64,000 bases of DNA, taken from NCBI RefSeq assembly GCF_008001235.1, contig NZ_CP040751.1, positions 1,843,001 to 1,907,000 on the forward strand, read 5' to 3'. Position 1 is the first letter of the stretch. Every line of letters begins with the position of its first letter. Of the stretch, positions 1 through 64,000 are shown piece by piece. Source of the DNA: Salidesulfovibrio onnuriiensis. GTDB taxonomy: Bacteria > Desulfobacterota > Desulfovibrionia > Desulfovibrionales > Desulfovibrionaceae. Under the pieces are notes generated by a model, which saw only the letters and a program-made list of their open reading frames with translations, made no database searches and was not told the DNA's origin. The translations under genes were made by a program, and so were the position numbers.

Positions 1-1341
1 AAAGGCCGCGCTCTCCATGGGGGTGTAGCCCCAGGGCTCGTAGAAGGACGGGAATACGGTCAGGTCCATGCCCGCCAGAGCGTCGTAGTATTCCAGGTTC
101 AGGATGCCGTCGTTGCCGTCCAGGTAGACCGGGATGAAGATGACGCAGCACTTGTTGTGCGGCGCGTTCTGCAGCTGCTTTTCCCGGCAGCGGGTCACGA
201 TGGGGTCGTGGTCCGGATCGCCCAGGTGGTGGGTGGCGATCCCGGCGTATTTTTCGATGGATGCGCGTTCGCTGCGCAGCCGCCTGCGCGCCTCTTCGCT
301 GAATCCCGCATAGCCGCAGCTCACCAGCAGGAAGTTGACGACGGTGATGTCCTCCCCGGATTCGGTCAGCTTGCGGTCGATGTTGGCCAGGCTGTCCAGG
401 AGCAGGTCAATGCCCTTGTTATGGAATTCGTACCGGCCGCTGGTGGCCACCAGCAGGGTGTTGGATGGCTTGAGCTCGCGCTCCAGGAACCGGGAGGCCA
501 GCTTGATGAGTTGCGGCCGCACCCGTTTGCGCGTTTTTTCCACCTCTTCGGGTTCGGCAAAGCCCTCCAGGTTGAATCCGTTGACCGTGACCACGGCCGG
601 GTTGGTTCCCAGCAGGTGGGCGGCCTCCTTGCGGGTGATATTGGAAACCGTGGTGAAGCAGTCCGCCTCGCGGGCGGAGACCGATTCCATGGAGTGCTTG
701 GCCTTGACCCCGAAGGCAGTGGCTTCGTGGGAGGGGTCCAGCTCTTCCAGCTCGTCGTAGATGTCCACGCCCGAACCGGACATGGCCCGGCCCAGCATGG
801 TGGCGTGGGTTGTCAGCAGGGTGGCCACGCCCGGGGCGTTTTTCTTGAGGTAGAGCACGCCCGCGCCGCTCATCCATTCATGGAAGTGGGCGAACACGTC
901 GGCCACCTCTTCCACGTCGTCGCTGATCTCCTTGATGACCATGGCCGCCGCCGTGCTGAAGAGCACGGGCTCGATGTAGTCCCAGGACCCGGTCATGGAG
1001 TCCACGCCGTAGTCGTTCCAGATCTGGAACAGGAGCTTGTCCTGGTTGGGCACGGCCTTCTGGAAATTCACCAGAAGCACCCAGGGAGATCCGGGGATGT
1101 CCCAGCGTCCGGCGACCGTGGGAATTCCCATGCCTTCCAGGCGTTCCTGGGTGGGGCGGAATTCCGGGGGAGGGTCGCAGGCCTTGAAACCGGGGTTGCG
1201 GTCCAGGAGCGGGCCCATGGCCACATAACGTCCGCCGAAGGCCGCCATGGCCTCGGCCGCCTTGCTGCTGATGACCGTGTGGATGCCGCCCACCTTGTTG
1301 CAGACTTCCCAGGATACTTCGAAGAGCCATTTGGTTTCCAT
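1..1341 (-). CDS. Glycogen synthase, GT3 (eukaryotic GYS-like) family, 3' end cut by window
   Basis: Makes alpha-1,4-glucan from a nucleotide-sugar donor in the cytoplasm. The 447 visible residues begin METKWLFEVSWEV and carry the glycogen-synthase N-terminal signature KVGGIHTVI near residue 13. The GT3 C-terminal motif YEPWGYTPMES lies at the window edge, so the end of the protein is missing. The motifs fit the animal/yeast-type GT3 enzyme rather than the bacterial GlgA (GT5) enzyme. ATG at 1341 is the last gene of a four-gene minus-strand operon, 19 bases after the GH57 gene, and follows a GGGAG-type ribosome site. The donor (UDP- or ADP-glucose) cannot be read from the sequence. Confidence 0.85.
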   Translation of the reverse strand, partial: METKWLFEVSWEVCNKVGGIHTVISSKAAEAMAAFGGRYVAMGPLLDRNPGFKACDPPPEFRPTQERLEGMGIPTVAGRWDIPGSPWVLLVNFQKAVPNQDKLLFQIWNDYGVDSMTGSWDYIEPVLFSTAAAMVIKEISDDVEEVADVFAHFHEWMSGAGVLYLKKNAPGVATLLTTHATMLGRAMSGSGVDIYDELEELDPSHEATAFGVKAKHSMESVSAREADCFTTVSNITRKEAAHLLGTNPAVVTVNGFNLEGFAEPEEVEKTRKRVRPQLIKLASRFLERELKPSNTLLVATSGRYEFHNKGIDLLLDSLANIDRKLTESGEDITVVNFLLVSCGYAGFSEEARRRLRSERASIEKYAGIATHHLGDPDHDPIVTRCREKQLQNAPHNKCCVIFIPVYLDGNDGILNLEYYDALAGMDLTVFPSFYEPWGYTPMESAAF

Positions 1342-1360
1342 AGCGTGAATCTCCCGTAGG

Positions 1361-2560
1361 TTATGCGTCGGATTGCCGTTGCCGGAGCACCAGGGCAAAG
1401 TCGTTCAGGGCGTTCATGTACGTGATGAACGCCTGGTACGGTGTTTCAAAGGGATTGAAGTACTTGTGCACGTCGCCGTCCGAGAACCACTTGGTGCACA
1501 TGTAGTAGAAATGGTCGCTGGTGAGCATTTCGCGCCAGGTCGCCTGCATCTCGTCGTCGCCGGAGGCAATGACCTCCTGCTCCAGGGCATAGGCCAGTTC
1601 CGCTGCCTGGTCCTGCATGGGGTTGCCCAGCCAGGCCGTGACGTCGCGCTCCAGGTCGGCCCAGGAGGTGAAGTGGGGCACGTCCAGCTGGGCCACCGGG
1701 TCGAGCCCGGCCGCGGCCTCGGAGGGAGTGCGGAAGCAGAAGTCCCTGTGGGACAGCACGGCCCGGGGCAGGGCGCGGAAAAAGTCGAAGATGCCGGTGT
1801 CTTCCCACTGGTGTTCGCCGATGGTTTCATAGTCCATGAACAGGTTGATCACCTCGCCGCTGCCCGCCACATCGTGCACCCAGCGGGCGTACTTTTCCAC
1901 AGTGAGGGGCCATTCGTCCCAGTTGCGGTCCGAGAAGCGGAAGGCCACGTCGTCCGAGAGCCGGTAGTTCTTGAGCAGGGCCTTGAGCTTTTCGCATCCC
2001 GCGGGCTGATACACGAAGTTGGGGGTGCGCCAGCCCAGGACCTGGTCCGCGCCCTCGGCCAGGATGACCCTGTAGCCCAGGCGTTCCACTTCCTTGGCCA
2101 GCTCGTTGTTGAAGATGAGCTCGGTGTTGCGGAAGGTGGTGGGCTCCTGGCCGAAGAATTCGGTCATGACCGCGTGGTGCTTGCGGACCTGGCGCCGGAA
2201 TTCCTCCCTGGAAAAGAGGAAGGACAGGGAATGGTAGTGGGTCTCGGCTATGAACTCCACGCACCCCGTGGCCGCCAGCTCGCGGAAGGAATCCAGCACC
2301 TCGGGGCAGAATTCCTGGAACTGCTCCAGGGCCACGCCGGTGATGGAGTAGGAGATGCGGAAGTCGCCCCGGAATTCCCGGATCAGGTCGAGCATGAGCC
2401 GGTTGGCGGGCAGATAGCACTTGTGGGCCACCTTGCGCAGGATGTCGGCGTTGGCCTGCTCGTCGCGGTAATGGTGGCTGCGGCCCATGTCGAAGAAGGA
2501 ATAGCCCTGGTTCAGGCGCATGGGCTGGTGGACCTGAAAATAGAAGCACACGGAAATCAT
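1361..2560 (-). CDS. Glycoside hydrolase family 57 (alpha-amylase / glucanotransferase type)
   Basis: 399 residues. Cytoplasmic alpha-glucan-acting enzyme (hydrolase, 4-alpha-glucanotransferase or branching type) of family GH57. Family motifs are visible in order: HQP at residues 11-13, ETHYH at 106-110, FRNTEL at 143-148 with the probable nucleophile E147, and FMDYETIGEH around 241-250 with the probable acid/base D243. There is no signal peptide, so it should act on stored glycogen. It starts 3 bases after the stop of the upstream glycosyltransferase, so translational coupling is likely. The specific activity within GH57 cannot be assigned by eye. Confidence 0.85.
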   Translation of the reverse strand: MISVCFYFQVHQPMRLNQGYSFFDMGRSHHYRDEQANADILRKVAHKCYLPANRLMLDLIREFRGDFRISYSITGVALEQFQEFCPEVLDSFRELAATGCVEFIAETHYHSLSFLFSREEFRRQVRKHHAVMTEFFGQEPTTFRNTELIFNNELAKEVERLGYRVILAEGADQVLGWRTPNFVYQPAGCEKLKALLKNYRLSDDVAFRFSDRNWDEWPLTVEKYARWVHDVAGSGEVINLFMDYETIGEHQWEDTGIFDFFRALPRAVLSHRDFCFRTPSEAAAGLDPVAQLDVPHFTSWADLERDVTAWLGNPMQDQAAELAYALEQEVIASGDDEMQATWREMLTSDHFYYMCTKWFSDGDVHKYFNPFETPYQAFITYMNALNDFALVLRQRQSDA

Positions 2561-2563
2561 CGG

Positions 2564-3844
2564 CTACCTCCCGGCCAGATCGCGGTAGACATTGAGCACG
2601 TGCTCGGCCGCGATCTCCCATTTGGTGCGCTTGAGGGTTTCGAGTCCCTGCTGCACGATTTTCTCGGACCGTTCCGGGTTCCCCAGTATGTCGAGGATCT
2701 CCGCGGACAGCCGGTCCGTATCCCAGAAATCTATCTTGACCGCGCCGTCCAGCATTTCGGCCACTCCCGACTGCTTGGAGACGATGGCGGGCACGTTGTA
2801 GACCATGGCCTCCAGGGGCGTGATGCCGAAGGGTTCGGACACGCTGGGCATGACGTAGAGGTCGCTCATGGCGTAGATGCGCTCCACGTCCGTGCCGCGC
2901 ACGAAGCCCAGGAAATGGAACTTGTCCGCGATGCGCAGTTCGGCCATGCGCTCCACCATGCGGTTGAACATGTCGCCGGAACCGGCCATGGCGAAGCGTA
3001 CGTTCGGGTTCTTCTTGATCACCTTGGCGGCCGCCTCGACAAAGTAGTCCGGCCCCTTCTGGAAGGTGATGCGGCCCAGGAAGAGGACCAGCTTTTCCTT
3101 GAAGGGCTTTTCCACCCGCAGCTGGCCCAGGCGGCGCTCCTTGGAGACCGCGTTGTGCACCACCACGATCTTGTTCGGATCAATGCCGTAGCGCTTGACG
3201 ATGGTGTCCTTGGTGAAGTGGCTCACGGCGACGATGCGGTCCGCCGCCTCGAATCCGGCCCGTTCGATGTCGTAGATCTGCTGGTTCACGTGTTCGCCGC
3301 TGCGGTCGAATTCCAGGGCGTGGGCGTGCACCACCAGGGGCTTGCCCGAAACGCGCTTGGCCTCCATGCCCGCGGGGGCGGTCATCCAGTCGTGGGCGTG
3401 GATGACGTCGAATTCCTCCTGCCGGGCCATGTGGGCGCAGATCAGGCTGTAGCGCACGATCTCGGCCATGAGGTTGTTGCCGTAGCCGCCCGAGAAGTCG
3501 TATCCCTTCATGTTCAGGATGGCTTCCGAGGTCAGCAGTTCCTCCTGGTCCAGGATGCTCCTGTATTCCTTGTCCGTGATATAGGGCCGCAGGGGCGAGA
3601 GCACTTCGAGCATCTTGACCCGCTTTCGCAGCTCGCGGATGTCCTGGATGCCCACCGAGGCATGGACCCGGTTTGCCCCGAGCAGGGTCAGGTGTTTGCC
3701 TTCCTCGTCGGAATCGAGCCGGGGCAGCACGAAGGTGATGTCCACCCCGTGCTGGGCGAGTCCCTTGGTCAGACCCAGGCAGGCCGTGCCCAGGCCCCCG
3801 GAAATGAAGGGCGGGAACTCCCACCCGAACATGAGAACGCGCAT
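2564..3844 (-). CDS. Glycosyltransferase with starch-synthase-like N-domain (GT4/GT5 type)
   Basis: 426-residue GT-B glycosyltransferase. The N-terminus FGWEFPPFISGGLG (residues 6-19) matches the starch/glycogen synthase catalytic N-domain. The C-terminal domain has LFLGRITFQKGPDYF and the donor-site E-x7-E region EPFGITPLEAM. ATG at 3844 directly abuts the TAA of the debranching gene (3845-3847). With a GT3 synthase in the same operon, this may be a second alpha-glucan synthase, a maltose-1-phosphate synthase-like enzyme, or an enzyme making a primer or another glucoside. No signal peptide or membrane segment is seen. Confidence 0.75.
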   Translation of the reverse strand: MRVLMFGWEFPPFISGGLGTACLGLTKGLAQHGVDITFVLPRLDSDEEGKHLTLLGANRVHASVGIQDIRELRKRVKMLEVLSPLRPYITDKEYRSILDQEELLTSEAILNMKGYDFSGGYGNNLMAEIVRYSLICAHMARQEEFDVIHAHDWMTAPAGMEAKRVSGKPLVVHAHALEFDRSGEHVNQQIYDIERAGFEAADRIVAVSHFTKDTIVKRYGIDPNKIVVVHNAVSKERRLGQLRVEKPFKEKLVLFLGRITFQKGPDYFVEAAAKVIKKNPNVRFAMAGSGDMFNRMVERMAELRIADKFHFLGFVRGTDVERIYAMSDLYVMPSVSEPFGITPLEAMVYNVPAIVSKQSGVAEMLDGAVKIDFWDTDRLSAEILDILGNPERSEKIVQQGLETLKRTKWEIAAEHVLNVYRDLAGR

Positions 3845-5803
3845 TTATCGGCCTCCAAGAAGTTTGTTCAGGCGCACGGCCTCGGCCACGCTCCAGGCCT
3901 GGGCAATGCACCCGTTGGGCAGGTGTGGCGGGTTGCCGGTGTAGATTTCCGGCAGCGACGCGATTCCATAGTCAGCCGGGAATGATCGCAGAATTTCCTT
4001 GAAATATTTGCGCAGGAAGGCCTTGGCCTCCTTGATGTCCTCGGCCTGGCGCAGCATGGCCTCGCCGAAGTGGCCCGCCAGCCAGGGCCAGACCATGCCC
4101 TGGTGATAGGCCGAATCGCGGGCGTCCGAGTCGCCCTGGTAGAAGGGCGCGTACGACGGGTGGCGTGGGGAAAGGGTCCGCAGGCCGTACGGGGTCAGCA
4201 GGTGATCCTGCACGGTGGCCACCACGGCCCGCATCTGTTCCATGTTCAGCGTGGAATGGGGCAGGGAGACCGCGAAGATCTGGTTGGGCCGGATGGCCCG
4301 GTCGCAGCCGAATTTGCCGACAACGTCGCACAGGCAGTTGTCCTCGCGGTTCCAGAACCTGTCCGGGAAGCTGGCGGCCAGTTTGTCCGCCGATTCCCTG
4401 GCCCTGCGGACTGTTTCGTTGTCCTCGCCTTCCATCAGCTCCAGGTAGAAACGCAGTCCGTTGTACCACAGGGCGTTGATTTCCACGGCCGCTCCGTGGC
4501 GCGGGGTCACGGGCCTGCCGTAGGCCTGGGCGTCCATCCAGGTGAGCTGGGTGTGCTCGTTCCCGGCATGGAGGAGCCCGTCCTCGTGGATGGAGCACAG
4601 CGGCACCCTGCCGTCCAGGTGCGCCGCAATGATGCGTTCCAGGGCCGGGAGTATGCTTTTGCGCACGAATTCCCTGCTGCCCTTGGTCCGGAGGTATTCC
4701 TGCACGGCCCAGAAGAACCACAGGGAGGCGTCCACGGAGTTGTAGGCCAGGTGGTCGGATCGCTGGTCCAGGTAATTGGGCAGCAGGCCGTCGCGCTCCA
4801 GCCCGGCGTAGGCGGCCAGCACCTTTTCACCGAATTCGCGCCTGCCGCAGTGGAAGGTCAGCCCGGGCAGGGCGATCATGGTGTCGCGCCCCCATTCGCC
4901 GAACCAGTGGTAGCCCGCCACCACCGAGGAAAAGTCCGAGGCGTTGCGGATCAGGAACTGGTCGGCCGCGTACTGCAGGCCGCGCACGCTCTTGCTGCGG
5001 TCCTTGCAGCTCTCGTACAGGGCCTCGCGGCGCTTGATCTCCCTGCTCTTCAGCTTCACGAGATCACCGAGCTTCTCCACCGAGGCCGCGAAGATGACCG
5101 GCTTGCCCCGCTTGAGCTCCACCTCGAACATGCCCGGGCAGAACAGGTCTTCCTGGTAGTCGAATCCCCGGTTGCGCTCCTCCAGATATTCAACGTTGCG
5201 CATCCACTTGGGGCCGGGGAAGAATTCCGAGACGCGGCTGGTGCCCATGTACAGGGGCGGCATGCCCTTGTACGGCTCGATCTTGCATCCGTTTTTTTCG
5301 GGGAAGGTCTTGGGCCGCAGGAACAGGTTCTCGCGGGTCAGTCCGTGCACGTCGCGGTAGGCCAGCAGGGGGCGGATTCGCAGGGTGGGCGCCGTCTTGC
5401 CCTCGAGCATTTCGTAGCAGAGCAGCACCGTGTTCTGGCCGTGGACCATGAGCATGGTCTTGCGGATCAGCGCGTCGCCGATGCGGTAGGTCACCGTGGG
5501 GCAGAGGTCCTGTTCGAAGCCTTCCACGAACTGGTGGCCCGTGGGGTGGTAGACGCCGGGGTACTTGTTGGTGGACAGGAAGAATTCCTTTTCCCCGTCC
5601 GTGACCGAGACTTCCACCTTGGAGAGCAGCACGAAACGGCCGCGCGGCTTCCTGAGCGCCGCCACGAGCAGGCCGTGGTACTTGCGGGTATGACAATTGA
5701 TGACCGTGCTGGAGGCGTAGCCGCCGAGCCCGTTGGTGTCCAGCCACTCCTTGCGTGTCGCTGTTTCTGTATTGACGCACGCATCCCTGGGAATTCGAAG
5801 CAT
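3845..5803 (-). CDS. Glycogen debranching enzyme (amylo-alpha-1,6-glucosidase, GDE type)
   Basis: 652 residues. Removes alpha-1,6 branches from glycogen. The N-terminal GDE domain carries NGLGGYASSTV and CHTRKYHGLLVA. The C-terminal (alpha/alpha)6 catalytic domain carries HWFGEWGRDTMIALPGL with the catalytic-site Asp, and DSAYHQGMVWPWL near the end. ATG at 5803 was chosen because AAGGTGG sits 5-6 bases upstream. A longer reading from a TTG at 5869 lacks a ribosome site and is not conserved-looking. It is the first gene of the glycogen operon, with an AT-rich promoter region upstream. Confidence 0.88.
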   Translation of the reverse strand: MLRIPRDACVNTETATRKEWLDTNGLGGYASSTVINCHTRKYHGLLVAALRKPRGRFVLLSKVEVSVTDGEKEFFLSTNKYPGVYHPTGHQFVEGFEQDLCPTVTYRIGDALIRKTMLMVHGQNTVLLCYEMLEGKTAPTLRIRPLLAYRDVHGLTRENLFLRPKTFPEKNGCKIEPYKGMPPLYMGTSRVSEFFPGPKWMRNVEYLEERNRGFDYQEDLFCPGMFEVELKRGKPVIFAASVEKLGDLVKLKSREIKRREALYESCKDRSKSVRGLQYAADQFLIRNASDFSSVVAGYHWFGEWGRDTMIALPGLTFHCGRREFGEKVLAAYAGLERDGLLPNYLDQRSDHLAYNSVDASLWFFWAVQEYLRTKGSREFVRKSILPALERIIAAHLDGRVPLCSIHEDGLLHAGNEHTQLTWMDAQAYGRPVTPRHGAAVEINALWYNGLRFYLELMEGEDNETVRRARESADKLAASFPDRFWNREDNCLCDVVGKFGCDRAIRPNQIFAVSLPHSTLNMEQMRAVVATVQDHLLTPYGLRTLSPRHPSYAPFYQGDSDARDSAYHQGMVWPWLAGHFGEAMLRQAEDIKEAKAFLRKYFKEILRSFPADYGIASLPEIYTGNPPHLPNGCIAQAWSVAEAVRLNKLLGGR

Positions 5804-6170
5804 TTTTACCACCTTGAAGGAATGAAATTCAACAGGAAATGAACAGGAGAAGAGGCTTCTCACACTCAACTATAGATATAAGAATCAAAGCATATGCAAG
5901 TAAAAAGTGTGTAACTGGGGTTATAATGTGATTTGTTTTTTCCGGGCGGGGGAGAGAGCTGGGAAATGTTGCCGCAAGCGGCTTTTGGGACGGGAGAAAA
6001 AGAGGGAAACGACCAGTCCCTCCTGTTTCGGTTTAGCGGCGGATTTTTTTATCCGTTAAGAGGGATGGGATCAGAAGGCCCGGTCAACGACGTTCGAGAG
6101 ATAAACCGATCGTTGCGCCGGGCGTTCCGTTTGTGTGAGGGATGGCTTTAGGGAGTATGGGCCGTGCGGA
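5804..6170. promoter_or_regulatory. Intergenic region with glycogen-operon promoter
   Basis: 367 bases without a convincing gene. The part next to the debranching gene (about 5860-5945) is strikingly AT-rich for this genome and holds several TATA-like hexamers on the minus strand (for example TATATC and TATAGT near 5870-5880), so the operon promoter is probably there. The rest (5945-6170) is the downstream side of fdhD. Only weak hairpins are seen, such as GGGA/TCCC arms near 6004-6020 next to an A-rich stretch, so no firm terminator can be called. Confidence 0.4.
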
Positions 6171-6950
6171 TCAGTCCCGGACGCGCCACGCATGGCTGTA
6201 GATGTTCATGGACGTGCTCCGCAGGCGGCCCACCAGGGTGATGTCCCGCGTTTCGGCGAATTCCAGGGCCGAACTGGTGGCCACGGAAAAGCCGCACAGG
6301 ATGCCGATGCCGGCCATGGACGCCTTTTCCGCCAGCTCCAGGGCCAGGCGCGAGGAGAGCATGGCGATGGCCGCGTCCTCCAGACAGTCGGAATGCAGGG
6401 CCTGGCCCAGGGCCTTGTCGAATGCGTTGTGGCGTCCCACGTCCTCGCCAAAGGCCAGCATGTGGCCGTCCATGGTGAACAGGGCCGCCGCATGGGTGGC
6501 CCTGGTGCTCTGGAACAGGGCCTGGCGCTCCTCGAAGCGGTCCCGGAGCTCGAAGAGCCGTTGCACGGTAATGGTTTCCTCCCGCCGCACCCCGGCGCCC
6601 ATGAAGCGCACGTTCTCGCCGGGGGTCAGTTCCACGCGGGCCAGGGTGCTTTCCCCGCAGACCCTGAGATCCACGGAGCGGATGTCCCTGCGGGAGCGGA
6701 TCAGGCCCAGGGAAAGCAGCCGCCCGGCCACCAGGTTGTGGTCGTCGCCGGGCGTGCGCACGAAGCTGATGTTTTCATGGTCGCGCACCTTGAGCACCAG
6801 CGGCTCCTCCACGGCCACCAGCCCCGAGACCCGTTTCATGGCACCGTCGCTGAAGCGGTGCAGCTGCACGGACTCCAGGAATCTTCCGGTTCGTTGTTGT
6901 TCTTTGTCGCGCCTTGCCTTGGGAAACGCCGGATGTATCAGGGTGCTCAT
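6171..6950 (-). CDS. fdhD: FdhD-family formate dehydrogenase accessory protein, lacking the CxxC loop
   Basis: 259 residues. FdhD normally passes sulfur from IscS to the Mo/W-bis-PGD cofactor of formate dehydrogenase in the cytoplasm. Family landmarks are present: EEPLVLKVRDHE near residue 48, THAAALFTMDG, GEDVGRHNAFDKALG and the C-terminal MAGIGILCGFSVATSSALE. Where the family has a flexible CGxCG loop, this protein reads GAGVRREETITV, so both cysteines of the canonical transfer loop are absent. It follows fdhE by 9 bases at the end of the fdhA1B1 cluster. It may be a divergent FdhD or one that uses another cysteine (for example in LRVCGES). Confidence 0.85.
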   Translation of the reverse strand: MSTLIHPAFPKARRDKEQQRTGRFLESVQLHRFSDGAMKRVSGLVAVEEPLVLKVRDHENISFVRTPGDDHNLVAGRLLSLGLIRSRRDIRSVDLRVCGESTLARVELTPGENVRFMGAGVRREETITVQRLFELRDRFEERQALFQSTRATHAAALFTMDGHMLAFGEDVGRHNAFDKALGQALHSDCLEDAAIAMLSSRLALELAEKASMAGIGILCGFSVATSSALEFAETRDITLVGRLRSTSMNIYSHAWRVRD

Positions 6951-6959
6951 GTCCGTATC

Positions 6960-7867
6960 CTATGGCTTGAAGCTGTTCCAGGTCGTGGGGGCCATGGGGG
7001 TCAGGCTACGCTCCTGGGCGATCATGTCCAGGTGCATCAGTCCCATTTGCGCCGCGTCGAGCTGGGGAACCAGCTCGCATTCGCGCAGGTCGATGCACAG
7101 GCCGTAGGTGCCGCACTGGTGGCAGGCCTCGATGCGCTCGTGCTTTGCGCCGTCCACGAAAAAGATCTCCCGGGTCTTCTGGTCCGTATTGCCGCAGGCC
7201 GGGCAGGTGTCCCTGCGGTATTCCCATTCCAGGCTGCACAGGGAACAGTGCAGGTGTTTCTTGCCCCCGCCGCCCACGAGATGCTCCAGGTCGTTGGGGT
7301 CGCGGCGGGAAAGAAAGCCGATGGAGGGCAGGCTGCCGCAGAACGGGCAGGTTCCCTGGTTCCATCGGCCCCTGGAAAACGACTCGTCGAGGCGGCCGGC
7401 CAGTGCGGCCAGGACCGGCCCGGCGATAGCGTCCACAATGGTGAAAAGGACAGAGGGTGGAGTGCCGTCCATTTTCTCGGAGGTGTTTTCGAATTGCTTC
7501 AGGTCGCCGTCAAGTCGCGCCTCGACGAGTCGCGCCAGCGTCTCGCGGTCGAACGTCGCCTTCCCTTTCCCGGGCCAGGAGTCGTCCGGGATCAGTTTCC
7601 TGAGCAGGGGAAGCAGCTCCCGAGAGGAAGCCAGCAGAGATTCCTTGAGCCGGTCGCATCCCTCACCCGCCATGACATGGACGCCTTCCATGAGCCGCGC
7701 CTCGTCCACGGCCGGGGGCGGGGGCCTTCCTGGCCGAACCGCTGGGCAAGCTCCGCCTGTTTTTCCAGCAGCGGGGAAAAGGTCCGGACCAGCTCCCCGT
7801 AAACGGGTTTGGCGTTGGTGATGGCTTCCAGGGTCGCATGGACGGTTCCGGGGTCAAACGTGGTCAT
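6960..7867 (-). CDS. fdhE: FdhE-type formate dehydrogenase maturation protein, apparent frameshift
   Basis: Read as one gene of 302 codons plus stop if one base is restored. The first part (ATG 7867, MTTFDPGTVHATLEAIT...) runs in one frame to the G5-C-G5 tract at 7714-7724. The rest, from about VDEARLMEGVHVMAG, continues in another frame to 6960. The C-terminal half has four CxxC pairs (CPFC, CSLC, CPAC, CHQC), the rubredoxin-like metal sites of FdhE, which binds apo-FDH during maturation. The total span of 908 bases is one short of a multiple of three, fitting a single lost base. It lies between fdhB1 and fdhD. Real inactivation and homopolymer error cannot be separated here. Confidence 0.8.
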
Positions 7868-7900
7868 GGAGGTCTCCGATCCTGTCTTTGCGGGAGGTTC

Positions 7901-7927
7901 GGGCCGCCCGCCCTGTGCGGACGGCCC
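7901..7927 (-). repeat. Hairpin downstream of fdhB1 (conserved in both fdh copies)
   Basis: Inverted repeat GGGCCGCCCGC / GCGGACGGCCC, an 11-bp stem with one G-T pair and a 5-base loop, 28 bases after the fdhB1 stop. It has no T-run on the minus strand, so it is not an ordinary terminator. A nearly identical hairpin follows fdhB2 at 12087-12113. A role in mRNA 3'-end stability or partial attenuation is inference. Confidence 0.6.
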
Positions 7928-7954
7928 TTTTCCCGTTGGAGTGATGCGTGTCTG

Positions 7955-8692
7955 CTATGCGTTTTTAGTCATTTTCGTGATGGGGCTGGCCAGCTTGGCA
8001 AGGAACCGCTTGCGGTCCATGCCCGCGGGGGCCTCGGCCACGGCAAAGCTGTGGTAGTGCTCGGGCTTGTCCGTGAGCAGGTATATGACGTTGACGTCAT
8101 CGGGGTCGGCCAGCATGGCCTCGGGGAACCGCTCCCTGACGACGGCGAGACGCTTTTCGGCCAGCTTGAGCATGTCCTCGCGCTCGCCGAAGTTCATGGT
8201 GCCCGTGGGGCAGGCCTTGACGCAGGACGGGAGCAGGCCCTTGTGGACGCGGTCGTTGCACATGGTGCACTTGGCCAGGAGCCCGGTCTTCTCGTTGCGG
8301 CGCGGGATGTTGTAGGGGCATGATTCGCGGATCTCCTCGAACTGCTCCGCGCTGAAGGCCTTGGTGCCGTCCGTGTACAGGATGGCACCGGTCTTTTCGT
8401 CCTGGAGGATGGCCCCCTCGTGGTAGAGGTCGCCGGTTTCCTTGCAGGGCGCGATCTCGCAGTGGCGGCACTGGTCCGGGAAGAAGTTCCAGCGGACCAC
8501 GTCGCCGTCCAGGCGCTCGCTGAAGCGCACCAGCTTGTAGTTGTTGGGATTCAGGTCCTGCGGGTTCTGGTGGCTGCCCCAGCCGAATTGCTTGGTCTTG
8601 TTGGCGGGCAGTTCGTGCCATTCCTTGCAGGCCAGCTGACAGCCTCGGCAGGCGGTGCAGCGGGACGTGTCTATCAGAAACGCTTTGGGCAT
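7955..8692 (-). CDS. fdhB: Formate dehydrogenase iron-sulfur (beta) subunit, copy 1
   Basis: 245 residues. Electron-transfer subunit of the periplasmic formate dehydrogenase; it passes electrons from FdhA to cytochrome c3-type acceptors. Ferredoxin-like cysteine motifs are visible: CTACRGCQLAC at the N-terminus, CRHCEIAPC, then CTMCNDRVHKGLLPSCVKACP. It has no Tat signal of its own and should be co-exported with FdhA1. ATG at 8692 follows AAGGAGA. It lies 47 bases downstream of fdhA1, separated by a strong hairpin. It is almost identical by eye to copy 2 at 12150-12887. Confidence 0.93.
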   Translation of the reverse strand: MPKAFLIDTSRCTACRGCQLACKEWHELPANKTKQFGWGSHQNPQDLNPNNYKLVRFSERLDGDVVRWNFFPDQCRHCEIAPCKETGDLYHEGAILQDEKTGAILYTDGTKAFSAEQFEEIRESCPYNIPRRNEKTGLLAKCTMCNDRVHKGLLPSCVKACPTGTMNFGEREDMLKLAEKRLAVVRERFPEAMLADPDDVNVIYLLTDKPEHYHSFAVAEAPAGMDRKRFLAKLASPITKMTKNA

Positions 8693-8708
8693 GACGTTCT
8701 CCTTGCGT

Positions 8709-8731
8709 CCGGGCGGGACGGGCCCGCCCGG
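8709..8731 (-). repeat. fdhA1-fdhB1 intercistronic hairpin
   Basis: Perfect 9-bp inverted repeat CCGGGCGGG / CCCGCCCGG with a 5-base loop between the fdhA1 stop and the fdhB1 start. The second fdh copy has the equivalent 10-bp hairpin at 12904-12927. No T-run follows. It may set the A:B expression ratio or block RNA decay (inference). Confidence 0.6.
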
Positions 8732-8739
8732 TTTGCCGG

Positions 8740-11700
8740 TTAGGTTGCAAGCTCGGTGAGCTTTTCGGCCTTGCGGATGTTCACGCAGCAGGCCTTGTAC
8801 TCCGGAATGGTGGTGTTGGGGTCGCCCACCGACGGCGTGAGCCTGTTGGTGGAATCCCCGGACCCCGGAGTGGTCCAGCCGAAGCAGTACGGCATGCCGA
8901 TTTCGTGGATGATCCGGCCATGGACCTTGAGGGGCCGCATGCGGATGGTGACCATGGCGATGGCCTCCACCCTGCCGCGAATGCTTTCGACGATCACGCC
9001 TTCGCCGTTTTTGATGCCCTTTTCCTTGGCCAGTTCCGGGCTCATCTCCACATAGAGCTGGGGCTCGGCTTCCAGCAGGTTGGGCACGTTGCGGGTCTCC
9101 CCGCCGCCGCACCAGTGCTCGGTGAGGCTGTAGGTGGTCAGCACGATGGGGTATTTCGGGTCCGCCGGAGGGGCCAGGACATCCGGGGCGCTGGTGGCGA
9201 ATTTGTAGCAGGGGCTGTGAAGCTGCTTGGAGAACAGGTTCTTGTTCACCGGGGTCTCGGCCGGTTCGTAGTGCTCGGGGAACGGGCCGTCCTGCCTGCC
9301 CGGGCCGAAGAGATGGCCCATGCCGTGCGTGTGCATTATGAAGGGCAGCTTGCCCTGGCCCGTGGCCAGGGGCGGCCAGCCGCCGTCGGGCACGTCACCG
9401 ATCCATTTGCCGTCCTTCCACTCGATGACCGCCTTGTCCGGGTTGAACGGCTTCCCGTTCAGGTCCACGGAGGCGCGGTTGTAGAGGATGCGCCGGTTTA
9501 CGGGCCAGCACCACGACCAGTTGGGGTACAGGCCGATCCTGGCCTGCATCTCGGTCTGGGACGGGTCGCGCCGCAGGGACTTGTTGCCTTCCTCCTCGGT
9601 CCAACTGCCCGCGTAGAGCCAGTTCAGGCTCGCGGTGGAACCGTCGTCGGCCAGGGCCGCGAACGAGGGCACCTGCTGTCCCTTGCCGTATTTCTTGCCC
9701 TTGTATTCGGCATCCCTTGTGAAACGTCCGTTGATGCGCTGGCAGAGATCCTCGGGGTCGTATCTGTCGGGCCAGTCCAGCTTGAGCAGGGCCTCGGGCA
9801 GGGCGCCGCCTTCCTTTGCATACAGGGCGCGGAGCCTGCCGAGTATGGAGATGTACATTTCCCCGAACGGGCGCGCCTTGAACTGTGGCTTGACGCTTTT
9901 GTCGTGCCAGAGGAGCCAGCGGCCCGAGTTGGTCACCGAGCCGGTCTTTTCCAGCCGGTGGGCCGAGGGCAACAGGAAGAACTCGGTCTTGATCTTCTTG
10001 GGATCCGCGCCGGGCCGGTGCCAGTTGTCCGTGGTTTCGGAGTTGTGCAGCTCGGAGCAGACGACCCAGTCCAGGTTGTCCATGGCCTTGCGGATCTTGT
10101 TGGTGTTGGGAACGCTGTTCATGGGGTTCAGGCCCATGAAGAAGCCGCCCGTGATTTCTCCCCGGTACATGCGGTCGAACAGGAACAGGTAGGAGTAGTC
10201 CTCGCCCTTTTCGACCTTGGGCAGCAGCTCGTAGCAGAAGCCGTTTTCCCTGGTGGCGTTTTCGCCGTACCAGGCCTTGAGCAGGCTGGTGAAGTACTGG
10301 GGCTTGTGCTGCCACCAGTTGGCCGACTGCGGGTCGTGGCTGACCGGGGTATTGGCCTTGTTGTAGGCGTCGTAGGAGGGCCAGTCCGCCCTGGGCATGG
10401 CCATGTAGCCGGGCAGGATGTGGTAGAGCATGGCGTGGTCCGTGGACCCCTGCACGTTGGGTTCGCCGCGCAGGGCGTTGATGCCGCCGCCCGCGATGCC
10501 GATGTTGCCGAGCAGGAGCTGGATGATGCCGGAGGAGCGGATGTTCTGCACGCCCACGGTATGCTGGGTCCAGCCCAGTGCGTAGAGGATGGTTCCGGCC
10601 TTTGTGCCCGTGCCGGTGGCGCTGTATGCCTCGTACACGCGCAGCAGGTTCTTTTCCGATACGCCGGTGGTGGCGGAGACCTTGTCCAGTCCGTAGCGGG
10701 AATAGTGCTTTTTGAGCAGCTGGAACACGCAGCGGGGGTGCTTGAGGGACTTGTCCCGCTTGGGCACGCCCCTGGAGTCCAGCTCCAGGTCCCACTTGCT
10801 TTTGTCGTAGGTCCGGGTCTTGGGGTCGTAGCCCGCGAACAGGCCGTCCTTGAACCCGAATTCCTTGCCCACGATGAGCGAGGCGTTGGTGTATTCCACC
10901 ACATAGTCCTTGAAGTACTTCTCGTTGTCGAGGATGTACTTGATCATGCCGCCCAGGAAGGCGATGTCCGTGCCGGACCGCAGGGGGACATGGAAATCGG
11001 CGCGCGCCGAGGTGCGCGAGAATTTGGGGTCCACGTGCATGACCGTGGCTCCCTTGTCCTTGGCCCGCAGCACCCATTTGAAGGAAATGGGGTGGTGCTC
11101 GGCCGCGTTGCTGCCCATGATGAGGATGGAATCGGCGTTCTTGATGTCGATCCAGTGGTTGGTCATGGCCCCGCGCCCGAAGGATTCGCCGAGGGCCGCC
11201 ACCGTGGAGCTGTGGCAGACGCGGGCCTGGTGGTCCATGTGCACGACGCCGAGCCCACGCGCGAACTGGTGGGTCAGGGCGCATTCCTCGTTGCTGGCGT
11301 GGGAGGTGCCCAGCAGGAACATGGATTCGAGGCGGTTGACCGTCTGGCCCGCCTTGTTGTGGGTGATGAATTCCTTGTCGCGGGTGTCCTTGACCCGCCG
11401 GGCGATGCGCTCGATGATCCAGTCCCAGCTCTTTTCCTCCCACTTGTCGCTGTAGGGCGCGCGGTACATGGGCTTCTGCACCCTGTGGTGGCTGGTGGTC
11501 ATGGTGAACATCGCGGCTCCCTTCGCACAGAGAGCGCCTTCGTTGATGGGGTAGTCCGGGTCGCCTTCGACGCCCACCAGCTTTCCGTTCCTGACGTACC
11601 CTATCGCGTAACAGCTGACAGAGCAGAACGGGCAGACAGTGAAAACCTCTTTGGCCCCGTCGATCTTCAGATCGGCGGCGTAGGCCCGCACCGGCGTGAG

Positions 11701-11781
11701 GTTCACGCCAAGCTGTGCCAGGGAAAGGCACGCGGCCGACGAGCCTGCAAGCTTGAGAAAGCTTCGGCGGTCACATTTCAT
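8740..11781 (-). CDS. fdhA: Periplasmic formate dehydrogenase catalytic (alpha) subunit, cysteine form, copy 1
   Basis: 1013 residues. Oxidises formate (or reduces CO2) at a Mo/W-bis-PGD centre. The N-terminus MKCDRRSFLK is a Tat signal, followed by a hydrophobic stretch to about residue 35. The [4Fe-4S] cysteines are C50, C53, C57 and C85. The active-site segment is HQARVCHSSTVAALG, so residue 189, which coordinates the metal, is Cys (TGC at 11215-11217). In copy 2 the same position is UGA/Sec. ATG at 11781 is chosen for the Tat motif and for AAGGAGG six bases upstream. A longer reading frame extends upstream without support. It pairs with fdhB1 and is followed by fdhE and fdhD. Confidence 0.95.
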   Translation of the reverse strand: MKCDRRSFLKLAGSSAACLSLAQLGVNLTPVRAYAADLKIDGAKEVFTVCPFCSVSCYAIGYVRNGKLVGVEGDPDYPINEGALCAKGAAMFTMTTSHHRVQKPMYRAPYSDKWEEKSWDWIIERIARRVKDTRDKEFITHNKAGQTVNRLESMFLLGTSHASNEECALTHQFARGLGVVHMDHQARVCHSSTVAALGESFGRGAMTNHWIDIKNADSILIMGSNAAEHHPISFKWVLRAKDKGATVMHVDPKFSRTSARADFHVPLRSGTDIAFLGGMIKYILDNEKYFKDYVVEYTNASLIVGKEFGFKDGLFAGYDPKTRTYDKSKWDLELDSRGVPKRDKSLKHPRCVFQLLKKHYSRYGLDKVSATTGVSEKNLLRVYEAYSATGTGTKAGTILYALGWTQHTVGVQNIRSSGIIQLLLGNIGIAGGGINALRGEPNVQGSTDHAMLYHILPGYMAMPRADWPSYDAYNKANTPVSHDPQSANWWQHKPQYFTSLLKAWYGENATRENGFCYELLPKVEKGEDYSYLFLFDRMYRGEITGGFFMGLNPMNSVPNTNKIRKAMDNLDWVVCSELHNSETTDNWHRPGADPKKIKTEFFLLPSAHRLEKTGSVTNSGRWLLWHDKSVKPQFKARPFGEMYISILGRLRALYAKEGGALPEALLKLDWPDRYDPEDLCQRINGRFTRDAEYKGKKYGKGQQVPSFAALADDGSTASLNWLYAGSWTEEEGNKSLRRDPSQTEMQARIGLYPNWSWCWPVNRRILYNRASVDLNGKPFNPDKAVIEWKDGKWIGDVPDGGWPPLATGQGKLPFIMHTHGMGHLFGPGRQDGPFPEHYEPAETPVNKNLFSKQLHSPCYKFATSAPDVLAPPADPKYPIVLTTYSLTEHWCGGGETRNVPNLLEAEPQLYVEMSPELAKEKGIKNGEGVIVESIRGRVEAIAMVTIRMRPLKVHGRIIHEIGMPYCFGWTTPGSGDSTNRLTPSVGDPNTTIPEYKACCVNIRKAEKLTELAT

Positions 11782-11854
11782 GAATGGCCTCCTTGTTCGT
11801 GCAGGGCCTTTGCAGCCGCTGCGGAATACAGAACCAAGCATCAGACGAGGCCTA

Positions 11855-11882
11855 GACATAACATTAAATCCAATTATAACAA
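11855..11882 (-). promoter_or_regulatory. Putative fdhA1 promoter
   Basis: Minus-strand hexamers TTGTTA (11882-11877) and TATGTC (11860-11855) with a 16-base spacer, about 75 bases before the fdhA1 ATG. The same layout (TTGAAA, 16 bases, TAAGCT) is found before fdhA2 in a conserved AT-rich block. The assignment rests on position and on the match between the two copies. Confidence 0.45.
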
Positions 11883-11903
11883 TATGTTATTATTAACATA
11901 TTG
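11880..11903. promoter_or_regulatory. 24-bp operator-like palindrome upstream of fdhA1
   Basis: Perfect inverted repeat CAATATGTTA-TTAT-TAACATATTG, centred about 110 bases before the fdhA1 start and touching the upstream edge of the putative -35 hexamer. The core ATATGTTA-N4-TAACATAT recurs before fdhA2 at 16080-16099. The ModE-like regulator encoded at 16111-16485 is the obvious candidate binder (inference). Confidence 0.65.
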
Positions 11904-12086
11904 GAAGTGTGGCGGAAGCTTTCCCTGATCGGGCGGGCCGGGGAATGGCCCAATATGCCGCAACCATTATCGAATCGGCGGACCTGTCCCCCCAATGCGG
12001 GCATGGCGCGGCGGGCGGTTTTCGGGACGCCCGTGCGATGTTGGGGGCGGTCGGCCATGGGTTCTCCTGTCCGGTTTCGCGGGGGT

Positions 12087-12113
12087 GGGCCGCCCGCCCC
12101 GTGCGGACGGCCC
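12087..12113 (-). repeat. Hairpin downstream of fdhB2
   Basis: GGGCCGCCCGC / GCGGACGGCCC arms with a 5-base loop, 37 bases after the fdhB2 stop. It is the counterpart of the hairpin at 7901-7927 and shows that the duplication covered 3' non-coding sequence. Confidence 0.6.
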
Positions 12114-12149
12114 TGATTCCCCGTTGATGTGACTTGCACTCGTTTCGGT

Positions 12150-12887
12150 TTATGCGTTTTCGGTCATCTTGGTGACGGGCCCGGCCAGCCTGGCAAGGAA
12201 TTGCTTGCGGTCCATGCCCGCGGGGGCCTCGGCCACGGCGAATCCGTGATAGTTCTCGGGCTTGTCCGTAAGCAGGTAGATGACGTTGACGTCCTCGGGG
12301 TCGGCCAGCATGGCCTCGGGGAACCGTTCCCTGACTGCGGCGAGGCGCTTTTCGGCCAGCTTGAGCATGTCCTCGCGCTCGCCGAAGTTCATGGTGCCCG
12401 TGGGACAGGCCTTGACGCAGGAGGGGAGCAGACCCTTGTGGACGCGGTCGTTGCACATGGTGCATTTGGCCATGAGCCCGGTTTCCTCGTTGCGGCGCGG
12501 GATGTTGTAGGGGCAGGCCTCGCGGATTTCCTCGAACTGCTCCGCGCTGAAGGCCGTGGTCCCGTCCGTGAACAGGATGGCGCCGGTCTTCTCGTCCTGG
12601 AGGATGGCTCCCTCGTGATAGAGGTCGCCGGTTTCCTTGCAGGGCGCGATCTCGCAGTGGCGGCACTGGTCCGGGAAGAAATTCCAGCGGATCTCGCCGT
12701 CCTCCAGGTGTTCGCTGAAGCGCACCAGCTTGTAGTTGTTGGGGTTCAGGTCCTGTGGGTTCTGGTGGCTGCCCCAGCCGAACTGGGTGGTCTTGTTGGC
12801 GGGCAGTTCGTGCCATTCCTTGCAGGCGATCTGGCAGCCGCGGCAGGCGGTGCAGCGGGACGTGTCTATCAGAAACGATTTGGGCAT
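12150..12887 (-). CDS. fdhB: Formate dehydrogenase iron-sulfur (beta) subunit, copy 2
   Basis: 245 residues, the same length as copy 1 and differing only at scattered positions (for example MPKSFLIDT against MPKAFLIDT). All the cysteine motifs for the [4Fe-4S] clusters are kept: CTACRGCQIAC, CRHCEIAPC, CTMCNDRVHKGLLPSCVKACP. It should accept electrons from FdhA2 and be exported with it. ATG at 12887 follows AAGGAGA. The frame is intact even though its fdhA2 partner is frameshifted, so either the damage is recent or the frameshift is a sequencing error. Confidence 0.93.
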   Translation of the reverse strand: MPKSFLIDTSRCTACRGCQIACKEWHELPANKTTQFGWGSHQNPQDLNPNNYKLVRFSEHLEDGEIRWNFFPDQCRHCEIAPCKETGDLYHEGAILQDEKTGAILFTDGTTAFSAEQFEEIREACPYNIPRRNEETGLMAKCTMCNDRVHKGLLPSCVKACPTGTMNFGEREDMLKLAEKRLAAVRERFPEAMLADPEDVNVIYLLTDKPENYHGFAVAEAPAGMDRKQFLARLAGPVTKMTENA

Positions 12888-12903
12888 GTCGTTCTCCTTG
12901 GAT

Positions 12904-12927
12904 CCGGGCGGGGCACGCCCCGCCCGG
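12904..12927 (-). repeat. fdhA2-fdhB2 intercistronic hairpin
   Basis: Perfect 10-bp inverted repeat CCGGGCGGGG / CCCCGCCCGG with a CACG loop between fdhA2 and fdhB2. It is the counterpart of 8709-8731. The stem is kept while the loop and one base pair differ, which suggests the structure itself is maintained. Confidence 0.6.
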
Positions 12928-12935
12928 TTTGCCGT

Positions 12936-15900
12936 TTAGGTTGCGAGCTCGGTGAGCTTTTCGGCCTTGCGGATGTTCACGCAGCATGCCTTGAATTCCG
13001 GAATTGTGGTGTTGGGGTCGCCCACGAACGGCGTGAGCCGGTTGGTGGAGTCCCCGGTTCCGGGAGTCGTCCAGCCGAAGCAGAACGGCATGCCGATTTC
13101 GTGGATGATCCGGCCGTGAACCTTGAGGGGCCGCATGCGGATGGTGACCATGGCGATGGCCTCCACCTTGCCGCGAATGCTCTCGACGATCACGCCTTCA
13201 CCGTTTTGGATGCCCTTTTCCCTGGCCAGTTCCGGGCTCATCTCCACATAGAGCTGGGGCTCGGCTTCCAGCAGGTTGGGCACGTTGCGGGTTTCCCCGC
13301 CGCCGCACCAGTGCTCGGTCACGCTGTAGGTGGTCAGCACGATGGGGTATCTCGGGTCCGCGGGCTCGGCCAGCAGGTCCATGTCGCTGTCCACGAACTT
13401 GTAGACCGGGCTGTTGAGCTGCTTGGAGAACATGTTGGTCTTCACCGGGGTTTCCACCGGTTCGTAGTGTTCGGAGAACGGGCCGTCCTGCCTGCCCGGG
13501 CCGAACAGCTGGCCCAGGCCGTGCTTGTGCATGATGAAGGGGAGCCTGCCCTGGCCCGTGGCCATGGGCGGCCAGCCGCCGTCGGGCACGTCGCCGACCC
13601 ACTTGCCGTCCTTCCACTCGATGACCGCCTTGGCCTTGTTGTAGGGGACGCCCTTGGGGTCCACCGAGGCGCGGTTGTAGAGGATGCGGCGGTTTACGGG
13701 CCAGCACCATGCCCAGTTGGGATACAGGCCGATGCGCTCCTGCATGGGCGTCTGCGTGGTGCTGCGGCGCTTGGCCTTGTTGCCTTCCTCCTCGGTGTAG
13801 CTGCCCGCGTAGAGCCAGTTCAGGCTCGAGGTGGAGCCGTCGTCGGCCAGGGCCGCGAACGAAGGCACCTGCTGGCCCTTTCCGTACTTCTTGCCCTTGT
13901 ACTCGGCATCCCGGGTGAAGCGTCCGTTGATGCGCTGGCAGAGATCCTCGGGGTCGTACTTGTCTGGCCAGTCGAGCTTGAGCAGGGCCTCGGGCAGGGT
14001 GCCGCCTTCCTTGCGGTAGAGCTCGCGCACCCGGTTCATGAAGCCCACGAACATGTCGCCGAAGGGCTTGGCCTCGAAGGCGGGCCTGACGGTCTGGTAG
14101 TGCCAGAGCAGCCAGCGGCCCGAGTTGGTCACCGAGCCGTCCTTTTCCAGCCTGTGGGCCGAGGGCAGCAGGAAGACCTCGGTCTTGATCTTCTTGGGAT
14201 CAGCGCCGGGGCGGTGCCAGTTGTCCGTGGTCTCGGAATGGTGCAGCTCCGAGGTCACCAGCCAGTCCAGGTTGTCCAGCGCCTTCCGTATCTTGTTGGT
14301 GTTGGGCACGCTGTTCATGGGGTTCAGGCCGATGATGATGCCGCCCCTGATCTTGTTTCGGTACATGCGGTCGAAAAGGAACATGTAGGAATAGTCCTCG
14401 CCCTTTTCGATCTTGGGCAGCAGCTCGTAGCAGAAGCCGTTTTCCCTGGTGGCGTTCTCGCCGTACCAGGCCTTGAGCAGGCTGGCGAAGTACTTGGGCT
14501 TGTGCTGCCACCAGTTGGCCGACTGCGGGTCGTTGCTGACCGGGGTGTTGGCCTTGTTGTACTGGTCGAAGGTCTGCCACTCGTTGTGGGGCATGGCCAT
14601 GTAGCCCGGGATGATGTGGTAGAGCAGGGTGTGGTCCGTGGAGCCCTGGACGTTGGGTTCGCCGCGCAGGGCGTTGATGCCGCCGCCCGCGATGCCTATG
14701 TTGCCGAGAAGCAGCTGCAGGATGCCGGCGGAGCGGATGTTCTGCACGCCCACGGTGTGCTGGGTCCAGCCCAGGGCGTACATGATGGTGCCCGCCTTGT
14801 CCGGCCTGCCCGTGGCCGCGAAGGCCTTGTACACGCGCAGCAGGTTTTCGGCGGAAACGCCCGTGGTCGTGGAGACCTTGTCCAGGGTGTAGCGGGAATA
14901 ATGCTTTTTGAGCAGCTGAAACACGCAGCGGGGATGCCTGAGGGACTTGTCCCGCTTGGGCACGCCCTTGGAATCCAGTTCCAGGTTCCACTTGCTCTTG
15001 TCGTACTTTCTCGTCTTGGGGTCGTAGCCCGTGAACAGGCCGTCCTTGAACCCGAAGTCCTTGCCCACGATGAGCGAGGCGTTGGTGTAGTCCACCACAT
15101 AGTCCTTGAAGTACTTGTTCTCGTCCAGGATGTACTTGATCATGCCGCCCAGGAAGGCGATGTCCGTGCCGGACCGCAGGGGGACATGGAAGTCGGACCT
15201 GGACGACGTGCGCGAGAACTTGGGATCCACGTGCATGACCGTGGCCCCCTGTCCTTGGCTTCAAGCACCCACTTGAAGGAGATGGGGTGGTGTTCGGCAG
15301 CATTGCTGCCCATGATGAGGATGGAGTCGGCATTCTTGATGTCGATCCAGTGGTTGGTCATTGCGCCGCGTCCGAACGACTCTCCCAGAGCCGCAACTGT
15401 GGCGCTGTGTCAGATACGGGCCTGGTGGTCCATGTGGACGACGCCCAGGCTTCTCATGGCTTGGTGCGCGAGCGCGCATTCCTCGTTGCCCGCGTGGGAG
15501 GTGCCCAGCAGGAACATGGATTCGAGGCGGTTGACCGTGTCTCCCCTTTCGTTCTTGAGGATCAGGTCCTTGTCGCGGGTGTCCTTGATGCGCCGCGCAA
15601 TGCGGTCCAGCATCCAGTCCCAGCTCTTCTCTTCCCACTTGTCGCTGTAGGGCGCGCGGTAGAGCGGCTTCTGCAGCCGGTGGTGGCTGGTGGTCATGGT
15701 CAGCATGGCCGCGCCCTTGGCGCACAGGGAACCCTGGTTGATGGGATAGTCCGGGTCGCCCTCGGTGCTCACCAGCTTGCCGTCCTTGACGCTGGCGATG
15801 ATGTGGCAGCTCACCGAGCAGAACGGACAGACCGTGATCACTTCCTTGGCGCCGTCGATCTTCAGGCCCTTGGCATAGGCCTTGACCGGCGTGAGATTCA

Positions 15901-15976
15901 CGCCGAGCTGGGCCAGGGAGAGACACGCGGCCGACGAGCCTGCAAGCTTGAGAAAGCTTCGGCGGTCACATTTCAT
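12936..15976 (-). CDS. fdhA: Periplasmic formate dehydrogenase catalytic subunit, selenocysteine form, copy 2, with apparent frameshift
   Basis: Paralogue of fdhA1. ATG 15976 gives the same Tat start MKCDRRSFLKLAGSSA. The frame reads to a UGA at 15412-15410, at codon 189, in the context HQARI-UGA-HSATVAALG. This is the metal-ligand position that is Cys in copy 1, so UGA is read as selenocysteine. The frame then continues through MTNHWIDIKNADS to a G5 tract (15245-15249 on the plus strand), where a one-base loss shifts the frame. The remaining 766 residues from MHVDPKFSRTSS to 12936 are intact. The span is 3041 bases, exactly one less than fdhA1. Function depends on whether the lost base is real. 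Confidence 0.88.
15371..15412 (-). promoter_or_regulatory. Selenocysteine UGA with SECIS-like downstream segment
   Basis: The in-frame UGA (15412-15410, minus strand) is followed by CACAGCGCCACAGTTGCGGC and then TCTGGG. In my recollection this resembles the segment after the UGA of E. coli fdhF, including GTTGC and TCTG at the same distances. A small CAG/CTG stem with a TTGCGGCT loop can form. That SelB recognises it is inference. Confidence 0.55.
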
Positions 15977-16052
15977 GGATGGCCTCCTTGTTTGCGCAGG
16001 GCCTTGAAGCCGCTGCGGGATACAGAACCTGGTATTAGCCGATAGAGGCTTT

Positions 16053-16080
16053 AGCTTAACTTTTAAATCAATTATTTCAA
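16053..16080 (-). promoter_or_regulatory. Putative fdhA2 promoter
   Basis: Minus-strand TTGAAA (16080-16075), 16 bases, then TAAGCT (16058-16053). The sequence aligns with the block before fdhA1. It lies between the ModE-like gene and fdhA2, so fdhA2B2 can be transcribed separately from the upstream genes. Confidence 0.45.
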
Positions 16081-16099
16081 TATGTTAATTTTAACATAT
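16080..16099. promoter_or_regulatory. 20-bp operator-like palindrome upstream of fdhA2
   Basis: Perfect inverted repeat ATATGTTA-ATTT-TAACATAT, 12 bases after the stop of the ModE-like gene and centred about 113 bases before fdhA2. It is the same core and distance as at fdhA1. It sits just upstream of the putative -35, a position compatible with either activation or repression. Confidence 0.65.
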
Positions 16100-16110
16100 A
16101 AGAACTTTCG

Positions 16111-16485
16111 CTAAAACTTTTCCGGCTGGAACGGGAGACGGTCCTTGCCCGAGCGCAGGGCGTATTCCTCAACGTCCCGGAACCACTCGTCGAACTGCCG
16201 CGCCAGGTCCTGGCCGAAGTCCGTGAGCGTGCAGCCCGAGCGGCGGGAGGCGCCCCTGTTGATGAGCGGTCTGCCCAGGACCTCCTCGGTCTTCTTGAGC
16301 TTGCCCCAGGCGCCCCGGTAGGACATGCCCAGCTTTTCGGCGGCGGCCTTGATGGAGCCGCACAGCTCCACCTGGCGCAGGAGCATGAGCCTGCCCATGC
16401 CGAAGAGTACGCCCTCGTCGGTTTCAAACCAGAGATGCAGCCGCATGGTGGGGCCGATCATGTCGTTTCTTGCGATTTCGGACAT
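16111..16485 (-). CDS. ModE-like winged-helix regulator without molybdate-binding domain
   Basis: 124 residues, about half of full-length ModE. It matches the LysR-like DNA-binding N-domain of ModE: ELCGSIKAAAEKLGMSYRGA is the helix-turn-helix, followed by the wing segment NRGASRRSGCTLTDFG. The C-terminal MOP (molbindin) domains that sense molybdate are absent. ATG at 16485 follows GGAGGT and lies 5 bases after the upstream stop, so an earlier in-frame start inside the FmdE-fusion gene is rejected. Its gene lies between the molybdopterin protein and fdhA2, and the shared fdh palindromes are its likely targets (inference). Truncated ModE/TunR-type regulators are known in sulfate reducers. Confidence 0.82.
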   Translation of the reverse strand: MSEIARNDMIGPTMRLHLWFETDEGVLFGMGRLMLLRQVELCGSIKAAAEKLGMSYRGAWGKLKKTEEVLGRPLINRGASRRSGCTLTDFGQDLARQFDEWFRDVEEYALRSGKDRLPFQPEKF

Positions 16486-16489
16486 GGCG

Positions 16490-18151
16490 TTACCTCCCGA
16501 AGGGACATTTGGGGTAGGTGCACACGGAACATTCCATGCACATGCCGCCGTTGCCCAGCTTGGCCAGATCCGCCCGGGTGACGGGCAGGTCGGCCAGCAG
16601 GCGCGGCAGCAGGATGTCGAGACTGGTGGTCTTGTGGAACAGGGCGCAGGCCGGGACGCCAAGCACGCGGGCATGGCCAAGCCTGGCAATCAGGGTCATG
16701 GCCCCGGGCAGCACGGGCATGCCGTGGAGCATGTCGGTGACGCCCGCCTTTTCCAGGCCGGCGCGGGTCACGTCTCCCGGGTCCACGGAAAGGCCCGCCG
16801 TGGTGATGATCAGGTCGCAGCCCGCGTCCATGAGCCTGGCGGCGGCTTCGGCTATCCTGTCGGCGTTGTCCGGGGCGATAATGGTTTCGCCCACGGTACA
16901 GTCGTACTGGCGGGCCTTGGATTCGATGACTGCCGCGAACTTGTCCTCGATGAGCCCCTTGAAGACCTCGTCCCCGGTGATGAGCAGGCCCACGTTGGCC
17001 TTGCGCAGGGCGCGCACCTCGAAGGCCGGGTTGCCCTCCAGCAGGGACATGGCCCGGTTGAAGACGTTCTGGTCCAGGAACAGGGGAATGGCCCGGGTGG
17101 CGGCCACCCGCCTTCCCTCGCGAACCACGCTGTGGTTGCGGCGGCCCGCGGCCATGATCAGGGGCAGGGAATTGAATCCCTCGAGCACGGGCTCGCGGAT
17201 CACCAGCAGGCCGTCCCGTTCGGCCACAAGGTTGACCCGGCCTTCGCGGGGCGAGCCTCCCGGTTTCACGCCCGGGCCGCACAGGGCCAGGGCAAAGGCC
17301 TCGGCCGCGTCGTCCTCGTGGATGAATCCCTCGGGCGCGGGCTGGTCCACGTAGACCTGGAACCGGCCCATCTGCTGCAGGCGACAGACATCGCCGGGCG
17401 TGACGATGTGCCCCCTGGTAAATTCAGGTCCCTTGCTCTTGCCGGGTTCGATGCGGGTCATGTCGTGCAGCACGGCCCTGCCCACGATCTCCTCCGCGGA
17501 AAGGGACCTGAGCTTGGGCATGGCGGGTGGCGGGGAGTGCGGTTCGCCGGATTTCTCCAGGTACGGGCTGTCCCCCGCGCAGCTGCGGCAGATGGAGCCG
17601 AACTTGGCGGGGTAGGCGTCCCCGCAGATGGGACACAGGGTGATCTCGCCCTTGTGGCGCTTGGTGGTGTGGCGCGGCTTGAGCTGCACCTCCTCCACCG
17701 TGAGCATCTGCGGACCGAAATCGCGGATCTGGGCCCGGAGCAGCTTGGAGTCCTGCTCCGGCTTGGGCTTGAATTTCATGAGCCAGGTGTAGGCCTCGCC
17801 CCATTGCTTCACCTTTTCGGGATCCAGGGAGACGCGCACCCCCTTGCCCGTGAACTTGTCGTAGAGGCTCAGGGCGTAGACGCCGAGGTCCAGCACGCGC
17901 ATCCAGCCGTTGCCCGTGGTGCAGGGCGTCAGCAGCTGGATGGCGTCGGGCAGGCACCAGGAGGTTTCGCTTATGGCCTCGAACAGGGTTCCCTCGGGAA
18001 TATGCCGCTTGGCCTCCTCCACCATATAGCCCCCGAGCAGCAGGCCCGGGGCCGGGTAGTTGTGAAACCAGGTGGCCAGCTCCAGGAACTGGTCAAAGGA
18101 GAAATTGTCCGCGGTGACTTGGGGGGGCGTGGCTGTTTCCAGGGTGCTCAT
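16490..18151 (-). CDS. FmdE-domain / molybdopterin-binding (MoaB/Mog-like) fusion protein
   Basis: 553 residues. An N-terminal FmdE-like domain (about 20-160, with FHNYPAPGLLLGGYM and SWCLPDAIQLLTPCTTG) is followed by a zinc ribbon with C173, C176, C188 and C191. A MoaB/Mog-type molybdopterin-binding domain follows (about 350-520, with ITTAGLSVDPGDVTRAGL). The tail is Cys-rich, C538, C541, C544 and C549, ending TYPKCPFGR, and could hold a metal or cluster. ATG 18151 was chosen as the first start before conserved sequence, with GAGG upstream. Next to ModE-like and fdh genes it probably handles Mo/W-pterin cofactor. The exact reaction is unknown. Confidence 0.8.
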   Translation of the reverse strand: MSTLETATPPQVTADNFSFDQFLELATWFHNYPAPGLLLGGYMVEEAKRHIPEGTLFEAISETSWCLPDAIQLLTPCTTGNGWMRVLDLGVYALSLYDKFTGKGVRVSLDPEKVKQWGEAYTWLMKFKPKPEQDSKLLRAQIRDFGPQMLTVEEVQLKPRHTTKRHKGEITLCPICGDAYPAKFGSICRSCAGDSPYLEKSGEPHSPPPAMPKLRSLSAEEIVGRAVLHDMTRIEPGKSKGPEFTRGHIVTPGDVCRLQQMGRFQVYVDQPAPEGFIHEDDAAEAFALALCGPGVKPGGSPREGRVNLVAERDGLLVIREPVLEGFNSLPLIMAAGRRNHSVVREGRRVAATRAIPLFLDQNVFNRAMSLLEGNPAFEVRALRKANVGLLITGDEVFKGLIEDKFAAVIESKARQYDCTVGETIIAPDNADRIAEAAARLMDAGCDLIITTAGLSVDPGDVTRAGLEKAGVTDMLHGMPVLPGAMTLIARLGHARVLGVPACALFHKTTSLDILLPRLLADLPVTRADLAKLGNGGMCMECSVCTYPKCPFGR

Positions 18152-18269
18152 GGCGGTCCTCGATGCAATAGATGGTTTCCGGTCCATTCTTCCCATAGAA
18201 AAGGGACGGGCCCGATTCAATAAAACCGGTTCTGCTTGCAATCAGGCACCAGGACGGCGCCGGGGGCGT

Positions 18270-19163
18270 TCAGGAAGGACTCGTGACAAAGTCGCAGAGG
18301 TGGGCGAGCACCAGGGAGAAGATGTCGGCCTTGCGGTGGTTGAAGCGGAATTCCAATTCCTTGAGATACAGGGGGAAGCGCTGGCAGGAAATGCCCCGGA
18401 ACCGCTTGAGTTCCTCCAGGGCGTAGGGCCAGAACCGGGAATCGGACGCGTCGATGGCCGCGGGTTGGTCCGAGTCCCGGCGTATGCAGGCGTAGGGAAG
18501 GGTCTCGTTGCCGCACAGGAGCAGGGTGTCGTATTCCTTGTAGGGGTCGGAATAGACCAGGTGGCCGGTGCGCACCAGCCGGAGATGGAAATTGAGGTGG
18601 AAGTGGAACAGGGTCTCGGCCCGGAAGCTGGGAAGCAGGTCGATGAAGACCCAGTTCCCCTTGTCGATGACGCCGTAGACCGGGATGGTGTCCATGTGCA
18701 TGGTCGTGGGGCCGCCCGTGAGCCGGGGCCCCTTGAAGTAGGAATCCAGGCGGGTCTGCGGCCCGAGCAGCTGGGCCGAATCCGGCGCATGGGCCAGGAT
18801 GGCGAAACGGATGGTGGTGAAGGCCTTGAACACCGTGTTGTAGGAAAGATCCAGCTCGGCCACGGCCTGGCAGACGGTTTTCCGGGCCAGGAACAGCCGG
18901 ACCAGGGCCAGCCACTGGGTGCAGGACACGGCCCCGTTGTCCAGCCAGCGGCCAGCGAACCTGCGGAAGGTATAGCGGCAGGAGGCGCAGCGGAAGCGGT
19001 CGCCCTTGAGGTTGTATATCTTCTGGGTGCGGCACCGGGGGCAGACGGCCTCGCCCTCGGGCCAGCAGATGGAGAGCAGGTAGTCGCGGGCAAGGGATTC
19101 ATTGGACAGGAGAACCTCGAAGGCCTTTCCCGTGTGCAGGGCCTCCCGTTGTCCCTTGTTCAT
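18270..19163 (-). CDS. IS1595/ISXO2-like transposase-derived zinc-ribbon protein
   Basis: 297 residues. The N-terminus has a transposase-type zinc ribbon (C41, C44, C59, C62: CPRC...CASC). A DDE-fold region follows, with MHMDTIPVYGVIDKGNW, YSDPYKEYDTLLLCG and the C-terminal hallmark ELEFRFNHRK. Where IS1595 enzymes have N-x-I-E-S-F-W, this protein reads ASDSRFWPYALEELKR, so the third acidic residue appears lost. No terminal inverted repeats or target duplication were found. ATG 19163 is used; frame continuing upstream lacks similarity. It is either a decayed insertion sequence or a domesticated DNA-binding protein. Confidence 0.65.
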   Translation of the reverse strand: MNKGQREALHTGKAFEVLLSNESLARDYLLSICWPEGEAVCPRCRTQKIYNLKGDRFRCASCRYTFRRFAGRWLDNGAVSCTQWLALVRLFLARKTVCQAVAELDLSYNTVFKAFTTIRFAILAHAPDSAQLLGPQTRLDSYFKGPRLTGGPTTMHMDTIPVYGVIDKGNWVFIDLLPSFRAETLFHFHLNFHLRLVRTGHLVYSDPYKEYDTLLLCGNETLPYACIRRDSDQPAAIDASDSRFWPYALEELKRFRGISCQRFPLYLKELEFRFNHRKADIFSLVLAHLCDFVTSPS

Positions 19164-19395
19164 GTGGGTGTGCGCTTCCAAATCAGCCGACCTTGTTCGC
19201 TGTTTCGTGATTGTCCGACAGTAGGGCAGAGGCGGCTGTTCGGGAACTGCGACGCACTTGCCCAAGGTTAGGCACCGGCGTTGTGAGGGCCCTCGAACGG
19301 TCGCGGCCCTGTTGGTCGCTTTTTCGGGAAAAGGACGGTTGCCGGGCCTGGTCTCTTTGCCTATGGTGCGCGCAGCCAAACGCGAAGGAGCAGCA

Positions 19396-19863
19396 ATGAC
19401 GCCGGCAATCAACAAGGCCAAGCAGGCACGCATAAAATACACCGTCCATGAATACGACCACGATCCGTCTGCGGAATCCTATGGAGAAGAGGCGGCGGAG
19501 AAGCTCGGGGTCGCCCCGGAGCGGGTGTTCAAGACCCTGGTGGTCTCCGATGGAGGCAGGGGGCTGTTCGTCGCCGTGGTGCCGGTGCTGCGCCGCCTGG
19601 ACCTGAAGCTGCTGGCCAAGGCCGTGGGCGTGAAGAAGATGGTCATGGCCGAGGTGAAGCTGGTGGAGCGCACCACGGGGTACGTGGTGGGCGGTGTCAG
19701 CCCGCTGGGCCAGAAAAAGCAGCTGCCCACGGTCGTCGACGCCTCGGCCGAGGAACACGAAACCATTTTTGTCAGCGCCGGACGCCGGGGGCTGGACATC
19801 GAACTTTCGCCGCAGGACCTGGCTTTGCTCACGCGGGGCGGGTTTGCCGACATCGCCAGGTAG
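19396..19863 (+). CDS. YbaK/EbsC-family Cys-tRNA(Pro) deacylase
   Basis: 155 residues. Hydrolyses mischarged Cys-tRNA(Pro) in the cytoplasm. The fold is recognisable from EYDHDPSAESYGEEAAEKLG, VFKTLVV, VKKMVMAEVKLVERTTGYVVGGVSPLG (the family glycine-rich loop) and the C-terminal GLDIELSPQDLALLT. ATG 19396 follows GAAGGAGCAGCA. An earlier in-frame start at 19258 would add 46 residues with no ribosome site. It is divergently placed from the transposase-like gene, with 232 bases between them that show no other feature. Confidence 0.88.
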   Translation: MTPAINKAKQARIKYTVHEYDHDPSAESYGEEAAEKLGVAPERVFKTLVVSDGGRGLFVAVVPVLRRLDLKLLAKAVGVKKMVMAEVKLVERTTGYVVGGVSPLGQKKQLPTVVDASAEEHETIFVSAGRRGLDIELSPQDLALLTRGGFADIAR

Positions 19864-19908
19864 CAATGACCTCGATACAGGGTTTCCTATTTATATCGAC
19901 TCTTGGTA

Positions 19909-19935
19909 TAAAGATGTCGATTCCTCTGCCGATAA
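19909..19935 (+). promoter_or_regulatory. Sigma-28 (FliA) type promoter
   Basis: TAAAGATG, 11 bases, GCCGATAA. This matches the flagellar sigma-28 consensus TAAAGTTT-N11-GCCGATAA with exact spacing and a perfect -10 box. It lies 48 bases before the start of the acidic protein gene at 19984, so that gene is expected to be in the late flagellar regulon. Confidence 0.8.
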
Positions 19936-19983
19936 GAAGAACGATGCGAGTACTGTCGCAGTATTTTGTCCTTCGGGGTCGGC

Positions 19984-20649
19984 ATGAAAATAGACAATGA
20001 ATCCGGTTTCAAGCTCAATACCTTCTTTCTGAGGAACCAGCTCGAGCAACAGCCCGAGACCGACGAGTCCACGGAGGTTTCCCTGGACGTTTCGCAACTG
20101 GTTGCCCGGGCCGAGCTGCCCGAGTCTTCCTCCAGCAGCATGCTGGCAAACAATTTCGTGCATCAGGGCCGCGAGCGGTCCCGGTATGTCCAGGGACTGC
20201 TGGACGGCTTTCAGGTGGAGAACGAGTTCCGGAACAAGATGAGCGGGATCATCGAAGGGTACAGTTCCCTGGCGGGCGGTGCCGGAAGTTACGCCGAGGC
20301 GAATTTGATTGGCCAGAAGGCGGCTGAGGCCGCCAAGGACGCCGTGGAAGAAGAGGTTGTGGAGGAGGAAACCGAGCGCCTGGAAGAGGAACGCGAGGAA
20401 TTCGAAGAGGAGATCCAGGAAAAGATCGAGGAAAAGGCCGAAGACAGCGAGACCGTGGACCTGGAGGCGGGCGCCGAGGGAATGATCGAGGATGTCGAGA
20501 AAAAGGCCGAGGAGGCGGTTGCGCCGGAAGAAGAAATTGTCGAGCAGGCCGCTGCGGACGCTTCTTCGCAAGATGTTGCCGACGCCTCAGCCACGGAGGA
20601 AGGAGGCCTGGAAACGGCTTCGGCCAAGGGCGTTGATATCGTCGTCTGA
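19984..20649 (+). CDS. Glu-rich acidic protein, probable flagellar-regulon member
   Basis: 221 residues, unrecognised. The N-terminal 110 residues are mixed sequence with a Ser run (PESSSSSMLANNF). Residues about 115-165 are a highly charged Glu/Lys segment (EEEVVEEETERLEEEREEFE) likely to be helical or coiled coil. The tail is Ala/Glu-rich. There is no signal peptide or membrane span. ATG 19984 was chosen for its position 48 bases after a sigma-28 promoter; a clear Shine-Dalgarno is not obvious. A terminator follows at 20680-20706, so it is probably monocistronic. The promoter implies expression with flagellin or chemotaxis genes. Confidence 0.75.
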   Translation: MKIDNESGFKLNTFFLRNQLEQQPETDESTEVSLDVSQLVARAELPESSSSSMLANNFVHQGRERSRYVQGLLDGFQVENEFRNKMSGIIEGYSSLAGGAGSYAEANLIGQKAAEAAKDAVEEEVVEEETERLEEEREEFEEEIQEKIEEKAEDSETVDLEAGAEGMIEDVEKKAEEAVAPEEEIVEQAAADASSQDVADASATEEGGLETASAKGVDIVV

Positions 20650-20679
20650 GCGCCTTTCTTTTTTCATGCGGATAGTTAC

Positions 20680-20706
20680 AAGCCCGGCCGGTTGGTCGGG
20701 CTTTTT
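20680..20706 (+). terminator. Rho-independent terminator
   Basis: AAGCCCG / CGGGCTT arms followed by TTTTT, 31 bases after the acidic protein gene. Confidence 0.75.
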
Positions 20707-20823
20707 CATTGTCCGCCTGTCGCCTTGACATGCCGGGCATTGTGCCTATTGTATCCCCCCGTTGGAAAGACCGTTCGCGATGACCCGTCGCAGATGCAAA
20801 CATTACATTCAAGGATGTGCCCC

Positions 20824-21126
20824 ATGGATTTGAATGAACTTTTGGAACCGCTTGCGCGGATAGCCCGCCCGAAAACCGATGACGAAGTGTACGTGCCCAA
20901 GGGCGTGTGCTCCAAGCTTATTCGGTTCAGGGTGGAGGAAGGCCGGCTGCACGACGTGGAATTCACGGGCGGCTGTCACGGCAACCTCCAGGGCATCGGC
21001 AAACTGGTGGAGGGCATGTCCCTGGCCGAGGTGGCGCAAAAGCTGGGCGGCATCGCCTGCGGCAAGCGGAGCTCCTCCTGCCCTGACCAGCTGGTCCAGG
21101 CCATCACCCCGTATCTCGAGGACTGA
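20824..21126 (+). CDS. TSCPD domain protein
   Basis: 100 residues. It matches the small stand-alone TSCPD domain (the C-terminal domain of B12-dependent ribonucleotide reductases) from VPKGVCSKLIRFRVEEGRL, FTGGCHGNLQGIGKLVEGM and the terminal GIACGKRSSSCPDQL that gives the domain its name. The cysteines at these positions could bind metal. The molecular role of free-standing members is not established. ATG 20824 is chosen as the start of the conserved region, although the ribosome site is weak (AAGGATG). It is followed by a strong terminator. Confidence 0.8.
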   Translation: MDLNELLEPLARIARPKTDDEVYVPKGVCSKLIRFRVEEGRLHDVEFTGGCHGNLQGIGKLVEGMSLAEVAQKLGGIACGKRSSSCPDQLVQAITPYLED

Positions 21127-21165
21127 TCCGGCCCGTTCGCCGAAAATCCGCTGAGGATATGCAGA

Positions 21166-21194
21166 GGGTTCCGGGATATCCCGGAGCCCTTTTT
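21166..21194 (+). terminator. Rho-independent terminator
   Basis: GGGTTCCGGG-ATAT-CCCGGAGCCC stem followed by TTTTT, 40 bases after the TSCPD gene. Confidence 0.8.
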
Positions 21195-21290
21195 CATGGC
21201 CGCTTTCCGGGTGTGGAATCCAGGGGCATTGACGGGGCGGCCCTTGGGGTTTATTGGTGCTGCGCACGTAACTTCCGCCATGGAGCAAGA

Positions 21291-21599
21291 ATGGACCTTC
21301 AGACAATAGCCAGGCTCAGAAAATATTTCACCATCAAGAAAAGCACCCCGGGCCGCCTCAAGATCAAATTCGACAGGGCCGTCATCGCGGACCCCGAGGC
21401 TGCCAAGCTGGCCAACCGGCCCCCGCAGATGCCCAAGGCCTTCAAGGGCACGGACCTGAACATCTTCACCGCCACCCTGACCATAGACTACGACGAGGAA
21501 CAGCTGACGCCCTCCCTGCTGGAGGAGCTTATCACCGCCGAGAGCGACGAGCGCGCCCTGGAAGTGGTGCAAGAGCTGCATTCCGAACTGTATCATTGA
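21291..21599 (+). CDS. Small ferredoxin-fold protein resembling heavy-metal-associated domain
   Basis: 102 residues. The sequence STPGRLKIKFD at about residues 18-28 and FTATLTIDYDEEQLTPSLLEELI near 60-82 fit the beta-alpha-beta pattern of HMA-like domains. The metal-binding CxxC is absent, as in the HMA_2 group. ATG 21291 is chosen for AGCAAGA upstream and because the region before it reads poorly. It sits alone between two terminators. Assignment is by fold pattern only; a structural role unrelated to metals is possible. Confidence 0.55.
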   Translation: MDLQTIARLRKYFTIKKSTPGRLKIKFDRAVIADPEAAKLANRPPQMPKAFKGTDLNIFTATLTIDYDEEQLTPSLLEELITAESDERALEVVQELHSELYH

Positions 21600-21629
21600 C
21601 TGTCAGCGCATAGTTTCGCGTCCGAATCC

Positions 21630-21658
21630 AAAGCCCGCCCTCCGGACCGGGCTTTCTT
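21630..21658 (+). terminator. Rho-independent terminator
   Basis: AAAGCCCG / CGGGCTTT arms followed by CTTC, between the HMA-like gene and the symporter pair. Confidence 0.6.
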
Positions 21659-21679
21659 CATCTCAATGGGGAAGAGAAC

Positions 21680-21979
21680 ATGAACAAGAAGCCGCAAGAC
21701 CGCCGTTTCCGGCAGGCCGACAGGGAGGCCCTGCTGGCCCTGGGGGCCTACGCCCTTTATTTTGTCTGGTGGTATGTCTTTGCCTATGGTCTGGGCGAGG
21801 GCGATCCCGAACAATACACCTATGTATGGGGCCTGCCCGCCTGGTTCTTCTACAGCTGCATCGTGGGCTATCCGCTCATCACCGTGCTGCTCTGGGCCGT
21901 GGTGCGCCTGTTTTTCCGGGAAATGCCCCTGGACGCGGAAGACCCGGACCGTGACCGCACGGAAGGGGAGGAACGATGA
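21680..21979 (+). CDS. YhdT-family small subunit of pantothenate symporter
   Basis: 99 residues with two predicted membrane spans (about 20-40, LALGAYALYFVWWYVFAYG, and 55-78, FFYSCIVGYPLITVLLWAVV). This matches the YhdT/DUF997 proteins encoded just before panF in many bacteria. ATG 21680 follows GGGAAGAGAAC. Its stop overlaps the panF start as ATGA, so the two should be made together. Whether it is required for transport is not established. Confidence 0.85.
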   Translation: MNKKPQDRRFRQADREALLALGAYALYFVWWYVFAYGLGEGDPEQYTYVWGLPAWFFYSCIVGYPLITVLLWAVVRLFFREMPLDAEDPDRDRTEGEER

Positions 21980-23445
21980 GCGATACCATGCTGACGATTA
22001 TCCCCGTCATCGCCTACTTGGCGCTTTCCATCGGGGTGGCGCTGTGGGCGCGGCGCAGGTCGGCCTCCAGCGAAACCTCGGCGGGCTTTCTGGAAGACTA
22101 TTTCATCGGCGGCCGGTCCATGGGCGGCTTTGTACTGGCCATGACCATCATCGCCAGCTACACCAGCGCCAGCAGTTTCGTGGGCGGGCCGGGCGTGGCC
22201 TACAGGCTGGGCCTGAGCTGGGTGCTCCTGGCCATGATCCAGGTGCCCACCACCTTCCTGACCCTGGGCGTGCTGGGCAAGCGTTTCGCCATCATGGCCC
22301 GCAAGACCAACTCCGTGACCATCACGGACTTCCTGCGCGCCCGGTACAAGAGCGACGCGGTGGTCATCCTCTGTTCCGTGGCCCTGCTGGTCTTTTTCAT
22401 GGCCGCCATGCTGGCCCAGTTCATCGGCGGCGCGCGGCTGTTCCAGGCCGTCACCGGCTATCCCTACATGGTCGGCCTGGTGCTTTTCGGCATCAGCGTG
22501 GTGCTCTACACCGCCGTGGGCGGGTTCCGGGCCGTGGTTCTCACCGACGCCATCCAGGGCATCGTCATGGTGGTGGCCGTGGTGGTCGTGCTTCTTGCGG
22601 TCATCAAGGCGGGCGGCGGCATGGAGCAGTGCATCCGTACCCTCAAGGACATCGACCCCGGGCTGATCACGCCCTCGGGCCCCAAGAACGCCGTGCCCAA
22701 ACCGTTCATTCTCTCCTTCTGGGTGCTGGTGGGGCTCGGTATCCTGGGCCTGCCCCAGACCACCCAGCGCTGCATGGGCTACCGCGATTCCCGCGCCATG
22801 CACGACGCCATGATCATCGGCACCCTGCTCATCGGCTTCATGATTCTTTGCGCCCATCTGGCGGGCACCCTGGGGCGCGCGGTGTTCCCGGAACTGCCGG
22901 CGGGCGACCTGGCCATGCCCACCCTCATCGTGGAACTGCTGTCGCCGTTCTGGGCCGGGGTGTTCATCGCCGGGCCCCTGGCGGCCATCATGTCCACGGT
23001 GGACTCCATGCTTCTGCTGGCATCGGCGGCCATCATCAAGGATCTGTACATCCACTACCGGCTGGGCGGGGACGCCTCGCGCATGCCCGTTGTCGGCCTG
23101 CGCAGGATGAGCCTCGTGACCACGGCGGTCATCGGCCTGCTGGTTTTCCTGGCGGCCACCGAGCCGCCGGATCTGCTGGTCTGGATCAACCTGTTCGCCT
23201 TTGGCGGGCTCGAGGCCGTGTTCCTGTGGCCCATCATCCTGGGGCTGTACTGGGAGCGGGCCAATGCCGCGGGCGCAGTTGCCTCCATCGTCACGGGCGT
23301 GGCCGTGTTCGTGCTGGTGACCATCCACAAGCCGGCCATGGGCGGGGTGCACGCCATCGTGCCCACCACGCTGGCGGCTCTGCTGGCCTTTGCTGCCGGG
23401 TCCATGATGGGACGTTTCGGGCGGAAATCCGGATTGCCTGAATAG
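21976..23445 (+). CDS. panF: Sodium/pantothenate symporter
   Basis: 489 residues, sodium-solute symporter family, inner membrane, about 13 spans. It imports pantothenate for coenzyme A synthesis. Typical features are GFLEDYFIGGRSMGGFVLAMT near residue 36, ASYTSASSFVGGPGVAY (the sodium/substrate site region) and FIAGPLAAIMSTVDSMLLLAS near residue 330. The start overlaps the YhdT-like stop by ATGA. The gene ends 6 bases before the convergent Crp/Fnr gene. PanF is assigned over proline-type symporters because of the adjacent YhdT gene and the FIGGRSMGG motif. Confidence 0.87.
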   Translation: MSDTMLTIIPVIAYLALSIGVALWARRRSASSETSAGFLEDYFIGGRSMGGFVLAMTIIASYTSASSFVGGPGVAYRLGLSWVLLAMIQVPTTFLTLGVLGKRFAIMARKTNSVTITDFLRARYKSDAVVILCSVALLVFFMAAMLAQFIGGARLFQAVTGYPYMVGLVLFGISVVLYTAVGGFRAVVLTDAIQGIVMVVAVVVVLLAVIKAGGGMEQCIRTLKDIDPGLITPSGPKNAVPKPFILSFWVLVGLGILGLPQTTQRCMGYRDSRAMHDAMIIGTLLIGFMILCAHLAGTLGRAVFPELPAGDLAMPTLIVELLSPFWAGVFIAGPLAAIMSTVDSMLLLASAAIIKDLYIHYRLGGDASRMPVVGLRRMSLVTTAVIGLLVFLAATEPPDLLVWINLFAFGGLEAVFLWPIILGLYWERANAAGAVASIVTGVAVFVLVTIHKPAMGGVHAIVPTTLAALLAFAAGSMMGRFGRKSGLPE

Positions 23446-23451
23446 GCTTTT

Positions 23452-24117
23452 TCACGCCTGGTCGCGGGCCTGCATGGCCCGCTCCAGTTCCTCCATGGAT
23501 GCGATCTCGATCTCCCTGGAGGGCTTGAGCACGCCCTTGTGCTGCAGGTCCTTGAGGATCCTGTTGATGCTTCGCGTGTGGGTGCCCAGGTAATTTGCCA
23601 GCTCCTCCTTGCCCACGGCAAGCCTGGGGCCGCCGTTTTCCTCCGCCAGGATGGAAAGCAGCCGCAGCACCGAATACTCCAGCGGGTAGGTGAGGTGGAT
23701 GGCGGAGCGCTTGGTGGCCTCCTGCAGGCGGTGGCTGAGCACCTGGTTGACCAGCAGGGAAAAGCCGTGGTCCCTTTCGAGCCATTGCCCGTATGCCGCG
23801 CGGGGAATGACCGCCACCCGGCTGGCCTTCACCGCCGTGGCCGAGCAGGTGTACCGCTCGCCTGTGAGCGCCTCCACCTCGCCGATGATTTCCCCCGGCC
23901 CCTCCACAGCCACCAGATATTCGCTGCCCTTGGGCGTCCCATGGTGGATCTTGATCCTGCCGTCCAGAATGAGAAACACGTCCTGGGGCGATTCGCCCTG
24001 GCGAATGAGCGTTTCGCCGGGTTTCATGTCCTTTTCCATGCAGTCGCCCGGGGCCTTGCGCATGCGCCGGTATGCCGCGAGGAGGTTCTGGGCCAGTTCC
24101 GTTGGGATCGATTTCAT
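23452..24117 (-). CDS. Crp/Fnr-family transcriptional regulator
   Basis: 221 residues. A cyclic-nucleotide-binding-like beta-roll (residues about 30-120; GETLIRQGESPQDVFLILDG, GPGEIIGEVEALTG) is followed by a Crp-type winged helix with LGTHTRSINRILKDLQHKG as recognition region. The N-terminal cysteine cluster of oxygen-sensing Fnr is absent; only one Cys lies near the start (GDCMEKDM). ATG 24117 has a weak ribosome site. A perfect 12-bp palindrome lies 12 bases upstream and could be an autoregulatory site. The ligand and target genes are not shown by the sequence. Confidence 0.85.
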   Translation of the reverse strand: MKSIPTELAQNLLAAYRRMRKAPGDCMEKDMKPGETLIRQGESPQDVFLILDGRIKIHHGTPKGSEYLVAVEGPGEIIGEVEALTGERYTCSATAVKASRVAVIPRAAYGQWLERDHGFSLLVNQVLSHRLQEATKRSAIHLTYPLEYSVLRLLSILAEENGGPRLAVGKEELANYLGTHTRSINRILKDLQHKGVLKPSREIEIASMEELERAMQARDQA

Positions 24118-24128
24118 GATTTATCTCG

Positions 24129-24140
24129 GGACAATTGTCC
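24129..24140. promoter_or_regulatory. Palindrome before Crp/Fnr gene
   Basis: Perfect 12-bp palindrome GGACAATTGTCC, 12 bases before the regulator start codon and 85 bases before the divergent HD gene. It may be an operator for autoregulation. It does not match the Crp TGTGA or Fnr TTGAT half-sites. Confidence 0.4.
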
Positions 24141-24224
24141 TGTCTGGGTATTTTGTTTCCGGGTAATCCTGTGCGGGAAAGAACCTAACGGATTTTTGCA
24201 AAATCGTGAACACAGGAGAGGACC

Positions 24225-24803
24225 ATGAATACCGCGGGAAACACCATTTTCAGCATACTCGATTTTTTGCGCAGGGCAGAGGGCCTCAAGAGCACCCTGC
24301 GCTCGTCCTGGACGCGTTCCGGCAGGCAGGAGAGCACGGCCGAGCACAGCTGGCGGCTCAGCCTGTTCGCCCTGCTCGTCAGCCAGCACTATCCGGAGCT
24401 GGACGCCCTGCGGCTGCTGCAGCTCTGTATTGTGCACGACCTGGGCGAGACCATCAACGGCGACATTCCTGCCCCGGAGCAGGACGGCTCCAAGGCCGTT
24501 CAGGAGCGTGAGGACATGCGCGACCTGCTGCGGCCGCTTCCCCGGGACATGCAAGGGGAGTTCATGGCGCTCTGGGAGGAATACGAACGGGCCGAGACGC
24601 CGGAAGCGCGGGTGGTCAAGGCCCTGGACAAGCTGGAGACGCTCCTGCAGCAGACGCAGGGTATCAATCCATCGGGCTTCGACTATGCCTTCAACCTCGG
24701 CTACGGCGTGAAGTACACGGGCATCGACGGCATCATCCGCGACCTGCGCGCGGCCATCGACGAGGAGACCGCGTGCTGCCTGCACGCCCGGCAAAAGGGA
24801 TGA
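24225..24803 (+). CDS. HD-domain hydrolase (YfbR/HDDC2-like)
   Basis: 192 residues. The metal-binding HD signature is seen as H41 (STAEHSW), H71-D72 (CIVHDLGE), D80 and the later Asp in KALDKLE. This arrangement fits the YfbR / HDDC2 5'-deoxynucleotidase group, which dephosphorylates nucleoside monophosphates, but the substrate is not certain. ATG 24225 follows CAGGAGAGGACC. It is divergent from the Crp/Fnr gene and is followed by a terminator, so it is probably monocistronic. Confidence 0.82.
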   Translation: MNTAGNTIFSILDFLRRAEGLKSTLRSSWTRSGRQESTAEHSWRLSLFALLVSQHYPELDALRLLQLCIVHDLGETINGDIPAPEQDGSKAVQEREDMRDLLRPLPRDMQGEFMALWEEYERAETPEARVVKALDKLETLLQQTQGINPSGFDYAFNLGYGVKYTGIDGIIRDLRAAIDEETACCLHARQKG

Positions 24804-24846
24804 GAGAGGGACCGTGTAATGGCTTTGCATCTGTCCTTGTTGATTC

Positions 24847-24870
24847 GGCCCGGTTTTCCGGGCCTTTTTT
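24847..24870 (+). terminator. Rho-independent terminator
   Basis: GGCCCGG-TTTT-CCGGGCC stem followed by TTTTTT after the HD gene. Confidence 0.88.
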
Positions 24871-24927
24871 GTTAATAATTGTTAACGAAATTTTCATTCA
24901 GGGCAGCAATTTTTCTTTGTATCTATC

Positions 24928-24946
24928 CAATAACATTCGGTTATTG
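24928..24946. promoter_or_regulatory. Operator-like palindrome upstream of TetR gene
   Basis: Perfect inverted repeat CAATAAC-ATTCG-GTTATTG in an AT-rich stretch, about 125 bases before the TetR gene. Its length and symmetry suit a TetR-type dimer (inference). Confidence 0.45.
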
Positions 24947-24977
24947 CTCAAGTTGCGAACTGTAAAAAGAACTTATA

Positions 24978-25013
24978 CAAACGTTTGACATAGGCGGTGA
25001 ATGTTCCTATCTG
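24978..25013 (+). promoter_or_regulatory. Promoter of the efflux operon with overlapping palindrome
   Basis: TTGACA (24985-24990), 17 bases, TATCTG (25008-25013). The perfect 10-bp palindrome CAAACGTTTG (24978-24987) overlaps the -35 box, a position suited to repression by the TetR product of the first gene. Confidence 0.55.
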
Positions 25014-25069
25014 TGTTTCCCTGAAATCAAGAATCGAGTCATCCCCCCGGCGGGGAGAGCAGGTGAAAC

Positions 25070-25753
25070 ATGGAAAAACAGGAAAAGAAGTTGAGCAGGA
25101 AGGCCCAGGGCGAGGAAACCCGGGCCGTTCTGATCGATACCGGGGCGCGGCTGTTCGCGCTCAACGGGTTCAACGGGGTGAGCATGCGCACCCTGGCGGC
25201 CGAGGCCGGGGTCAACCTGGCCACCGTGGGCTATCATTTCGGCGGCAAGGCCGGGCTCTACGAGGCCATCCTCCAGAATCTCATCGACATTCGGTACCAG
25301 ATATTTCCTTCTGCCGAGGAAGTGCAGGAGCGCATGGACGAGGCGGGCGAGGATGACAAGGCCCTGGCCGGAATCGCGGAGTGGTACGTTTCCAGCCTGG
25401 TTCGGGGGATTTTCGGCAATGCCCAGCACGCCTGGCCCGCATTCATCATTTCCCGTGAACTGGCCCAGCCTTCCGAATTGTTTCCCAAACTGGAAAGGGA
25501 ATTCTTCAATCCCTCCTTCCAGTCCCTCTACACCTTTGTCGGCAACGTGCTGCCCGAAGGCACCGACCACGAGGAACTGACCATCTGTGCCCACTGTATT
25601 ATCGGCATGATCATCAAGTTCCTGGAAGCATTCAACATCATTACCAACCGGCTTGGTTGGGAAAGCTACGAGGGCCGGGGCACGGATAAGCTGGCGGCGG
25701 TCCTGAGCAAACGAATCAAGGGCTTTCTCGGCCTTCCCATGGAGAGTGAATAA
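25070..25753 (+). CDS. TetR-family repressor (CecR/YbiH-like)
   Basis: 227 residues. The N-terminal TetR helix-turn-helix is clear: VSMRTLAAEAGVNLATVGYHFGGKAGLYE (about residues 40-68). The C-terminal half resembles the DUF1956 ligand domain of CecR/YbiH, which governs efflux genes. ATG 25070 follows GCAGGTGA. The stop overlaps the next start (TAATG), so it heads a three-gene operon with the adaptor and the RND pump, and it probably represses its own promoter. The inducing compound is not known. Confidence 0.88.
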   Translation: MEKQEKKLSRKAQGEETRAVLIDTGARLFALNGFNGVSMRTLAAEAGVNLATVGYHFGGKAGLYEAILQNLIDIRYQIFPSAEEVQERMDEAGEDDKALAGIAEWYVSSLVRGIFGNAQHAWPAFIISRELAQPSELFPKLEREFFNPSFQSLYTFVGNVLPEGTDHEELTICAHCIIGMIIKFLEAFNIITNRLGWESYEGRGTDKLAAVLSKRIKGFLGLPMESE

Positions 25754-26844
25754 TGAAACGTCTCATCTTTGTCCTTTCTTGTGTCGTCCTGCTTTTCGCG
25801 CAGGGCTGCGGCGGTGAACCCGAACAGGTCCAGGCTCCGATCCGTCCCGTGAAGATCGTGGTGGTGGACGAGCGCGGCGCCGGAATGCAGTGGACCTTTG
25901 CGGGCACCGCCGAGGACGCCCTGGAAACCGACCTCTCCTTCCGCGTGGGTGGCAAGATCATCGAATTCCCCGGCGACCAGATCGGCCGCAAGTTCGCCAA
26001 GGACGAGGTCATCGCCCGGCTGGACCCGGCGGACTATGAACTGGAGTTGCGCGAGGCCAAGGCCAACATGGAGCAGATCCGGGCCAATTACGTGCGCGCC
26101 AAGGCCGACTTTGAGCGCAATGCCGAACTCTACGAGCGCAAGGTCATTTCCAAGAGCGAAATGGACCAGGCCGATGCGGACTTCAAGTCCTACGAGGCCC
26201 AGCTCAACGCCTCGGCCAAAAAGCTGGACATCGCGCGCAAGCAGCTTTCCTACACCACCCTGAACGCCCCGTTCGACGGCTGGATCGGCAAGGTGCACAC
26301 CAAGGTGCACCAGAACGTGGCCTCGGGTCAGGCCGTGGCCTCCCTCAACGCGGGCCGCCAGATGAAGATGTACATCACCGTTCCCGACGTGCTCATCTCC
26401 CAGGTGAGCGAAGGCGACGCCGTGGAGGTGCGCTTCGACGCCCTGCCCGGCATGGCCATGGCCGGAAAGGTCATGGAGATCAGCCCCGAGTCCAGCGCCG
26501 GTTCCGGGTATCCCGTGAAGGTCTACCTGGACAACGCCGACAAGCTGGTGCGCAGCGGCATGTCCGGCCAGGTCTGCTTCATGGGCCGTTCCGAACGCAA
26601 GAGCAGCTATTTCCTGCCCCCGGTGGCCGTGGTGGGCGAGTCCACGGGCACCCGTTCCGTCTGGGTGGTGGACCGCAAGACCTCCACGGTGCAGCGCAAG
26701 GATGTTTCCGTGGGGCGGCTCACCGAGGGCGGCCTTGAGATTCTCAACGGCGTCAAGGCGGGCGACATGGTCGTGATCCGCGGCGTGCACCGGCTCAAGG
26801 ACGGCCTCAAGGTCCGCTTCAACAGCAACGGGACGGAGGGCTAG
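25753..26844 (+). CDS. RND efflux periplasmic adaptor lipoprotein
   Basis: 363 residues, membrane-fusion protein of the HlyD/AcrA type. Signal MKRLIFVLSCVVLLFAQGCGG has a lipobox (FAQGC), so the protein is a periplasmic lipoprotein. A lipoyl/hairpin region (FRVGGKIIEFPGDQIG, ELREAKANMEQIRANYVRAK) is followed by the beta-barrel and membrane-proximal domains (SGMSGQVCF). The gene overlaps tetR by one base and is 2 bases from the pump gene. It should link the RND pump to an outer-membrane channel, which is not encoded here. Confidence 0.9.
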   Translation: MKRLIFVLSCVVLLFAQGCGGEPEQVQAPIRPVKIVVVDERGAGMQWTFAGTAEDALETDLSFRVGGKIIEFPGDQIGRKFAKDEVIARLDPADYELELREAKANMEQIRANYVRAKADFERNAELYERKVISKSEMDQADADFKSYEAQLNASAKKLDIARKQLSYTTLNAPFDGWIGKVHTKVHQNVASGQAVASLNAGRQMKMYITVPDVLISQVSEGDAVEVRFDALPGMAMAGKVMEISPESSAGSGYPVKVYLDNADKLVRSGMSGQVCFMGRSERKSSYFLPPVAVVGESTGTRSVWVVDRKTSTVQRKDVSVGRLTEGGLEILNGVKAGDMVVIRGVHRLKDGLKVRFNSNGTEG

Positions 26845-26846
26845 CC

Positions 26847-29800
26847 GTGAATCTCGCCAGATGGTGCATCGAGAACAACCGCACCTCCATCGCCCTGTTC
26901 CTGATCATCGCCCTGGGCGGGGTGATGACCTTCATCAACATTCCCAAGGACGAGGACCCGGACTTCACCATCCGTGCGGCCCTGGTCATGACCCAGTTCC
27001 CGGGCGCTTCGCCCCAGCGCGTGGAGGAACTGGTCACGGACAAGCTCGAGGAAAAGATCCGCGAACTGAGCGACCTCAAGTCGGTCGAGTCCCAATCCAT
27101 GGCCGGCCTGTCCATCATCAAGGTGGAGTTCCTGGACAAGCTCAAGAACATGGAGCCCGTGTGGCAGAAGCTGCGCAACAAGGTGGACGACGCCGCGCCG
27201 GACCTGCCTGCCGAGGCCCGTACCCCCGTGGTCAACGACGAGTTCGGCGACGTGTTCGGCATCCTTGTCACCCTGACCGGTGACGGGTTCTCCTACCGTG
27301 AGCTCAAGGACGCGGCCGACGACCTGCGCGACCAGATCCTCAAGCTGGACGGCGTGGGCAAGGTGGAACGCTGGGGCGTGCAGGACGAGCGCATTTTCGT
27401 GGATTTCTCCAACTCGCGCATGGCCGCCGCGGGCATCAGCCCCTTTGCCCTGGCCCAGATCATCGACCACCAGAACACCATCCAGCCCAGCGGTTCCACC
27501 CAGGTGGGCCCCGAGCGCATCGTCATCGAGCCCACGGGCGAATTCGAGGGCGAGCAGGACATTTATTCCCTGGCCATCCGGCCCACCGGCGAAAAGAGCT
27601 CCGTGCGTCTGGCGGACGTGACCGCCATCACCCGGGGATTTGCCGATCCGCCCTCCACCATGGTCCGGTACAACGGGGATTCCGCCCTGATCCTGGCCGT
27701 GTCCATGGCCGGCGGCGGCAACATCTCCGAGCTGGGCAAGCGCGTGACCGAGCGCCTGGATGAGCTGGAACAGAACATGTACCAGGGCTTGGACCTGGGC
27801 GTGCTCGTGTTCCAGCCCGACTACGTGGACGCGGCCATCAGCGACTTCATGATCAACCTGCTGGAGTCCTTCGTCTTCGTGGTGGTCATCATCCTGCTGT
27901 TCGCGGGCCTGCGCACCGGCCTGGTGGCCGGTTCCCTGGTGCCCATGGCCATGCTGGCCTGCATCGGGCTCATGCCCTATTTCGACGTGGGGCTGCAGCG
28001 CATCTCCATTGCCTCGCTCATCATTTCCCTGGGTATCCTGGTGGACAACGGGGTGGTGGTTTCCGAGGCCATCCTCGTGCGCTTGGCCTCGGGCCAGGAA
28101 CGGCTCAAGGCCGTGACCGGCGCGGTGAGCGAGTTGTGGATGCCGCTGCTGGCCGCCTCCCTGACCACGGTGTTCGCCTTCCTGCCCATTCCCCTGGCCG
28201 AAAACGCCACGGGCGAGTTCTGCTTTTCGCTGTTCATCGTGGTCAGCCTGACCCTGCTGTGCTCCTGGGGGCTTTCCATGAGCATGGTGCCCATGATGTG
28301 CTACTACGTGCTCAAGCCCAAGCTGCAGGTGCCCACCTACGCGGGCAGGATCTACACCCTGTACCGCCGTTTCCTGCTCTTCTCCCTCAAGCACCGTGCC
28401 GTGTTCCTGGCCGGAATCCTGGTGCTCTGCGCCGTTTCCTTCTGGGGCTTCAAGTTCGTGCCCAAGATGTTCTTCCCGCCCAACGAGCGGGCCCAGTTCA
28501 CCATCGACTTTTGGCAGCCTTACGGAACGGACATCACCGCCACTTCCGAACGCGCCGCCCAGCTGGAGAAATACCTGCTGGCGGATGAAGGCGTGGACAG
28601 CGTGGGTGTGTTCATCGGCCATGGCGGGCCGCGCTGGTACCTGCCGCTCAACCTGGAGCAGAAGAACGACAACCTGGCCACCTTCATCGTCAACACCAAG
28701 ACCGTCGAGGCCGTGGACCAGGTCATTGCGCGCACGCGCCATGAAATGGAAACCCGGTTCCCGGATGCGGACTTCAGCCTCAACAAGCTCATGAACGGCC
28801 CGCCCACGGGGGCCAAGCTCCAGATCCGTATCTCCGGTCCGGACATCAAGTCCCTGTACGCCCTGCGCGACAAGGTGGCGGACATTGTGGAGGAACAGCC
28901 CGGCATCACCCGAGTCTGGGACGACTGGGGCCAGTGGACCAAGAAGATGCTGGTGGAAGTGGACCAGGACAAGGCGCGCGAGGCCGGGCTCTCCAGCTTC
29001 GACGTGGCCGTGAGCCTGCAGACGAGCATGAGCGGCCTCCAGGCCTCGGACTACCGCGAGGGCGATACGGTCATTCCCATTATCCTGCGCAACGACGAAC
29101 GGTTCCGCGGGCGGCTGGACAAGATCGACAGCCTCAACGTCTATTCCTATGACAGCGGCATCAGCGTGCCTCTGAGCCAGATCGCCTCCTCGCGCATCGA
29201 CTGGCAGCCCTCGGACATCCGCCGCAGGGACCAGACCAGGACCATGACCGTCAAGGCGGACGTGGCCGACGGCTATTACGCCCTGACCATTCTGGGCAAG
29301 GTGCGGCCGCGGATCGACGCGCTCATGAAGAGCAACGACTGGCCCATGGGCTACAACGTGGAATACGGCGGCGAGTTCGAGAAGAGCGTGGAGTCGCAGG
29401 AGGCCATCAACGCCAACATGCCGCTGGCCATGGGCCTGCTCGTGCTGGTGCTCATCTTCCAGTTCAACTCCCTGCGCAGGCCGCTCATCATCCTGCTGAC
29501 CCTGCCGCCCATGATGATCGGCATCACCTGGGGCATGATCGCCACCCAGGCCCCGTTCGGGTTCATGGCCATGCTGGGCATGATCTCGCTGCTGGGCATC
29601 ATCGTGAACAACGCCATCATGCTCATCGACCGCATCGAGATCCAGCGGGGCAGGGGCATGTCCCTGGCCGACAGCATCGTGCTCTCGGCCATGGAGCGGG
29701 CGCGGCCCATCATCATGACCGCCACCACCACCATCATCGGCATGGTGCCGCTCTCCCTGCAGGGCGGGGAAATGTGGCGGCCCATGGCCAACCTGATCAT

Positions 29801-29948
29801 GTCCGGCCTAGCCGTGGCCACGGTGCTGACCCTGGTGCTCTGCCCGGTGCTCTACGCCCTGTTCTTCAAGCAGAAGTTCACGGACTACGAGTGGGACCCC
29901 GAGATCGTGAAGCGGGGGAGCGACATCCCGGCCAGCGCCGAGAACTAG
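26847..29948 (+). CDS. RND-family efflux pump (inner-membrane permease)
   Basis: 1033 residues, the usual length for HAE1-type RND pumps. The first membrane helix is NRTSIALFLIIALGGVMTFI. There are two large periplasmic domains and the TM4 region with ISLGILVDNGVVVSEAI, in which Asp (VDNG) is part of the proton relay. The second half has ISLLGIIVNNAIMLIDRIE. The start is GTG 26847. Proton-driven export of drugs or lipophilic compounds is expected. The operon lacks an outer-membrane factor, so the pump must share one. A terminator follows at 29969-30003. Confidence 0.92.
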   Translation: MNLARWCIENNRTSIALFLIIALGGVMTFINIPKDEDPDFTIRAALVMTQFPGASPQRVEELVTDKLEEKIRELSDLKSVESQSMAGLSIIKVEFLDKLKNMEPVWQKLRNKVDDAAPDLPAEARTPVVNDEFGDVFGILVTLTGDGFSYRELKDAADDLRDQILKLDGVGKVERWGVQDERIFVDFSNSRMAAAGISPFALAQIIDHQNTIQPSGSTQVGPERIVIEPTGEFEGEQDIYSLAIRPTGEKSSVRLADVTAITRGFADPPSTMVRYNGDSALILAVSMAGGGNISELGKRVTERLDELEQNMYQGLDLGVLVFQPDYVDAAISDFMINLLESFVFVVVIILLFAGLRTGLVAGSLVPMAMLACIGLMPYFDVGLQRISIASLIISLGILVDNGVVVSEAILVRLASGQERLKAVTGAVSELWMPLLAASLTTVFAFLPIPLAENATGEFCFSLFIVVSLTLLCSWGLSMSMVPMMCYYVLKPKLQVPTYAGRIYTLYRRFLLFSLKHRAVFLAGILVLCAVSFWGFKFVPKMFFPPNERAQFTIDFWQPYGTDITATSERAAQLEKYLLADEGVDSVGVFIGHGGPRWYLPLNLEQKNDNLATFIVNTKTVEAVDQVIARTRHEMETRFPDADFSLNKLMNGPPTGAKLQIRISGPDIKSLYALRDKVADIVEEQPGITRVWDDWGQWTKKMLVEVDQDKAREAGLSSFDVAVSLQTSMSGLQASDYREGDTVIPIILRNDERFRGRLDKIDSLNVYSYDSGISVPLSQIASSRIDWQPSDIRRRDQTRTMTVKADVADGYYALTILGKVRPRIDALMKSNDWPMGYNVEYGGEFEKSVESQEAINANMPLAMGLLVLVLIFQFNSLRRPLIILLTLPPMMIGITWGMIATQAPFGFMAMLGMISLLGIIVNNAIMLIDRIEIQRGRGMSLADSIVLSAMERARPIIMTATTTIIGMVPLSLQGGEMWRPMANLIMSGLAVATVLTLVLCPVLYALFFKQKFTDYEWDPEIVKRGSDIPASAEN

Positions 29949-29968
29949 CCGCCGCTTAAGCGAGAATA

Positions 29969-30003
29969 AAAAGGGCCCGGTTTGCGCCGGGCCTTTTCTT
30001 TTG
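29969..30003 (+). terminator. Rho-independent terminator
   Basis: AAGGGCCCGG-TTTGCG-CCGGGCCTT stem with a T-rich tail at the end of the efflux operon. Confidence 0.85.
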
Positions 30004-30123
30004 TATATTCCCGGCGCGCGGATTCTTGTGCGGCGGGATTGCCGAGGTTGTTATGGACAGTGCGCCGTCATTTGAATAGCATTTTTATGTTTTCGGAATC
30101 ATCAATATTTTCAGGAGATTGAA

Positions 30124-30660
30124 ATGAAAGATGCGGTCGTGGTCATCGATGTTCAGAGAGGGCTGTTCGAGACGGAGCCGCCTCCGTTCGAGGCCGATGT
30201 GGTGGTCGCCAGGATCAATGCCGTGACCGGCCATGCACGGAGCAAGGGCATTCCGGTCATCTTTGTTCAGCATGAGCGTGAGCGGAGCGTGCTGGCGCAT
30301 GCGGGCGAAGGCTGGGAACTGCATTCCGGCCTTGAGGTTTCGGACGGTGACATCCGGGTCAGGAAGACCACTCCCGATTCCTTTCTGCGCACCGATCTGG
30401 AGGAGGTCCTCAAAGGCGGGGAGATCGAACGGCTGCATGTCTGCGGGTATGCCTCTGAGTTCTGCGTGGACACCACGGTGCGGAGCGCTGCGGCCCATGG
30501 CTACGCGGTCAACATCATCTCGGATTCCCACACCACACACGATAAGGAGCACTTGTCGGGCGGAAGCATTCGGGAGCATCACAACCGCACGCTGCCCGAC
30601 ATAACCAGCTTCGGCGTGACCATCACCACCATGACCAGCGGGGAGTTCCTCCGGTCGTGA
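30124..30660 (+). CDS. Isochorismatase-family cysteine hydrolase
   Basis: 178 residues. The catalytic triad of the family is visible: D9 (VVVIDVQRG), K81 (RVRKTTPDSF) and C114 (YASEFCVDTTVR). Members hydrolyse amide or ester bonds (nicotinamidase, isochorismatase, N-carbamoyl hydrolases); the substrate here cannot be told. Cytoplasmic. ATG 30124 follows CAGGAGATTGAA. It is 69 bases upstream of the alkyltransferase-like gene, on the same strand. Confidence 0.88.
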   Translation: MKDAVVVIDVQRGLFETEPPPFEADVVVARINAVTGHARSKGIPVIFVQHERERSVLAHAGEGWELHSGLEVSDGDIRVRKTTPDSFLRTDLEEVLKGGEIERLHVCGYASEFCVDTTVRSAAAHGYAVNIISDSHTTHDKEHLSGGSIREHHNRTLPDITSFGVTITTMTSGEFLRS

Positions 30661-30729
30661 AAGCGAGGTTTCGTGCGCAATAACGGCCCGGCTTGCAATG
30701 GGGCGGGGAATGGGACAAGCTCTTCCCCT

Positions 30730-31080
30730 ATGACGCAGAATCCCTTTTCCCGGAAAGTCATCGCGCTCATCCGCGCCATTCCCGCAGGCCGGGTCGCCAG
30801 CTACGGCGGCATCGCCCGGCTGGCCGGAAGCCCGCGCGCGGCGCGCCAGGTGGTGCGGCTGCTGCACTCCTCCTCGCGCAAGGAATGCCTGCCCTGGCAC
30901 CGGGTGGTCAACAGGGAGGGCCGCATCGGGCTCAAGGATTTCGAGGGCTACAGCGAACAGAAGCGCCGCCTGGAACTGGAGGGTGTGGAGTTCGGGCCCC
31001 ACGGAAGAATATACATGGAGCGCTTCGAGTGGCGGCCCACGCAGGAGGAAGCGCGACGAATCGCACCATTGGATGAATGA
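30730..31080 (+). CDS. Alkyltransferase-like protein (ATL, MGMT-type DNA-binding domain)
   Basis: 116 residues. Matches the DNA-binding domain of O6-alkylguanine-DNA alkyltransferases: IRAIPAGRVASYGGIARLAG, then SPRAARQV with the arginine-finger region. The active-site PCHR is replaced by PWHR (residues 55-58), so the alkyl-acceptor Cys is missing. ATLs with Trp here bind O6-alkylguanine without repairing it and hand the lesion to nucleotide-excision repair. ATG 30730 (MTQNPFSRKV) is preferred; a start at 30673 adds 19 low-complexity residues. A bidirectional terminator follows. Confidence 0.9.
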   Translation: MTQNPFSRKVIALIRAIPAGRVASYGGIARLAGSPRAARQVVRLLHSSSRKECLPWHRVVNREGRIGLKDFEGYSEQKRRLELEGVEFGPHGRIYMERFEWRPTQEEARRIAPLDE

Positions 31081-31083
31081 AAT

Positions 31084-31120
31084 AAAGGCCCGGCTCTTCA
31101 GTGAGCCGGGCCTTTTGTTT
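31084..31120. terminator. Bidirectional terminator between ATL and glnN
   Basis: AAAGGCCCGGCTC-TTCAGT-GAGCCGGGCCTTTT: a 13-bp stem with A-run and T-run on opposite sides, serving the converging ATL and glnN genes. Confidence 0.88.
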
Positions 31121-31141
31121 TGTGAAGGATGTGTCCGTTTC

Positions 31142-33325
<2,184 letters not shown>

Positions 33326-33680
33326 TTTCTACATCTCCTTCACTGGTGAGTCTTTGGGCTTTCCCTTTTTGTCGTCCAGGGAAAGCATAGGCATTGGACC
33401 CCGCCACATTAACAAGATGCGGGCCAATATTGTCGAAGTCTGTAATCTCAATATGTTATGAATTTCGGATCATAACCATTTTACATAAAAAGCACAAAAA
33501 TGTGGATTTCACAGCTTGTTTTCTGGTCTATTTTTACGAATTTGTAAATCAGGTAGTGGCGAAAGAGCGCGCGACAATTGGTTGATATTTTATCATTCGA
33601 TAATCGTTGGCAACGTGATATAGGCGAATTGGTGTGACGACAAGGGGAGAGTGCGGCTTTATTTTCAAAAGGGAGGCAGC
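33326..33680. promoter_or_regulatory. Divergent promoter region between glnN and lipoprotein gene
   Basis: 355 bases without a gene. The glnN side holds an inverted repeat GCTTTCCC / GGGAAAGC (33358-33365, 33379-33386) in the leader. Positions 33430-33600 are much more AT-rich than the surroundings and contain a half-palindrome AATATGTTAT near 33449 and TATTTTATCATTCGATAATC near 33586. Promoters for both genes are expected here, but no hexamer pair is clear. Confidence 0.4.
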
Positions 33681-34987
33681 GTGCGCGGAATACTTGTTTT
33701 ACTGGCGGCCATTTGCCTGTTCGGCTGCGTCAACAAGGGGGGGACATTCAGGAGCATTCCCAGGAGGTGGCCAAATACTGGTTTCACGTGGTTCGGGGGA
33801 CCCAGGTTTTTCCCCTCAATCCGCTTCGGGAAGACCTGATGCCCGGGGACGTGTTTCTGGTCAACCAGACCTCGTTGGCCGAGAGCAACGCAGCCAAGGA
33901 CGAGGGGTACCTGCCGCAGGATCACCGGGTCACCCGGTTGGACCTTGGTTCGCGCGAAATGTCCGACCCTTGTTTTCATGACGGTGTCTGGCAGGAATAT
34001 GCCGCCGCGTTCCCCTCGTTTTCCTTTTCCGTGGATCGCGGGACCGGTTTCAATCTGAACCTGCCGGTGGACGGCATTCCCGTGGGGCTCGGTTTCGTGC
34101 AGTCGGAAAAGGTGGTCGTGTCCATGTCCATTTCCAACGCCACCAGCTTCGGGCTGCCCGTGCACGACCTGAACGGGGCCCTGGAAGACTGGTGCGGGAA
34201 GCACAAGGAGTATCTGGCCGAGCAGAAATTGCATTCCAGGCAGCCCGTCCTGCTTCGGGTCGTTTCCCGGGTGTTCCGGACGCGCGGGGTGACTGCCTCC
34301 ATCATGGGGGTGGATTCCATGGGCGGAAAGGTCGCTGCGGGCGGGGACGCATTCACGGAAACGCCCTCCGCCAACATGACCGAGGTGCTTCCCGAGGCCA
34401 TCAAGAGCGACGATGCGGCCGAGCGTTTCGCGCAGCTGGCCGGGCAGTTGGGAAAGGTGGTCCCCCGCAACGTGCCCCTGCCGGGCGGGAGCGCGACTTA
34501 CATGCGCGGGAGCAAGGATTCCGTGGTCATGCGCCAGACATTCGATCGGCCCCTGGCCATCGGCTACATCGCCTTTGACGTGGTCGTGCTGGACGGCGGG
34601 GGAATCAGCGTTCCCATGGGCGCGCAGCAGAACCTGGACGGCTTGTACGACGTGAATGTCGGAAGCCGGGACAAGATGGATTACTACATCCTGAGGGACT
34701 ACATGAAAACCATGAGTCTTGTTTCGCAATACAGTATAGCCCTTGATTACGAGAGTTATCTGCGCGGACAAGAATTGCTCGGGGAAAGCTATGCCGGAGA
34801 TTTGAAAAAGGGGTTGGATCTGGTGCAAAAAAAATCCGGGGATGAAGTCGCCACTGAAGCGCTGGGGGATTTCTGGGAATCCGTGGATGAAATCACGACC
34901 GGGGATGATTTCCGTTTGGTAACCTACACGATGATGGTCGCGCGGCTCAGGGAACTGTGCAACAGGGAGAGAAACAATGCCAAGTAA
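33681..34987 (+). CDS. Unknown lipoprotein, apparent frameshift in a G7 tract
   Basis: A GTG at 33681 gives MRGILVLLAAICLFGCVNKGG, a lipoprotein signal with lipobox LFGC. At the G7 run 33737-33743 the frame shifts; adding one G lets it continue as DIQEHSQEVAKYWFHVVRG to 34987, about 435 residues in all. The mature part is not recognised. It is globular, with few cysteines and no transmembrane segment. SD-like GGGAGGC precedes the GTG. The stop overlaps the start of a 56-residue gene. Because the tract lies just after the lipobox, slippage there could switch a surface protein on and off; a sequencing error is equally possible. Confidence 0.6.
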
Positions 34988-35147
34988 CAATGCTCCCTGC
35001 AGCAACGGGGAACGCCGAAAGGACGTGAGCGATTGGAGTGACGGCAAATTGGGCAACTACATCAGGACGCGTCTGGAAACCGACGCAACCAAGCTGTGCG
35101 TCATGAAAAAGGACGGCAAGGTCTGGTTGTGCGAAACGAGGCGGTAG
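34977..35147 (+). CDS. Small 56-residue protein overlapping the lipoprotein gene
   Basis: ATG 34977 reads MPSNNAPCSNGERRKDVSDW to a TAG at 35145-35147, with SD-like AGGGAGAG 6 bases upstream. It overlaps the last 11 bases of the lipoprotein gene, which suggests translational coupling. The protein is charged, with three cysteines (C8, C41, C52), and ends in LCVMKKDGKVWLCETRR. A terminator follows directly. No family is recognised. Confidence 0.6.
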   Translation: MPSNNAPCSNGERRKDVSDWSDGKLGNYIRTRLETDATKLCVMKKDGKVWLCETRR

Positions 35148-35162
35148 TATTTTTGTCAGTGA

Positions 35163-35195
35163 AAAAGGCCCGGCGTTTCTGCCGGGCCTTTTTCA
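35163..35195. terminator. Bidirectional terminator
   Basis: AAAAAGGCCCGGC-GTTTCT-GCCGGGCCTTTTT stem between the small gene and the converging transglycosylase gene. The stop codon of the latter lies in the T-run. Confidence 0.88.
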
Positions 35196-36623
35196 TATTC
35201 CGAGTTCCGCCTTGGCGTCCTTCTTTTCCAGGTGCTGCTCGTAAAGAAGTTTGTAGGCCAGGTAGTACATGCTGATGTTGGCCACATAGTCCACCACCTC
35301 GTCGCCGACCTTTTCCGCGGCGACCTGCTCCACGTTGAAGAACCACTTGTTCGGGTCGAATCCCCGGGCGGCCGCCTCCCTGCGCAGGGAGCTGATGCGG
35401 GTCGGCCCGGCATTGTATGCGGCCCAGAGGAAATCCATGCGGTTTTCTTCGGGCACATCCTGGAAATAATTCTGTTCCAGGACGTGCAGGTATTTTGCGC
35501 CCGCGTGGATGTTGGGCTCCAGTTTGTGGAAGTTGGGGATGTTCACGGGAGGGTTCTTGGCGGTTTCCGGAAGCACCTGCATGATGCCCACGGCCCCGGC
35601 CCGGCTGCGCGCCGTATTGTCCAGGCCGGATTCCTGGTAGGCCTGGGCCGCCAGCGCCAGCCAGTCGAAACCGTACTTTTGGCCGTAGCGCTTGAACAGG
35701 GCCGCCAGCCGCAGGAGCTTCTGCTGTTCCTCCTGCGTGACCGGGTTTTTGATCCAGGCGGGGTTCTGGAAATAGCGCTCATAGAGGATGTTGCCCAGGA
35801 GCGAACCCTGTTTGTGCCTTTCGATGAAGGCGTCCAGGGCCTTCTTGAGCTTCGGGCTGTCCCTGCGCACGGCCCAGGCGACCTCGCCTCCATCGAAAAT
35901 GGCAAGGTCCTCGCGCACTCGGATGTCGGGAAACGCCCTGGCCCAGGCATTGGCAATGTGGCTGTCGGCCACCGTGAGCTGGATGATTCCCGCATTGGTC
36001 ATTTTCAGTAGGTCCTCGGTGGTCATGCTCCTGGCGATCTCCCGGATGACCACCGGTTTTTTCCAGGACTGGCGCAGGTGGCGGTTGAGCGATTCCAGGT
36101 GCTGGGCATGGCTGCTGCCTGCCTGCACGAAGATTTCCCGTCCCGACAGGTCGTCGAGGGATCCGATGTCGGCGACGTCCTTGTGGCAGACGAGCACCTC
36201 CCCGATGCCGCTGATGTAGGGAGCGGTGAAATCCACCATTTTCTTGCGCAACGGCGTGATGGTCAGCCCGCCCATGGCGATGTCGCCCGCGCCTCGCTTC
36301 AGGAGGGGCAGGACCTGGTCGAAGGGAACCGGGATGTAGAGGAACTTGATTTCGTCGTAGGACCGTTTTTCCTTTTTGTTGAGGCTTGCGGCGAACTTTT
36401 GCATGAGTTCGTAGTCGAAGCCGTGCGGCGCGCCGCCGCGCAGGAAGAACCCGGTCTTGGAATAGGAGGTCAGCACCCGTATGGTGCGTCGCTGCTCCAT
36501 CTGGGCAAGGTCGCCGAAGTGGCGTTCGAGCCCCCATTGGTCCGCCGTGTCCGGGGTCTGGGACAGGAAAAAAACGGCAAGGGCGACAAAGGGCAGCACA
36601 AAGGCGGGGTGGATCGGGCGCAT
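35193..36623 (-). CDS. MltF-like membrane-bound lytic transglycosylase
   Basis: 476 residues. An N-terminal membrane/signal segment (HPAFVLPFVALAVFFLSQ) is followed by a family-3 solute-binding domain (about 45-270; IRVLTSYSKTGFFLRGG, DIAMGGLTITPLRKKMVDFT). A C-terminal SLT goose-lysozyme domain follows, with AYQESGLDNTARSRAGAVGI, where E is catalytic, and WAAYNAGPTRIS. This is the MltF layout: cleavage of peptidoglycan with allosteric control by muropeptide binding. ATG 36623 is chosen as the start of the signal; longer starts are not supported. Periplasmic face. Confidence 0.88.
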   Translation of the reverse strand: MRPIHPAFVLPFVALAVFFLSQTPDTADQWGLERHFGDLAQMEQRRTIRVLTSYSKTGFFLRGGAPHGFDYELMQKFAASLNKKEKRSYDEIKFLYIPVPFDQVLPLLKRGAGDIAMGGLTITPLRKKMVDFTAPYISGIGEVLVCHKDVADIGSLDDLSGREIFVQAGSSHAQHLESLNRHLRQSWKKPVVIREIARSMTTEDLLKMTNAGIIQLTVADSHIANAWARAFPDIRVREDLAIFDGGEVAWAVRRDSPKLKKALDAFIERHKQGSLLGNILYERYFQNPAWIKNPVTQEEQQKLLRLAALFKRYGQKYGFDWLALAAQAYQESGLDNTARSRAGAVGIMQVLPETAKNPPVNIPNFHKLEPNIHAGAKYLHVLEQNYFQDVPEENRMDFLWAAYNAGPTRISSLRREAAARGFDPNKWFFNVEQVAAEKVGDEVVDYVANISMYYLAYKLLYEQHLEKKDAKAELGI

Positions 36624-36733
36624 GAATACTCCGGGCTGAATTTGTGCCGGATAATACAGACAACCCGGTTTCGAGAAAAGGTGCTTTTTTGTTGTCTCTC
36701 CCATGGAGTTTCCTGTATGTTTTCGCTTGTATC

Positions 36734-36789
36734 TTGACAGGGATGGTCCGCTGTGTTTCTGTATCGGAAACGTTTGCGGTAACGTTTGC
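36734..36789 (+). promoter_or_regulatory. galT promoter with tandem LacI-type operators
   Basis: A TTGACA -35 box at 36734-36739, with TCTGTA 18 bases further as a weak -10. Two adjacent 12-base repeats, GGAAACGTTTGC (36766-36777) and GGTAACGTTTGC (36778-36789), each with the central AACGTT typical of LacI-family operators, lie about where transcription would start. The LacI-family gene of this cluster is the likely binder (inference). Confidence 0.6.
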
Positions 36790-36850
36790 GAAACCTCGGG
36801 AGTGAGGACCCGGGGCATGGGGACAACCGACAACAATCAGGTGGGAAGGC

Positions 36851-37897
36851 ATGTCGTTCAACGATCATCCGCATCGGCGGTTCAATCCGCTGACCGGTGA
36901 ATGGGTTCTTGTTTCGCCGCACCGCACCAAGCGGCCCTGGCAGGGCCAGCAGGAGGAACCGGACCGTTCGGCCCGGCCCCGGTACGACAAGGGCTGCTAC
37001 CTGTGCCCGGGCAATGAGCGGGCAGGAGGCGAACACAATCCCGAATACACCGGGACCTTTGTCTTCACCAACGATTTTGCCGCGCTTCTTCCCGAGGTCC
37101 CCGGCCTGGAACCCCAGGACGACGACCTGCTGCGGGCCGAGCCAGAGTCCGGCGTCTGCCGGGTGATCTGTTTTTCCCCCCGCCACGATCTTTCCATCCC
37201 GCGCATGACCCGGGAGCAGGTGACCCGGGTGGTGGACCTGTGGATTTCCGAATTCCGCGACCTGGGCGCGCGCCGTGACATCGGTTACGTGCAGATCTTC
37301 GAGAACCGGGGCTCGGTCATGGGCTGTTCCAATCCCCACCCGCACGGCCAGATCTGGGCCACCAAGAGCGTGCCCATGATTCCCGGCGCGGAAACCCGCT
37401 GCCAGGCGGCCCACTTGGAGGAAAAGGGCGAATGCCTGCTGTGCCGCTACCTGAAGCGGGAGCTCTCCCTGGGCGAACGCATCATCCTCGAGAACGAATC
37501 CTTCGTGGTCCTGGTGCCGTTCTGGGCGGTCTGGCCCTATGAGGTCATGCTCCTGCCCCGCAGGCACATGGCTTCCATCGAGGAAATGGACGAGCGGGAA
37601 AGGGCCGACCTTGCCGAAGCCATGATCCGGCTGGGCATTCGTTACGACAACCTGTTCCAGACCTCATTCCCGTATTCCATGGGCATTCACCAGCGGCCCA
37701 CGGACGGCGGCGATCATCCGGAATGGCATTTTCATTTCCACTATTATCCGCCCCTGCTGCGCTCCGCCTCGGTGCGCAAATTCATGGTCGGCTACGAGAT
37801 GCTGGGCATGCCCCAGCGCGACATCACCGCCGAGCAGGCCGCCGCAACCCTGCGGGAGCTGAGCGAAATCCATTATCTTGACCGGGAGCAGGCATGA
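36851..37897 (+). CDS. galT: Galactose-1-phosphate uridylyltransferase
   Basis: 348 residues. Leloir pathway: exchanges galactose-1-P and UDP-glucose for glucose-1-P and UDP-galactose in the cytoplasm. Motifs: [20 protein letters not shown] near residue 11, CYLCPGN (zinc site), the active-site [10 protein letters not shown], and the C-terminal [17 protein letters not shown] 36851 follows GGTGGGAAGGC. It overlaps galK by ATGA. It lies downstream of two LacI-type operator repeats. No galE is present in the window, so UDP-galactose must be recycled by a gene elsewhere. Confidence 0.93.
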
Positions 37898-39183
37898 CCG
37901 CGATCGTTTCCCGGTACAGGCAGGCCCTTGGCGAGGGCGTTTTCGACACACGGCTTGCCGGGCTCTACGGGGTCGGGGAAGTGCATGCGCAGCGGGAACG
38001 CCACGACCGTCTGCTGGCGCGCATGGAAGAGCGCTTCGGCAAAGTGCCCGCGTTGATGGTGAGCGTTCCCGGCAGGACCGAGCTGGGCGGCAATCACACG
38101 GACCACAATCACGGCCGGGTGCTGGCCGCCGCCGTGCATCTGGACTGCCTGGCCGCGGTCGCTCCCACCGGGGACAACACGGTCCGCATCCATTCCGAAG
38201 GCTTTTCCGATCCCATCCATGTGGATCTTTCCGATCTTTCTCCCCGCAGCGAGGAGGCGGGCAGCTCCGAGGCCATCGTGCGCGGCGTGGCTTCGAGCCT
38301 CAGGCTGCGCGGCCATAACGTCGGCGGCTTCAGCGCCTGCATCACCAGCGCCGTGCCCATGGGCGTTGGGTTGAGTTCCTCCGCGGCCTTCGAGCTGCTC
38401 ATCGGTTCCATGTTCAACGAGCTCCACAACGGGGGCGCGGTTTCCGGCCTGGACATGGCCCGCGCGGCCAAGGATGCGGAAAACATTCATTTCAACAAGC
38501 CCTGCGGGTTCATGGACCAGATCGCCTGCGCCTTTCCCGGCGTTTCCATGATCGATTTCATGGATCCCGAGAATCCGGTCATCGAAAGCATTGATGGCGA
38601 TTTCGAGGCGGGCGGCCACAAGCTCGTGGTGGTCAATACCGGGGGCGACCACGCCAACCTGACCCCGGACTATGCGGCCATACCCGGCGAAATGCAGCGG
38701 GCCGCCCAGGCCCTGGGACGAGATTTCTGCCGGGGCATCACCCTGGACACGGTGCTGGGTTCCCTGAAGGCGTTGCGGGAGCGGGCCGGGGACCGGGCCA
38801 TCCTCAGGCTCATCCATTTCATCGAGGAAAACGACCGGGTGCCGGACATGGCCGCAGCCCTCGGCTGCGGCGACATGCGGCGCTATGTCGGGCTCATGCT
38901 CGAATCCGGGGATTCCTCCTGGCGGCTGCTGCAGAACTGCATCAGCATGGTCGGCGAGATCGGCCAGCCCATTCCCCTGGCCCTGATCCTTTCCGAACGG
39001 CTGCTGGGCGGGCGGGGAGCCTGGCGCGTGCACGGCGGCGGGTTTGCCGGGACCATCCAGGCCCTGGTGCCCCTGGAACTGCTGGAGCACTATGCCCAGG
39101 GCATGGAAGCGGTTTTTGGCGCGGGCGCGGTTGTGCCGCTGGGGATTCGCCATTCCGGCATGGGCGTTCTGCGGATCGATTAA
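37894..39183 (+). CDS. galK: Galactokinase (GHMP kinase)
   Basis: 429 residues. Phosphorylates galactose at C1 with ATP. The galactokinase signature is [20 protein letters not shown] near residue 59. The GHMP ATP-binding loop is [13 protein letters not shown], and [10 protein letters not shown] lies near the C-terminus. The usual motif begins GRVNLIGEHTDYN; the variant [13 protein letters not shown] is typical of a distinct bacterial galactokinase-like group, so other sugar kinases of the family remain possible. Position between galT and galM supports GalK. ATG overlaps the galT stop. Confidence 0.87.
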
Positions 39184-39229
39184 ATAAAGCTATTTTTAAT
39201 ATACTGAAATAAAAAGGAAACGGTTGGAA

Positions 39230-40234
39230 ATGGCTCAATTCACCATCAAGGACATCGCCCGGGAGCTGGGCGTTTCCCCGTCCACGGTTTCCCGCGCCCT
39301 GCATGACCACCCGGACATCAGCCAGGAAACCAAGGATAAGGTGGTGGCCCTGGCCAGCAAGCGCCATTACCAGCCCAACCAGATAGCCAAGAGCCTCCAG
39401 ACCAGCCGCACCAGCACCGTGGGCGTGGTGGTGCCCGAGATCCAGCACCATTTCTTTTCCTCGGTCATCAGCGGTATCGAGGAGCTGGCCCACAAGGCCG
39501 GGTACACCATTATGGTCTGCCAGAGCCACGAGGACCAGGAACGCGAGGCCCTGAACCTCCGGGCCCTGGCATCGCACCGGGTGGCGGGCATTCTCATCTC
39601 CATTTCCAAGAATACCACGGACTACGGGCATCTCAAGGCGGTCATGTCCCAGGGCATTCCCCTGGTCCAGTTCGACCGCGTGGTGGAGCCCCTGGACACG
39701 GGCAAGGTCACGGTGGACGACTTCAACGGAGCGTACATCGCGGTCAAGCATCTCATTGATTCCGGGTACACCCGCATCGCCCATATCGCGGGCCGCCAAC
39801 ACATCACCATCGGCAAGAACCGCCATGACGGGTATCGCCAGGCCCTCAAGGACCACGGGTTCCGCTCGGACGATGACCTGGTGGTCTACGGCGGGTTCCA
39901 GGAGCGCGACGGGCTCGAAGGCATCAAGAAATTGCTGTCCCTTGCCTCGCCGCCCGACGCGGTGTTCGCTGTCAACGACCCCGTGGCCATTGGCGTGTAC
40001 AAGCATTTGCGGGAGCAGGGCGTCCGCATTCCCCGGGACATGGCCCTGCTCGGGTTTTGCAACAACCCGGAATCCGCCCTGGTGGAGCCGCCCCTGACCA
40101 CGGTGGCCCAGCCCGCCTACCGCATCGGCCGGGAGGCCATGCACATGCTGCTGGAGCAGTTCGAGCGCGAGGCGGATTTCAAACCCGAGAACAAGGTCTT
40201 GCGGACGCACCTCATGGTGCGCCGGTCCACCTAA
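39230..40234 (+). CDS. LacI-family sugar-responsive repressor
   Basis: 334 residues. The N-terminal LacI helix-turn-helix is TIKDIARELGVSPSTVSRAL, with the hinge NQIAKSLQTSRTSTVGVVVP. The periplasmic-binding-like effector domain follows (ISGIEELAHKAGYTIMVCQS, VTVDDFNGAYIAVKHLIDSGY). ATG 39230 is used; an in-frame TTG at 39224 is closer to the AAGGAA and could be the true start, adding two residues. An AT-rich stretch with TATACT precedes it. It probably controls galT and the cluster through the AACGTT repeats at 36766-36789. The effector is likely a hexose. Confidence 0.9.
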   Translation: MAQFTIKDIARELGVSPSTVSRALHDHPDISQETKDKVVALASKRHYQPNQIAKSLQTSRTSTVGVVVPEIQHHFFSSVISGIEELAHKAGYTIMVCQSHEDQEREALNLRALASHRVAGILISISKNTTDYGHLKAVMSQGIPLVQFDRVVEPLDTGKVTVDDFNGAYIAVKHLIDSGYTRIAHIAGRQHITIGKNRHDGYRQALKDHGFRSDDDLVVYGGFQERDGLEGIKKLLSLASPPDAVFAVNDPVAIGVYKHLREQGVRIPRDMALLGFCNNPESALVEPPLTTVAQPAYRIGREAMHMLLEQFEREADFKPENKVLRTHLMVRRST

Positions 40235-40244
40235 GGATATCGGC

Positions 40245-41297
40245 ATGGGTGTGAATATCGAACGCAGGCATTGGGGCACGGTGCCCGGTATGGGCGGGGT
40301 GGAGCATTTTACCCTGACCCATGGCGACATGTCCGCCTCCATGATTTCCTACGGCGCCCGGCTGACCAGCCTCAGGGCGCCGGGCAGGCAGGGCGTGGGC
40401 GAGGTCATTCTCGGGTTCGACACCCTGGAGGCCTACGTGCGCGACCAGACCTCCATGGGCGCGGTGTGCGGCAGGGTGGCCGGGCGCATTTCCCGTGGCC
40501 ATATCGAATTGGGCGGACTGTGCCATCGGCTGGACCGCAACCATGGCGGCCATACCCTGCATGGCGGATCTCAGGGCTTTGGCTCCCGGGTCTGGGAGGC
40601 GGAGGCGGATATCGGCACCGAGGGGCCGTACGTGCTTTTCGAATATTTCAGCCTGGACGGCGAGATGGGGTTTCCGGGCACGGTCAAGACAACGGTGGTC
40701 TATACGCTGACGGAAAACGGGCTGCGCATGGATTTCCTGGCCGAGTCGGGCAAGCCCACGGTGGTGAACCTGACCAACCACGCCTATTTCAACCTGGCCG
40801 GTCCCGGAAGCGACTGCCTGGGGCACGAGCTGTGTTTCCTGGCCTCGCGCTGCCTGGAAACGGACGAGGAGCTCATTCCCACCGGAGCCTTGCTGAATGT
40901 CCGCGGAACAGCGCTGGACTTCACCCGGCCCCGGGCCATGGGGGCGCGCATCGACGACGGCGGGCTGCTGCCCCGGAGCGCGTGCGGGTATGATCATTAC
41001 TATGTGGCCGACAGGCGCGGCAAGGGCGTGGAGCTGCTCGCCCACGTGTTCGAGCCCGGTTCGGGCCGGAATATGGAGATGCGCACCACCTACCCCGGCG
41101 TGCAGTTCTATTCCGGCAACCACCTCCCGGAGGGGCTGCCGGGCCGGGCTGGCGAGACCTACGGCCCCAGGGCGGGGTTCTGCCTGGAGGCCCAGGGATA
41201 CCCGGACGCGCCCAACCGACCGGAATTCCCCTCCGTGGCGCTGCGGCCCGGTGCGGTCATGAAGCATAAAACAGAGTATCGTTTTTTCGTCAGATGA
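40245..41297 (+). CDS. galM: Aldose 1-epimerase (mutarotase)
   Basis: 350 residues. Interconverts alpha and beta anomers of hexoses so that galactokinase receives alpha-galactose. Family motifs: ISYGARLTSLRAPGRQG at the N-terminus, GRVAGRISRGHIELGG, NHGGHTLHGGSQGFGSRVW (catalytic His region), NLTNHAYFNLAG, and PGVQFYSGNHLPEG. The catalytic Glu lies in FCLEAQGYPDAPN near the C-terminus. No signal peptide. It starts 10 bases after lacI and is followed by the ABC transporter genes, so it is probably in the same operon. Confidence 0.93.
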   Translation: MGVNIERRHWGTVPGMGGVEHFTLTHGDMSASMISYGARLTSLRAPGRQGVGEVILGFDTLEAYVRDQTSMGAVCGRVAGRISRGHIELGGLCHRLDRNHGGHTLHGGSQGFGSRVWEAEADIGTEGPYVLFEYFSLDGEMGFPGTVKTTVVYTLTENGLRMDFLAESGKPTVVNLTNHAYFNLAGPGSDCLGHELCFLASRCLETDEELIPTGALLNVRGTALDFTRPRAMGARIDDGGLLPRSACGYDHYYVADRRGKGVELLAHVFEPGSGRNMEMRTTYPGVQFYSGNHLPEGLPGRAGETYGPRAGFCLEAQGYPDAPNRPEFPSVALRPGAVMKHKTEYRFFVR

Positions 41298-41348
41298 CGT
41301 ATGAATGGACGATCCATCCAGAATAAAACAAACGACGGGTAAGGACGT

Positions 41349-42446
41349 ATGGCAAAAGTCGAACTGGTCAATGTGAGCAAGCGGTACGGGGATGTCGAGG
41401 TTGTGCGCAACATCGACCTGGAAATCGAGGATAACGAATTCATTGTCCTGGTCGGCCCCTCCGGCTGCGGCAAGTCCACGGTGCTGCGCATGATCGCGGG
41501 CCTGGAGCCCATCAGCGGCGGGGACGTCAAGATCGGGGACCGGGTGGTCAACAATGTCTCGCCCAAGTCGCGCAACGTGGCCATGGTCTTCCAGAACTAC
41601 GCCCTGTATCCGCACATGACGGTCCGCGAGAACATGGGTTTTAGCCTCAAGATGTCCAAGGCGTCCCGCGAGGAGATCGAGCAGCACGTGGGAACGGCCG
41701 CCGAGATCCTGGAGCTGGACAAGCTTCTGGACCGCAAGCCCTCCGAACTTTCCGGCGGCCAGCGCCAGCGCGTGGCCATGGGCCGGGCCATCGTGCGCAA
41801 ACCCGACGTGTTTCTTTTTGACGAGCCCTTGTCCAACCTGGACGCCCAGCTGCGCACCCAGATGCGCATGGAGCTCAAGAAGCTGCACATGAAGCTGGCC
41901 ACCACCACCATCTACGTGACCCACGACCAGATCGAGGCCATGACCCTGGCCAACCGCATAGTCATCCTCAAGGACGGCATCATCCAGCAGGTGGGCACCC
42001 CCGTGGAGGTTTTCGAAAAACCGGCCAACGTGTTTGTGGCCCAGTTCATAGGCAACCCGCCCATGAACATTCTCGAGGGCGTCTATGCCGTGGAAGACGG
42101 CAAGCCCTGCGTCAAGGTGGGCAAGTCCACCTTCCCGGTGCCCGAAGGCCGGACCGTCGCCCTGGAAAGCGGCGCTCCCGTGCTGGCGGGCATCCGGCCC
42201 GACGCCATCAAGATGGGCGAGGGCATCGAGCGCCTGCCCAGGGAATGGTGGTGCCAGGGCGAGGTGGTGGTCTCCGAAATCCTGGGCGGCCAATCCCTGC
42301 TGGAAATCGTCATTGACGGCGAGAACAAGATGATTGCCGAGGTGGAGGGCCGTGTCATTGCCCATCCCGGCGAAACAGTGCCCATCGGTTTCGAATTCGA
42401 CCGCATGGTGCTTTTTGATCCCGAGACGACAAAAGCCCTTTCCTGA
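41349..42446 (+). CDS. Sugar ABC transporter ATPase (UgpC/MsmK/MalK type)
   Basis: 365 residues. Walker A GPSGCGKST at 36-44, signature LSGGQRQRVAMGRAIV, Walker B FLFDEPLSNLD and the switch His in IYVTHDQIEAM. The C-terminal OB-type regulatory domain (ILAGIRPDAIKMGEG region) is that of CUT1 sugar importers. It energises uptake by the two permeases at 43848-45790. ATG 41349 follows GGGTAAGGACGT. Gene order is unusual in that the ATPase precedes the binding protein. Confidence 0.93.
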   Translation: MAKVELVNVSKRYGDVEVVRNIDLEIEDNEFIVLVGPSGCGKSTVLRMIAGLEPISGGDVKIGDRVVNNVSPKSRNVAMVFQNYALYPHMTVRENMGFSLKMSKASREEIEQHVGTAAEILELDKLLDRKPSELSGGQRQRVAMGRAIVRKPDVFLFDEPLSNLDAQLRTQMRMELKKLHMKLATTTIYVTHDQIEAMTLANRIVILKDGIIQQVGTPVEVFEKPANVFVAQFIGNPPMNILEGVYAVEDGKPCVKVGKSTFPVPEGRTVALESGAPVLAGIRPDAIKMGEGIERLPREWWCQGEVVVSEILGGQSLLEIVIDGENKMIAEVEGRVIAHPGETVPIGFEFDRMVLFDPETTKALS

Positions 42447-42515
42447 TGTCAGGCAAAGGGATGTTGTACTGTGGATAGTATGTTTGGGGCTAACCGAGAA
42501 ACCGAGGAGGTTCAG

Positions 42516-43778
42516 ATGAATAAGTCCCTGGCAAAACTGTTGTTCGCACTGGCTGCCATTGTCATGCTTGGCGCCATGCCCGCCCAGGCCGCATCCAGCC
42601 TGAGCGGCGAGCTGGAAATTTTCTCCTGGTGGGCGGGTGATGAAGGCCCGGCCCTGCAGGCCCTGATCGACCTGTACAACAAGGAAAATCCCAATGTGAA
42701 GGTGCTCAACGCCACCGTCACCGGCGGCTCCGGCGTCAACGCCAAGGCCGTTCTCAAGACCCGCATGCTCGGCGGCAACCCGCCGGACAGCTTCCAGGTC
42801 CACGCCGGCCAGGAACTCATCGGCACCTGGGTCAAGGCCGACCGCATGGAAGACCTGACCCCGCTGTTCAAGGAAATGGGCTGGATGGAAGTTTTCCCCG
42901 AAGGCCTGATCAAGAACATCGGCACCGACAAGGGCATCTGGTCCGTTCCCGTGAACATCCACCGCTCCAACGTGATGTGGTACGTTCCGGCCAACCTGAA
43001 GAAGTGGGGCGTGGAAGCTCCCAAGACCTGGGACGAGTTCTTTGCCATCGCTCCCAAGCTGAAGGACAAGGGCATCGTGCCCCTGGCCCTGGCCCAGAAC
43101 TGGACCGCCAACCACCTGTGGGAATCCGTTGCTCTGGCCTCTCTCGGCCCGGATAACTGGGACGCCCTGTGGTCCGGCAAGCTGGCATTCGACAGCCCCG
43201 AAGGCATCAAGGCCTGGGAACTGTTCGGCAAGGTGCTGGAATACACCAACGCCGACGCCTCCTCCCTGTCCTGGCAGCAGGCCACGGACATGGTGGTTGA
43301 CGGCCGCGCCGCCTTCAACGTCATGGGCGACTGGGCCGCCGGATACATGAATGTGACCAAGAAGCTCGCCCCGGTCTCCGGCTTCGGCTGGCTGGCCTCT
43401 CCGGGCACTGGCGGCGAATTCATGTTCCTGGCCGACTCCTTCGGCCTGCCCAAGGGCGCTCCGCACCGCGACAACGCCGTTGCATGGCTTCAGGTGCTCG
43501 GTTCCAAGGAAGGCTCCGACACCTTCAACCCCATCAAGGGTTCCATCTCGGCCCGTACCGACAGCGACCTGTCCAAGTACAACGCGTACGGCCAGTCCGC
43601 CGCCGCGGACTTCGCCAAGGACCGCATCGTCGGTTCCCTGGCCCACGGCGTCACCGCCAACGAAACCTTCATGGGCGATTTCGCCACGGTCATGGAAATG
43701 TTCCTGAAGTCCAGGAACGCCCAGGCCGCAGGCAAGATGGCCCAGCAGATCGCCGTCAAGAGCGGCATCGGCAAGTAG
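42516..43778 (+). CDS. Sugar ABC transporter substrate-binding protein, probable glucose/galactose type
   Basis: 420 residues. A Sec signal ([22 protein letters not shown]) directs it to the periplasm. Family-1 solute-binding protein. The mature start [19 protein letters not shown] and the segments [37 protein letters not shown] and [20 protein letters not shown] strongly recall the Thermus glucose/galactose-binding protein and GtsA-type proteins (from memory, not a search). ATG 42516 follows GAGGAGGTTCAG; earlier in-frame starts are rejected. It should deliver an aldohexose to the following permeases. Confidence 0.9.
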
Positions 43779-43847
43779 CAAACAACCGGTTCGGGCGTCG
43801 GGGGCTGCATCCTCCGGCGCCCGCCGGACAAAACCGAAGAGAGCCAC

Positions 43848-44969
43848 ATGCGGGAAGTATCAAGGGACAAGATCAAGGCGTTCTTGGCGCTCTTGCCGTC
43901 CATCATCCTCATCGCGGTCTTTGTCTATGGGTTCATAGGCAATACCGTCTGGATCTCCATGCTCGACTGGGGCGGCGTGGGAGCACTGGCCGAGAACCCC
44001 ACCTTGAATTTCGTCGGGGTGCAGAATTATTTCGACCTGTTCACCGGGTTCCTGGACGGCAGGTTCCGGCAGGACCTGGTCAACGCGGTCTACTACTCGG
44101 TGCTGCTGCTGGCCGGGGCCGTGGGCATCGGCATGTTCATCGCCATCCTGCTGGACCGCAAGCCTCGGGGCGAGGACTTCCTGCGCACAGTGTTCCTGTA
44201 CCCCATGTCCCTGTCGTTCATCGTCACCGGCACCATCTGGCGCTGGCTCCTGGCCCCCCAAGGCGGCGTCAACATCGTGCCCACTTTTTTCGGGGGCGAG
44301 AAGCTGTCCTTTCAGTGGCTTTCCAGCAAGCAGGCCGTGCTGCTCTTCAACTGGCAGAATCTGCTGCCCGTCATGCTCTATGTGGCGGCCTTCGTGCTCA
44401 TCGTCATCGGGCTGTTCTGCCTCAAGGGCAATCCGCCCCGGGCGCTTAAGCGCTACCTGCTGCCCGGCCTGGGGCTGGGCGTGGCGGTCTGGCTCTTTGG
44501 CGACCTGCTGCCGCAGATATATTTCATGGAGGAAACGCACGGGTTCAACCTGGCGACCCTGGGCATCATCCTGGCCACCATCTGGCAGTATTCGGGCTAC
44601 ACCATGGCCCTGTACCTGGCCGGGTTCAACGGCATTTCCCAGGACCTCATGGACGCCGCGCGCCTGGACGGGGCCAGCGACTGGGGCTACTACCGCCATG
44701 TTGCCATCCCCATGCTCAAGCCCATCACCATCAGCGCGGTGATCATCCTTTCGCACATCTCGCTCAAGATGTTCGATCTCATCTTCGCCATGACCGGGCC
44801 GGACAACGCCGAGACCGGGCACCCGGCCCTGAACATGTACCTGACCACGTTCCGGGCCAATGAGTTCTCCAAGGGCGCGGCCATCGCCATCGTGCTCTTT
44901 CTGCTGGCGGCCATGTTCATCGTCCCCTATCTCGTCAGTTCGTATCGCCAGAGGAGGGCGCGTTCATGA
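43848..44969 (+). CDS. Sugar ABC transporter permease 1 (MalF-like, long)
   Basis: 373 residues, longer than usual for CUT1 permeases of this type (about 290-320). The extra length is an insertion around 165-220 ([40 protein letters not shown]) that adds apparent membrane spans between TM3 and TM4. The EAA coupling loop is [21 protein letters not shown]. Inner membrane. Starts after the binding-protein gene with a 69-base gap and overlaps permease 2 by ATGA. Confidence 0.9.
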
Positions 44970-45790
44970 CCCGCAAGATCACCCTTGGTTCCGTCCTGCT
45001 CTACAGCACCCTGGCAGTGCTGGTGATCGTCTACCTGACCCCGGCCTACATGGCGCTCATCACCGCGCTAAAGATGCCCGCGGACATCACCCTGCCGCGC
45101 GCCTGGGAAATTCCCGCCACCCTGAACTGGAGCAGCTTTTCCGAGGCCTTCGGGATGCTGCGGCCCAATCTGGTCAACAGCCTGATCCTCACGATCTGCG
45201 CCACGGCCCTGTCCACGGTGCTGGGCTCGCTCAACGGCTACGTGTTTTCCAAGTGGAAGTTCCCGGGCAGCGAGATCGTGTTCACGCTCTTCCTGTTCGG
45301 CATGTTCATCCCGTACCAGGTCATTCTTATCCCGCTGTTCCAGACCCTGCGGGCCATGAACCTCTACGGCGGGCTGCCGGGCCTGATCCTGGCCCACGTG
45401 GTCTACGGGTTGCCCATCACCTCGCTCATCTTCCGCAACTTCTACGCCCAGATCCCCACGGCACTCATCGAGTCGGCGCGGCTCGACGGCGCGGGTTTCT
45501 TCTCCATCTACACCCGCATAGTGTTCCCGCTGTCCGTGCCGGGCTTCGTGGTCACCAGCCTGTGGCAGTTCACCCAGATCTGGAACGAGTTCCTTTGGGG
45601 CATCTGCCTGACCAAGTACACGGCCAACCCCATCACCGTGGGGCTGGCGCAGCTGGCCGGCGGCCAGGCCGTGAGCTGGAACCTGCCCATGGCCGGGTCC
45701 ATCCTGGCGGCCATCCCAGTGCTGGCGATCTATGTGTTTCTGGGGAGGTACTTTATTCGCGGCCTGTTGGCCGGGTCCGTGAAGGAGTAG
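44966..45790 (+). CDS. Sugar ABC transporter permease 2 (MalG-like)
   Basis: 274 residues, six spans, binding-protein-dependent transport domain. EAA loop [21 protein letters not shown] contacts the ATPase. The first span is [25 protein letters not shown] 44966 overlaps the permease 1 stop. It is the last gene of the hexose cluster; a strong terminator follows at 45832-45873. Confidence 0.92.
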
Positions 45791-45831
45791 TCACAGACGT
45801 TTCAATTAGGCGGCATACGTTTCGAAAGCAT

Positions 45832-45873
45832 AAGTCGTCTTCAGGTTTTGCCCTGAAGGCGACTTGTTTTTTT
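45832..45873 (+). terminator. Rho-independent terminator of the hexose operon
   Basis: AAGTCGTCTTCAGG / CCTGAAGGCGACTT, a 14-bp stem with one G-T pair, then TGTTTTTTT. Confidence 0.93.
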
Positions 45874-46385
45874 GACTCGGCACGTCCTGTGCTTCGCCTT
45901 ATTGAGCGGGCCATGAGTGGCAGCACCTTTTCGTGGCTGCCACCTGATGCATACCGTCTGTCACGACGGCCAGAGGATGAAGTAGCAAAGATATGGCCGC
46001 CCCACGTACCTCTTGATAGCCTGGAGGGATTGGGGGAGAGGTCGCAGGAATGGGGGCAAGGGAGGGGCGGTCGAGCCGCCTCCCTCCCCCCTTTCCTTAA
46101 ACTGGTTCTCGACCAAAGGATTGAACGGGCTGGAACCTGATTGCCCGGAGGGCGCTCGCATATTTCCCTTTACATTCCTCCAGAAATGATTCAGATACCC
46201 GTGTCTCAGCGTGACTGGACGCGCATTATATCCCGCCGCCCGAAGAGGCGGACCTGTCCGCGCCAAGCCGGACTCCGATTTATTCCACGTCCCAGAGCTA
46301 GATAATTACGAACCGGCATAGCCGGTCAACGACCGCTGTCACGCGCCGTCGTTCTATATATTCTTTTCACCCCAGGATTTATACA
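45874..46385 (+). other. 512-base non-coding region, probable structured leader of the helicase gene
   Basis: No gene is supported. Several hairpins are visible: GTGGCAGC / GCTGCCAC (45917-45943); a GC-rich stem with GGCGG-TCGAG-CCGCC near 46070, followed by a C/T tract; ACCGGCATAGCCGGT (46312-46326); and AACGAC / GTCGTT (46328-46352). The series of stems right up to the helicase start suggests a long structured 5' leader. Long leaders are common for cold-induced RNA helicases (inference). Confidence 0.4.
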
Positions 46386-47633
46386 TTGTCTTTTGAATCT
46401 TTTTCGTTTGACCAGCGACTTGTCGCTGGCATCAACGCTTGTGGCTATGTGACTCCCACCCCCATCCAGGCCAAGGCCATTCCCGAAGTCCTTCAGGGCA
46501 GGGACGTCATGGGCCTGGCCCAGACCGGCACCGGCAAGACCGCCGCGTTCGCCCTGCCCATCCTGCAGCGCCTGCTGGAAGCGGAGGCCGGAAAGCGCGG
46601 CCCGGTGCGCACTCTGGTGCTGGCTCCCACCCGTGAACTGGCGCTTCAGATCTATGAGAATTTCATCGATCTCGGCAAGCAGACCGGCATTCGTTGCGCC
46701 GCCGTGTTCGGCGGAGTGGGCATGAACCCGCAGATCAAGGCCGTGCGCCAGGCAACCGTAGTGGTGGCCTGCCCGGGCCGTCTCAACGACCTGCTGAACC
46801 AGGGCGTCATCTCCCTGGACCATGTGGACACCCTGGTGCTGGACGAGGCCGACCGCATGCTGGACATGGGCTTCCTTCCGGACATCAAGCGGGTCATGGC
46901 CCGGCTGCCGGAAAAGCGCCAGAACCTGCTCTTTTCGGCCACCATGCCTTCGGACATCAAGAAACTGGCCGACCGGATTCTCGAAAATCCCGCACTGGTG
47001 CAGGTTGCCAATACGGCCCCGGCCAAGCAGGTCAGCCATGCCTTCTATCCGGTGAACCAGCATCTCAAGGGCAGCCTGCTGGAGGCCCTGCTCAAGCAGA
47101 TCGACCATGACAGCGTCATCGTCTTCACCCGTACCAAGCACCGGGCCAAGAACCTGGCCCGCAAGCTGGACCGCATCGGCCATGCCGCCACCTTCCTGCA
47201 GGGCAACATGACCCAGAACCAGCGGCAGCGCGCCCTGGACGGGTTCCGCCAGGGAACCTTCCGGGTCATGGTGGCCACGGATATCGCCGCGCGCGGCATT
47301 GACTGCGACCGGATTTCCCATGTCATCAATTTCGACATTCCAGATACTGCGGAGACCTATACCCACCGTATCGGCCGCACCGGGCGCGCCGGGCGCAGCG
47401 GTCAGGCCCTGACCCTGATCACCCCGGAGGACCGCCAGATGGTGCGCGATATCGAGCGCACCCTGCGTATGAGCATTGAACAGTGCGTTCTGGACGATTT
47501 TGACTATGACAAGCTGCAGGTCCTGCGGGGCGGCGGCCGGGAAGAACAGCCGAAAAACGGCAGGCGTCGGCCCGGTGGCGGCGGCTCGAATCGCCGTCCC
47601 AAGCGTTTTTCCCGCAGGGAATCCCGGGCCTAG
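46386..47633 (+). CDS. DEAD-box ATP-dependent RNA helicase (RhlE type)
   Basis: 415 residues. Q-motif FDQRLVAGINACGYVTPTPIQ, motif I AQTGTGKT, Ia PTRELALQ, II LDEADRM, III SAT, V ATDIAARGID and VI HRIGRTGRAGR are all present. A basic tail ends GGGSNRRPKRFSRRESRA, as in RhlE/CsdA-type helicases that remodel RNA. The start is TTG 46386 after CCAGGATT; no ATG fits the conserved N-terminus. Together with the downstream RRM gene it forms an RNA-handling, possibly cold-response, module. Confidence 0.9.
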   Translation: MSFESFSFDQRLVAGINACGYVTPTPIQAKAIPEVLQGRDVMGLAQTGTGKTAAFALPILQRLLEAEAGKRGPVRTLVLAPTRELALQIYENFIDLGKQTGIRCAAVFGGVGMNPQIKAVRQATVVVACPGRLNDLLNQGVISLDHVDTLVLDEADRMLDMGFLPDIKRVMARLPEKRQNLLFSATMPSDIKKLADRILENPALVQVANTAPAKQVSHAFYPVNQHLKGSLLEALLKQIDHDSVIVFTRTKHRAKNLARKLDRIGHAATFLQGNMTQNQRQRALDGFRQGTFRVMVATDIAARGIDCDRISHVINFDIPDTAETYTHRIGRTGRAGRSGQALTLITPEDRQMVRDIERTLRMSIEQCVLDDFDYDKLQVLRGGGREEQPKNGRRRPGGGGSNRRPKRFSRRESRA

Positions 47634-47737
47634 TCCGGGTAAAATGCTGGAACGCCCTGATTATTCAATATAAAAAGAAATCGACTTTAGGTTGCAATAG
47701 TGCTTGACTTTTGCATTGTATTGGCCGACGGTACGGC

Positions 47738-47853
47738 TTCTAACACCAGCGGCACCCGTGGAGGCGCGGTCTTAATGTTGGCCGGAGCTGGTTGGAATTG
47801 AACAGGTAAATCAAGAAGCAGTGCCCGCATCTTGGCCGCTGCTTCTTTTTTTT
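47738..47853 (+). ncRNA. Structured leader or small RNA with terminator before RRM gene 1
   Basis: Stem TTCTAAC-(ac)-CAGC (47738-47750) / GCTGGTTGGAA (47787-47797), then a terminator-like hairpin AAGAAGCAG / CTGCTTCTT (47813-47847) with an 8-T run. Three GGA triplets occur (47759, 47784 and 47794 areas). A TTGACT or TTGCAA promoter may lie near 47692-47709. A second small hairpin GTGACGC-ACGG-GCGTCAC (47858-47875) lies before the RRM ribosome site. It may be an attenuated leader or an independent small RNA of about 120 bases. Confidence 0.5.
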
Positions 47854-47907
47854 ATATGTGACGCACGGGCGTCACGATTTATTTCACATTTTTGAGGAGT
47901 TTTTTTA

Positions 47908-48174
47908 ATGTCCAAGAACATTTATGTCGGCAATCTGCCCTGGTCCGCAACTGAAGATGAAGTCCGCGCTGCTTTCGAAGCATACGGTGAAGTTTCCTCT
48001 GTCAAGCTCGTTGAAGACCGTGAAACCGGTCGTCCCCGCGGCTTTGGTTTCGTGGAAATGGAAGACGCCGGCGCTGCTGAAGCCATTGAAGCTCTGGACG
48101 GCAAGGATTTCGGTGGCCGCAACCTGAAGGTCAACGAAGCTCGTCCCCGCCCGGAACGCCGCCCCCGCTGGTAG
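47908..48174 (+). CDS. RRM-domain RNA-binding protein, copy 1
   Basis: 88 residues, a single RNA-recognition motif. RNP-2 IYVGNL is at residues 4-9 and RNP-1 RGFGFVEM near 43-50. The tail is short and Arg/Pro-rich (PRPERRPRW). Such cytoplasmic RRM proteins in bacteria bind single-stranded RNA and are often cold-induced. ATG 47908 follows GAGGAG. It lies 274 bases after the helicase gene, behind a structured leader. A close paralogue is at 63077-63337. Confidence 0.93.
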   Translation: MSKNIYVGNLPWSATEDEVRAAFEAYGEVSSVKLVEDRETGRPRGFGFVEMEDAGAAEAIEALDGKDFGGRNLKVNEARPRPERRPRW

Positions 48175-48203
48175 TTCCCGCTCTAGAGCAATAGGGTGAC
48201 TCG

Positions 48204-48243
48204 GCGCCTGTCTCTCTTCTTGGGAGACAGGCGCTTTTTTTTC
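48204..48243 (+). terminator. Rho-independent terminator
   Basis: GCGCCTGTCTC / GAGACAGGCGC 11-bp stem followed by TTTTTTTT after RRM gene 1. Confidence 0.93.
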
Positions 48244-48284
48244 GGGCTGCGTACCCGTGGAACCTGTGTCAAGGAGATCGATTG

Positions 48285-48440
48285 ATGAAGCGTAATTACA
48301 AGTTTGAAAAGCGACAGCGCGACCTGGCCAAAAAGAAAAAGAAAGAAGACAAATTAAAACGCAAGCAAGAGAAAAAAGCGGACGACGAAGCATTGCTGGA
48401 GACGCCGTCCGATCATCCCGAGCAGGAATCCCAGGAGTGA
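48285..48440 (+). CDS. Small Lys-rich protein (51 residues)
   Basis: ATG 48285 after AAGGAGATCGATTG reads MKRNYKFEKRQRDLAKKKKK and ends ETPSDHPEQESQE at a TGA (48438-48440). The first 33 residues are dominated by Lys/Arg and the last 18 are acidic. This looks like a nucleic-acid- or ribosome-associated small protein. Its position behind an RRM gene fits an RNA role, but no function is established. Confidence 0.75.
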   Translation: MKRNYKFEKRQRDLAKKKKKEDKLKRKQEKKADDEALLETPSDHPEQESQE

Positions 48441-48445
48441 TTTAT

Positions 48446-48480
48446 GTGCATCTTGCACAATTTTCATGTGCAAGATGTAC
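48446..48480. repeat. 13-bp inverted repeat after the Lys-rich gene
   Basis: GTGCATCTTGCAC (48446-48458) and GTGCAAGATGTAC (48468-48480), one mismatch that can pair as G-U, with a 9-base AT-rich spacer. It starts 5 bases after the stop codon. There is no T-run after it, so it is a hairpin or operator rather than a standard terminator. Confidence 0.6.
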
Positions 48481-48599
48481 GGACGCTGCACGGTTTCCCG
48501 GGGCGCCGCTTCGGGGTTTTGACCCGTAACCCGTTGTGTGACAAGGGAATACTCCTGATTGTCGTTTTCGGCACGGCCGTTGCTATGTTTTATTCAACT

Positions 48600-48671
48600 A
48601 ACCATCCGGTGTGCGCCCGGGCGCAGGCATAATCCAGATCGCTTCAGACTATGCGCCCGGACCGGATGGTT
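48600..48671 (+). ncRNA. 72-base compound hairpin of unknown role
   Basis: Outer stem AACCATCCGGT (48600-48610) / ACCGGATGGTT (48661-48671), perfect over 11 bp. Directly inside it, CCGGGCGCA (48617-48625) / TGCGCCCGG (48652-48660) adds 9 bp, with a 6-base bulge on the 5' side and a 26-base loop. It is too long and regular to be chance. It lies in the 293-base gap before the gene at 48734. It could be a cis-regulatory RNA, a small RNA or a repeat-element relic. Confidence 0.5.
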
Positions 48672-48733
48672 ATTGAAACTCTTTCTGCGGTTTCCTCGAC
48701 AAGGAGGTAGGAGGAGACACGCGAGGTGACATT

Positions 48734-49117
48734 ATGAACGGCAATCCCACCACCACATCCAATGCCTCGGGCACCCATGCCCTGAGCCGCAGAAGCGTTC
48801 TCTCCAAGGAAGAGATCCGCGCTCTTTTGGGCGATGCAGGGTTCGGGCTGGCCTTTGAGAGCGATGCAGGGGATGCGCCTTCGGAATCCCGCGAAGATTC
48901 GTGGCATCCCATTTCCCGCGAAGTCATGGCGCCCAGTTCCCTGGTGCTGGAGACCGCAGCATTGCCGGTAAAGTTCGGCTGCCTGGTGCGTTGCGTCATC
49001 TACTCCAGCGGGGAATCCGCAACCGTGCAGAACGTGAGCATGGAATTCGTGCCCAACGCCCGCATTCACCGGGAGGTCGATCCCGAGTCCGGCCAGACGC
49101 GCCACCGACTCGCCTGA
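48734..49117 (+). CDS. Hypothetical protein, 127 residues
   Basis: Not recognised. ATG 48734 follows GAGGTGACATT. A short motif RSVLSKEEIRALLGDAG near residues 20-36 looks like a helix resembling the FliM/FliN-type ALSQEEIDALL segment. The rest (PVKFGCLVRCVIYSSGESATVQNVSMEF) is beta-rich. No signal peptide. It stands alone between the compound hairpin and the exporter gene. The FliM-like helix is only suggestive. Confidence 0.6.
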   Translation: MNGNPTTTSNASGTHALSRRSVLSKEEIRALLGDAGFGLAFESDAGDAPSESREDSWHPISREVMAPSSLVLETAALPVKFGCLVRCVIYSSGESATVQNVSMEFVPNARIHREVDPESGQTRHRLA

Positions 49118-49281
49118 TATTTGTCTTCCGCTTGCGGGGCGTCCGTTTCATGCGTCGGTGCGTGGAAGGGGCGCCCTGTTTTTCGTTCCGGACCGGTCCT
49201 TCGTCCCGCAAGGGAGGGAATCTTCTCTTGCCTTCGTCTGGTAGATATGCAAACTCTGACCTACCAGTGCAGGAGGAATCC

Positions 49282-49911
49282 ATGTCGTTCGAATTCTGGC
49301 TCATCTATGCAGCCACCATCTTCATCGCTTCCATTGTACCCGGGCCGAGCATGCTGCTGGCCCTGACCCACGGCATCCGCTACGGCGCAGGCCGGGCCAT
49401 GTTCTCGGGACTGGGCAACGTGGCCGCCAGCATGTTGCAGGCCGGGGTGTCCATTGCCGGGCTCGGCGTGTTGCTCACCGCCAGCCAGCCGCTTTTCCTG
49501 GTGATCAAGTATGCCGGGGCCGCCTACCTGGTCTGGCTCGGGTTCACGGTCTGGCGCGCCCCCGCCGAAAACCTGGATATCGATACCCGGGTGATACGCA
49601 AGGCCAGCAAGCCCGCCCATAGGCTTTTTCTGGACGCCTTCATGGTGGCGCTGGGCAATCCCAAGGCCATCGTATTCTTTTCCGCGCTTTTTCCGCAGTT
49701 CATAGGCTCCGACGGCGTGACTGCCCTGGAGTGCTTCCTGATGCTTTTCGTGATGGCTGTCCTGGCTTTCGTGGCCTGGATGATTTACGCTTTTGGCGGT
49801 GAAAAGATCGCCGGAATGTTCCGCCGGTTCAGCATCGGCCGCATCGTCAACAGGGTGCTGGGCACCACGTTCATCGGCGCGGGCATAGGACTGGCCGTTT
49901 CCGAGAGGTAG
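49282..49911 (+). CDS. LysE/RhtB-family amino-acid exporter
   Basis: 209 residues, about six membrane spans. The N-terminal family motif IASIVPGPSMLLALTHGIRYG is clear, as is NPKAIVFFSALFPQFI in the middle. Exports amino acids such as homoserine, threonine or lysine; the substrate cannot be told. ATG 49282 follows CAGGAGGAATCC. It is 4 bases before the CYTH gene, so the two are co-transcribed. Confidence 0.9.
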   Translation: MSFEFWLIYAATIFIASIVPGPSMLLALTHGIRYGAGRAMFSGLGNVAASMLQAGVSIAGLGVLLTASQPLFLVIKYAGAAYLVWLGFTVWRAPAENLDIDTRVIRKASKPAHRLFLDAFMVALGNPKAIVFFSALFPQFIGSDGVTALECFLMLFVMAVLAFVAWMIYAFGGEKIAGMFRRFSIGRIVNRVLGTTFIGAGIGLAVSER

Positions 49912-49915
49912 AACC

Positions 49916-50428
49916 ATGGTCAACGTGGAGATCAAGGCGCGGATGGCTTCCCCGGACCGGGTGCGCAAGATCCTCATGGCGCACGGAGCGGAGTTTCGCG
50001 GCCTGGACAGGCAGTGCGACACCTATTTCAACTGCTGCAAGGGGCGGCTCAAGCTGCGGCAGGGCAATGTGGAAAATTCCCTGATCTTCTACCGCCGCCC
50101 GGATACGCCCGAGCCCAAGGTTTCTGAGTTCGAGCTGGAGCGGCTCCTGCCGGAAAACGAGCTCAAGGCCGTGCTTTCCGCGGCGCTGGGCGTGAAGGTC
50201 ACCGTGGAAAAGGAACGGGAGATTTATTTTATCGGCAACGTGAAGTTCCACATCGACAGGGTGGAGGGACTGGGACGCTTCATCGAGATCGAGGCCATGG
50301 GCGAGGACGCATCGGAACTGGAACGCCTGCATGCCCAGTGCAGCCAGTGGCTGGAGCTCTTTGGGGTCGAGCCGGGGCAGTTGGAGCCCAAGTCGTACAG
50401 CGACCTGCTCGTGGAGTGCGGCTGCTGA
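49916..50428 (+). CDS. CYTH-domain protein (class IV adenylate cyclase-like)
   Basis: 170 residues. The CYTH fold begins with the charged strand MVNVEIKARM and contains DTYFNCCKGRLKLRQGN, FYRRPD and HIDRVEGLGRFIEIE, all with the acidic/basic residues that bind triphosphate and metals. Substrates may be ATP (cyclase), thiamine triphosphate or inorganic triphosphate. It follows the exporter gene by 4 bases. A hairpin follows it that overlaps the start of the next gene. Confidence 0.87.
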   Translation: MVNVEIKARMASPDRVRKILMAHGAEFRGLDRQCDTYFNCCKGRLKLRQGNVENSLIFYRRPDTPEPKVSEFELERLLPENELKAVLSAALGVKVTVEKEREIYFIGNVKFHIDRVEGLGRFIEIEAMGEDASELERLHAQCSQWLELFGVEPGQLEPKSYSDLLVECGC

Positions 50429-50455
50429 TATTCACCCAACCGTAACGGTCGCCTG

Positions 50456-50495
50456 ATTGCAAAGACACGGGCCCGCCCCTAGTGTCTTTTGCAAT
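50456..50495 (+). repeat. Inverted repeat ending at the GNAT start codon
   Basis: ATTGCAAAGACAC (50456-50468) and GTGTCTTTTGCAAT (50482-50495), complementary except for one extra A-T base, with a 13-base spacer. The second arm ends one base before ATG 50496 and includes TTTT. It could terminate the exporter-CYTH transcript or occlude the start of the GNAT gene. Confidence 0.55.
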
Positions 50496-51008
50496 ATGCT
50501 CAGTTTTAGAGAACTTCTGGACACCGACGTTCCCGTCATCTGCGGTTTTCCCCGCACCCCCGCAGAACTCTTCTACATGTTTCCCTCGGCGCAGTGGCCT
50601 CTGGCCGCGGGGCGGCTCATGGCCTCCGCCGCGGAACGGTGCGAGTCCACGGTGGTGGTCTGCGGTGGGACCATTGCCGGATACGCCAACTTCATCCATT
50701 GCACTCCGGGGCATTGTTGTTCCATCGGCAATGTCATCGTCAATCCGCAGGTGCGCCGCCAGGGCGTGGGCACCTATCTTATCCGGACCATGATCCGCAA
50801 GGCGTTTGAAGGATATGACGCCCGGGCCGTGCGCCTGCGCTGTTTTCACGCCAATCTGCCCGGCATCCGGCTTTACGAGACCCTCGGTTTTCGGCGCACG
50901 GGAGCTATTCCCCGGCAGTGTCCCGGCGGGTGCATCGCTCCCGTGTATGAATTCGAGCTGCGGCGTGAAGGGGCGGGCTATCCGTCCTGCCTCAGGGCGT
51001 CCGCGTAG
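50496..51008 (+). CDS. GNAT-family acetyltransferase
   Basis: 170 residues. Acetyl-CoA-binding motif A is VIVNPQVRRQGVGTYLI (R/Q-x-x-G-x-G/A pattern) near residue 88, followed by LYETLGFRRTGAIP. The acetyl acceptor is unknown. ATG 50496 is chosen from the start of conserved sequence, but no Shine-Dalgarno precedes it because the upstream bases form a hairpin. A TTG at 50457 is an alternative. The last 31 bases overlap the convergent acyl-CoA synthetase gene. Confidence 0.82.
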   Translation: MLSFRELLDTDVPVICGFPRTPAELFYMFPSAQWPLAAGRLMASAAERCESTVVVCGGTIAGYANFIHCTPGHCCSIGNVIVNPQVRRQGVGTYLIRTMIRKAFEGYDARAVRLRCFHANLPGIRLYETLGFRRTGAIPRQCPGGCIAPVYEFELRREGAGYPSCLRASA

Positions 51009-53365
51009 AGCCTGCCCTCGATGTACTTGGCAAGTGCGGTTACGGCCCGGTCGCTGGACCGGAACACGGGCACTCCCTGTTCCTCGAGCCTGTCCGCCAG
51101 CGGGTCGTAGAGCCTGCCTCCGTCCACCACGCCGATGACCGGCTTGGCGCAGCCGCGCACCAGTTCCGGGAAGATTCTGGCGATGCTTTCCTCGGCGTCC
51201 AGGGATTCTCCGGTCCGCTGCCCCTCGGGCAGGGTGTGCATGGACGGGGAGAGCGGGTCCAGCCCCACCACCAGGCCGTCCACGCCGTCGTCCTCGGCCA
51301 GGATTCGCGTCACTTCGGTATGCAGGCGGTCATTGGCCGCCGGGTTGATGTCCATGGGATTCTTGACTTCCACCAGGGAGTCCAGGCGGTATTCCTGGAG
51401 CAGGTCCCCCAGTTTTTCCCGGCTTTCTTCGGAGAACCGGGCCATGGTCATGTGGAAGTCGTCGCCCTGGATGGAATCGGCCATGCCCACGGCCTCGAAG
51501 CCAGCGCCGCTGACGGCGGCCAGCCGGTTGCCCCGCACTTGCCTGCCGTGGAAGCGGGTGGCCAGCAGATAGAGGTCCTCGAAGCGGGTGAAGGTGTCGG
51601 CCACCTGGGCTCCGGCCTGGCGCACGCAGGATTCGCAGACCATGTAGTCCCCGGCCACGGACGCGGTGTGCCCCGAGGTGGCGGATTTGCCTTCCGGGGT
51701 GCGGCCCGCCTTGTAGAACAGCACTTCCTTGCCGCTTTTGACGGCCTGGCGCACGGCCCGGCAGAAGCTCAGGCCGTCCATGTCGTTGAAGCCTTCCATG
51801 TACATGGCGATGACGTCGATGTCGTCGATTTCCTTGAAGTAGTTGACGAAGTCTCCCGCAGTCAGGTCGGTCTGGTTGCCGATGGAAATCATGTATGCCG
51901 GGTCGAGCTGGGCCAGCTTGCTGGCGCGGGTGATCATGAACGCGCCGCTCTGGCTGATGAAGGCCGCGCGCTTGTCCTTGCCGCCGCGCCGCTTGGGCAG
52001 TTTTTCCTCGGGGATGAAAATGGTGTCGTAGCTTCCGGGGTGGGAAAGCACACCCAGGCAGTTGCCGCCCAGGAAGACCGGGCCGGAACCCGTCTTGTGG
52101 GCCTCGTTGATCTTGGCGATGAGCTGTCCCGCCCGCTCCTTGCTTTCCTCGGTTTCGCCCAGTCCGCCCGGGATGAGCATGACCGATTCGGCCAGGTCGC
52201 GATCGATGAGTTCCTCGGCCAGGTCCGGCACCTGGGCCGCACCAACGGCCACGATGAACAGGTCCACCTTCCCCATGGCCTGAAGCGATTCCACGCACTT
52301 CACGCCGTCGATCTCGCCCACGCCGGGGCGCACGATGGCGATGTATTCGGCGGGAAAGCCGCAGGAGAGCACGTTTTTCAGGATGATGCGGCCGAAGTTG
52401 GCGCGTTTTTCCGAGACGCCGATGATGCCGATGCGCTTTGGGTGCAGCAGGTTGTGGATTTTGTGCACCGGCCTCGGCTCGGGAAGGGATTCCTGGAGCG
52501 AGAAGCGGCACATGCCGTCCAGGGGCACCATCTGGTAGTCGGTGAAGGCAAAGGGGTTGACCTCCAGCTCCTCGATGACCACCGGGGCCTCGGGATTGCC
52601 CGGGCTGTAGCGGTTGGCCATTTCGATGAACGAGGAAAAGCATTCCTTGAGCTGGTCGTCGGAAATGATGCGCTGCTGGCCCCGGCTCAGTCCCGCCAGC
52701 TTGCGGTAGGCGATGGTCCGGGTGAACAGCTTGAAGAACTGGTCGCCGTCGGTCTGGGCCGTGGAGGCCGAGACCACGGCCTGCCCCTTGCGGAATCGGC
52801 TGGCGTAGAGCTCGGTGTCCGTGCCGCCAAGACCGGCGGTGAGGACCATGCCGAATTCCCGGGTGCGCCGGATGGAAACCAGCAGTTCGTTGCCGAAGGC
52901 CAGGGAGTCGGGCGGCATGAACTGGCAGAGCAGCACGCCCTTCACATCCCTGGCAATGGCCCGCAGGAGATTTTCGCCCGCAAGGCCCTTGTAGGCCTCG
53001 GGAGCCATGTCCGGATGCAGCTCGATCCAGCGGGCGTAGTTCACGGGAACCTCGTCCATCATCCTTCGCCAGGTGGAGCGGATCTTGCCCGGGTCCTTCT
53101 CGATGATCTTGACCCCGCCCACCTCGGTCTTGTGCACGATGGTGGGGGAGACGATCTTCATGACCGCCTTGTGCCCGGGCATGGAGTTGAGCTCCTCGTT
53201 GGAGGGGCGGGTGCCCTTGAGCAGGAAATTTATCTTGGGAACGGATTCGGCTCCCGAGTCCCGGAGCACCGAATAGGTCTCGTATTCATAGAGAAGGGTG
53301 CGGCCGTCTTCCATGGCGTTGCGGAAGTGGGCGTCGAGTTTGTCGAAGTCTATGTAGGTCTGCAT
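50978..53365 (-). CDS. NDP-forming acyl-CoA synthetase, ATP-grasp domain first
   Basis: 795 residues. Interconverts an acyl-CoA, ADP and phosphate with the acid, CoA and ATP. An N-terminal ATP-grasp (beta) domain (about 1-280; ILMKIVSPTIVHKTEVGGVK-like region) precedes the CoA-binding domain (HPKRIGIIGVSEKRANFGRI) and succinyl-CoA-ligase-like domains. The phosphohistidine loop is ATSGHTASVAGDY. In most ADP-forming acetyl-CoA synthetases the CoA-binding domain comes first, so this is a permuted order. ATG 53365 has GGAG upstream. It may provide substrate-level ATP from acetyl-CoA or another acyl-CoA. Confidence 0.85.
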   Translation of the reverse strand: MQTYIDFDKLDAHFRNAMEDGRTLLYEYETYSVLRDSGAESVPKINFLLKGTRPSNEELNSMPGHKAVMKIVSPTIVHKTEVGGVKIIEKDPGKIRSTWRRMMDEVPVNYARWIELHPDMAPEAYKGLAGENLLRAIARDVKGVLLCQFMPPDSLAFGNELLVSIRRTREFGMVLTAGLGGTDTELYASRFRKGQAVVSASTAQTDGDQFFKLFTRTIAYRKLAGLSRGQQRIISDDQLKECFSSFIEMANRYSPGNPEAPVVIEELEVNPFAFTDYQMVPLDGMCRFSLQESLPEPRPVHKIHNLLHPKRIGIIGVSEKRANFGRIILKNVLSCGFPAEYIAIVRPGVGEIDGVKCVESLQAMGKVDLFIVAVGAAQVPDLAEELIDRDLAESVMLIPGGLGETEESKERAGQLIAKINEAHKTGSGPVFLGGNCLGVLSHPGSYDTIFIPEEKLPKRRGGKDKRAAFISQSGAFMITRASKLAQLDPAYMISIGNQTDLTAGDFVNYFKEIDDIDVIAMYMEGFNDMDGLSFCRAVRQAVKSGKEVLFYKAGRTPEGKSATSGHTASVAGDYMVCESCVRQAGAQVADTFTRFEDLYLLATRFHGRQVRGNRLAAVSGAGFEAVGMADSIQGDDFHMTMARFSEESREKLGDLLQEYRLDSLVEVKNPMDINPAANDRLHTEVTRILAEDDGVDGLVVGLDPLSPSMHTLPEGQRTGESLDAEESIARIFPELVRGCAKPVIGVVDGGRLYDPLADRLEEQGVPVFRSSDRAVTALAKYIEGRLYADALRQDG

Positions 53366-53458
53366 GCAGGCTCCGCTGGTTGGGAATTTCCGATGGTCAG
53401 GCGTGGATAGCACAGAAGGGGGTCTTGTCCAAGGGGGAACCGGAGCCGTGACCGGCGG

Positions 53459-55783
<2,325 letters not shown>

Positions 55784-55786
55784 CGC

Positions 55787-56545
55787 CTAGTAGACGCTGA
55801 AGGGGAAGTAGGCCCGGTTGATGCGTTCGTAGGTGCCGTCAAGCCTGATCTGGTTCAGGGCCTCTTCCAGGGCTTCCCTGAGCTCGGTGTCGCCCTCGCG
55901 GACAGCGATGCACGCTTTGCTGGACGGGTCCGAGGTCTCCAGGGGGGCGCCGATGTAATCGAAGCGGCGGCCCTGTTCCGATTTCAGGAATTCATAGGCC
56001 ACCAGGCTGTCGATGAGGAGGGCATCGATCTTGTCGCTCGTCAGGTCCGCGTAGGCCTCTCCCAGGATGGAATACAGTTTTATCGTGGCAACGTCCGCAA
56101 GGTTGTTCCGCAGGTATTCAGCCTGCACGGTGTCCTGCATGGCTGCAAGGGTCTTGCCCTCGAGTTGCTGTTTGGAGATCCCGCTCAGTTTTTCCGGATC
56201 GCCGATGAAATTGGTGCGCGAACGGTAGTAGGGCGTGGTGAAATCCACCAGCTTGTCCCGTTCGTCGGTCCTGGCCATGCTGGCCACGATGAGGTCGTAC
56301 TGGCCGTCCACCAGGCCGTCGATGATCTTGGCCCACTCCACGGTCTGTATGGTGCATTCCGCGTCCATGGCCTTGCACAGGGCCATGGCTATGTCCACGT
56401 CGAATCCGGCGGGTTGGCCGTTCTGCATGTAGTTGAAGGGCGGGTAGTCTCCCTCGGTGGCCACGCGGAGTTGCGTTTGGGCCCATGCGGCATGGGCGGT
56501 AGCCAGGATCAGGAAAAAGGATAGGACGAAAGTGGTGGAACGCAT
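55787..56545 (-). CDS. Family-3 solute-binding protein, periplasmic
   Basis: 252 residues. Sec signal RSTTFVLSFFLILATAHAAWA, then the amino-acid-binding-type fold: LRVATEGDYPPFNYMQNGQP, FDVDIAMALCKAMD, YDLIVASMARTDERDKLVDFT. ATG 56545 follows GGGAGGG. No permease or ATPase is nearby. It is followed by the hybrid kinase gene with almost no gap, so it may act as a ligand sensor for the kinase rather than in transport (inference). Confidence 0.88.
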   Translation of the reverse strand: MRSTTFVLSFFLILATAHAAWAQTQLRVATEGDYPPFNYMQNGQPAGFDVDIAMALCKAMDAECTIQTVEWAKIIDGLVDGQYDLIVASMARTDERDKLVDFTTPYYRSRTNFIGDPEKLSGISKQQLEGKTLAAMQDTVQAEYLRNNLADVATIKLYSILGEAYADLTSDKIDALLIDSLVAYEFLKSEQGRRFDYIGAPLETSDPSSKACIAVREGDTELREALEEALNQIRLDGTYERINRAYFPFSVY

Positions 56546-56653
56546 GCACCCTCCCAGCCGCTGCGTTTTCGGCGGACACGGGAAACGGTTCGCCGGATAT
56601 GGAGGCAAGTGTATGCGCAAGCCGGCCGCCTTGCAAGGCGGCCGGGGAGATTA

Positions 56654-57435
56654 TCATGCTTCGGCGATTGCTTCCGCCAGGCTTCCCCAGTGGGCGGCGC
56701 CCAGGGCGCCGTTCATGTCCGGGTCGCCGGGGATGAGCATTTCCCTGCCCGGGCCGCAGCCGAGCCGTTCCCGCAGGAGCTTGACCATGCACGGGTTGCG
56801 GGCCACCCCCCCGCGAAGACCAGGGGGAAGGTCAGGTTCACCCGGCCGAGCATGTTCACGGTCCGTTTGGCTATGGAGCAGTGCAGGGCCAGGGCGATGT
56901 TTTCCGGGGCCACCCCCTGGGCCATGAGCGAGGTGGCTTCGGTCTCGGCAAAGACCGTGCACATGCTGTTGATGGTGGGCGGGTCATTGCCCTCAAGGGC
57001 GTAGCCGCCGAATTCCTCCACCGGGATCTGGAAGATGGTGGCCGTGTACTCCAGGAATTTTCCGGTTCCCGCGGCGCAGCGGTCGTTCATCTCGAACTTG
57101 CCGACTTTGCCGCCGGGCAGCAGGGCGATGGCCTTGGTGTCCTGGCCGCCGATGTCGAGCACCGTGCGCGCCTCGGGAAAGCAGCGCGTCACCCCCAGAG
57201 CGTGGGCCTTGATCTCGGTGATGGTTTCCACGGGGACGTCCAGTCCCAGGCCCTCCACGAGCTTGCGCCCGTAGCCCGTGGCCACGATCCTGCGCGGGGA
57301 GACGTCCCGGAGCAGCCTGCGGCACTGGCGCACGGGATCAAAGGTGGTGGGCAGGCGCTCTTGCCGCACCACCGTATTGTTCTCCATGATCACCAGTTCC
57401 ATGGAACGGGAGCCGATGTCGATTCCAGCTATCAT
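56654..57435 (-). CDS. Activator ATPase of the 2-hydroxyacyl-CoA dehydratase/double-cubane family, apparent frameshift
   Basis: ASKHA-fold ATPase that donates electrons, driven by ATP hydrolysis, to its partner. Phosphate loops IDIGSRSMELV and VLDIGGQDTKAI and the two cluster-ligating cysteines C120 (NDRCAAGTGKF) and C159 (NSMCTVFAETEATSL) are seen. At the C/G7 tract 56806-56812 the frame shifts; one restored base gives VFAGGVARNPCMVKLL, the family C-terminal motif, ending EAIAEA at 56654, about 260 residues. ATG 57435. It lies 12 bases after its partner gene. Damage may be real or a homopolymer error. Confidence 0.83.
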
Positions 57436-57447
57436 GGATGTTTCCCG

Positions 57448-58725
57448 TTACTTGACCATTTCCACGAAGGCTTCCACGCGGGTCTTGAGCTGTTCCACGT
57501 CCTCCATGCTGTAGTCCGTCTCGATGGCGAGCATGGGAACGCCCGCACCGGTGAGCACGCGGTCCATCTTCAGGGCCTCGTGGGCGTAGGGCTGGCAGAA
57601 CATGAGCGCGTAATGGATCACGCCGTCCACATCCAGCTCCTTGGCCATGGCCTCGACGTTTTCCTCCCGCTCGGTGTTGGGGGTGAAGCAGGCACAGTCG
57701 ATCTTCATGTACCGTTCGGCCAGGGCGTCGATCATGGTTTCCAGGCTGTCGCCCTCGTTGACCACCAGGTCGCGGCTGTTGCGGGTGCCGATGCAGGATT
57801 CCTCCCCGACCACCACCGCGCCGGAGCTTTCGATGATGTAGGGCAGCTTCCAGTTGGGCACGGCCATGGGACAGCCCGAGAGCATGAGGCGGGGGGTATT
57901 CGCGGGGACCACGCCCTGGGATTCGGCCACCCGGCTTTCCAACTCGTCGCACAGCTCGTTGATCTTCTGGGTGAAGCGCACGGGCTCGTCGTAGAAGCTG
58001 ATCTGGTTGATGAGCAGGGCGTCGCGGCCGGAGATGGGCGCGGGCACAGCCTTGCGCAGCTCGTTCAGCCTCTGCAGGGCCCGGCGCTTTTCATTGACGA
58101 TCCCGATGGCGTCGCGCAGTCTTTCGGCGGTGATGGTCATTCCGGTGAGTTTTTCCAGGGCGTCCTTGTAGCGCAGCACCTCGGCCTTCCACAGCTCCCG
58201 GGCCGTTTCGGTCTTCTGCTGCGGCACTTCCATGACGTACATGTTCACCAGGTCGCCGAAGGCCTCGTAGGTTTTCTTTTTCCCGTCGCAGGTGGTTTCG
58301 CCCACCACCATGTCGCAGGATTCGGTAAAGGGACAGAGGCGGGCCAGCTTGAAGCCCACAAAGGACTTGATGAGCGCGCAGGTGTTGCGCGGCACCAGGG
58401 CCTCGGCTGCTTCGGTTCCGGCCTCGGCGCCGGCGCACAGGCCCACCTGGATGGCGTTCGCGGCCAGGGTCAGCTCCTCGGGAACGAAGACACAGAAGGT
58501 GCCCACCACTTTCTTGCCCTGCGCCTTGGCGTCCATGATTTCCTTGATGCGCAGGCCGTGGACTTCGGAAAGCACGAAGTCCAGGTATTCGGCTCCCTTG
58601 AGCCGTCCCTGCTGGGAGAGATAGATGTCGCCGTAGAATTTGCCCAGCACCTCAAGCAGCCCGTCGTGCGCTTCCAGGTCCAGGTTCAGGTTTTCCCACA
58701 TTTCCTTGTACGCGGATTCAGACAT
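57448..58725 (-). CDS. Double-cubane cluster protein / HgdB-like dehydratase subunit (YjiM type)
   Basis: 425 residues. A single subunit of the 2-hydroxyacyl-CoA dehydratase BC family. Cysteines in the cluster-binding N-half: C78 (GTFCVFVPEEL), C97, C116, C131, C137 and C146; later GCPM, ESCIG, DCACF and FCQPY. One HgdB-type subunit plus one activase, without an HgdC partner or CoA-transferase gene, matches YjiM/YjiL and the double-cubane protein, which holds [8Fe-9S] and reduces small molecules such as acetylene. ATG 58725 follows GGAGG. The physiological substrate is unknown. Confidence 0.83.
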   Translation of the reverse strand: MSESAYKEMWENLNLDLEAHDGLLEVLGKFYGDIYLSQQGRLKGAEYLDFVLSEVHGLRIKEIMDAKAQGKKVVGTFCVFVPEELTLAANAIQVGLCAGAEAGTEAAEALVPRNTCALIKSFVGFKLARLCPFTESCDMVVGETTCDGKKKTYEAFGDLVNMYVMEVPQQKTETARELWKAEVLRYKDALEKLTGMTITAERLRDAIGIVNEKRRALQRLNELRKAVPAPISGRDALLINQISFYDEPVRFTQKINELCDELESRVAESQGVVPANTPRLMLSGCPMAVPNWKLPYIIESSGAVVVGEESCIGTRNSRDLVVNEGDSLETMIDALAERYMKIDCACFTPNTEREENVEAMAKELDVDGVIHYALMFCQPYAHEALKMDRVLTGAGVPMLAIETDYSMEDVEQLKTRVEAFVEMVK

Positions 58726-58888
58726 TTGGCCTCCGGTATGTTTTTTGGATTCCTGCATATGTCGCCCAATCCATGGGGGAGGACAAATACATATTACGAA
58801 TGGGTGGCTTTCGCTGATATAGATGCAATCTATGTGATTGCGGGGAAATTATTATCATTTTGATGGAAACGGCACAGGCGGGAGCATG

Positions 58889-58918
58889 AAAAAGGCCGGT
58901 CCCGAAGGACCGGCCCCT
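58889..58918 (-). terminator. Terminator of the chemoreceptor gene
   Basis: On the minus strand GGCCGGTCC-TTCG-GGACCGGCC followed by TTTTT. The stable UUCG tetraloop makes this a strong terminator. Confidence 0.92.
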
Positions 58919-58922
58919 GGTT

Positions 58923-60803
58923 TTACTCGGGAAGCTCCTGAGGCTTTGGGGTCACATAGACCGTGGTGGGCTGCTCGTAGCCTTCCTGGCCCACGTTGAA
59001 GAATTCCACGGCCTGTTGCAGTTCCTCGGCCTGCTGGGACAGGGCCTCGGAGGTGGAGGCCAGTTCCTCGGCCGCGGCCGAGTTGCTGGTGATGACGTCC
59101 TGCAACTGGCTCATGGCCTGGGCGATGGTTTCCACGCCGGTTTCCTGGTCCCGAGAGGCGTTGTTGATCTCCCGGATTTCCACAGAGGTCTGCTTGATCT
59201 CGGGGATCATGTTCTCGAACAGCTCGCCGGCCTCCTCGGCAATGCGCACGCTGCCCGAGGAGAGCTCGCTGATCTCCGCAGCCGCAATGCCGCTGCGTTC
59301 CGCCAGCTTGCGGACCTCGGACGCCACCACCGCGAAGCCCTTGCCCGCTTCGCCCGCACGGGCCGCCTCAATGGCCGCGTTCAGGGCCAGGAGGTTGGTC
59401 TGGCGCGCGATTTCCTCGATGATGGAGATCTTTTCGGCAATGGTCTTCATGTGCGCCAGGCTGTCCCGGATGGTGGCCCCGCCCTTTTCCGCGTCCCCGG
59501 CGACCCTGGCGGCCAGCTGCATGGTGCGCTCGGTGGAGGCCCTGGTCTGGGTGATGTTGGCGGAGAGCTGCTCCACGCTGGCCGAGACTTCCTCCACGGA
59601 GGCGGACTGCTCGGTGGTTGTCTGGGAAAGGCTTTCGGAAGAGGCCGAGAGTTCCTGGCTGCCCGAGGCCACGTTGGCCGCCGAGTCCTGCACGTCGTGG
59701 ATCACGGAGCGCAGCTTCTCGCCCATGGCGTTCAGGGCCGAGATGATCAGCCCTGTCTCATCGGTCTGCCGGAGCTGGATGGAACCGGTCAGGTCGCCTG
59801 CGGCGATGGTTCCCGCATAGTTCGCCCCGGTCCTGAGCGGCCGGGTGATGATCCGGGAGATGAGCCAGGTCACCAGCAGGGTCAGCAGGGCCGCCGCCGC
59901 GGTCGCGCCCAGGGCGGAGGTGGAGAGCAGGGTGGTTGCGGCCTTGGTGCTGTTTACGGTTTCCAGCATGAGCTGGTTGGTCTTTTCCACTTCCTCGTGG
60001 ATGAGCGGTTCTATCTTGTGGACCTCGTCCCGCAGGGTCTTGACGCCGGCGGTTATCACCGCGTCCTTCTCCACCAGGGCATGGAACTTGGCCTTGTAGT
60101 CGTCCAGCAGGCCATTCATGTTTGTCTTGTCGTCCCTGGAGATCGGAAGGCGGTCCGTCTTGGCGCTTATGGTTGCGATGCTCTCATCCACCTTCTTGAT
60201 GTACTTGTCGGCCAGACGGAGCAGGTAGTCCTTTTCGTGTCGGCGGAGCATGAGCAGTTCCACCATGATGTCCCGGGTGGCGAAGCTTGCACCGCTCTTT
60301 TCCATTTCCTCGAACCTGGCCTCCAGGTTGTGGACGCTTGCGCGCAATTCGCCCTGCAGGCCCGAGTTCTGGTCCAGCCCGCGTTCCTCCCATGCCTTGA
60401 CCACATTGCGGAAGGCCGTGGCATATGCCTGGATGTAGGTCTTGATGTTTTCAGCCGTCTCCAGGGCCTTCGGGTCGTTGCGCACGATGCTCAGCCCTGC
60501 GGCCTGGTCGGCCCGGCTCGTGATGTCCTGGACGTTGCCTTCGACACTCTTGAGGTATTTGGAGTCCTTGCGGGCCAGGAAATCCTTTTCCGAACGCCTG
60601 CACTGCAGCATCAGGTTTTCGATTCCCTGCATCAGCGATTTCTTGGTTTCCACCTGTTCGATAAGCGTCTCATAGGCGCTGCCCATGGAGGAGACAGCGT
60701 ACTGGTAGGTCCCGATTGCCAGGAAGAAGATCACGGAAACAAGCGCAAAGCCGCTTCCCAGCTTTGCGGCCATTGGCCAGTTCTTGAAGGAAAATGATGA
60801 CAT
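58923..60803 (-). CDS. Methyl-accepting chemotaxis protein with HBM-type sensor
   Basis: 626 residues. TM1 is at about 12-34 ([18 protein letters not shown]). The long all-helical periplasmic domain has two repeats, [19 protein letters not shown] and [19 protein letters not shown], typical of the helical bimodular (HBM) sensor that binds organic acids. TM2 is near 310, then HAMP, then the MCP signalling tip with [20 protein letters not shown]. The C-terminus lacks a CheR-tethering pentapeptide. ATG 60803 follows GGGAGG. An inverted repeat lies in its upstream region. Confidence 0.93.
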
Positions 60804-60842
60804 GAAGCCTCCCGTCCCTGTTTGTTGCCCGAGGACATTGTT

Positions 60843-60868
60843 GCTTTGTTACAATAGTGCAACAAAGC
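60843..60868. promoter_or_regulatory. Interrupted palindrome upstream of chemoreceptor gene
   Basis: GCTTTGTTAC-AATAGT-GCAACAAAGC: 10-base arms with one mismatch, 40-65 bases before the chemoreceptor start. It may be an operator or a leader hairpin. No sigma-28 box is seen here. Confidence 0.45.
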
Positions 60869-60924
60869 CGGGAAGAAGTAACGGGGGCCTGTCTGAATTA
60901 TAACAATCGGGGGAATGTCCCGGT

Positions 60925-61827
60925 TCAGGTCTCGATGCGGGCGACAACTTCCCTGCCGTCCGCATAGGCAAAGGCCATGCGCGGGGTGTTGTGGGCGAAT
61001 CCGTAGCCGCCCCTGGGGTCGATGAGAATGATGCCGCCGTAGCCCTTGCCGCGGGTCTCCAGGGTCTCGATGGCCGAGGCCGCTGCCCGCATGGCGCCCT
61101 GTCCCTCGATCCGGTCGCAGGCTGTCTTGCACAGCACCACGCGCATGATGGTTTCGCCGTAGCCCGTGGCGGACGCCGCGCCGGATTCGTTGTCCGCATA
61201 GCCGCCCGAGCCGACGATGGGGGAGTCGCCCACGCGGCCGGGATGCTTGCGCGGGGTGCCGCCCGTGGAGGTGGCGCAGGCCAGGTTGCCGTCCCGATCC
61301 AGGGCCACGGCCCCGACCGTGTCCGAGGGGGCCTGCCCGGAAAAGGCGCTGATGGGCTTGAAGGATTCGTCGTTCTTGATCTTCTCGTAGAGCTTCAGCT
61401 CCCGCTCCGTGAGCAGCTCCTCGATGGGAACCTCGTCAAAGCCCTGGGCGCGGGCGAATTCCTGGGCCCCAGGACCCACGAGCATCCTGAAGTCCCTGGC
61501 GTCCATGATGCGCCGGGCCACGGACACCGGGTTGAGCAGGTTGCGCAGGGCGGCCACGCAGCCGAAGTCCAGGGTGCGGCCGTCCATGATCATGGCGTCC
61601 AGCTCGATGTCGCCCCGGGCATTGATGAATGCCCCGCGCCCGGCGTCAAAGGTGGGGTCCTCCTCCAGGATGTTCACGGCCCTTTCCACGGCCTCCAGGG
61701 CGGACATTCCCTGTTCCAGGAGGGGATGGACCGTTTCCACGGCCGCGCGCACGCCGTTGATGTGGGCCTCCACATGCTGGTCCGGGATGTCCCATGCGCC
61801 GCCGTGTACGATGAGCCGTGGTTTCAT
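60925..61827 (-). CDS. Isoaspartyl peptidase / plant-type L-asparaginase
   Basis: 300 residues, Ntn-hydrolase that self-cleaves before a catalytic Thr. Here T170 lies in QAPSDTVGAVALDRDG. Other motifs: VHGGAWDIP, FDAGRGAFINARGDIELDAMIMDG and HPGRVGDSPIVGSGGYAD. Hydrolyses isoaspartyl dipeptides or asparagine. No signal peptide, so cytoplasmic. ATG 61827 follows AAGGAGCGCATC. It lies 13 bases after rarD, so the two are co-transcribed. Confidence 0.93.
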   Translation of the reverse strand: MKPRLIVHGGAWDIPDQHVEAHINGVRAAVETVHPLLEQGMSALEAVERAVNILEEDPTFDAGRGAFINARGDIELDAMIMDGRTLDFGCVAALRNLLNPVSVARRIMDARDFRMLVGPGAQEFARAQGFDEVPIEELLTERELKLYEKIKNDESFKPISAFSGQAPSDTVGAVALDRDGNLACATSTGGTPRKHPGRVGDSPIVGSGGYADNESGAASATGYGETIMRVVLCKTACDRIEGQGAMRAAASAIETLETRGKGYGGIILIDPRGGYGFAHNTPRMAFAYADGREVVARIET

Positions 61828-61840
61828 GATGCGCTCCTTA

Positions 61841-62755
61841 TCAGCTTCTTTTGGTGAATCTGCGTTGCTTGCGGACCTGCCTGATGCTTTCGCCGGTGTA
61901 GATGGCCAGGGCCGTCCAGATGCAGCCGAAGGTGACCAGGCTGCCCGAGGTGAAGGGCTCCTTGTACAGGAACACTCCCAGGAGGAAGGCGATGCTCGGT
62001 GCCAGGTACTGGAGGATGCCCAGAGTGGTCAGGCGCAGCCTGCGCGCGCCAAAGGCGAACCCGAACAGGGGCATGGACGTGGCGATGCCCGCACCGACCA
62101 GGAAAAGATCTATATTGCCGGGACCGTGCAGGAAAGTGCCGTGCCCCGTGAATTGTAGATAGAGGAGATAGCCCAGGGCCAGGGGGGTGATGATGGCGGT
62201 TTCCACCAGCAGGCCCGGCAGGGATTCCATGGGCGCGGTCTTGCGCATGAGCGCGTAGAGGGCGAAGGTCACGGCAATGGCCAGGGCCATCCAGGGCATG
62301 TGCCCGATGCCCACGATGGAGTTGATCACCCCGGCCACGGCAAAGCAGACGGCCAGGGCCTGCATCTTGGTCATGCGTTCGCCCAGGAGCAGGAAGCCGA
62401 TCAGGGCGTTCATGAGCGGGTTGATGTAGTAGCCCAGGCTGGTGGCCAGCACGTGGCCGTTGTTTACGCACCATATGTACATGAGCCAGTTGCTGCCCAG
62501 CAGCAGGCTGCTGACGGTGAGCATGCCCACTGTCTTCACGGACTTGAGCGGGGCCATGGTTTCGCGCCAGCGCCCCTGGAAGGTGACCAGCAGGGCGGCG
62601 AAGAGCAGGGACCAGACAATGCGGTGACAGAGGATTTCCAGGGGCGGAACCGTCTGCAATTGTTTCCAATACATGGGTAACAGGCCCCAGCCCAGAAATG
62701 CGGCAAGGGCGGCCAGGAAACCAGAGGTGTTGACTGGTGTATTTTGAGTAGTCAT
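61841..62755 (-). CDS. rarD: RarD-family EamA transporter
   Basis: 304 residues, ten predicted spans in two EamA repeats. RarD signature: AFLGWGLLPMYWKQLQTVPPLEILCHRIVWS at the N-terminus, LLLGSNWLMYIWCVNNGHVLATSLGYYINPL, and LQYLAPSIAFLLGVFLYKEPF. Inner membrane; RarD proteins are linked to chloramphenicol sensitivity, but the natural substrate is unknown. ATG 62755. It is the first gene of a two-gene operon with the asparaginase. Confidence 0.92.
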   Translation of the reverse strand: MTTQNTPVNTSGFLAALAAFLGWGLLPMYWKQLQTVPPLEILCHRIVWSLLFAALLVTFQGRWRETMAPLKSVKTVGMLTVSSLLLGSNWLMYIWCVNNGHVLATSLGYYINPLMNALIGFLLLGERMTKMQALAVCFAVAGVINSIVGIGHMPWMALAIAVTFALYALMRKTAPMESLPGLLVETAIITPLALGYLLYLQFTGHGTFLHGPGNIDLFLVGAGIATSMPLFGFAFGARRLRLTTLGILQYLAPSIAFLLGVFLYKEPFTSGSLVTFGCIWTALAIYTGESIRQVRKQRRFTKRS

Positions 62756-63076
62756 TTCAGTATGTTGTGAAAGATGAAAGTGGTAGTGTCGGCCAGAACG
62801 CTACACCCGACCGCAGGCGAGGTAAAGGCAAATTTACCCTCCAAAATATTTATTTTTTGTAGATTTATGCCGATTTTTCTTGACCAAAAACCCCGGGCAA
62901 GGCTACCGACGTTAGTGGAAGACCGTTTCGTTTGTTTGTCTGCGGGCTGTGGTCTTCCCGGTTCATGCCGAGTTCGCGGGCAGATTTCGTCGGGTTTCTT
63001 GATCGGTTTTACGGGAGATGTGTAGGTTCACTTCCAACCGGAACGATTTAGGCCTGATTGTTTCAAGGAGTTTATT
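62756..63076. promoter_or_regulatory. 321-base divergent region between rarD and RRM gene 2
   Basis: No gene. The rarD-proximal part (62820-62890) is AT-rich. On the plus strand TTGACC (62879-62884) may be a -35 box for the RRM gene. Further on, GGAAGACC (62917-62924) / GGTCTTCC (62951-62958) forms an 8-bp stem with a 26-base loop, so the RRM transcript would have a structured leader of about 150 bases, without the terminator found before RRM gene 1. Confidence 0.4.
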
Positions 63077-63337
63077 GTGGCTAAGAACATCTATGTTGGG
63101 AATCTCCCCTGGAACGCCTCCGAGGACGAAGTACGCGGTGCTTTTGCTGCCCACGGAGAGGTCCTTTCCGTCAAACTGGTTAATGACCGTGAGACCGGTC
63201 GTCCTCGTGGATTTGGCTTTGTCGAAATGGAAGACGCCGACGCCGAAAAAGCCATTGAAGCCCTGGACGGCGAAGACTTCGGTGGTCGCCGCCTCAAGGT
63301 GAACGAGGCAAAACCGCGTCCCCAGCGCCGCTGGTAG
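63077..63337 (+). CDS. RRM-domain RNA-binding protein, copy 2
   Basis: 86 residues, closely similar to the protein at 47908-48174. RNP-2 IYVGNL and RNP-1 RGFGFVEM are identical, and the tail is PRPQRRW. GTG 63077 is the start, 8 bases after AAGGAG. A single-stranded-RNA-binding role, perhaps cold-related, is expected. It is monocistronic, with a terminator at 63348-63378. Confidence 0.93.
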   Translation: MAKNIYVGNLPWNASEDEVRGAFAAHGEVLSVKLVNDRETGRPRGFGFVEMEDADAEKAIEALDGEDFGGRRLKVNEAKPRPQRRW

Positions 63338-63347
63338 ACGAAATGAA

Positions 63348-63378
63348 CCCCCGGTTTTCGGACCGGGGGCTTTTTTTT
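63348..63378 (+). terminator. Rho-independent terminator
   Basis: CCCCCGGT / ACCGGGGG stem followed by C and TTTTTTTT after RRM gene 2; the convergent kinase gene ends just beyond. Confidence 0.92.
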
Positions 63379-63383
63379 GCCTT

Positions 63384-64000
63384 TTACATGGGCTTGATAG
63401 GGATATCGAAGATGAAGTCGCTGCCCTTGCCCGGGAGGGATTCCACCCATATTTCCCCGCCGTAGCGGTTGATCAGCTCCCTGCAGATGGCCAGGCCCAG
63501 CCCGGTTCCTTCCTTTGCCCCGCTCAGGGTGTCGCCATGGCGCCGTTTCTGGAATTTTTCGAAGATCCGCTTCTGGTCCTTTTCCGGTATGCCGATGCCC
63601 GTATCCGAGACAATGAAGCGGATCACCCCGCCTTTTTGCTTGACCGTGATGCGCACCTCTCCCTTTTCCGTGAACTTGTGGGCGTTGTGCAGCAGGTTGA
63701 TAAGCACCTGCTGCATGCGGTCCGGGTCCACGTAGATTTCCGGCAGGCCATCGGCCACGTCCAGGCTGAAGTGCACGGATGCGTCCTCCGCGAACTGGCC
63801 CATGACCGAATCATGGGCGGCCCTGGCAACTGCGCCCGGGGCGATCCACTCGTCGTTCCATTCCATGCGCCCGGATTCGATGCGGTTGAGGTCCAGGAAG
63901 TCGTTGATGAGCCTGGTGAGCCGTTCCCCCTCGCTTTTCACGATTTTCAGGTTCTGCCTGATGCGCTGGGCCTGCTTGCCGAAGGCCGGGTTTTCCTCGT
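63384..64000 (-). CDS. Sensor histidine kinase, C-terminal part only
   Basis: About 205 residues are visible; the N-terminus lies beyond the window. The dimerisation-domain end reads ERLTRLINDFLDLNRIESGR, followed by HATPase motifs: NLLHNAHKFTEKG (N box), DTGIGIPEKD (G1) and GTGLGLAICRELI (G2). No receiver domain follows. The input domain and partner cannot be seen. Confidence 0.88.
   Translation of the reverse strand, partial: EENPAFGKQAQRIRQNLKIVKSEGERLTRLINDFLDLNRIESGRMEWNDEWIAPGAVARAAHDSVMGQFAEDASVHFSLDVADGLPEIYVDPDRMQQVLINLLHNAHKFTEKGEVRITVKQKGGVIRFIVSDTGIGIPEKDQKRIFEKFQKRRHGDTLSGAKEGTGLGLAICRELINRYGGEIWVESLPGKGSDFIFDIPIKPM

Follow-up and report, generated by a model that had tools for sequence, protein, structure and literature searches.

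Within the 64,000-nt window of the Salidesulfovibrio onnuriiensis genome analysed here (contig NZ_CP040751.1, positions 1,843,001 to 1,907,000), two fdhA-fdhB gene pairs are found in tandem on the minus strand, as a sequence-only reading of this DNA had described. The genes and associated features, in window coordinates, are as follows.

6171..6950, minus strand: fdhD-like gene, accessory sulfurtransferase family (PF02634, 168.9 bits, cut-off 27.2)
6960..7876, minus strand: fdhE-like accessory gene with an approximate start and a frame break near 7714, in CCCCCGCCCCC
7955..8692, minus strand: fdhB1, 4Fe-4S electron-transfer subunit, 245 aa (Fer4_11, 125.1 bits)
8740..11781, minus strand: fdhA1, 1013 aa, catalytic subunit of formate dehydrogenase in its Cys189 form (TIGR01553, 1340.8 bits)
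11215..11217, minus strand: fdhA1 codon 189, TGC (Cys), from the sequence and the alignment of the copies
11883..11900: palindrome TATGTTAATAATAACATA, upstream of fdhA1 at a distance of about 120 nt
12150..12887, minus strand: fdhB2, electron-transfer subunit belonging to the Sec copy (Fer4_11, 126.5 bits)
12936..15976, minus strand: fdhA2, Sec form, frame broken, one base missing near 15250 (TIGR01553, 1010.5 bits for the distal 766 aa)
15243..15253, minus strand: 1-nt frame break in fdhA2, GACAGGGGGCC
15377..15393, minus strand: SECIS apical hairpin CGGCUCU-GGG-AGAGUCG, nt 20-36 from the U of the UGA, from RNA folding
15410..15412, minus strand: in-frame UGA of fdhA2, read as Sec codon 189; stop here in 96 of 114 aligned rows
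16081..16098: palindrome TATGTTAAAATTAACATA, upstream of fdhA2 at a distance of about 120 nt
16111..16485, minus strand: ModE-like small DNA-binding protein of 124 aa that may be a local regulator (HTH_1, 42.3 bits)
16490..18241, minus strand: fusion of FmdE and molybdopterin-binding (MoCF_biosynth) domains, adjoining the ModE-like gene (domain search)

Copy 1 and the distal part of copy 2 both score above the cut-off of the FDH-N-type family TIGR01553 (814.2), and both FdhB proteins are above that of Fer4_11; against the NCBIfam FDH-beta family TIGR01582, FdhB2 reaches 145.6 bits, below the cut-off of 334.7. The fdhE-like gene matches FdhE_central (30.5 bits, cut-off 27), and both it and the fdhD-like gene fall under the NCBIfam cut-offs. 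The best solved-structure matches of fdhA1 are FdhAB chains of the D. vulgaris type. Sec or Cys followed by His is present at the active site of both copies, and also in the alignment of D. vulgaris FdhAB with copy 1; the same alignments show the conserved catalytic Arg (438 here). A putative twin-arginine motif, CDRRSFLK, can be read from the alignment in both FdhA copies.

The two fdhA copies have 86.4% nucleotide identity and their proteins are 84-85% identical, and fdhB2 and fdhB1 share 92.1% of their nucleotides. At codon 189, in matching context, copy 1 has TGC (11217-11215) and copy 2 has TGA (15412-15410), just as had been claimed. The further claim that the copies align base for base does not hold, since copy 2 is without one base near 15250, the single indel between the fdhA1 and fdhA2 coding regions.

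On comparative sequence evidence, the UGA of fdhA2 is taken as a genuine Sec codon: the genome has the Sec machinery, the hairpin that follows the codon is essentially invariant, and synonymous diversity drops across it. The genome encodes selB (402.2 bits), tRNA-Sec (84.6), selA (555.1) and selD (327.6), all above family cut-offs, and its selD has an in-frame TGA of its own; thus the machinery on which the sequence-only reading depended is there. Across the genus, SelA is found in 36 of 36 genomes and tRNA-Sec in 35. The stop codon at FdhA position 189, present in 96 of 114 aligned rows, goes beyond chance. Nor was a sense codon found in place of the UGA, the other outcome that would have told against that reading: the UGA is kept in orthologs, and all 64 distinct Sec sequences have TGA at the Sec position.

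Six of the seven base pairs of the hairpin are identical in all 64 of these sequences, and the seventh is identical in 63. Over codons 195-210 the synonymous diversity of 26 Sec rows (the profile excludes G035, G008 and G033) is 0.048, the lowest of 998 windows, and that of 14 Cys rows is 0.454; the means are 0.354 and 0.365, respectively. These comparisons support a SECIS under constraint downstream of the fdhA2 UGA. Folding of the lone SECIS sequence at 48 nt is unremarkable (z 0.19) and uninformative on its own, and at 54 nt the signal is modest (z -1.89); the window has no Rfam matches at the gathering threshold. With the machinery in place and the SECIS constrained, the natural Sec/Cys isoenzyme pair that had been proposed is real.

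Two frame breaks were overlooked in the earlier reading, one in fdhA2 near 15250 and one in the fdhE-like gene near 7714. At the first, copy 1 has GACAAGGGAGCC and copy 2 one base fewer, and the fdhA2 frame is lost at about codon 242. Thus, as sequenced, no full-length protein would be made even with Sec insertion, and in this assembly fdhA2 lacks the intact reading frame expected of a selenoprotein gene. In 464 kb of the genome there are eight HMM frame breaks, of which the two in the fdh operon were checked against relatives; seven of the eight have a G/C run of at least 5 within 10 nt of the junction, and such runs are present in 4.1% of random 30-nt windows and 17.4% of 120-nt windows. Since both fdh breaks are at G/C runs, as are most breaks in this sample, a homopolymer sequencing error is likelier than decay and is the most likely origin of the fdhA2 break. 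Among the other genus Sec rows, 26 of 28 are 3039 nt long with the frame unbroken, including that of G014, which has an additional TAG at codon 185. The frames of G003 and G022 are broken at places other than the fdhA2 break, and both are likely artefacts: the SelA of G003 is split as well, and G022 has an N and a repeated stretch.

The two breaks within one operon are also compatible with decay. Were they real, the Sec copy would be decaying in this strain and the Cys copy would have taken over. Loss of the Sec copy does happen, since three genomes of the genus, G015, G027 (81% complete) and G028, have the Cys copy only; two of these, G028 and G027, are related genomes that speak for decay, and the Cys copy of G027 is at a locus matching the G016 tandem. 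Against decay, five of the six other breaks in the assembly are likewise at G/C homopolymers, fdhA2 has no further indel relative to copy 1, 774 residues are matched past the break without a stop, and the UGA and SECIS hairpin are intact. Decay is therefore considered rather unlikely, and sequencing error is the preferred reading.

A tree of the genus FdhA sequences places the 14 Cys rows in one clade (SH-aLRT 99), beside a second that unites 28 genus Sec rows with locus L029 (SH-aLRT 91). The same Sec/Cys split is recovered in each third of fdhA. From a total of 80 loci, L024-L028 and L030-L032 were left out, the genus set covering the genus; L064 contributed both of its copies, L072, L074, L092 and L100 were excluded for want of a 900-residue match, and G021, cut by a contig end, is in no tree. 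Cys FdhA is present in 14 of 36 genus genomes, 11 of which have both forms, with the Cys FdhA unlinked in 8 of the 11. The earlier proposal of a local duplication is thus unsupported for a recent event and was rejected: the two forms are separate, mostly unlinked clades, older than most species of the genus, and they stay separate in each third of the gene. Most likely, to judge from the tree, the Cys FdhA of the genus has a single origin that precedes most of its species.

For the partner subunits, within-genome comparison covered 10 of the 11 genomes that have both forms (all but G023). In G000, G016 and G017 the FdhB proteins are more alike within the genome than to their orthologs, and the FdhB partners look homogenised while FdhA was kept distinct. 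The combination of distinct FdhA and similar FdhB suggests selection for distinct catalytic subunits. It also favors an explanation in which the enzymes have different catalytic tasks, metals or oxygen tolerance, with selenium supply incidental and no selenium backup involved. This explanation is considered unlikely, as the catalytic residues and the partner subunit are of the same kind in both copies.

The natural Cys enzymes usually have a second characteristic residue. Ser192, three residues past the Sec position, is present in 26 of 29 Cys rows and in none of 96 Sec rows, every one of which has Ala or Pro there. A wider scan of 395 genomes returned 21 places, spread over 20 of them; its pattern demands HQAR before the Cys and so misses Cys forms in other contexts. 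Twelve places are FdhA of the FdhAB family (one being the window's own), four belong to a distant subfamily of about 29-33% identity with CHSTT (L221, L222, L234, L235) and were not counted, and five (L223, L227, L229, L236, L237) are not FDH. The 11 Cys rows so added have Ser in 8, Ala in L231 and Pro in L240 and L241, and with these three an exceptionless rule linking Cys and Ser192 was dropped. In the part of the literature covered, nothing evidently relevant was found on compensatory change at FDH Sec-to-Cys sites. The Ser192 pattern makes it possible to test directly why activity is lost when a formate dehydrogenase is engineered from Sec to Cys.

At up to 1 mismatch, the palindrome occurs twice in the 3.89 Mb genome, once before each fdhA. 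Exact sites in the genus number 19, in 18 of 36 genomes, and all are upstream of an fdhA. Because both promoters carry this genome-unique palindrome, near a ModE-like gene, control is probably common to both fdhA copies, and perhaps responds to Mo/W status. ModE and TunR are metal-oxyanion regulators; the ModE-like protein scores 56.7 bits against ModE_repress TIGR00637, below the cut-off of 98.5. The comparison of upstream regions took in 27 of the 29 Sec rows (all but G008 and G029) and 13 of the 14 Cys rows (all but G023, which is cut by a contig end). The G016 tandem pair has no close palindrome match before either copy, and therefore shared control is not general. The palindrome is absent from the Sec copies of G005 and G035, and no site above the shuffled level is present at the Cys copies of G006, G022 and G034 or in three of the four CysB genomes; CysB_G017 has a partial site at -234. 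Promoter and terminator scans gave signals no more frequent than in shuffled sequences.

It should also be considered that selenium might act on transcription of the two genes in opposite directions. There is a reported precedent in Treponema primitia, with a selenium-dependent change of up to 40-fold (PMC6288185). The same palindrome with similar flanks at both promoters argues against this here, no selenium-specific signal or other sequence sign of reciprocal control was noticed, and such control is judged improbable.

The locus is, with good probability, an old Sec/Cys isoenzyme pair of a periplasmic W/Mo FdhAB, in which the Cys copy would be a selenium-independent backup. One accessory set (fdhE-like and fdhD-like) and the ModE-like gene lie beside the pair. 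The ModE-like protein would bind both palindromes and respond to Mo/W status, and fdhA1 and fdhA2 would be transcribed together. With selenium, the UGA would be read as Sec and copy 2 would yield the faster enzyme; without it, translation of copy 2 would stop at codon 189 and copy 1 would supply a slower, selenium-independent enzyme. A selenium-dependent choice could still be made at translation, through UGA termination. A wider joint reading is more tentative, with somewhat less than an even chance of being right: Cys at the metal would usually come with Ser three residues on, restoring activity lost by a bare Sec-to-Cys change, and the tandem would be a tuned two-enzyme device, its catalytic subunit kept apart against gene conversion, by which the partner subunit is homogenised, and the whole driven by one dedicated regulator with only two genome sites.

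Sec/Cys FDH pairs are already known from other bacteria, and this pair adds a further member; no literature joining Pseudodesulfovibrio, formate dehydrogenase and selenocysteine was found in the part covered. The FdhF of Acetobacterium woodii is a cytoplasmic FDH-H-type subunit of the hydrogen-dependent CO2 reductase (HDCR), and FdhF1 and FdhF2 are both in the HDCR gene cluster. According to one report, FdhF1 (Cys) and FdhF2 (Sec) are 80% identical and differ, like the present pair, at the Sec/Cys position, and their differential use by selenium is assumed without data (PMC6288185). Here, in contrast to FdhF, a sulfate reducer has an FdhAB of periplasmic type. The same report describes Treponema primitia, whose genome likewise holds a Sec and a Cys paralog; its fdhFcys and fdhFsec are separated by 14 genes, unlike the tandem copies described here, and their transcript levels depend on selenium (PMC6288185).

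The W-FdhAB of D. (Nitratidesulfovibrio) vulgaris (PDB 6sdr, 8cm4, 9qm0 and others) belongs to the same family over residues 3-1005, the active-site stretch included, and is a Sec enzyme, unlike the fdhA1 product. PDB 9qm0, apparently an engineered form, has Cys in place of Sec and retains Pro at the residue that is Ser in most natural Cys forms. Zhang and co-workers (2006) surveyed Sec-to-Cys changes, and the portion available mentions neither a Ser change nor a shared promoter site, as are seen here (PMC1794560). The benefit of selenium to formate dehydrogenase is called an open question in a review (PMC10779653).

The proposed choice by selenium supply may be compared with the NiFeSe and NiFe hydrogenases of Desulfovibrio, where a Sec and a Cys enzyme catalyse one reaction within a single cell. 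Those hydrogenases are more diverged from each other than the FdhA copies. A close natural Sec/Cys pair in one cell, with a near-identical partner and the same promoter site, makes a clean natural comparison.

The - strand carries two head-to-tail fdhA-fdhB pairs, with fdhE-like and fdhD-like genes after them; ahead of them are a ModE-like gene and a gene that fuses FmdE to a molybdopterin-binding part. The difference at codon 189, the active-site position of FdhA (formate dehydrogenase catalytic subunit), which had been noted as TGC in copy 1 and UGA in copy 2, is confirmed. The two copies do not align base for base as had been claimed: DNA identity between the fdhA genes is 86.4%, and copy 2 is short of one base near 15250.

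11217-11215, - strand: codon 189 of fdhA1, TGC
15412-15410, - strand: codon 189 of fdhA2, TGA
6960-7876, - strand: fdhE-like gene downstream of the Cys copy, with a 1-nt frame break near 7714 in CCCCCGCCCCC

The genome, a single contig of 3,886,744 bases, contains only these two FdhA sequences of this kind, the next match being 28% identical and part-length. Among named matches, those closest to FdhA1 come from Pseudodesulfovibrio and from MAGs labelled Desulfovibrio, which makes Pseudodesulfovibrio the probable genus. An IS1595-type transposase gene (18273-19442, - strand) adjoins the fdh operon; among the fetched stretches, relatives of it are found near the fdh locus in genomes G028, G027 and G016 of the genus and at no other compared locus. 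It may have aided rearrangement of the fdh locus. Glycogen-type genes (GH57, glycosyltransferase and debranching enzyme) are present at 1361-5869 of the window (- strand).

The breaks in fdhA2 and the fdhE-like gene were both overlooked in the sequence-only reading. A frame-tracking HMM run on 464 kb of the genome (the window and 20 stretches of 20 kb) called 85 same-strand frame changes. Eight have no upstream-frame stop within 60 nt of the junction, these two breaks among them, and seven of the eight have a G/C run of at least 5 within 10 nt of the junction; the background of such runs is 4.1% of random 30-nt windows and 17.4% of 120-nt windows. Both breaks are read as putative homopolymer sequencing errors, that near 7714 probably so. 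A further frame break, near 56811 within 56662-58719 (- strand), coincides with a stretch of seven G.

The UGA of fdhA2 is a selenocysteine codon. A check for the selenocysteine machinery, proposed from sequence, found selA, selB, selD and tRNA-Sec in the genome, all above family cut-offs, and selD carries its own in-frame TGA. SelA is present in all 36 genomes of the genus and tRNA-Sec in 35, the exception being G023 (82% complete). Across 26 Sec rows of aligned FdhA sequences, synonymous diversity at codons 195-210 is 0.048, the lowest of 998 16-codon windows, whereas in 14 Cys rows it is 0.454, exceeding the Cys-row mean of 0.365. Of the seven pairs in the downstream hairpin (SECIS), CGGCUCU-GGN-AGAGUCG, six are invariant across the 64 distinct Sec sequences and the remaining one is kept in 63; the hairpin is nearly invariant and thus no covariation can be counted. 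Support for the SECIS is its constraint in Sec copies and the absence of this constraint from Cys copies. Its single-sequence folding energy is nothing special, and no Rfam family matched in the window. The Sec fdhA of G014 (L197) displays an in-frame TAG at codon 185, four codons ahead of the UGA.

In an FdhA tree of 114 rows, with columns around codon 189 excluded, all 14 Cys rows from the genus fall into a single clade (SH-aLRT 99). It adjoins a clade in which 28 Sec rows from the genus are joined by the locus L029 (SH-aLRT 91), with the G035 Sec row outside; the Sec/Cys state needs 5 changes over the whole tree. Both forms are found in 11 of the 36 genomes, Cys only in three (G015, G027, G028), Sec only in 19, including G035 (at 71% identity) and G021 (truncated at a contig end), and neither in three (G001, G004, G024). 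Among the 11, eight have the copies on separate contigs or at least 0.38 Mb apart, and those of G023 are bounded by contig ends. Since one genus Cys clade stands beside the Sec clade and the copies are mostly unlinked, the two forms predate most species. A local duplication, as the sequence-only reading had it, is therefore not upheld as a recent event: the split is older than most species of the genus, and the tandem is seen only in G000 (the present genome) and G016. The tandem is either an old state lost since or a later arrangement. A Spirochaetes MAG (L064) also has Cys and Sec FdhA genes of this family in tandem, at 1635-4661 and 5761-8787, and on the tree that pair has a separate origin.

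FdhB, the 4Fe-4S partner subunit, shows a different pattern. Each third of the FdhA gene separates Sec from Cys with one change apiece, whereas FdhB needs 5 changes, and the FdhB sequences of G000, G016 and G017 cluster by genome. Within these genomes the FdhB pairs are 92.1%, 87.4% and 84.2% identical, versus 85.6% and 81.9%, 85.0 and 81.9, and 79.0 and 81.8% to their best orthologs, respectively; in the other seven of the 10 genomes compared, FdhB is not closer within the genome. The simplest reading is gene conversion of FdhB while FdhA stays distinct.

Three residues beyond codon 189, residue 192 is Ser in all 18 Cys rows of the 114-row alignment; in the 96 Sec rows it is Ala 61 times and Pro 35 times. 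Scanning 395 genomes from the phylum for the Cys motif, with residue 192 unconstrained, yielded 11 further Cys rows, eight with Ser, one with Ala and two with Pro; one of the 11, L238, is at distance 0 from the earlier row L075. Ser192 thus totals 26 of 29 Cys rows versus 0 of 96 Sec rows. Eight supported independent pairs on the tree give seven changes in the same direction, none opposite and one unchanged; a sign test gives a median p of 0.016 (range 0.008-0.031). Loss of SECIS pairing alone carries no expectation of convergence on one residue at this position. The sequence of PDB 9qm0, a D. vulgaris-type FdhAB, is CHSPT, thus Cys is present without Ser; we take it to be an engineered Sec-to-Cys form. 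A strong impact of the Sec-to-Cys change on activity of D. vulgaris-type FdhAB is described in a review, PMC13397495. Ser at 192 is predicted to restore activity of the Cys enzyme.

Common to both copies is the palindrome TRTGTTANNNNTAACAYA, with two sites genome-wide at up to one mismatch, one about 120 nt before each fdhA. The 36 genomes hold 41 sites. All 19 exact sites, in 18 genomes, are upstream of an fdhA; one-mismatch sites are upstream of an fdhA in 8 cases and elsewhere in 14, and the reversed control pattern gave 42 matches. Among 27 Sec copies compared, 24 have a good site between -122 and -130, the exceptions being G005, G016 and G035. G016, the other tandem genome, has no palindrome before either copy. 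Among Cys copies, those of G006, G022 and G034 and of three of the four CysB genomes are at shuffled-sequence level; in CysB_G017 the site is partial and lies at -234. The missing sites in G016 and several Cys copies count against the palindrome as a general rule. The gene adjoining fdhA2 scores 56.7 bits against the ModE repressor domain, under the cut-off of 98.5, and is thus called ModE-like only. A similar gene is beside fdhA in 19 of 27 Sec loci (L174-L200) as well as in the window, and downstream of fdhB in G016 and G027. Its product may be the binder of the palindrome.

Most likely the pair consists of a selenium enzyme and a sulfur form that serves as its backup, both answering to a single metal-related regulator. 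The genes, the capacity to decode Sec, the SECIS constraint and the shared palindrome are shown by the analysis; the regulator, its ligand and the backup role of copy 1 are inferred. Sec/Cys formate dehydrogenase pairs like the present one have already been reported in A. woodii and T. primitia, as described in PMC6288185. Thus the pairing itself is already known, and, relative to that description, some features found here are new.
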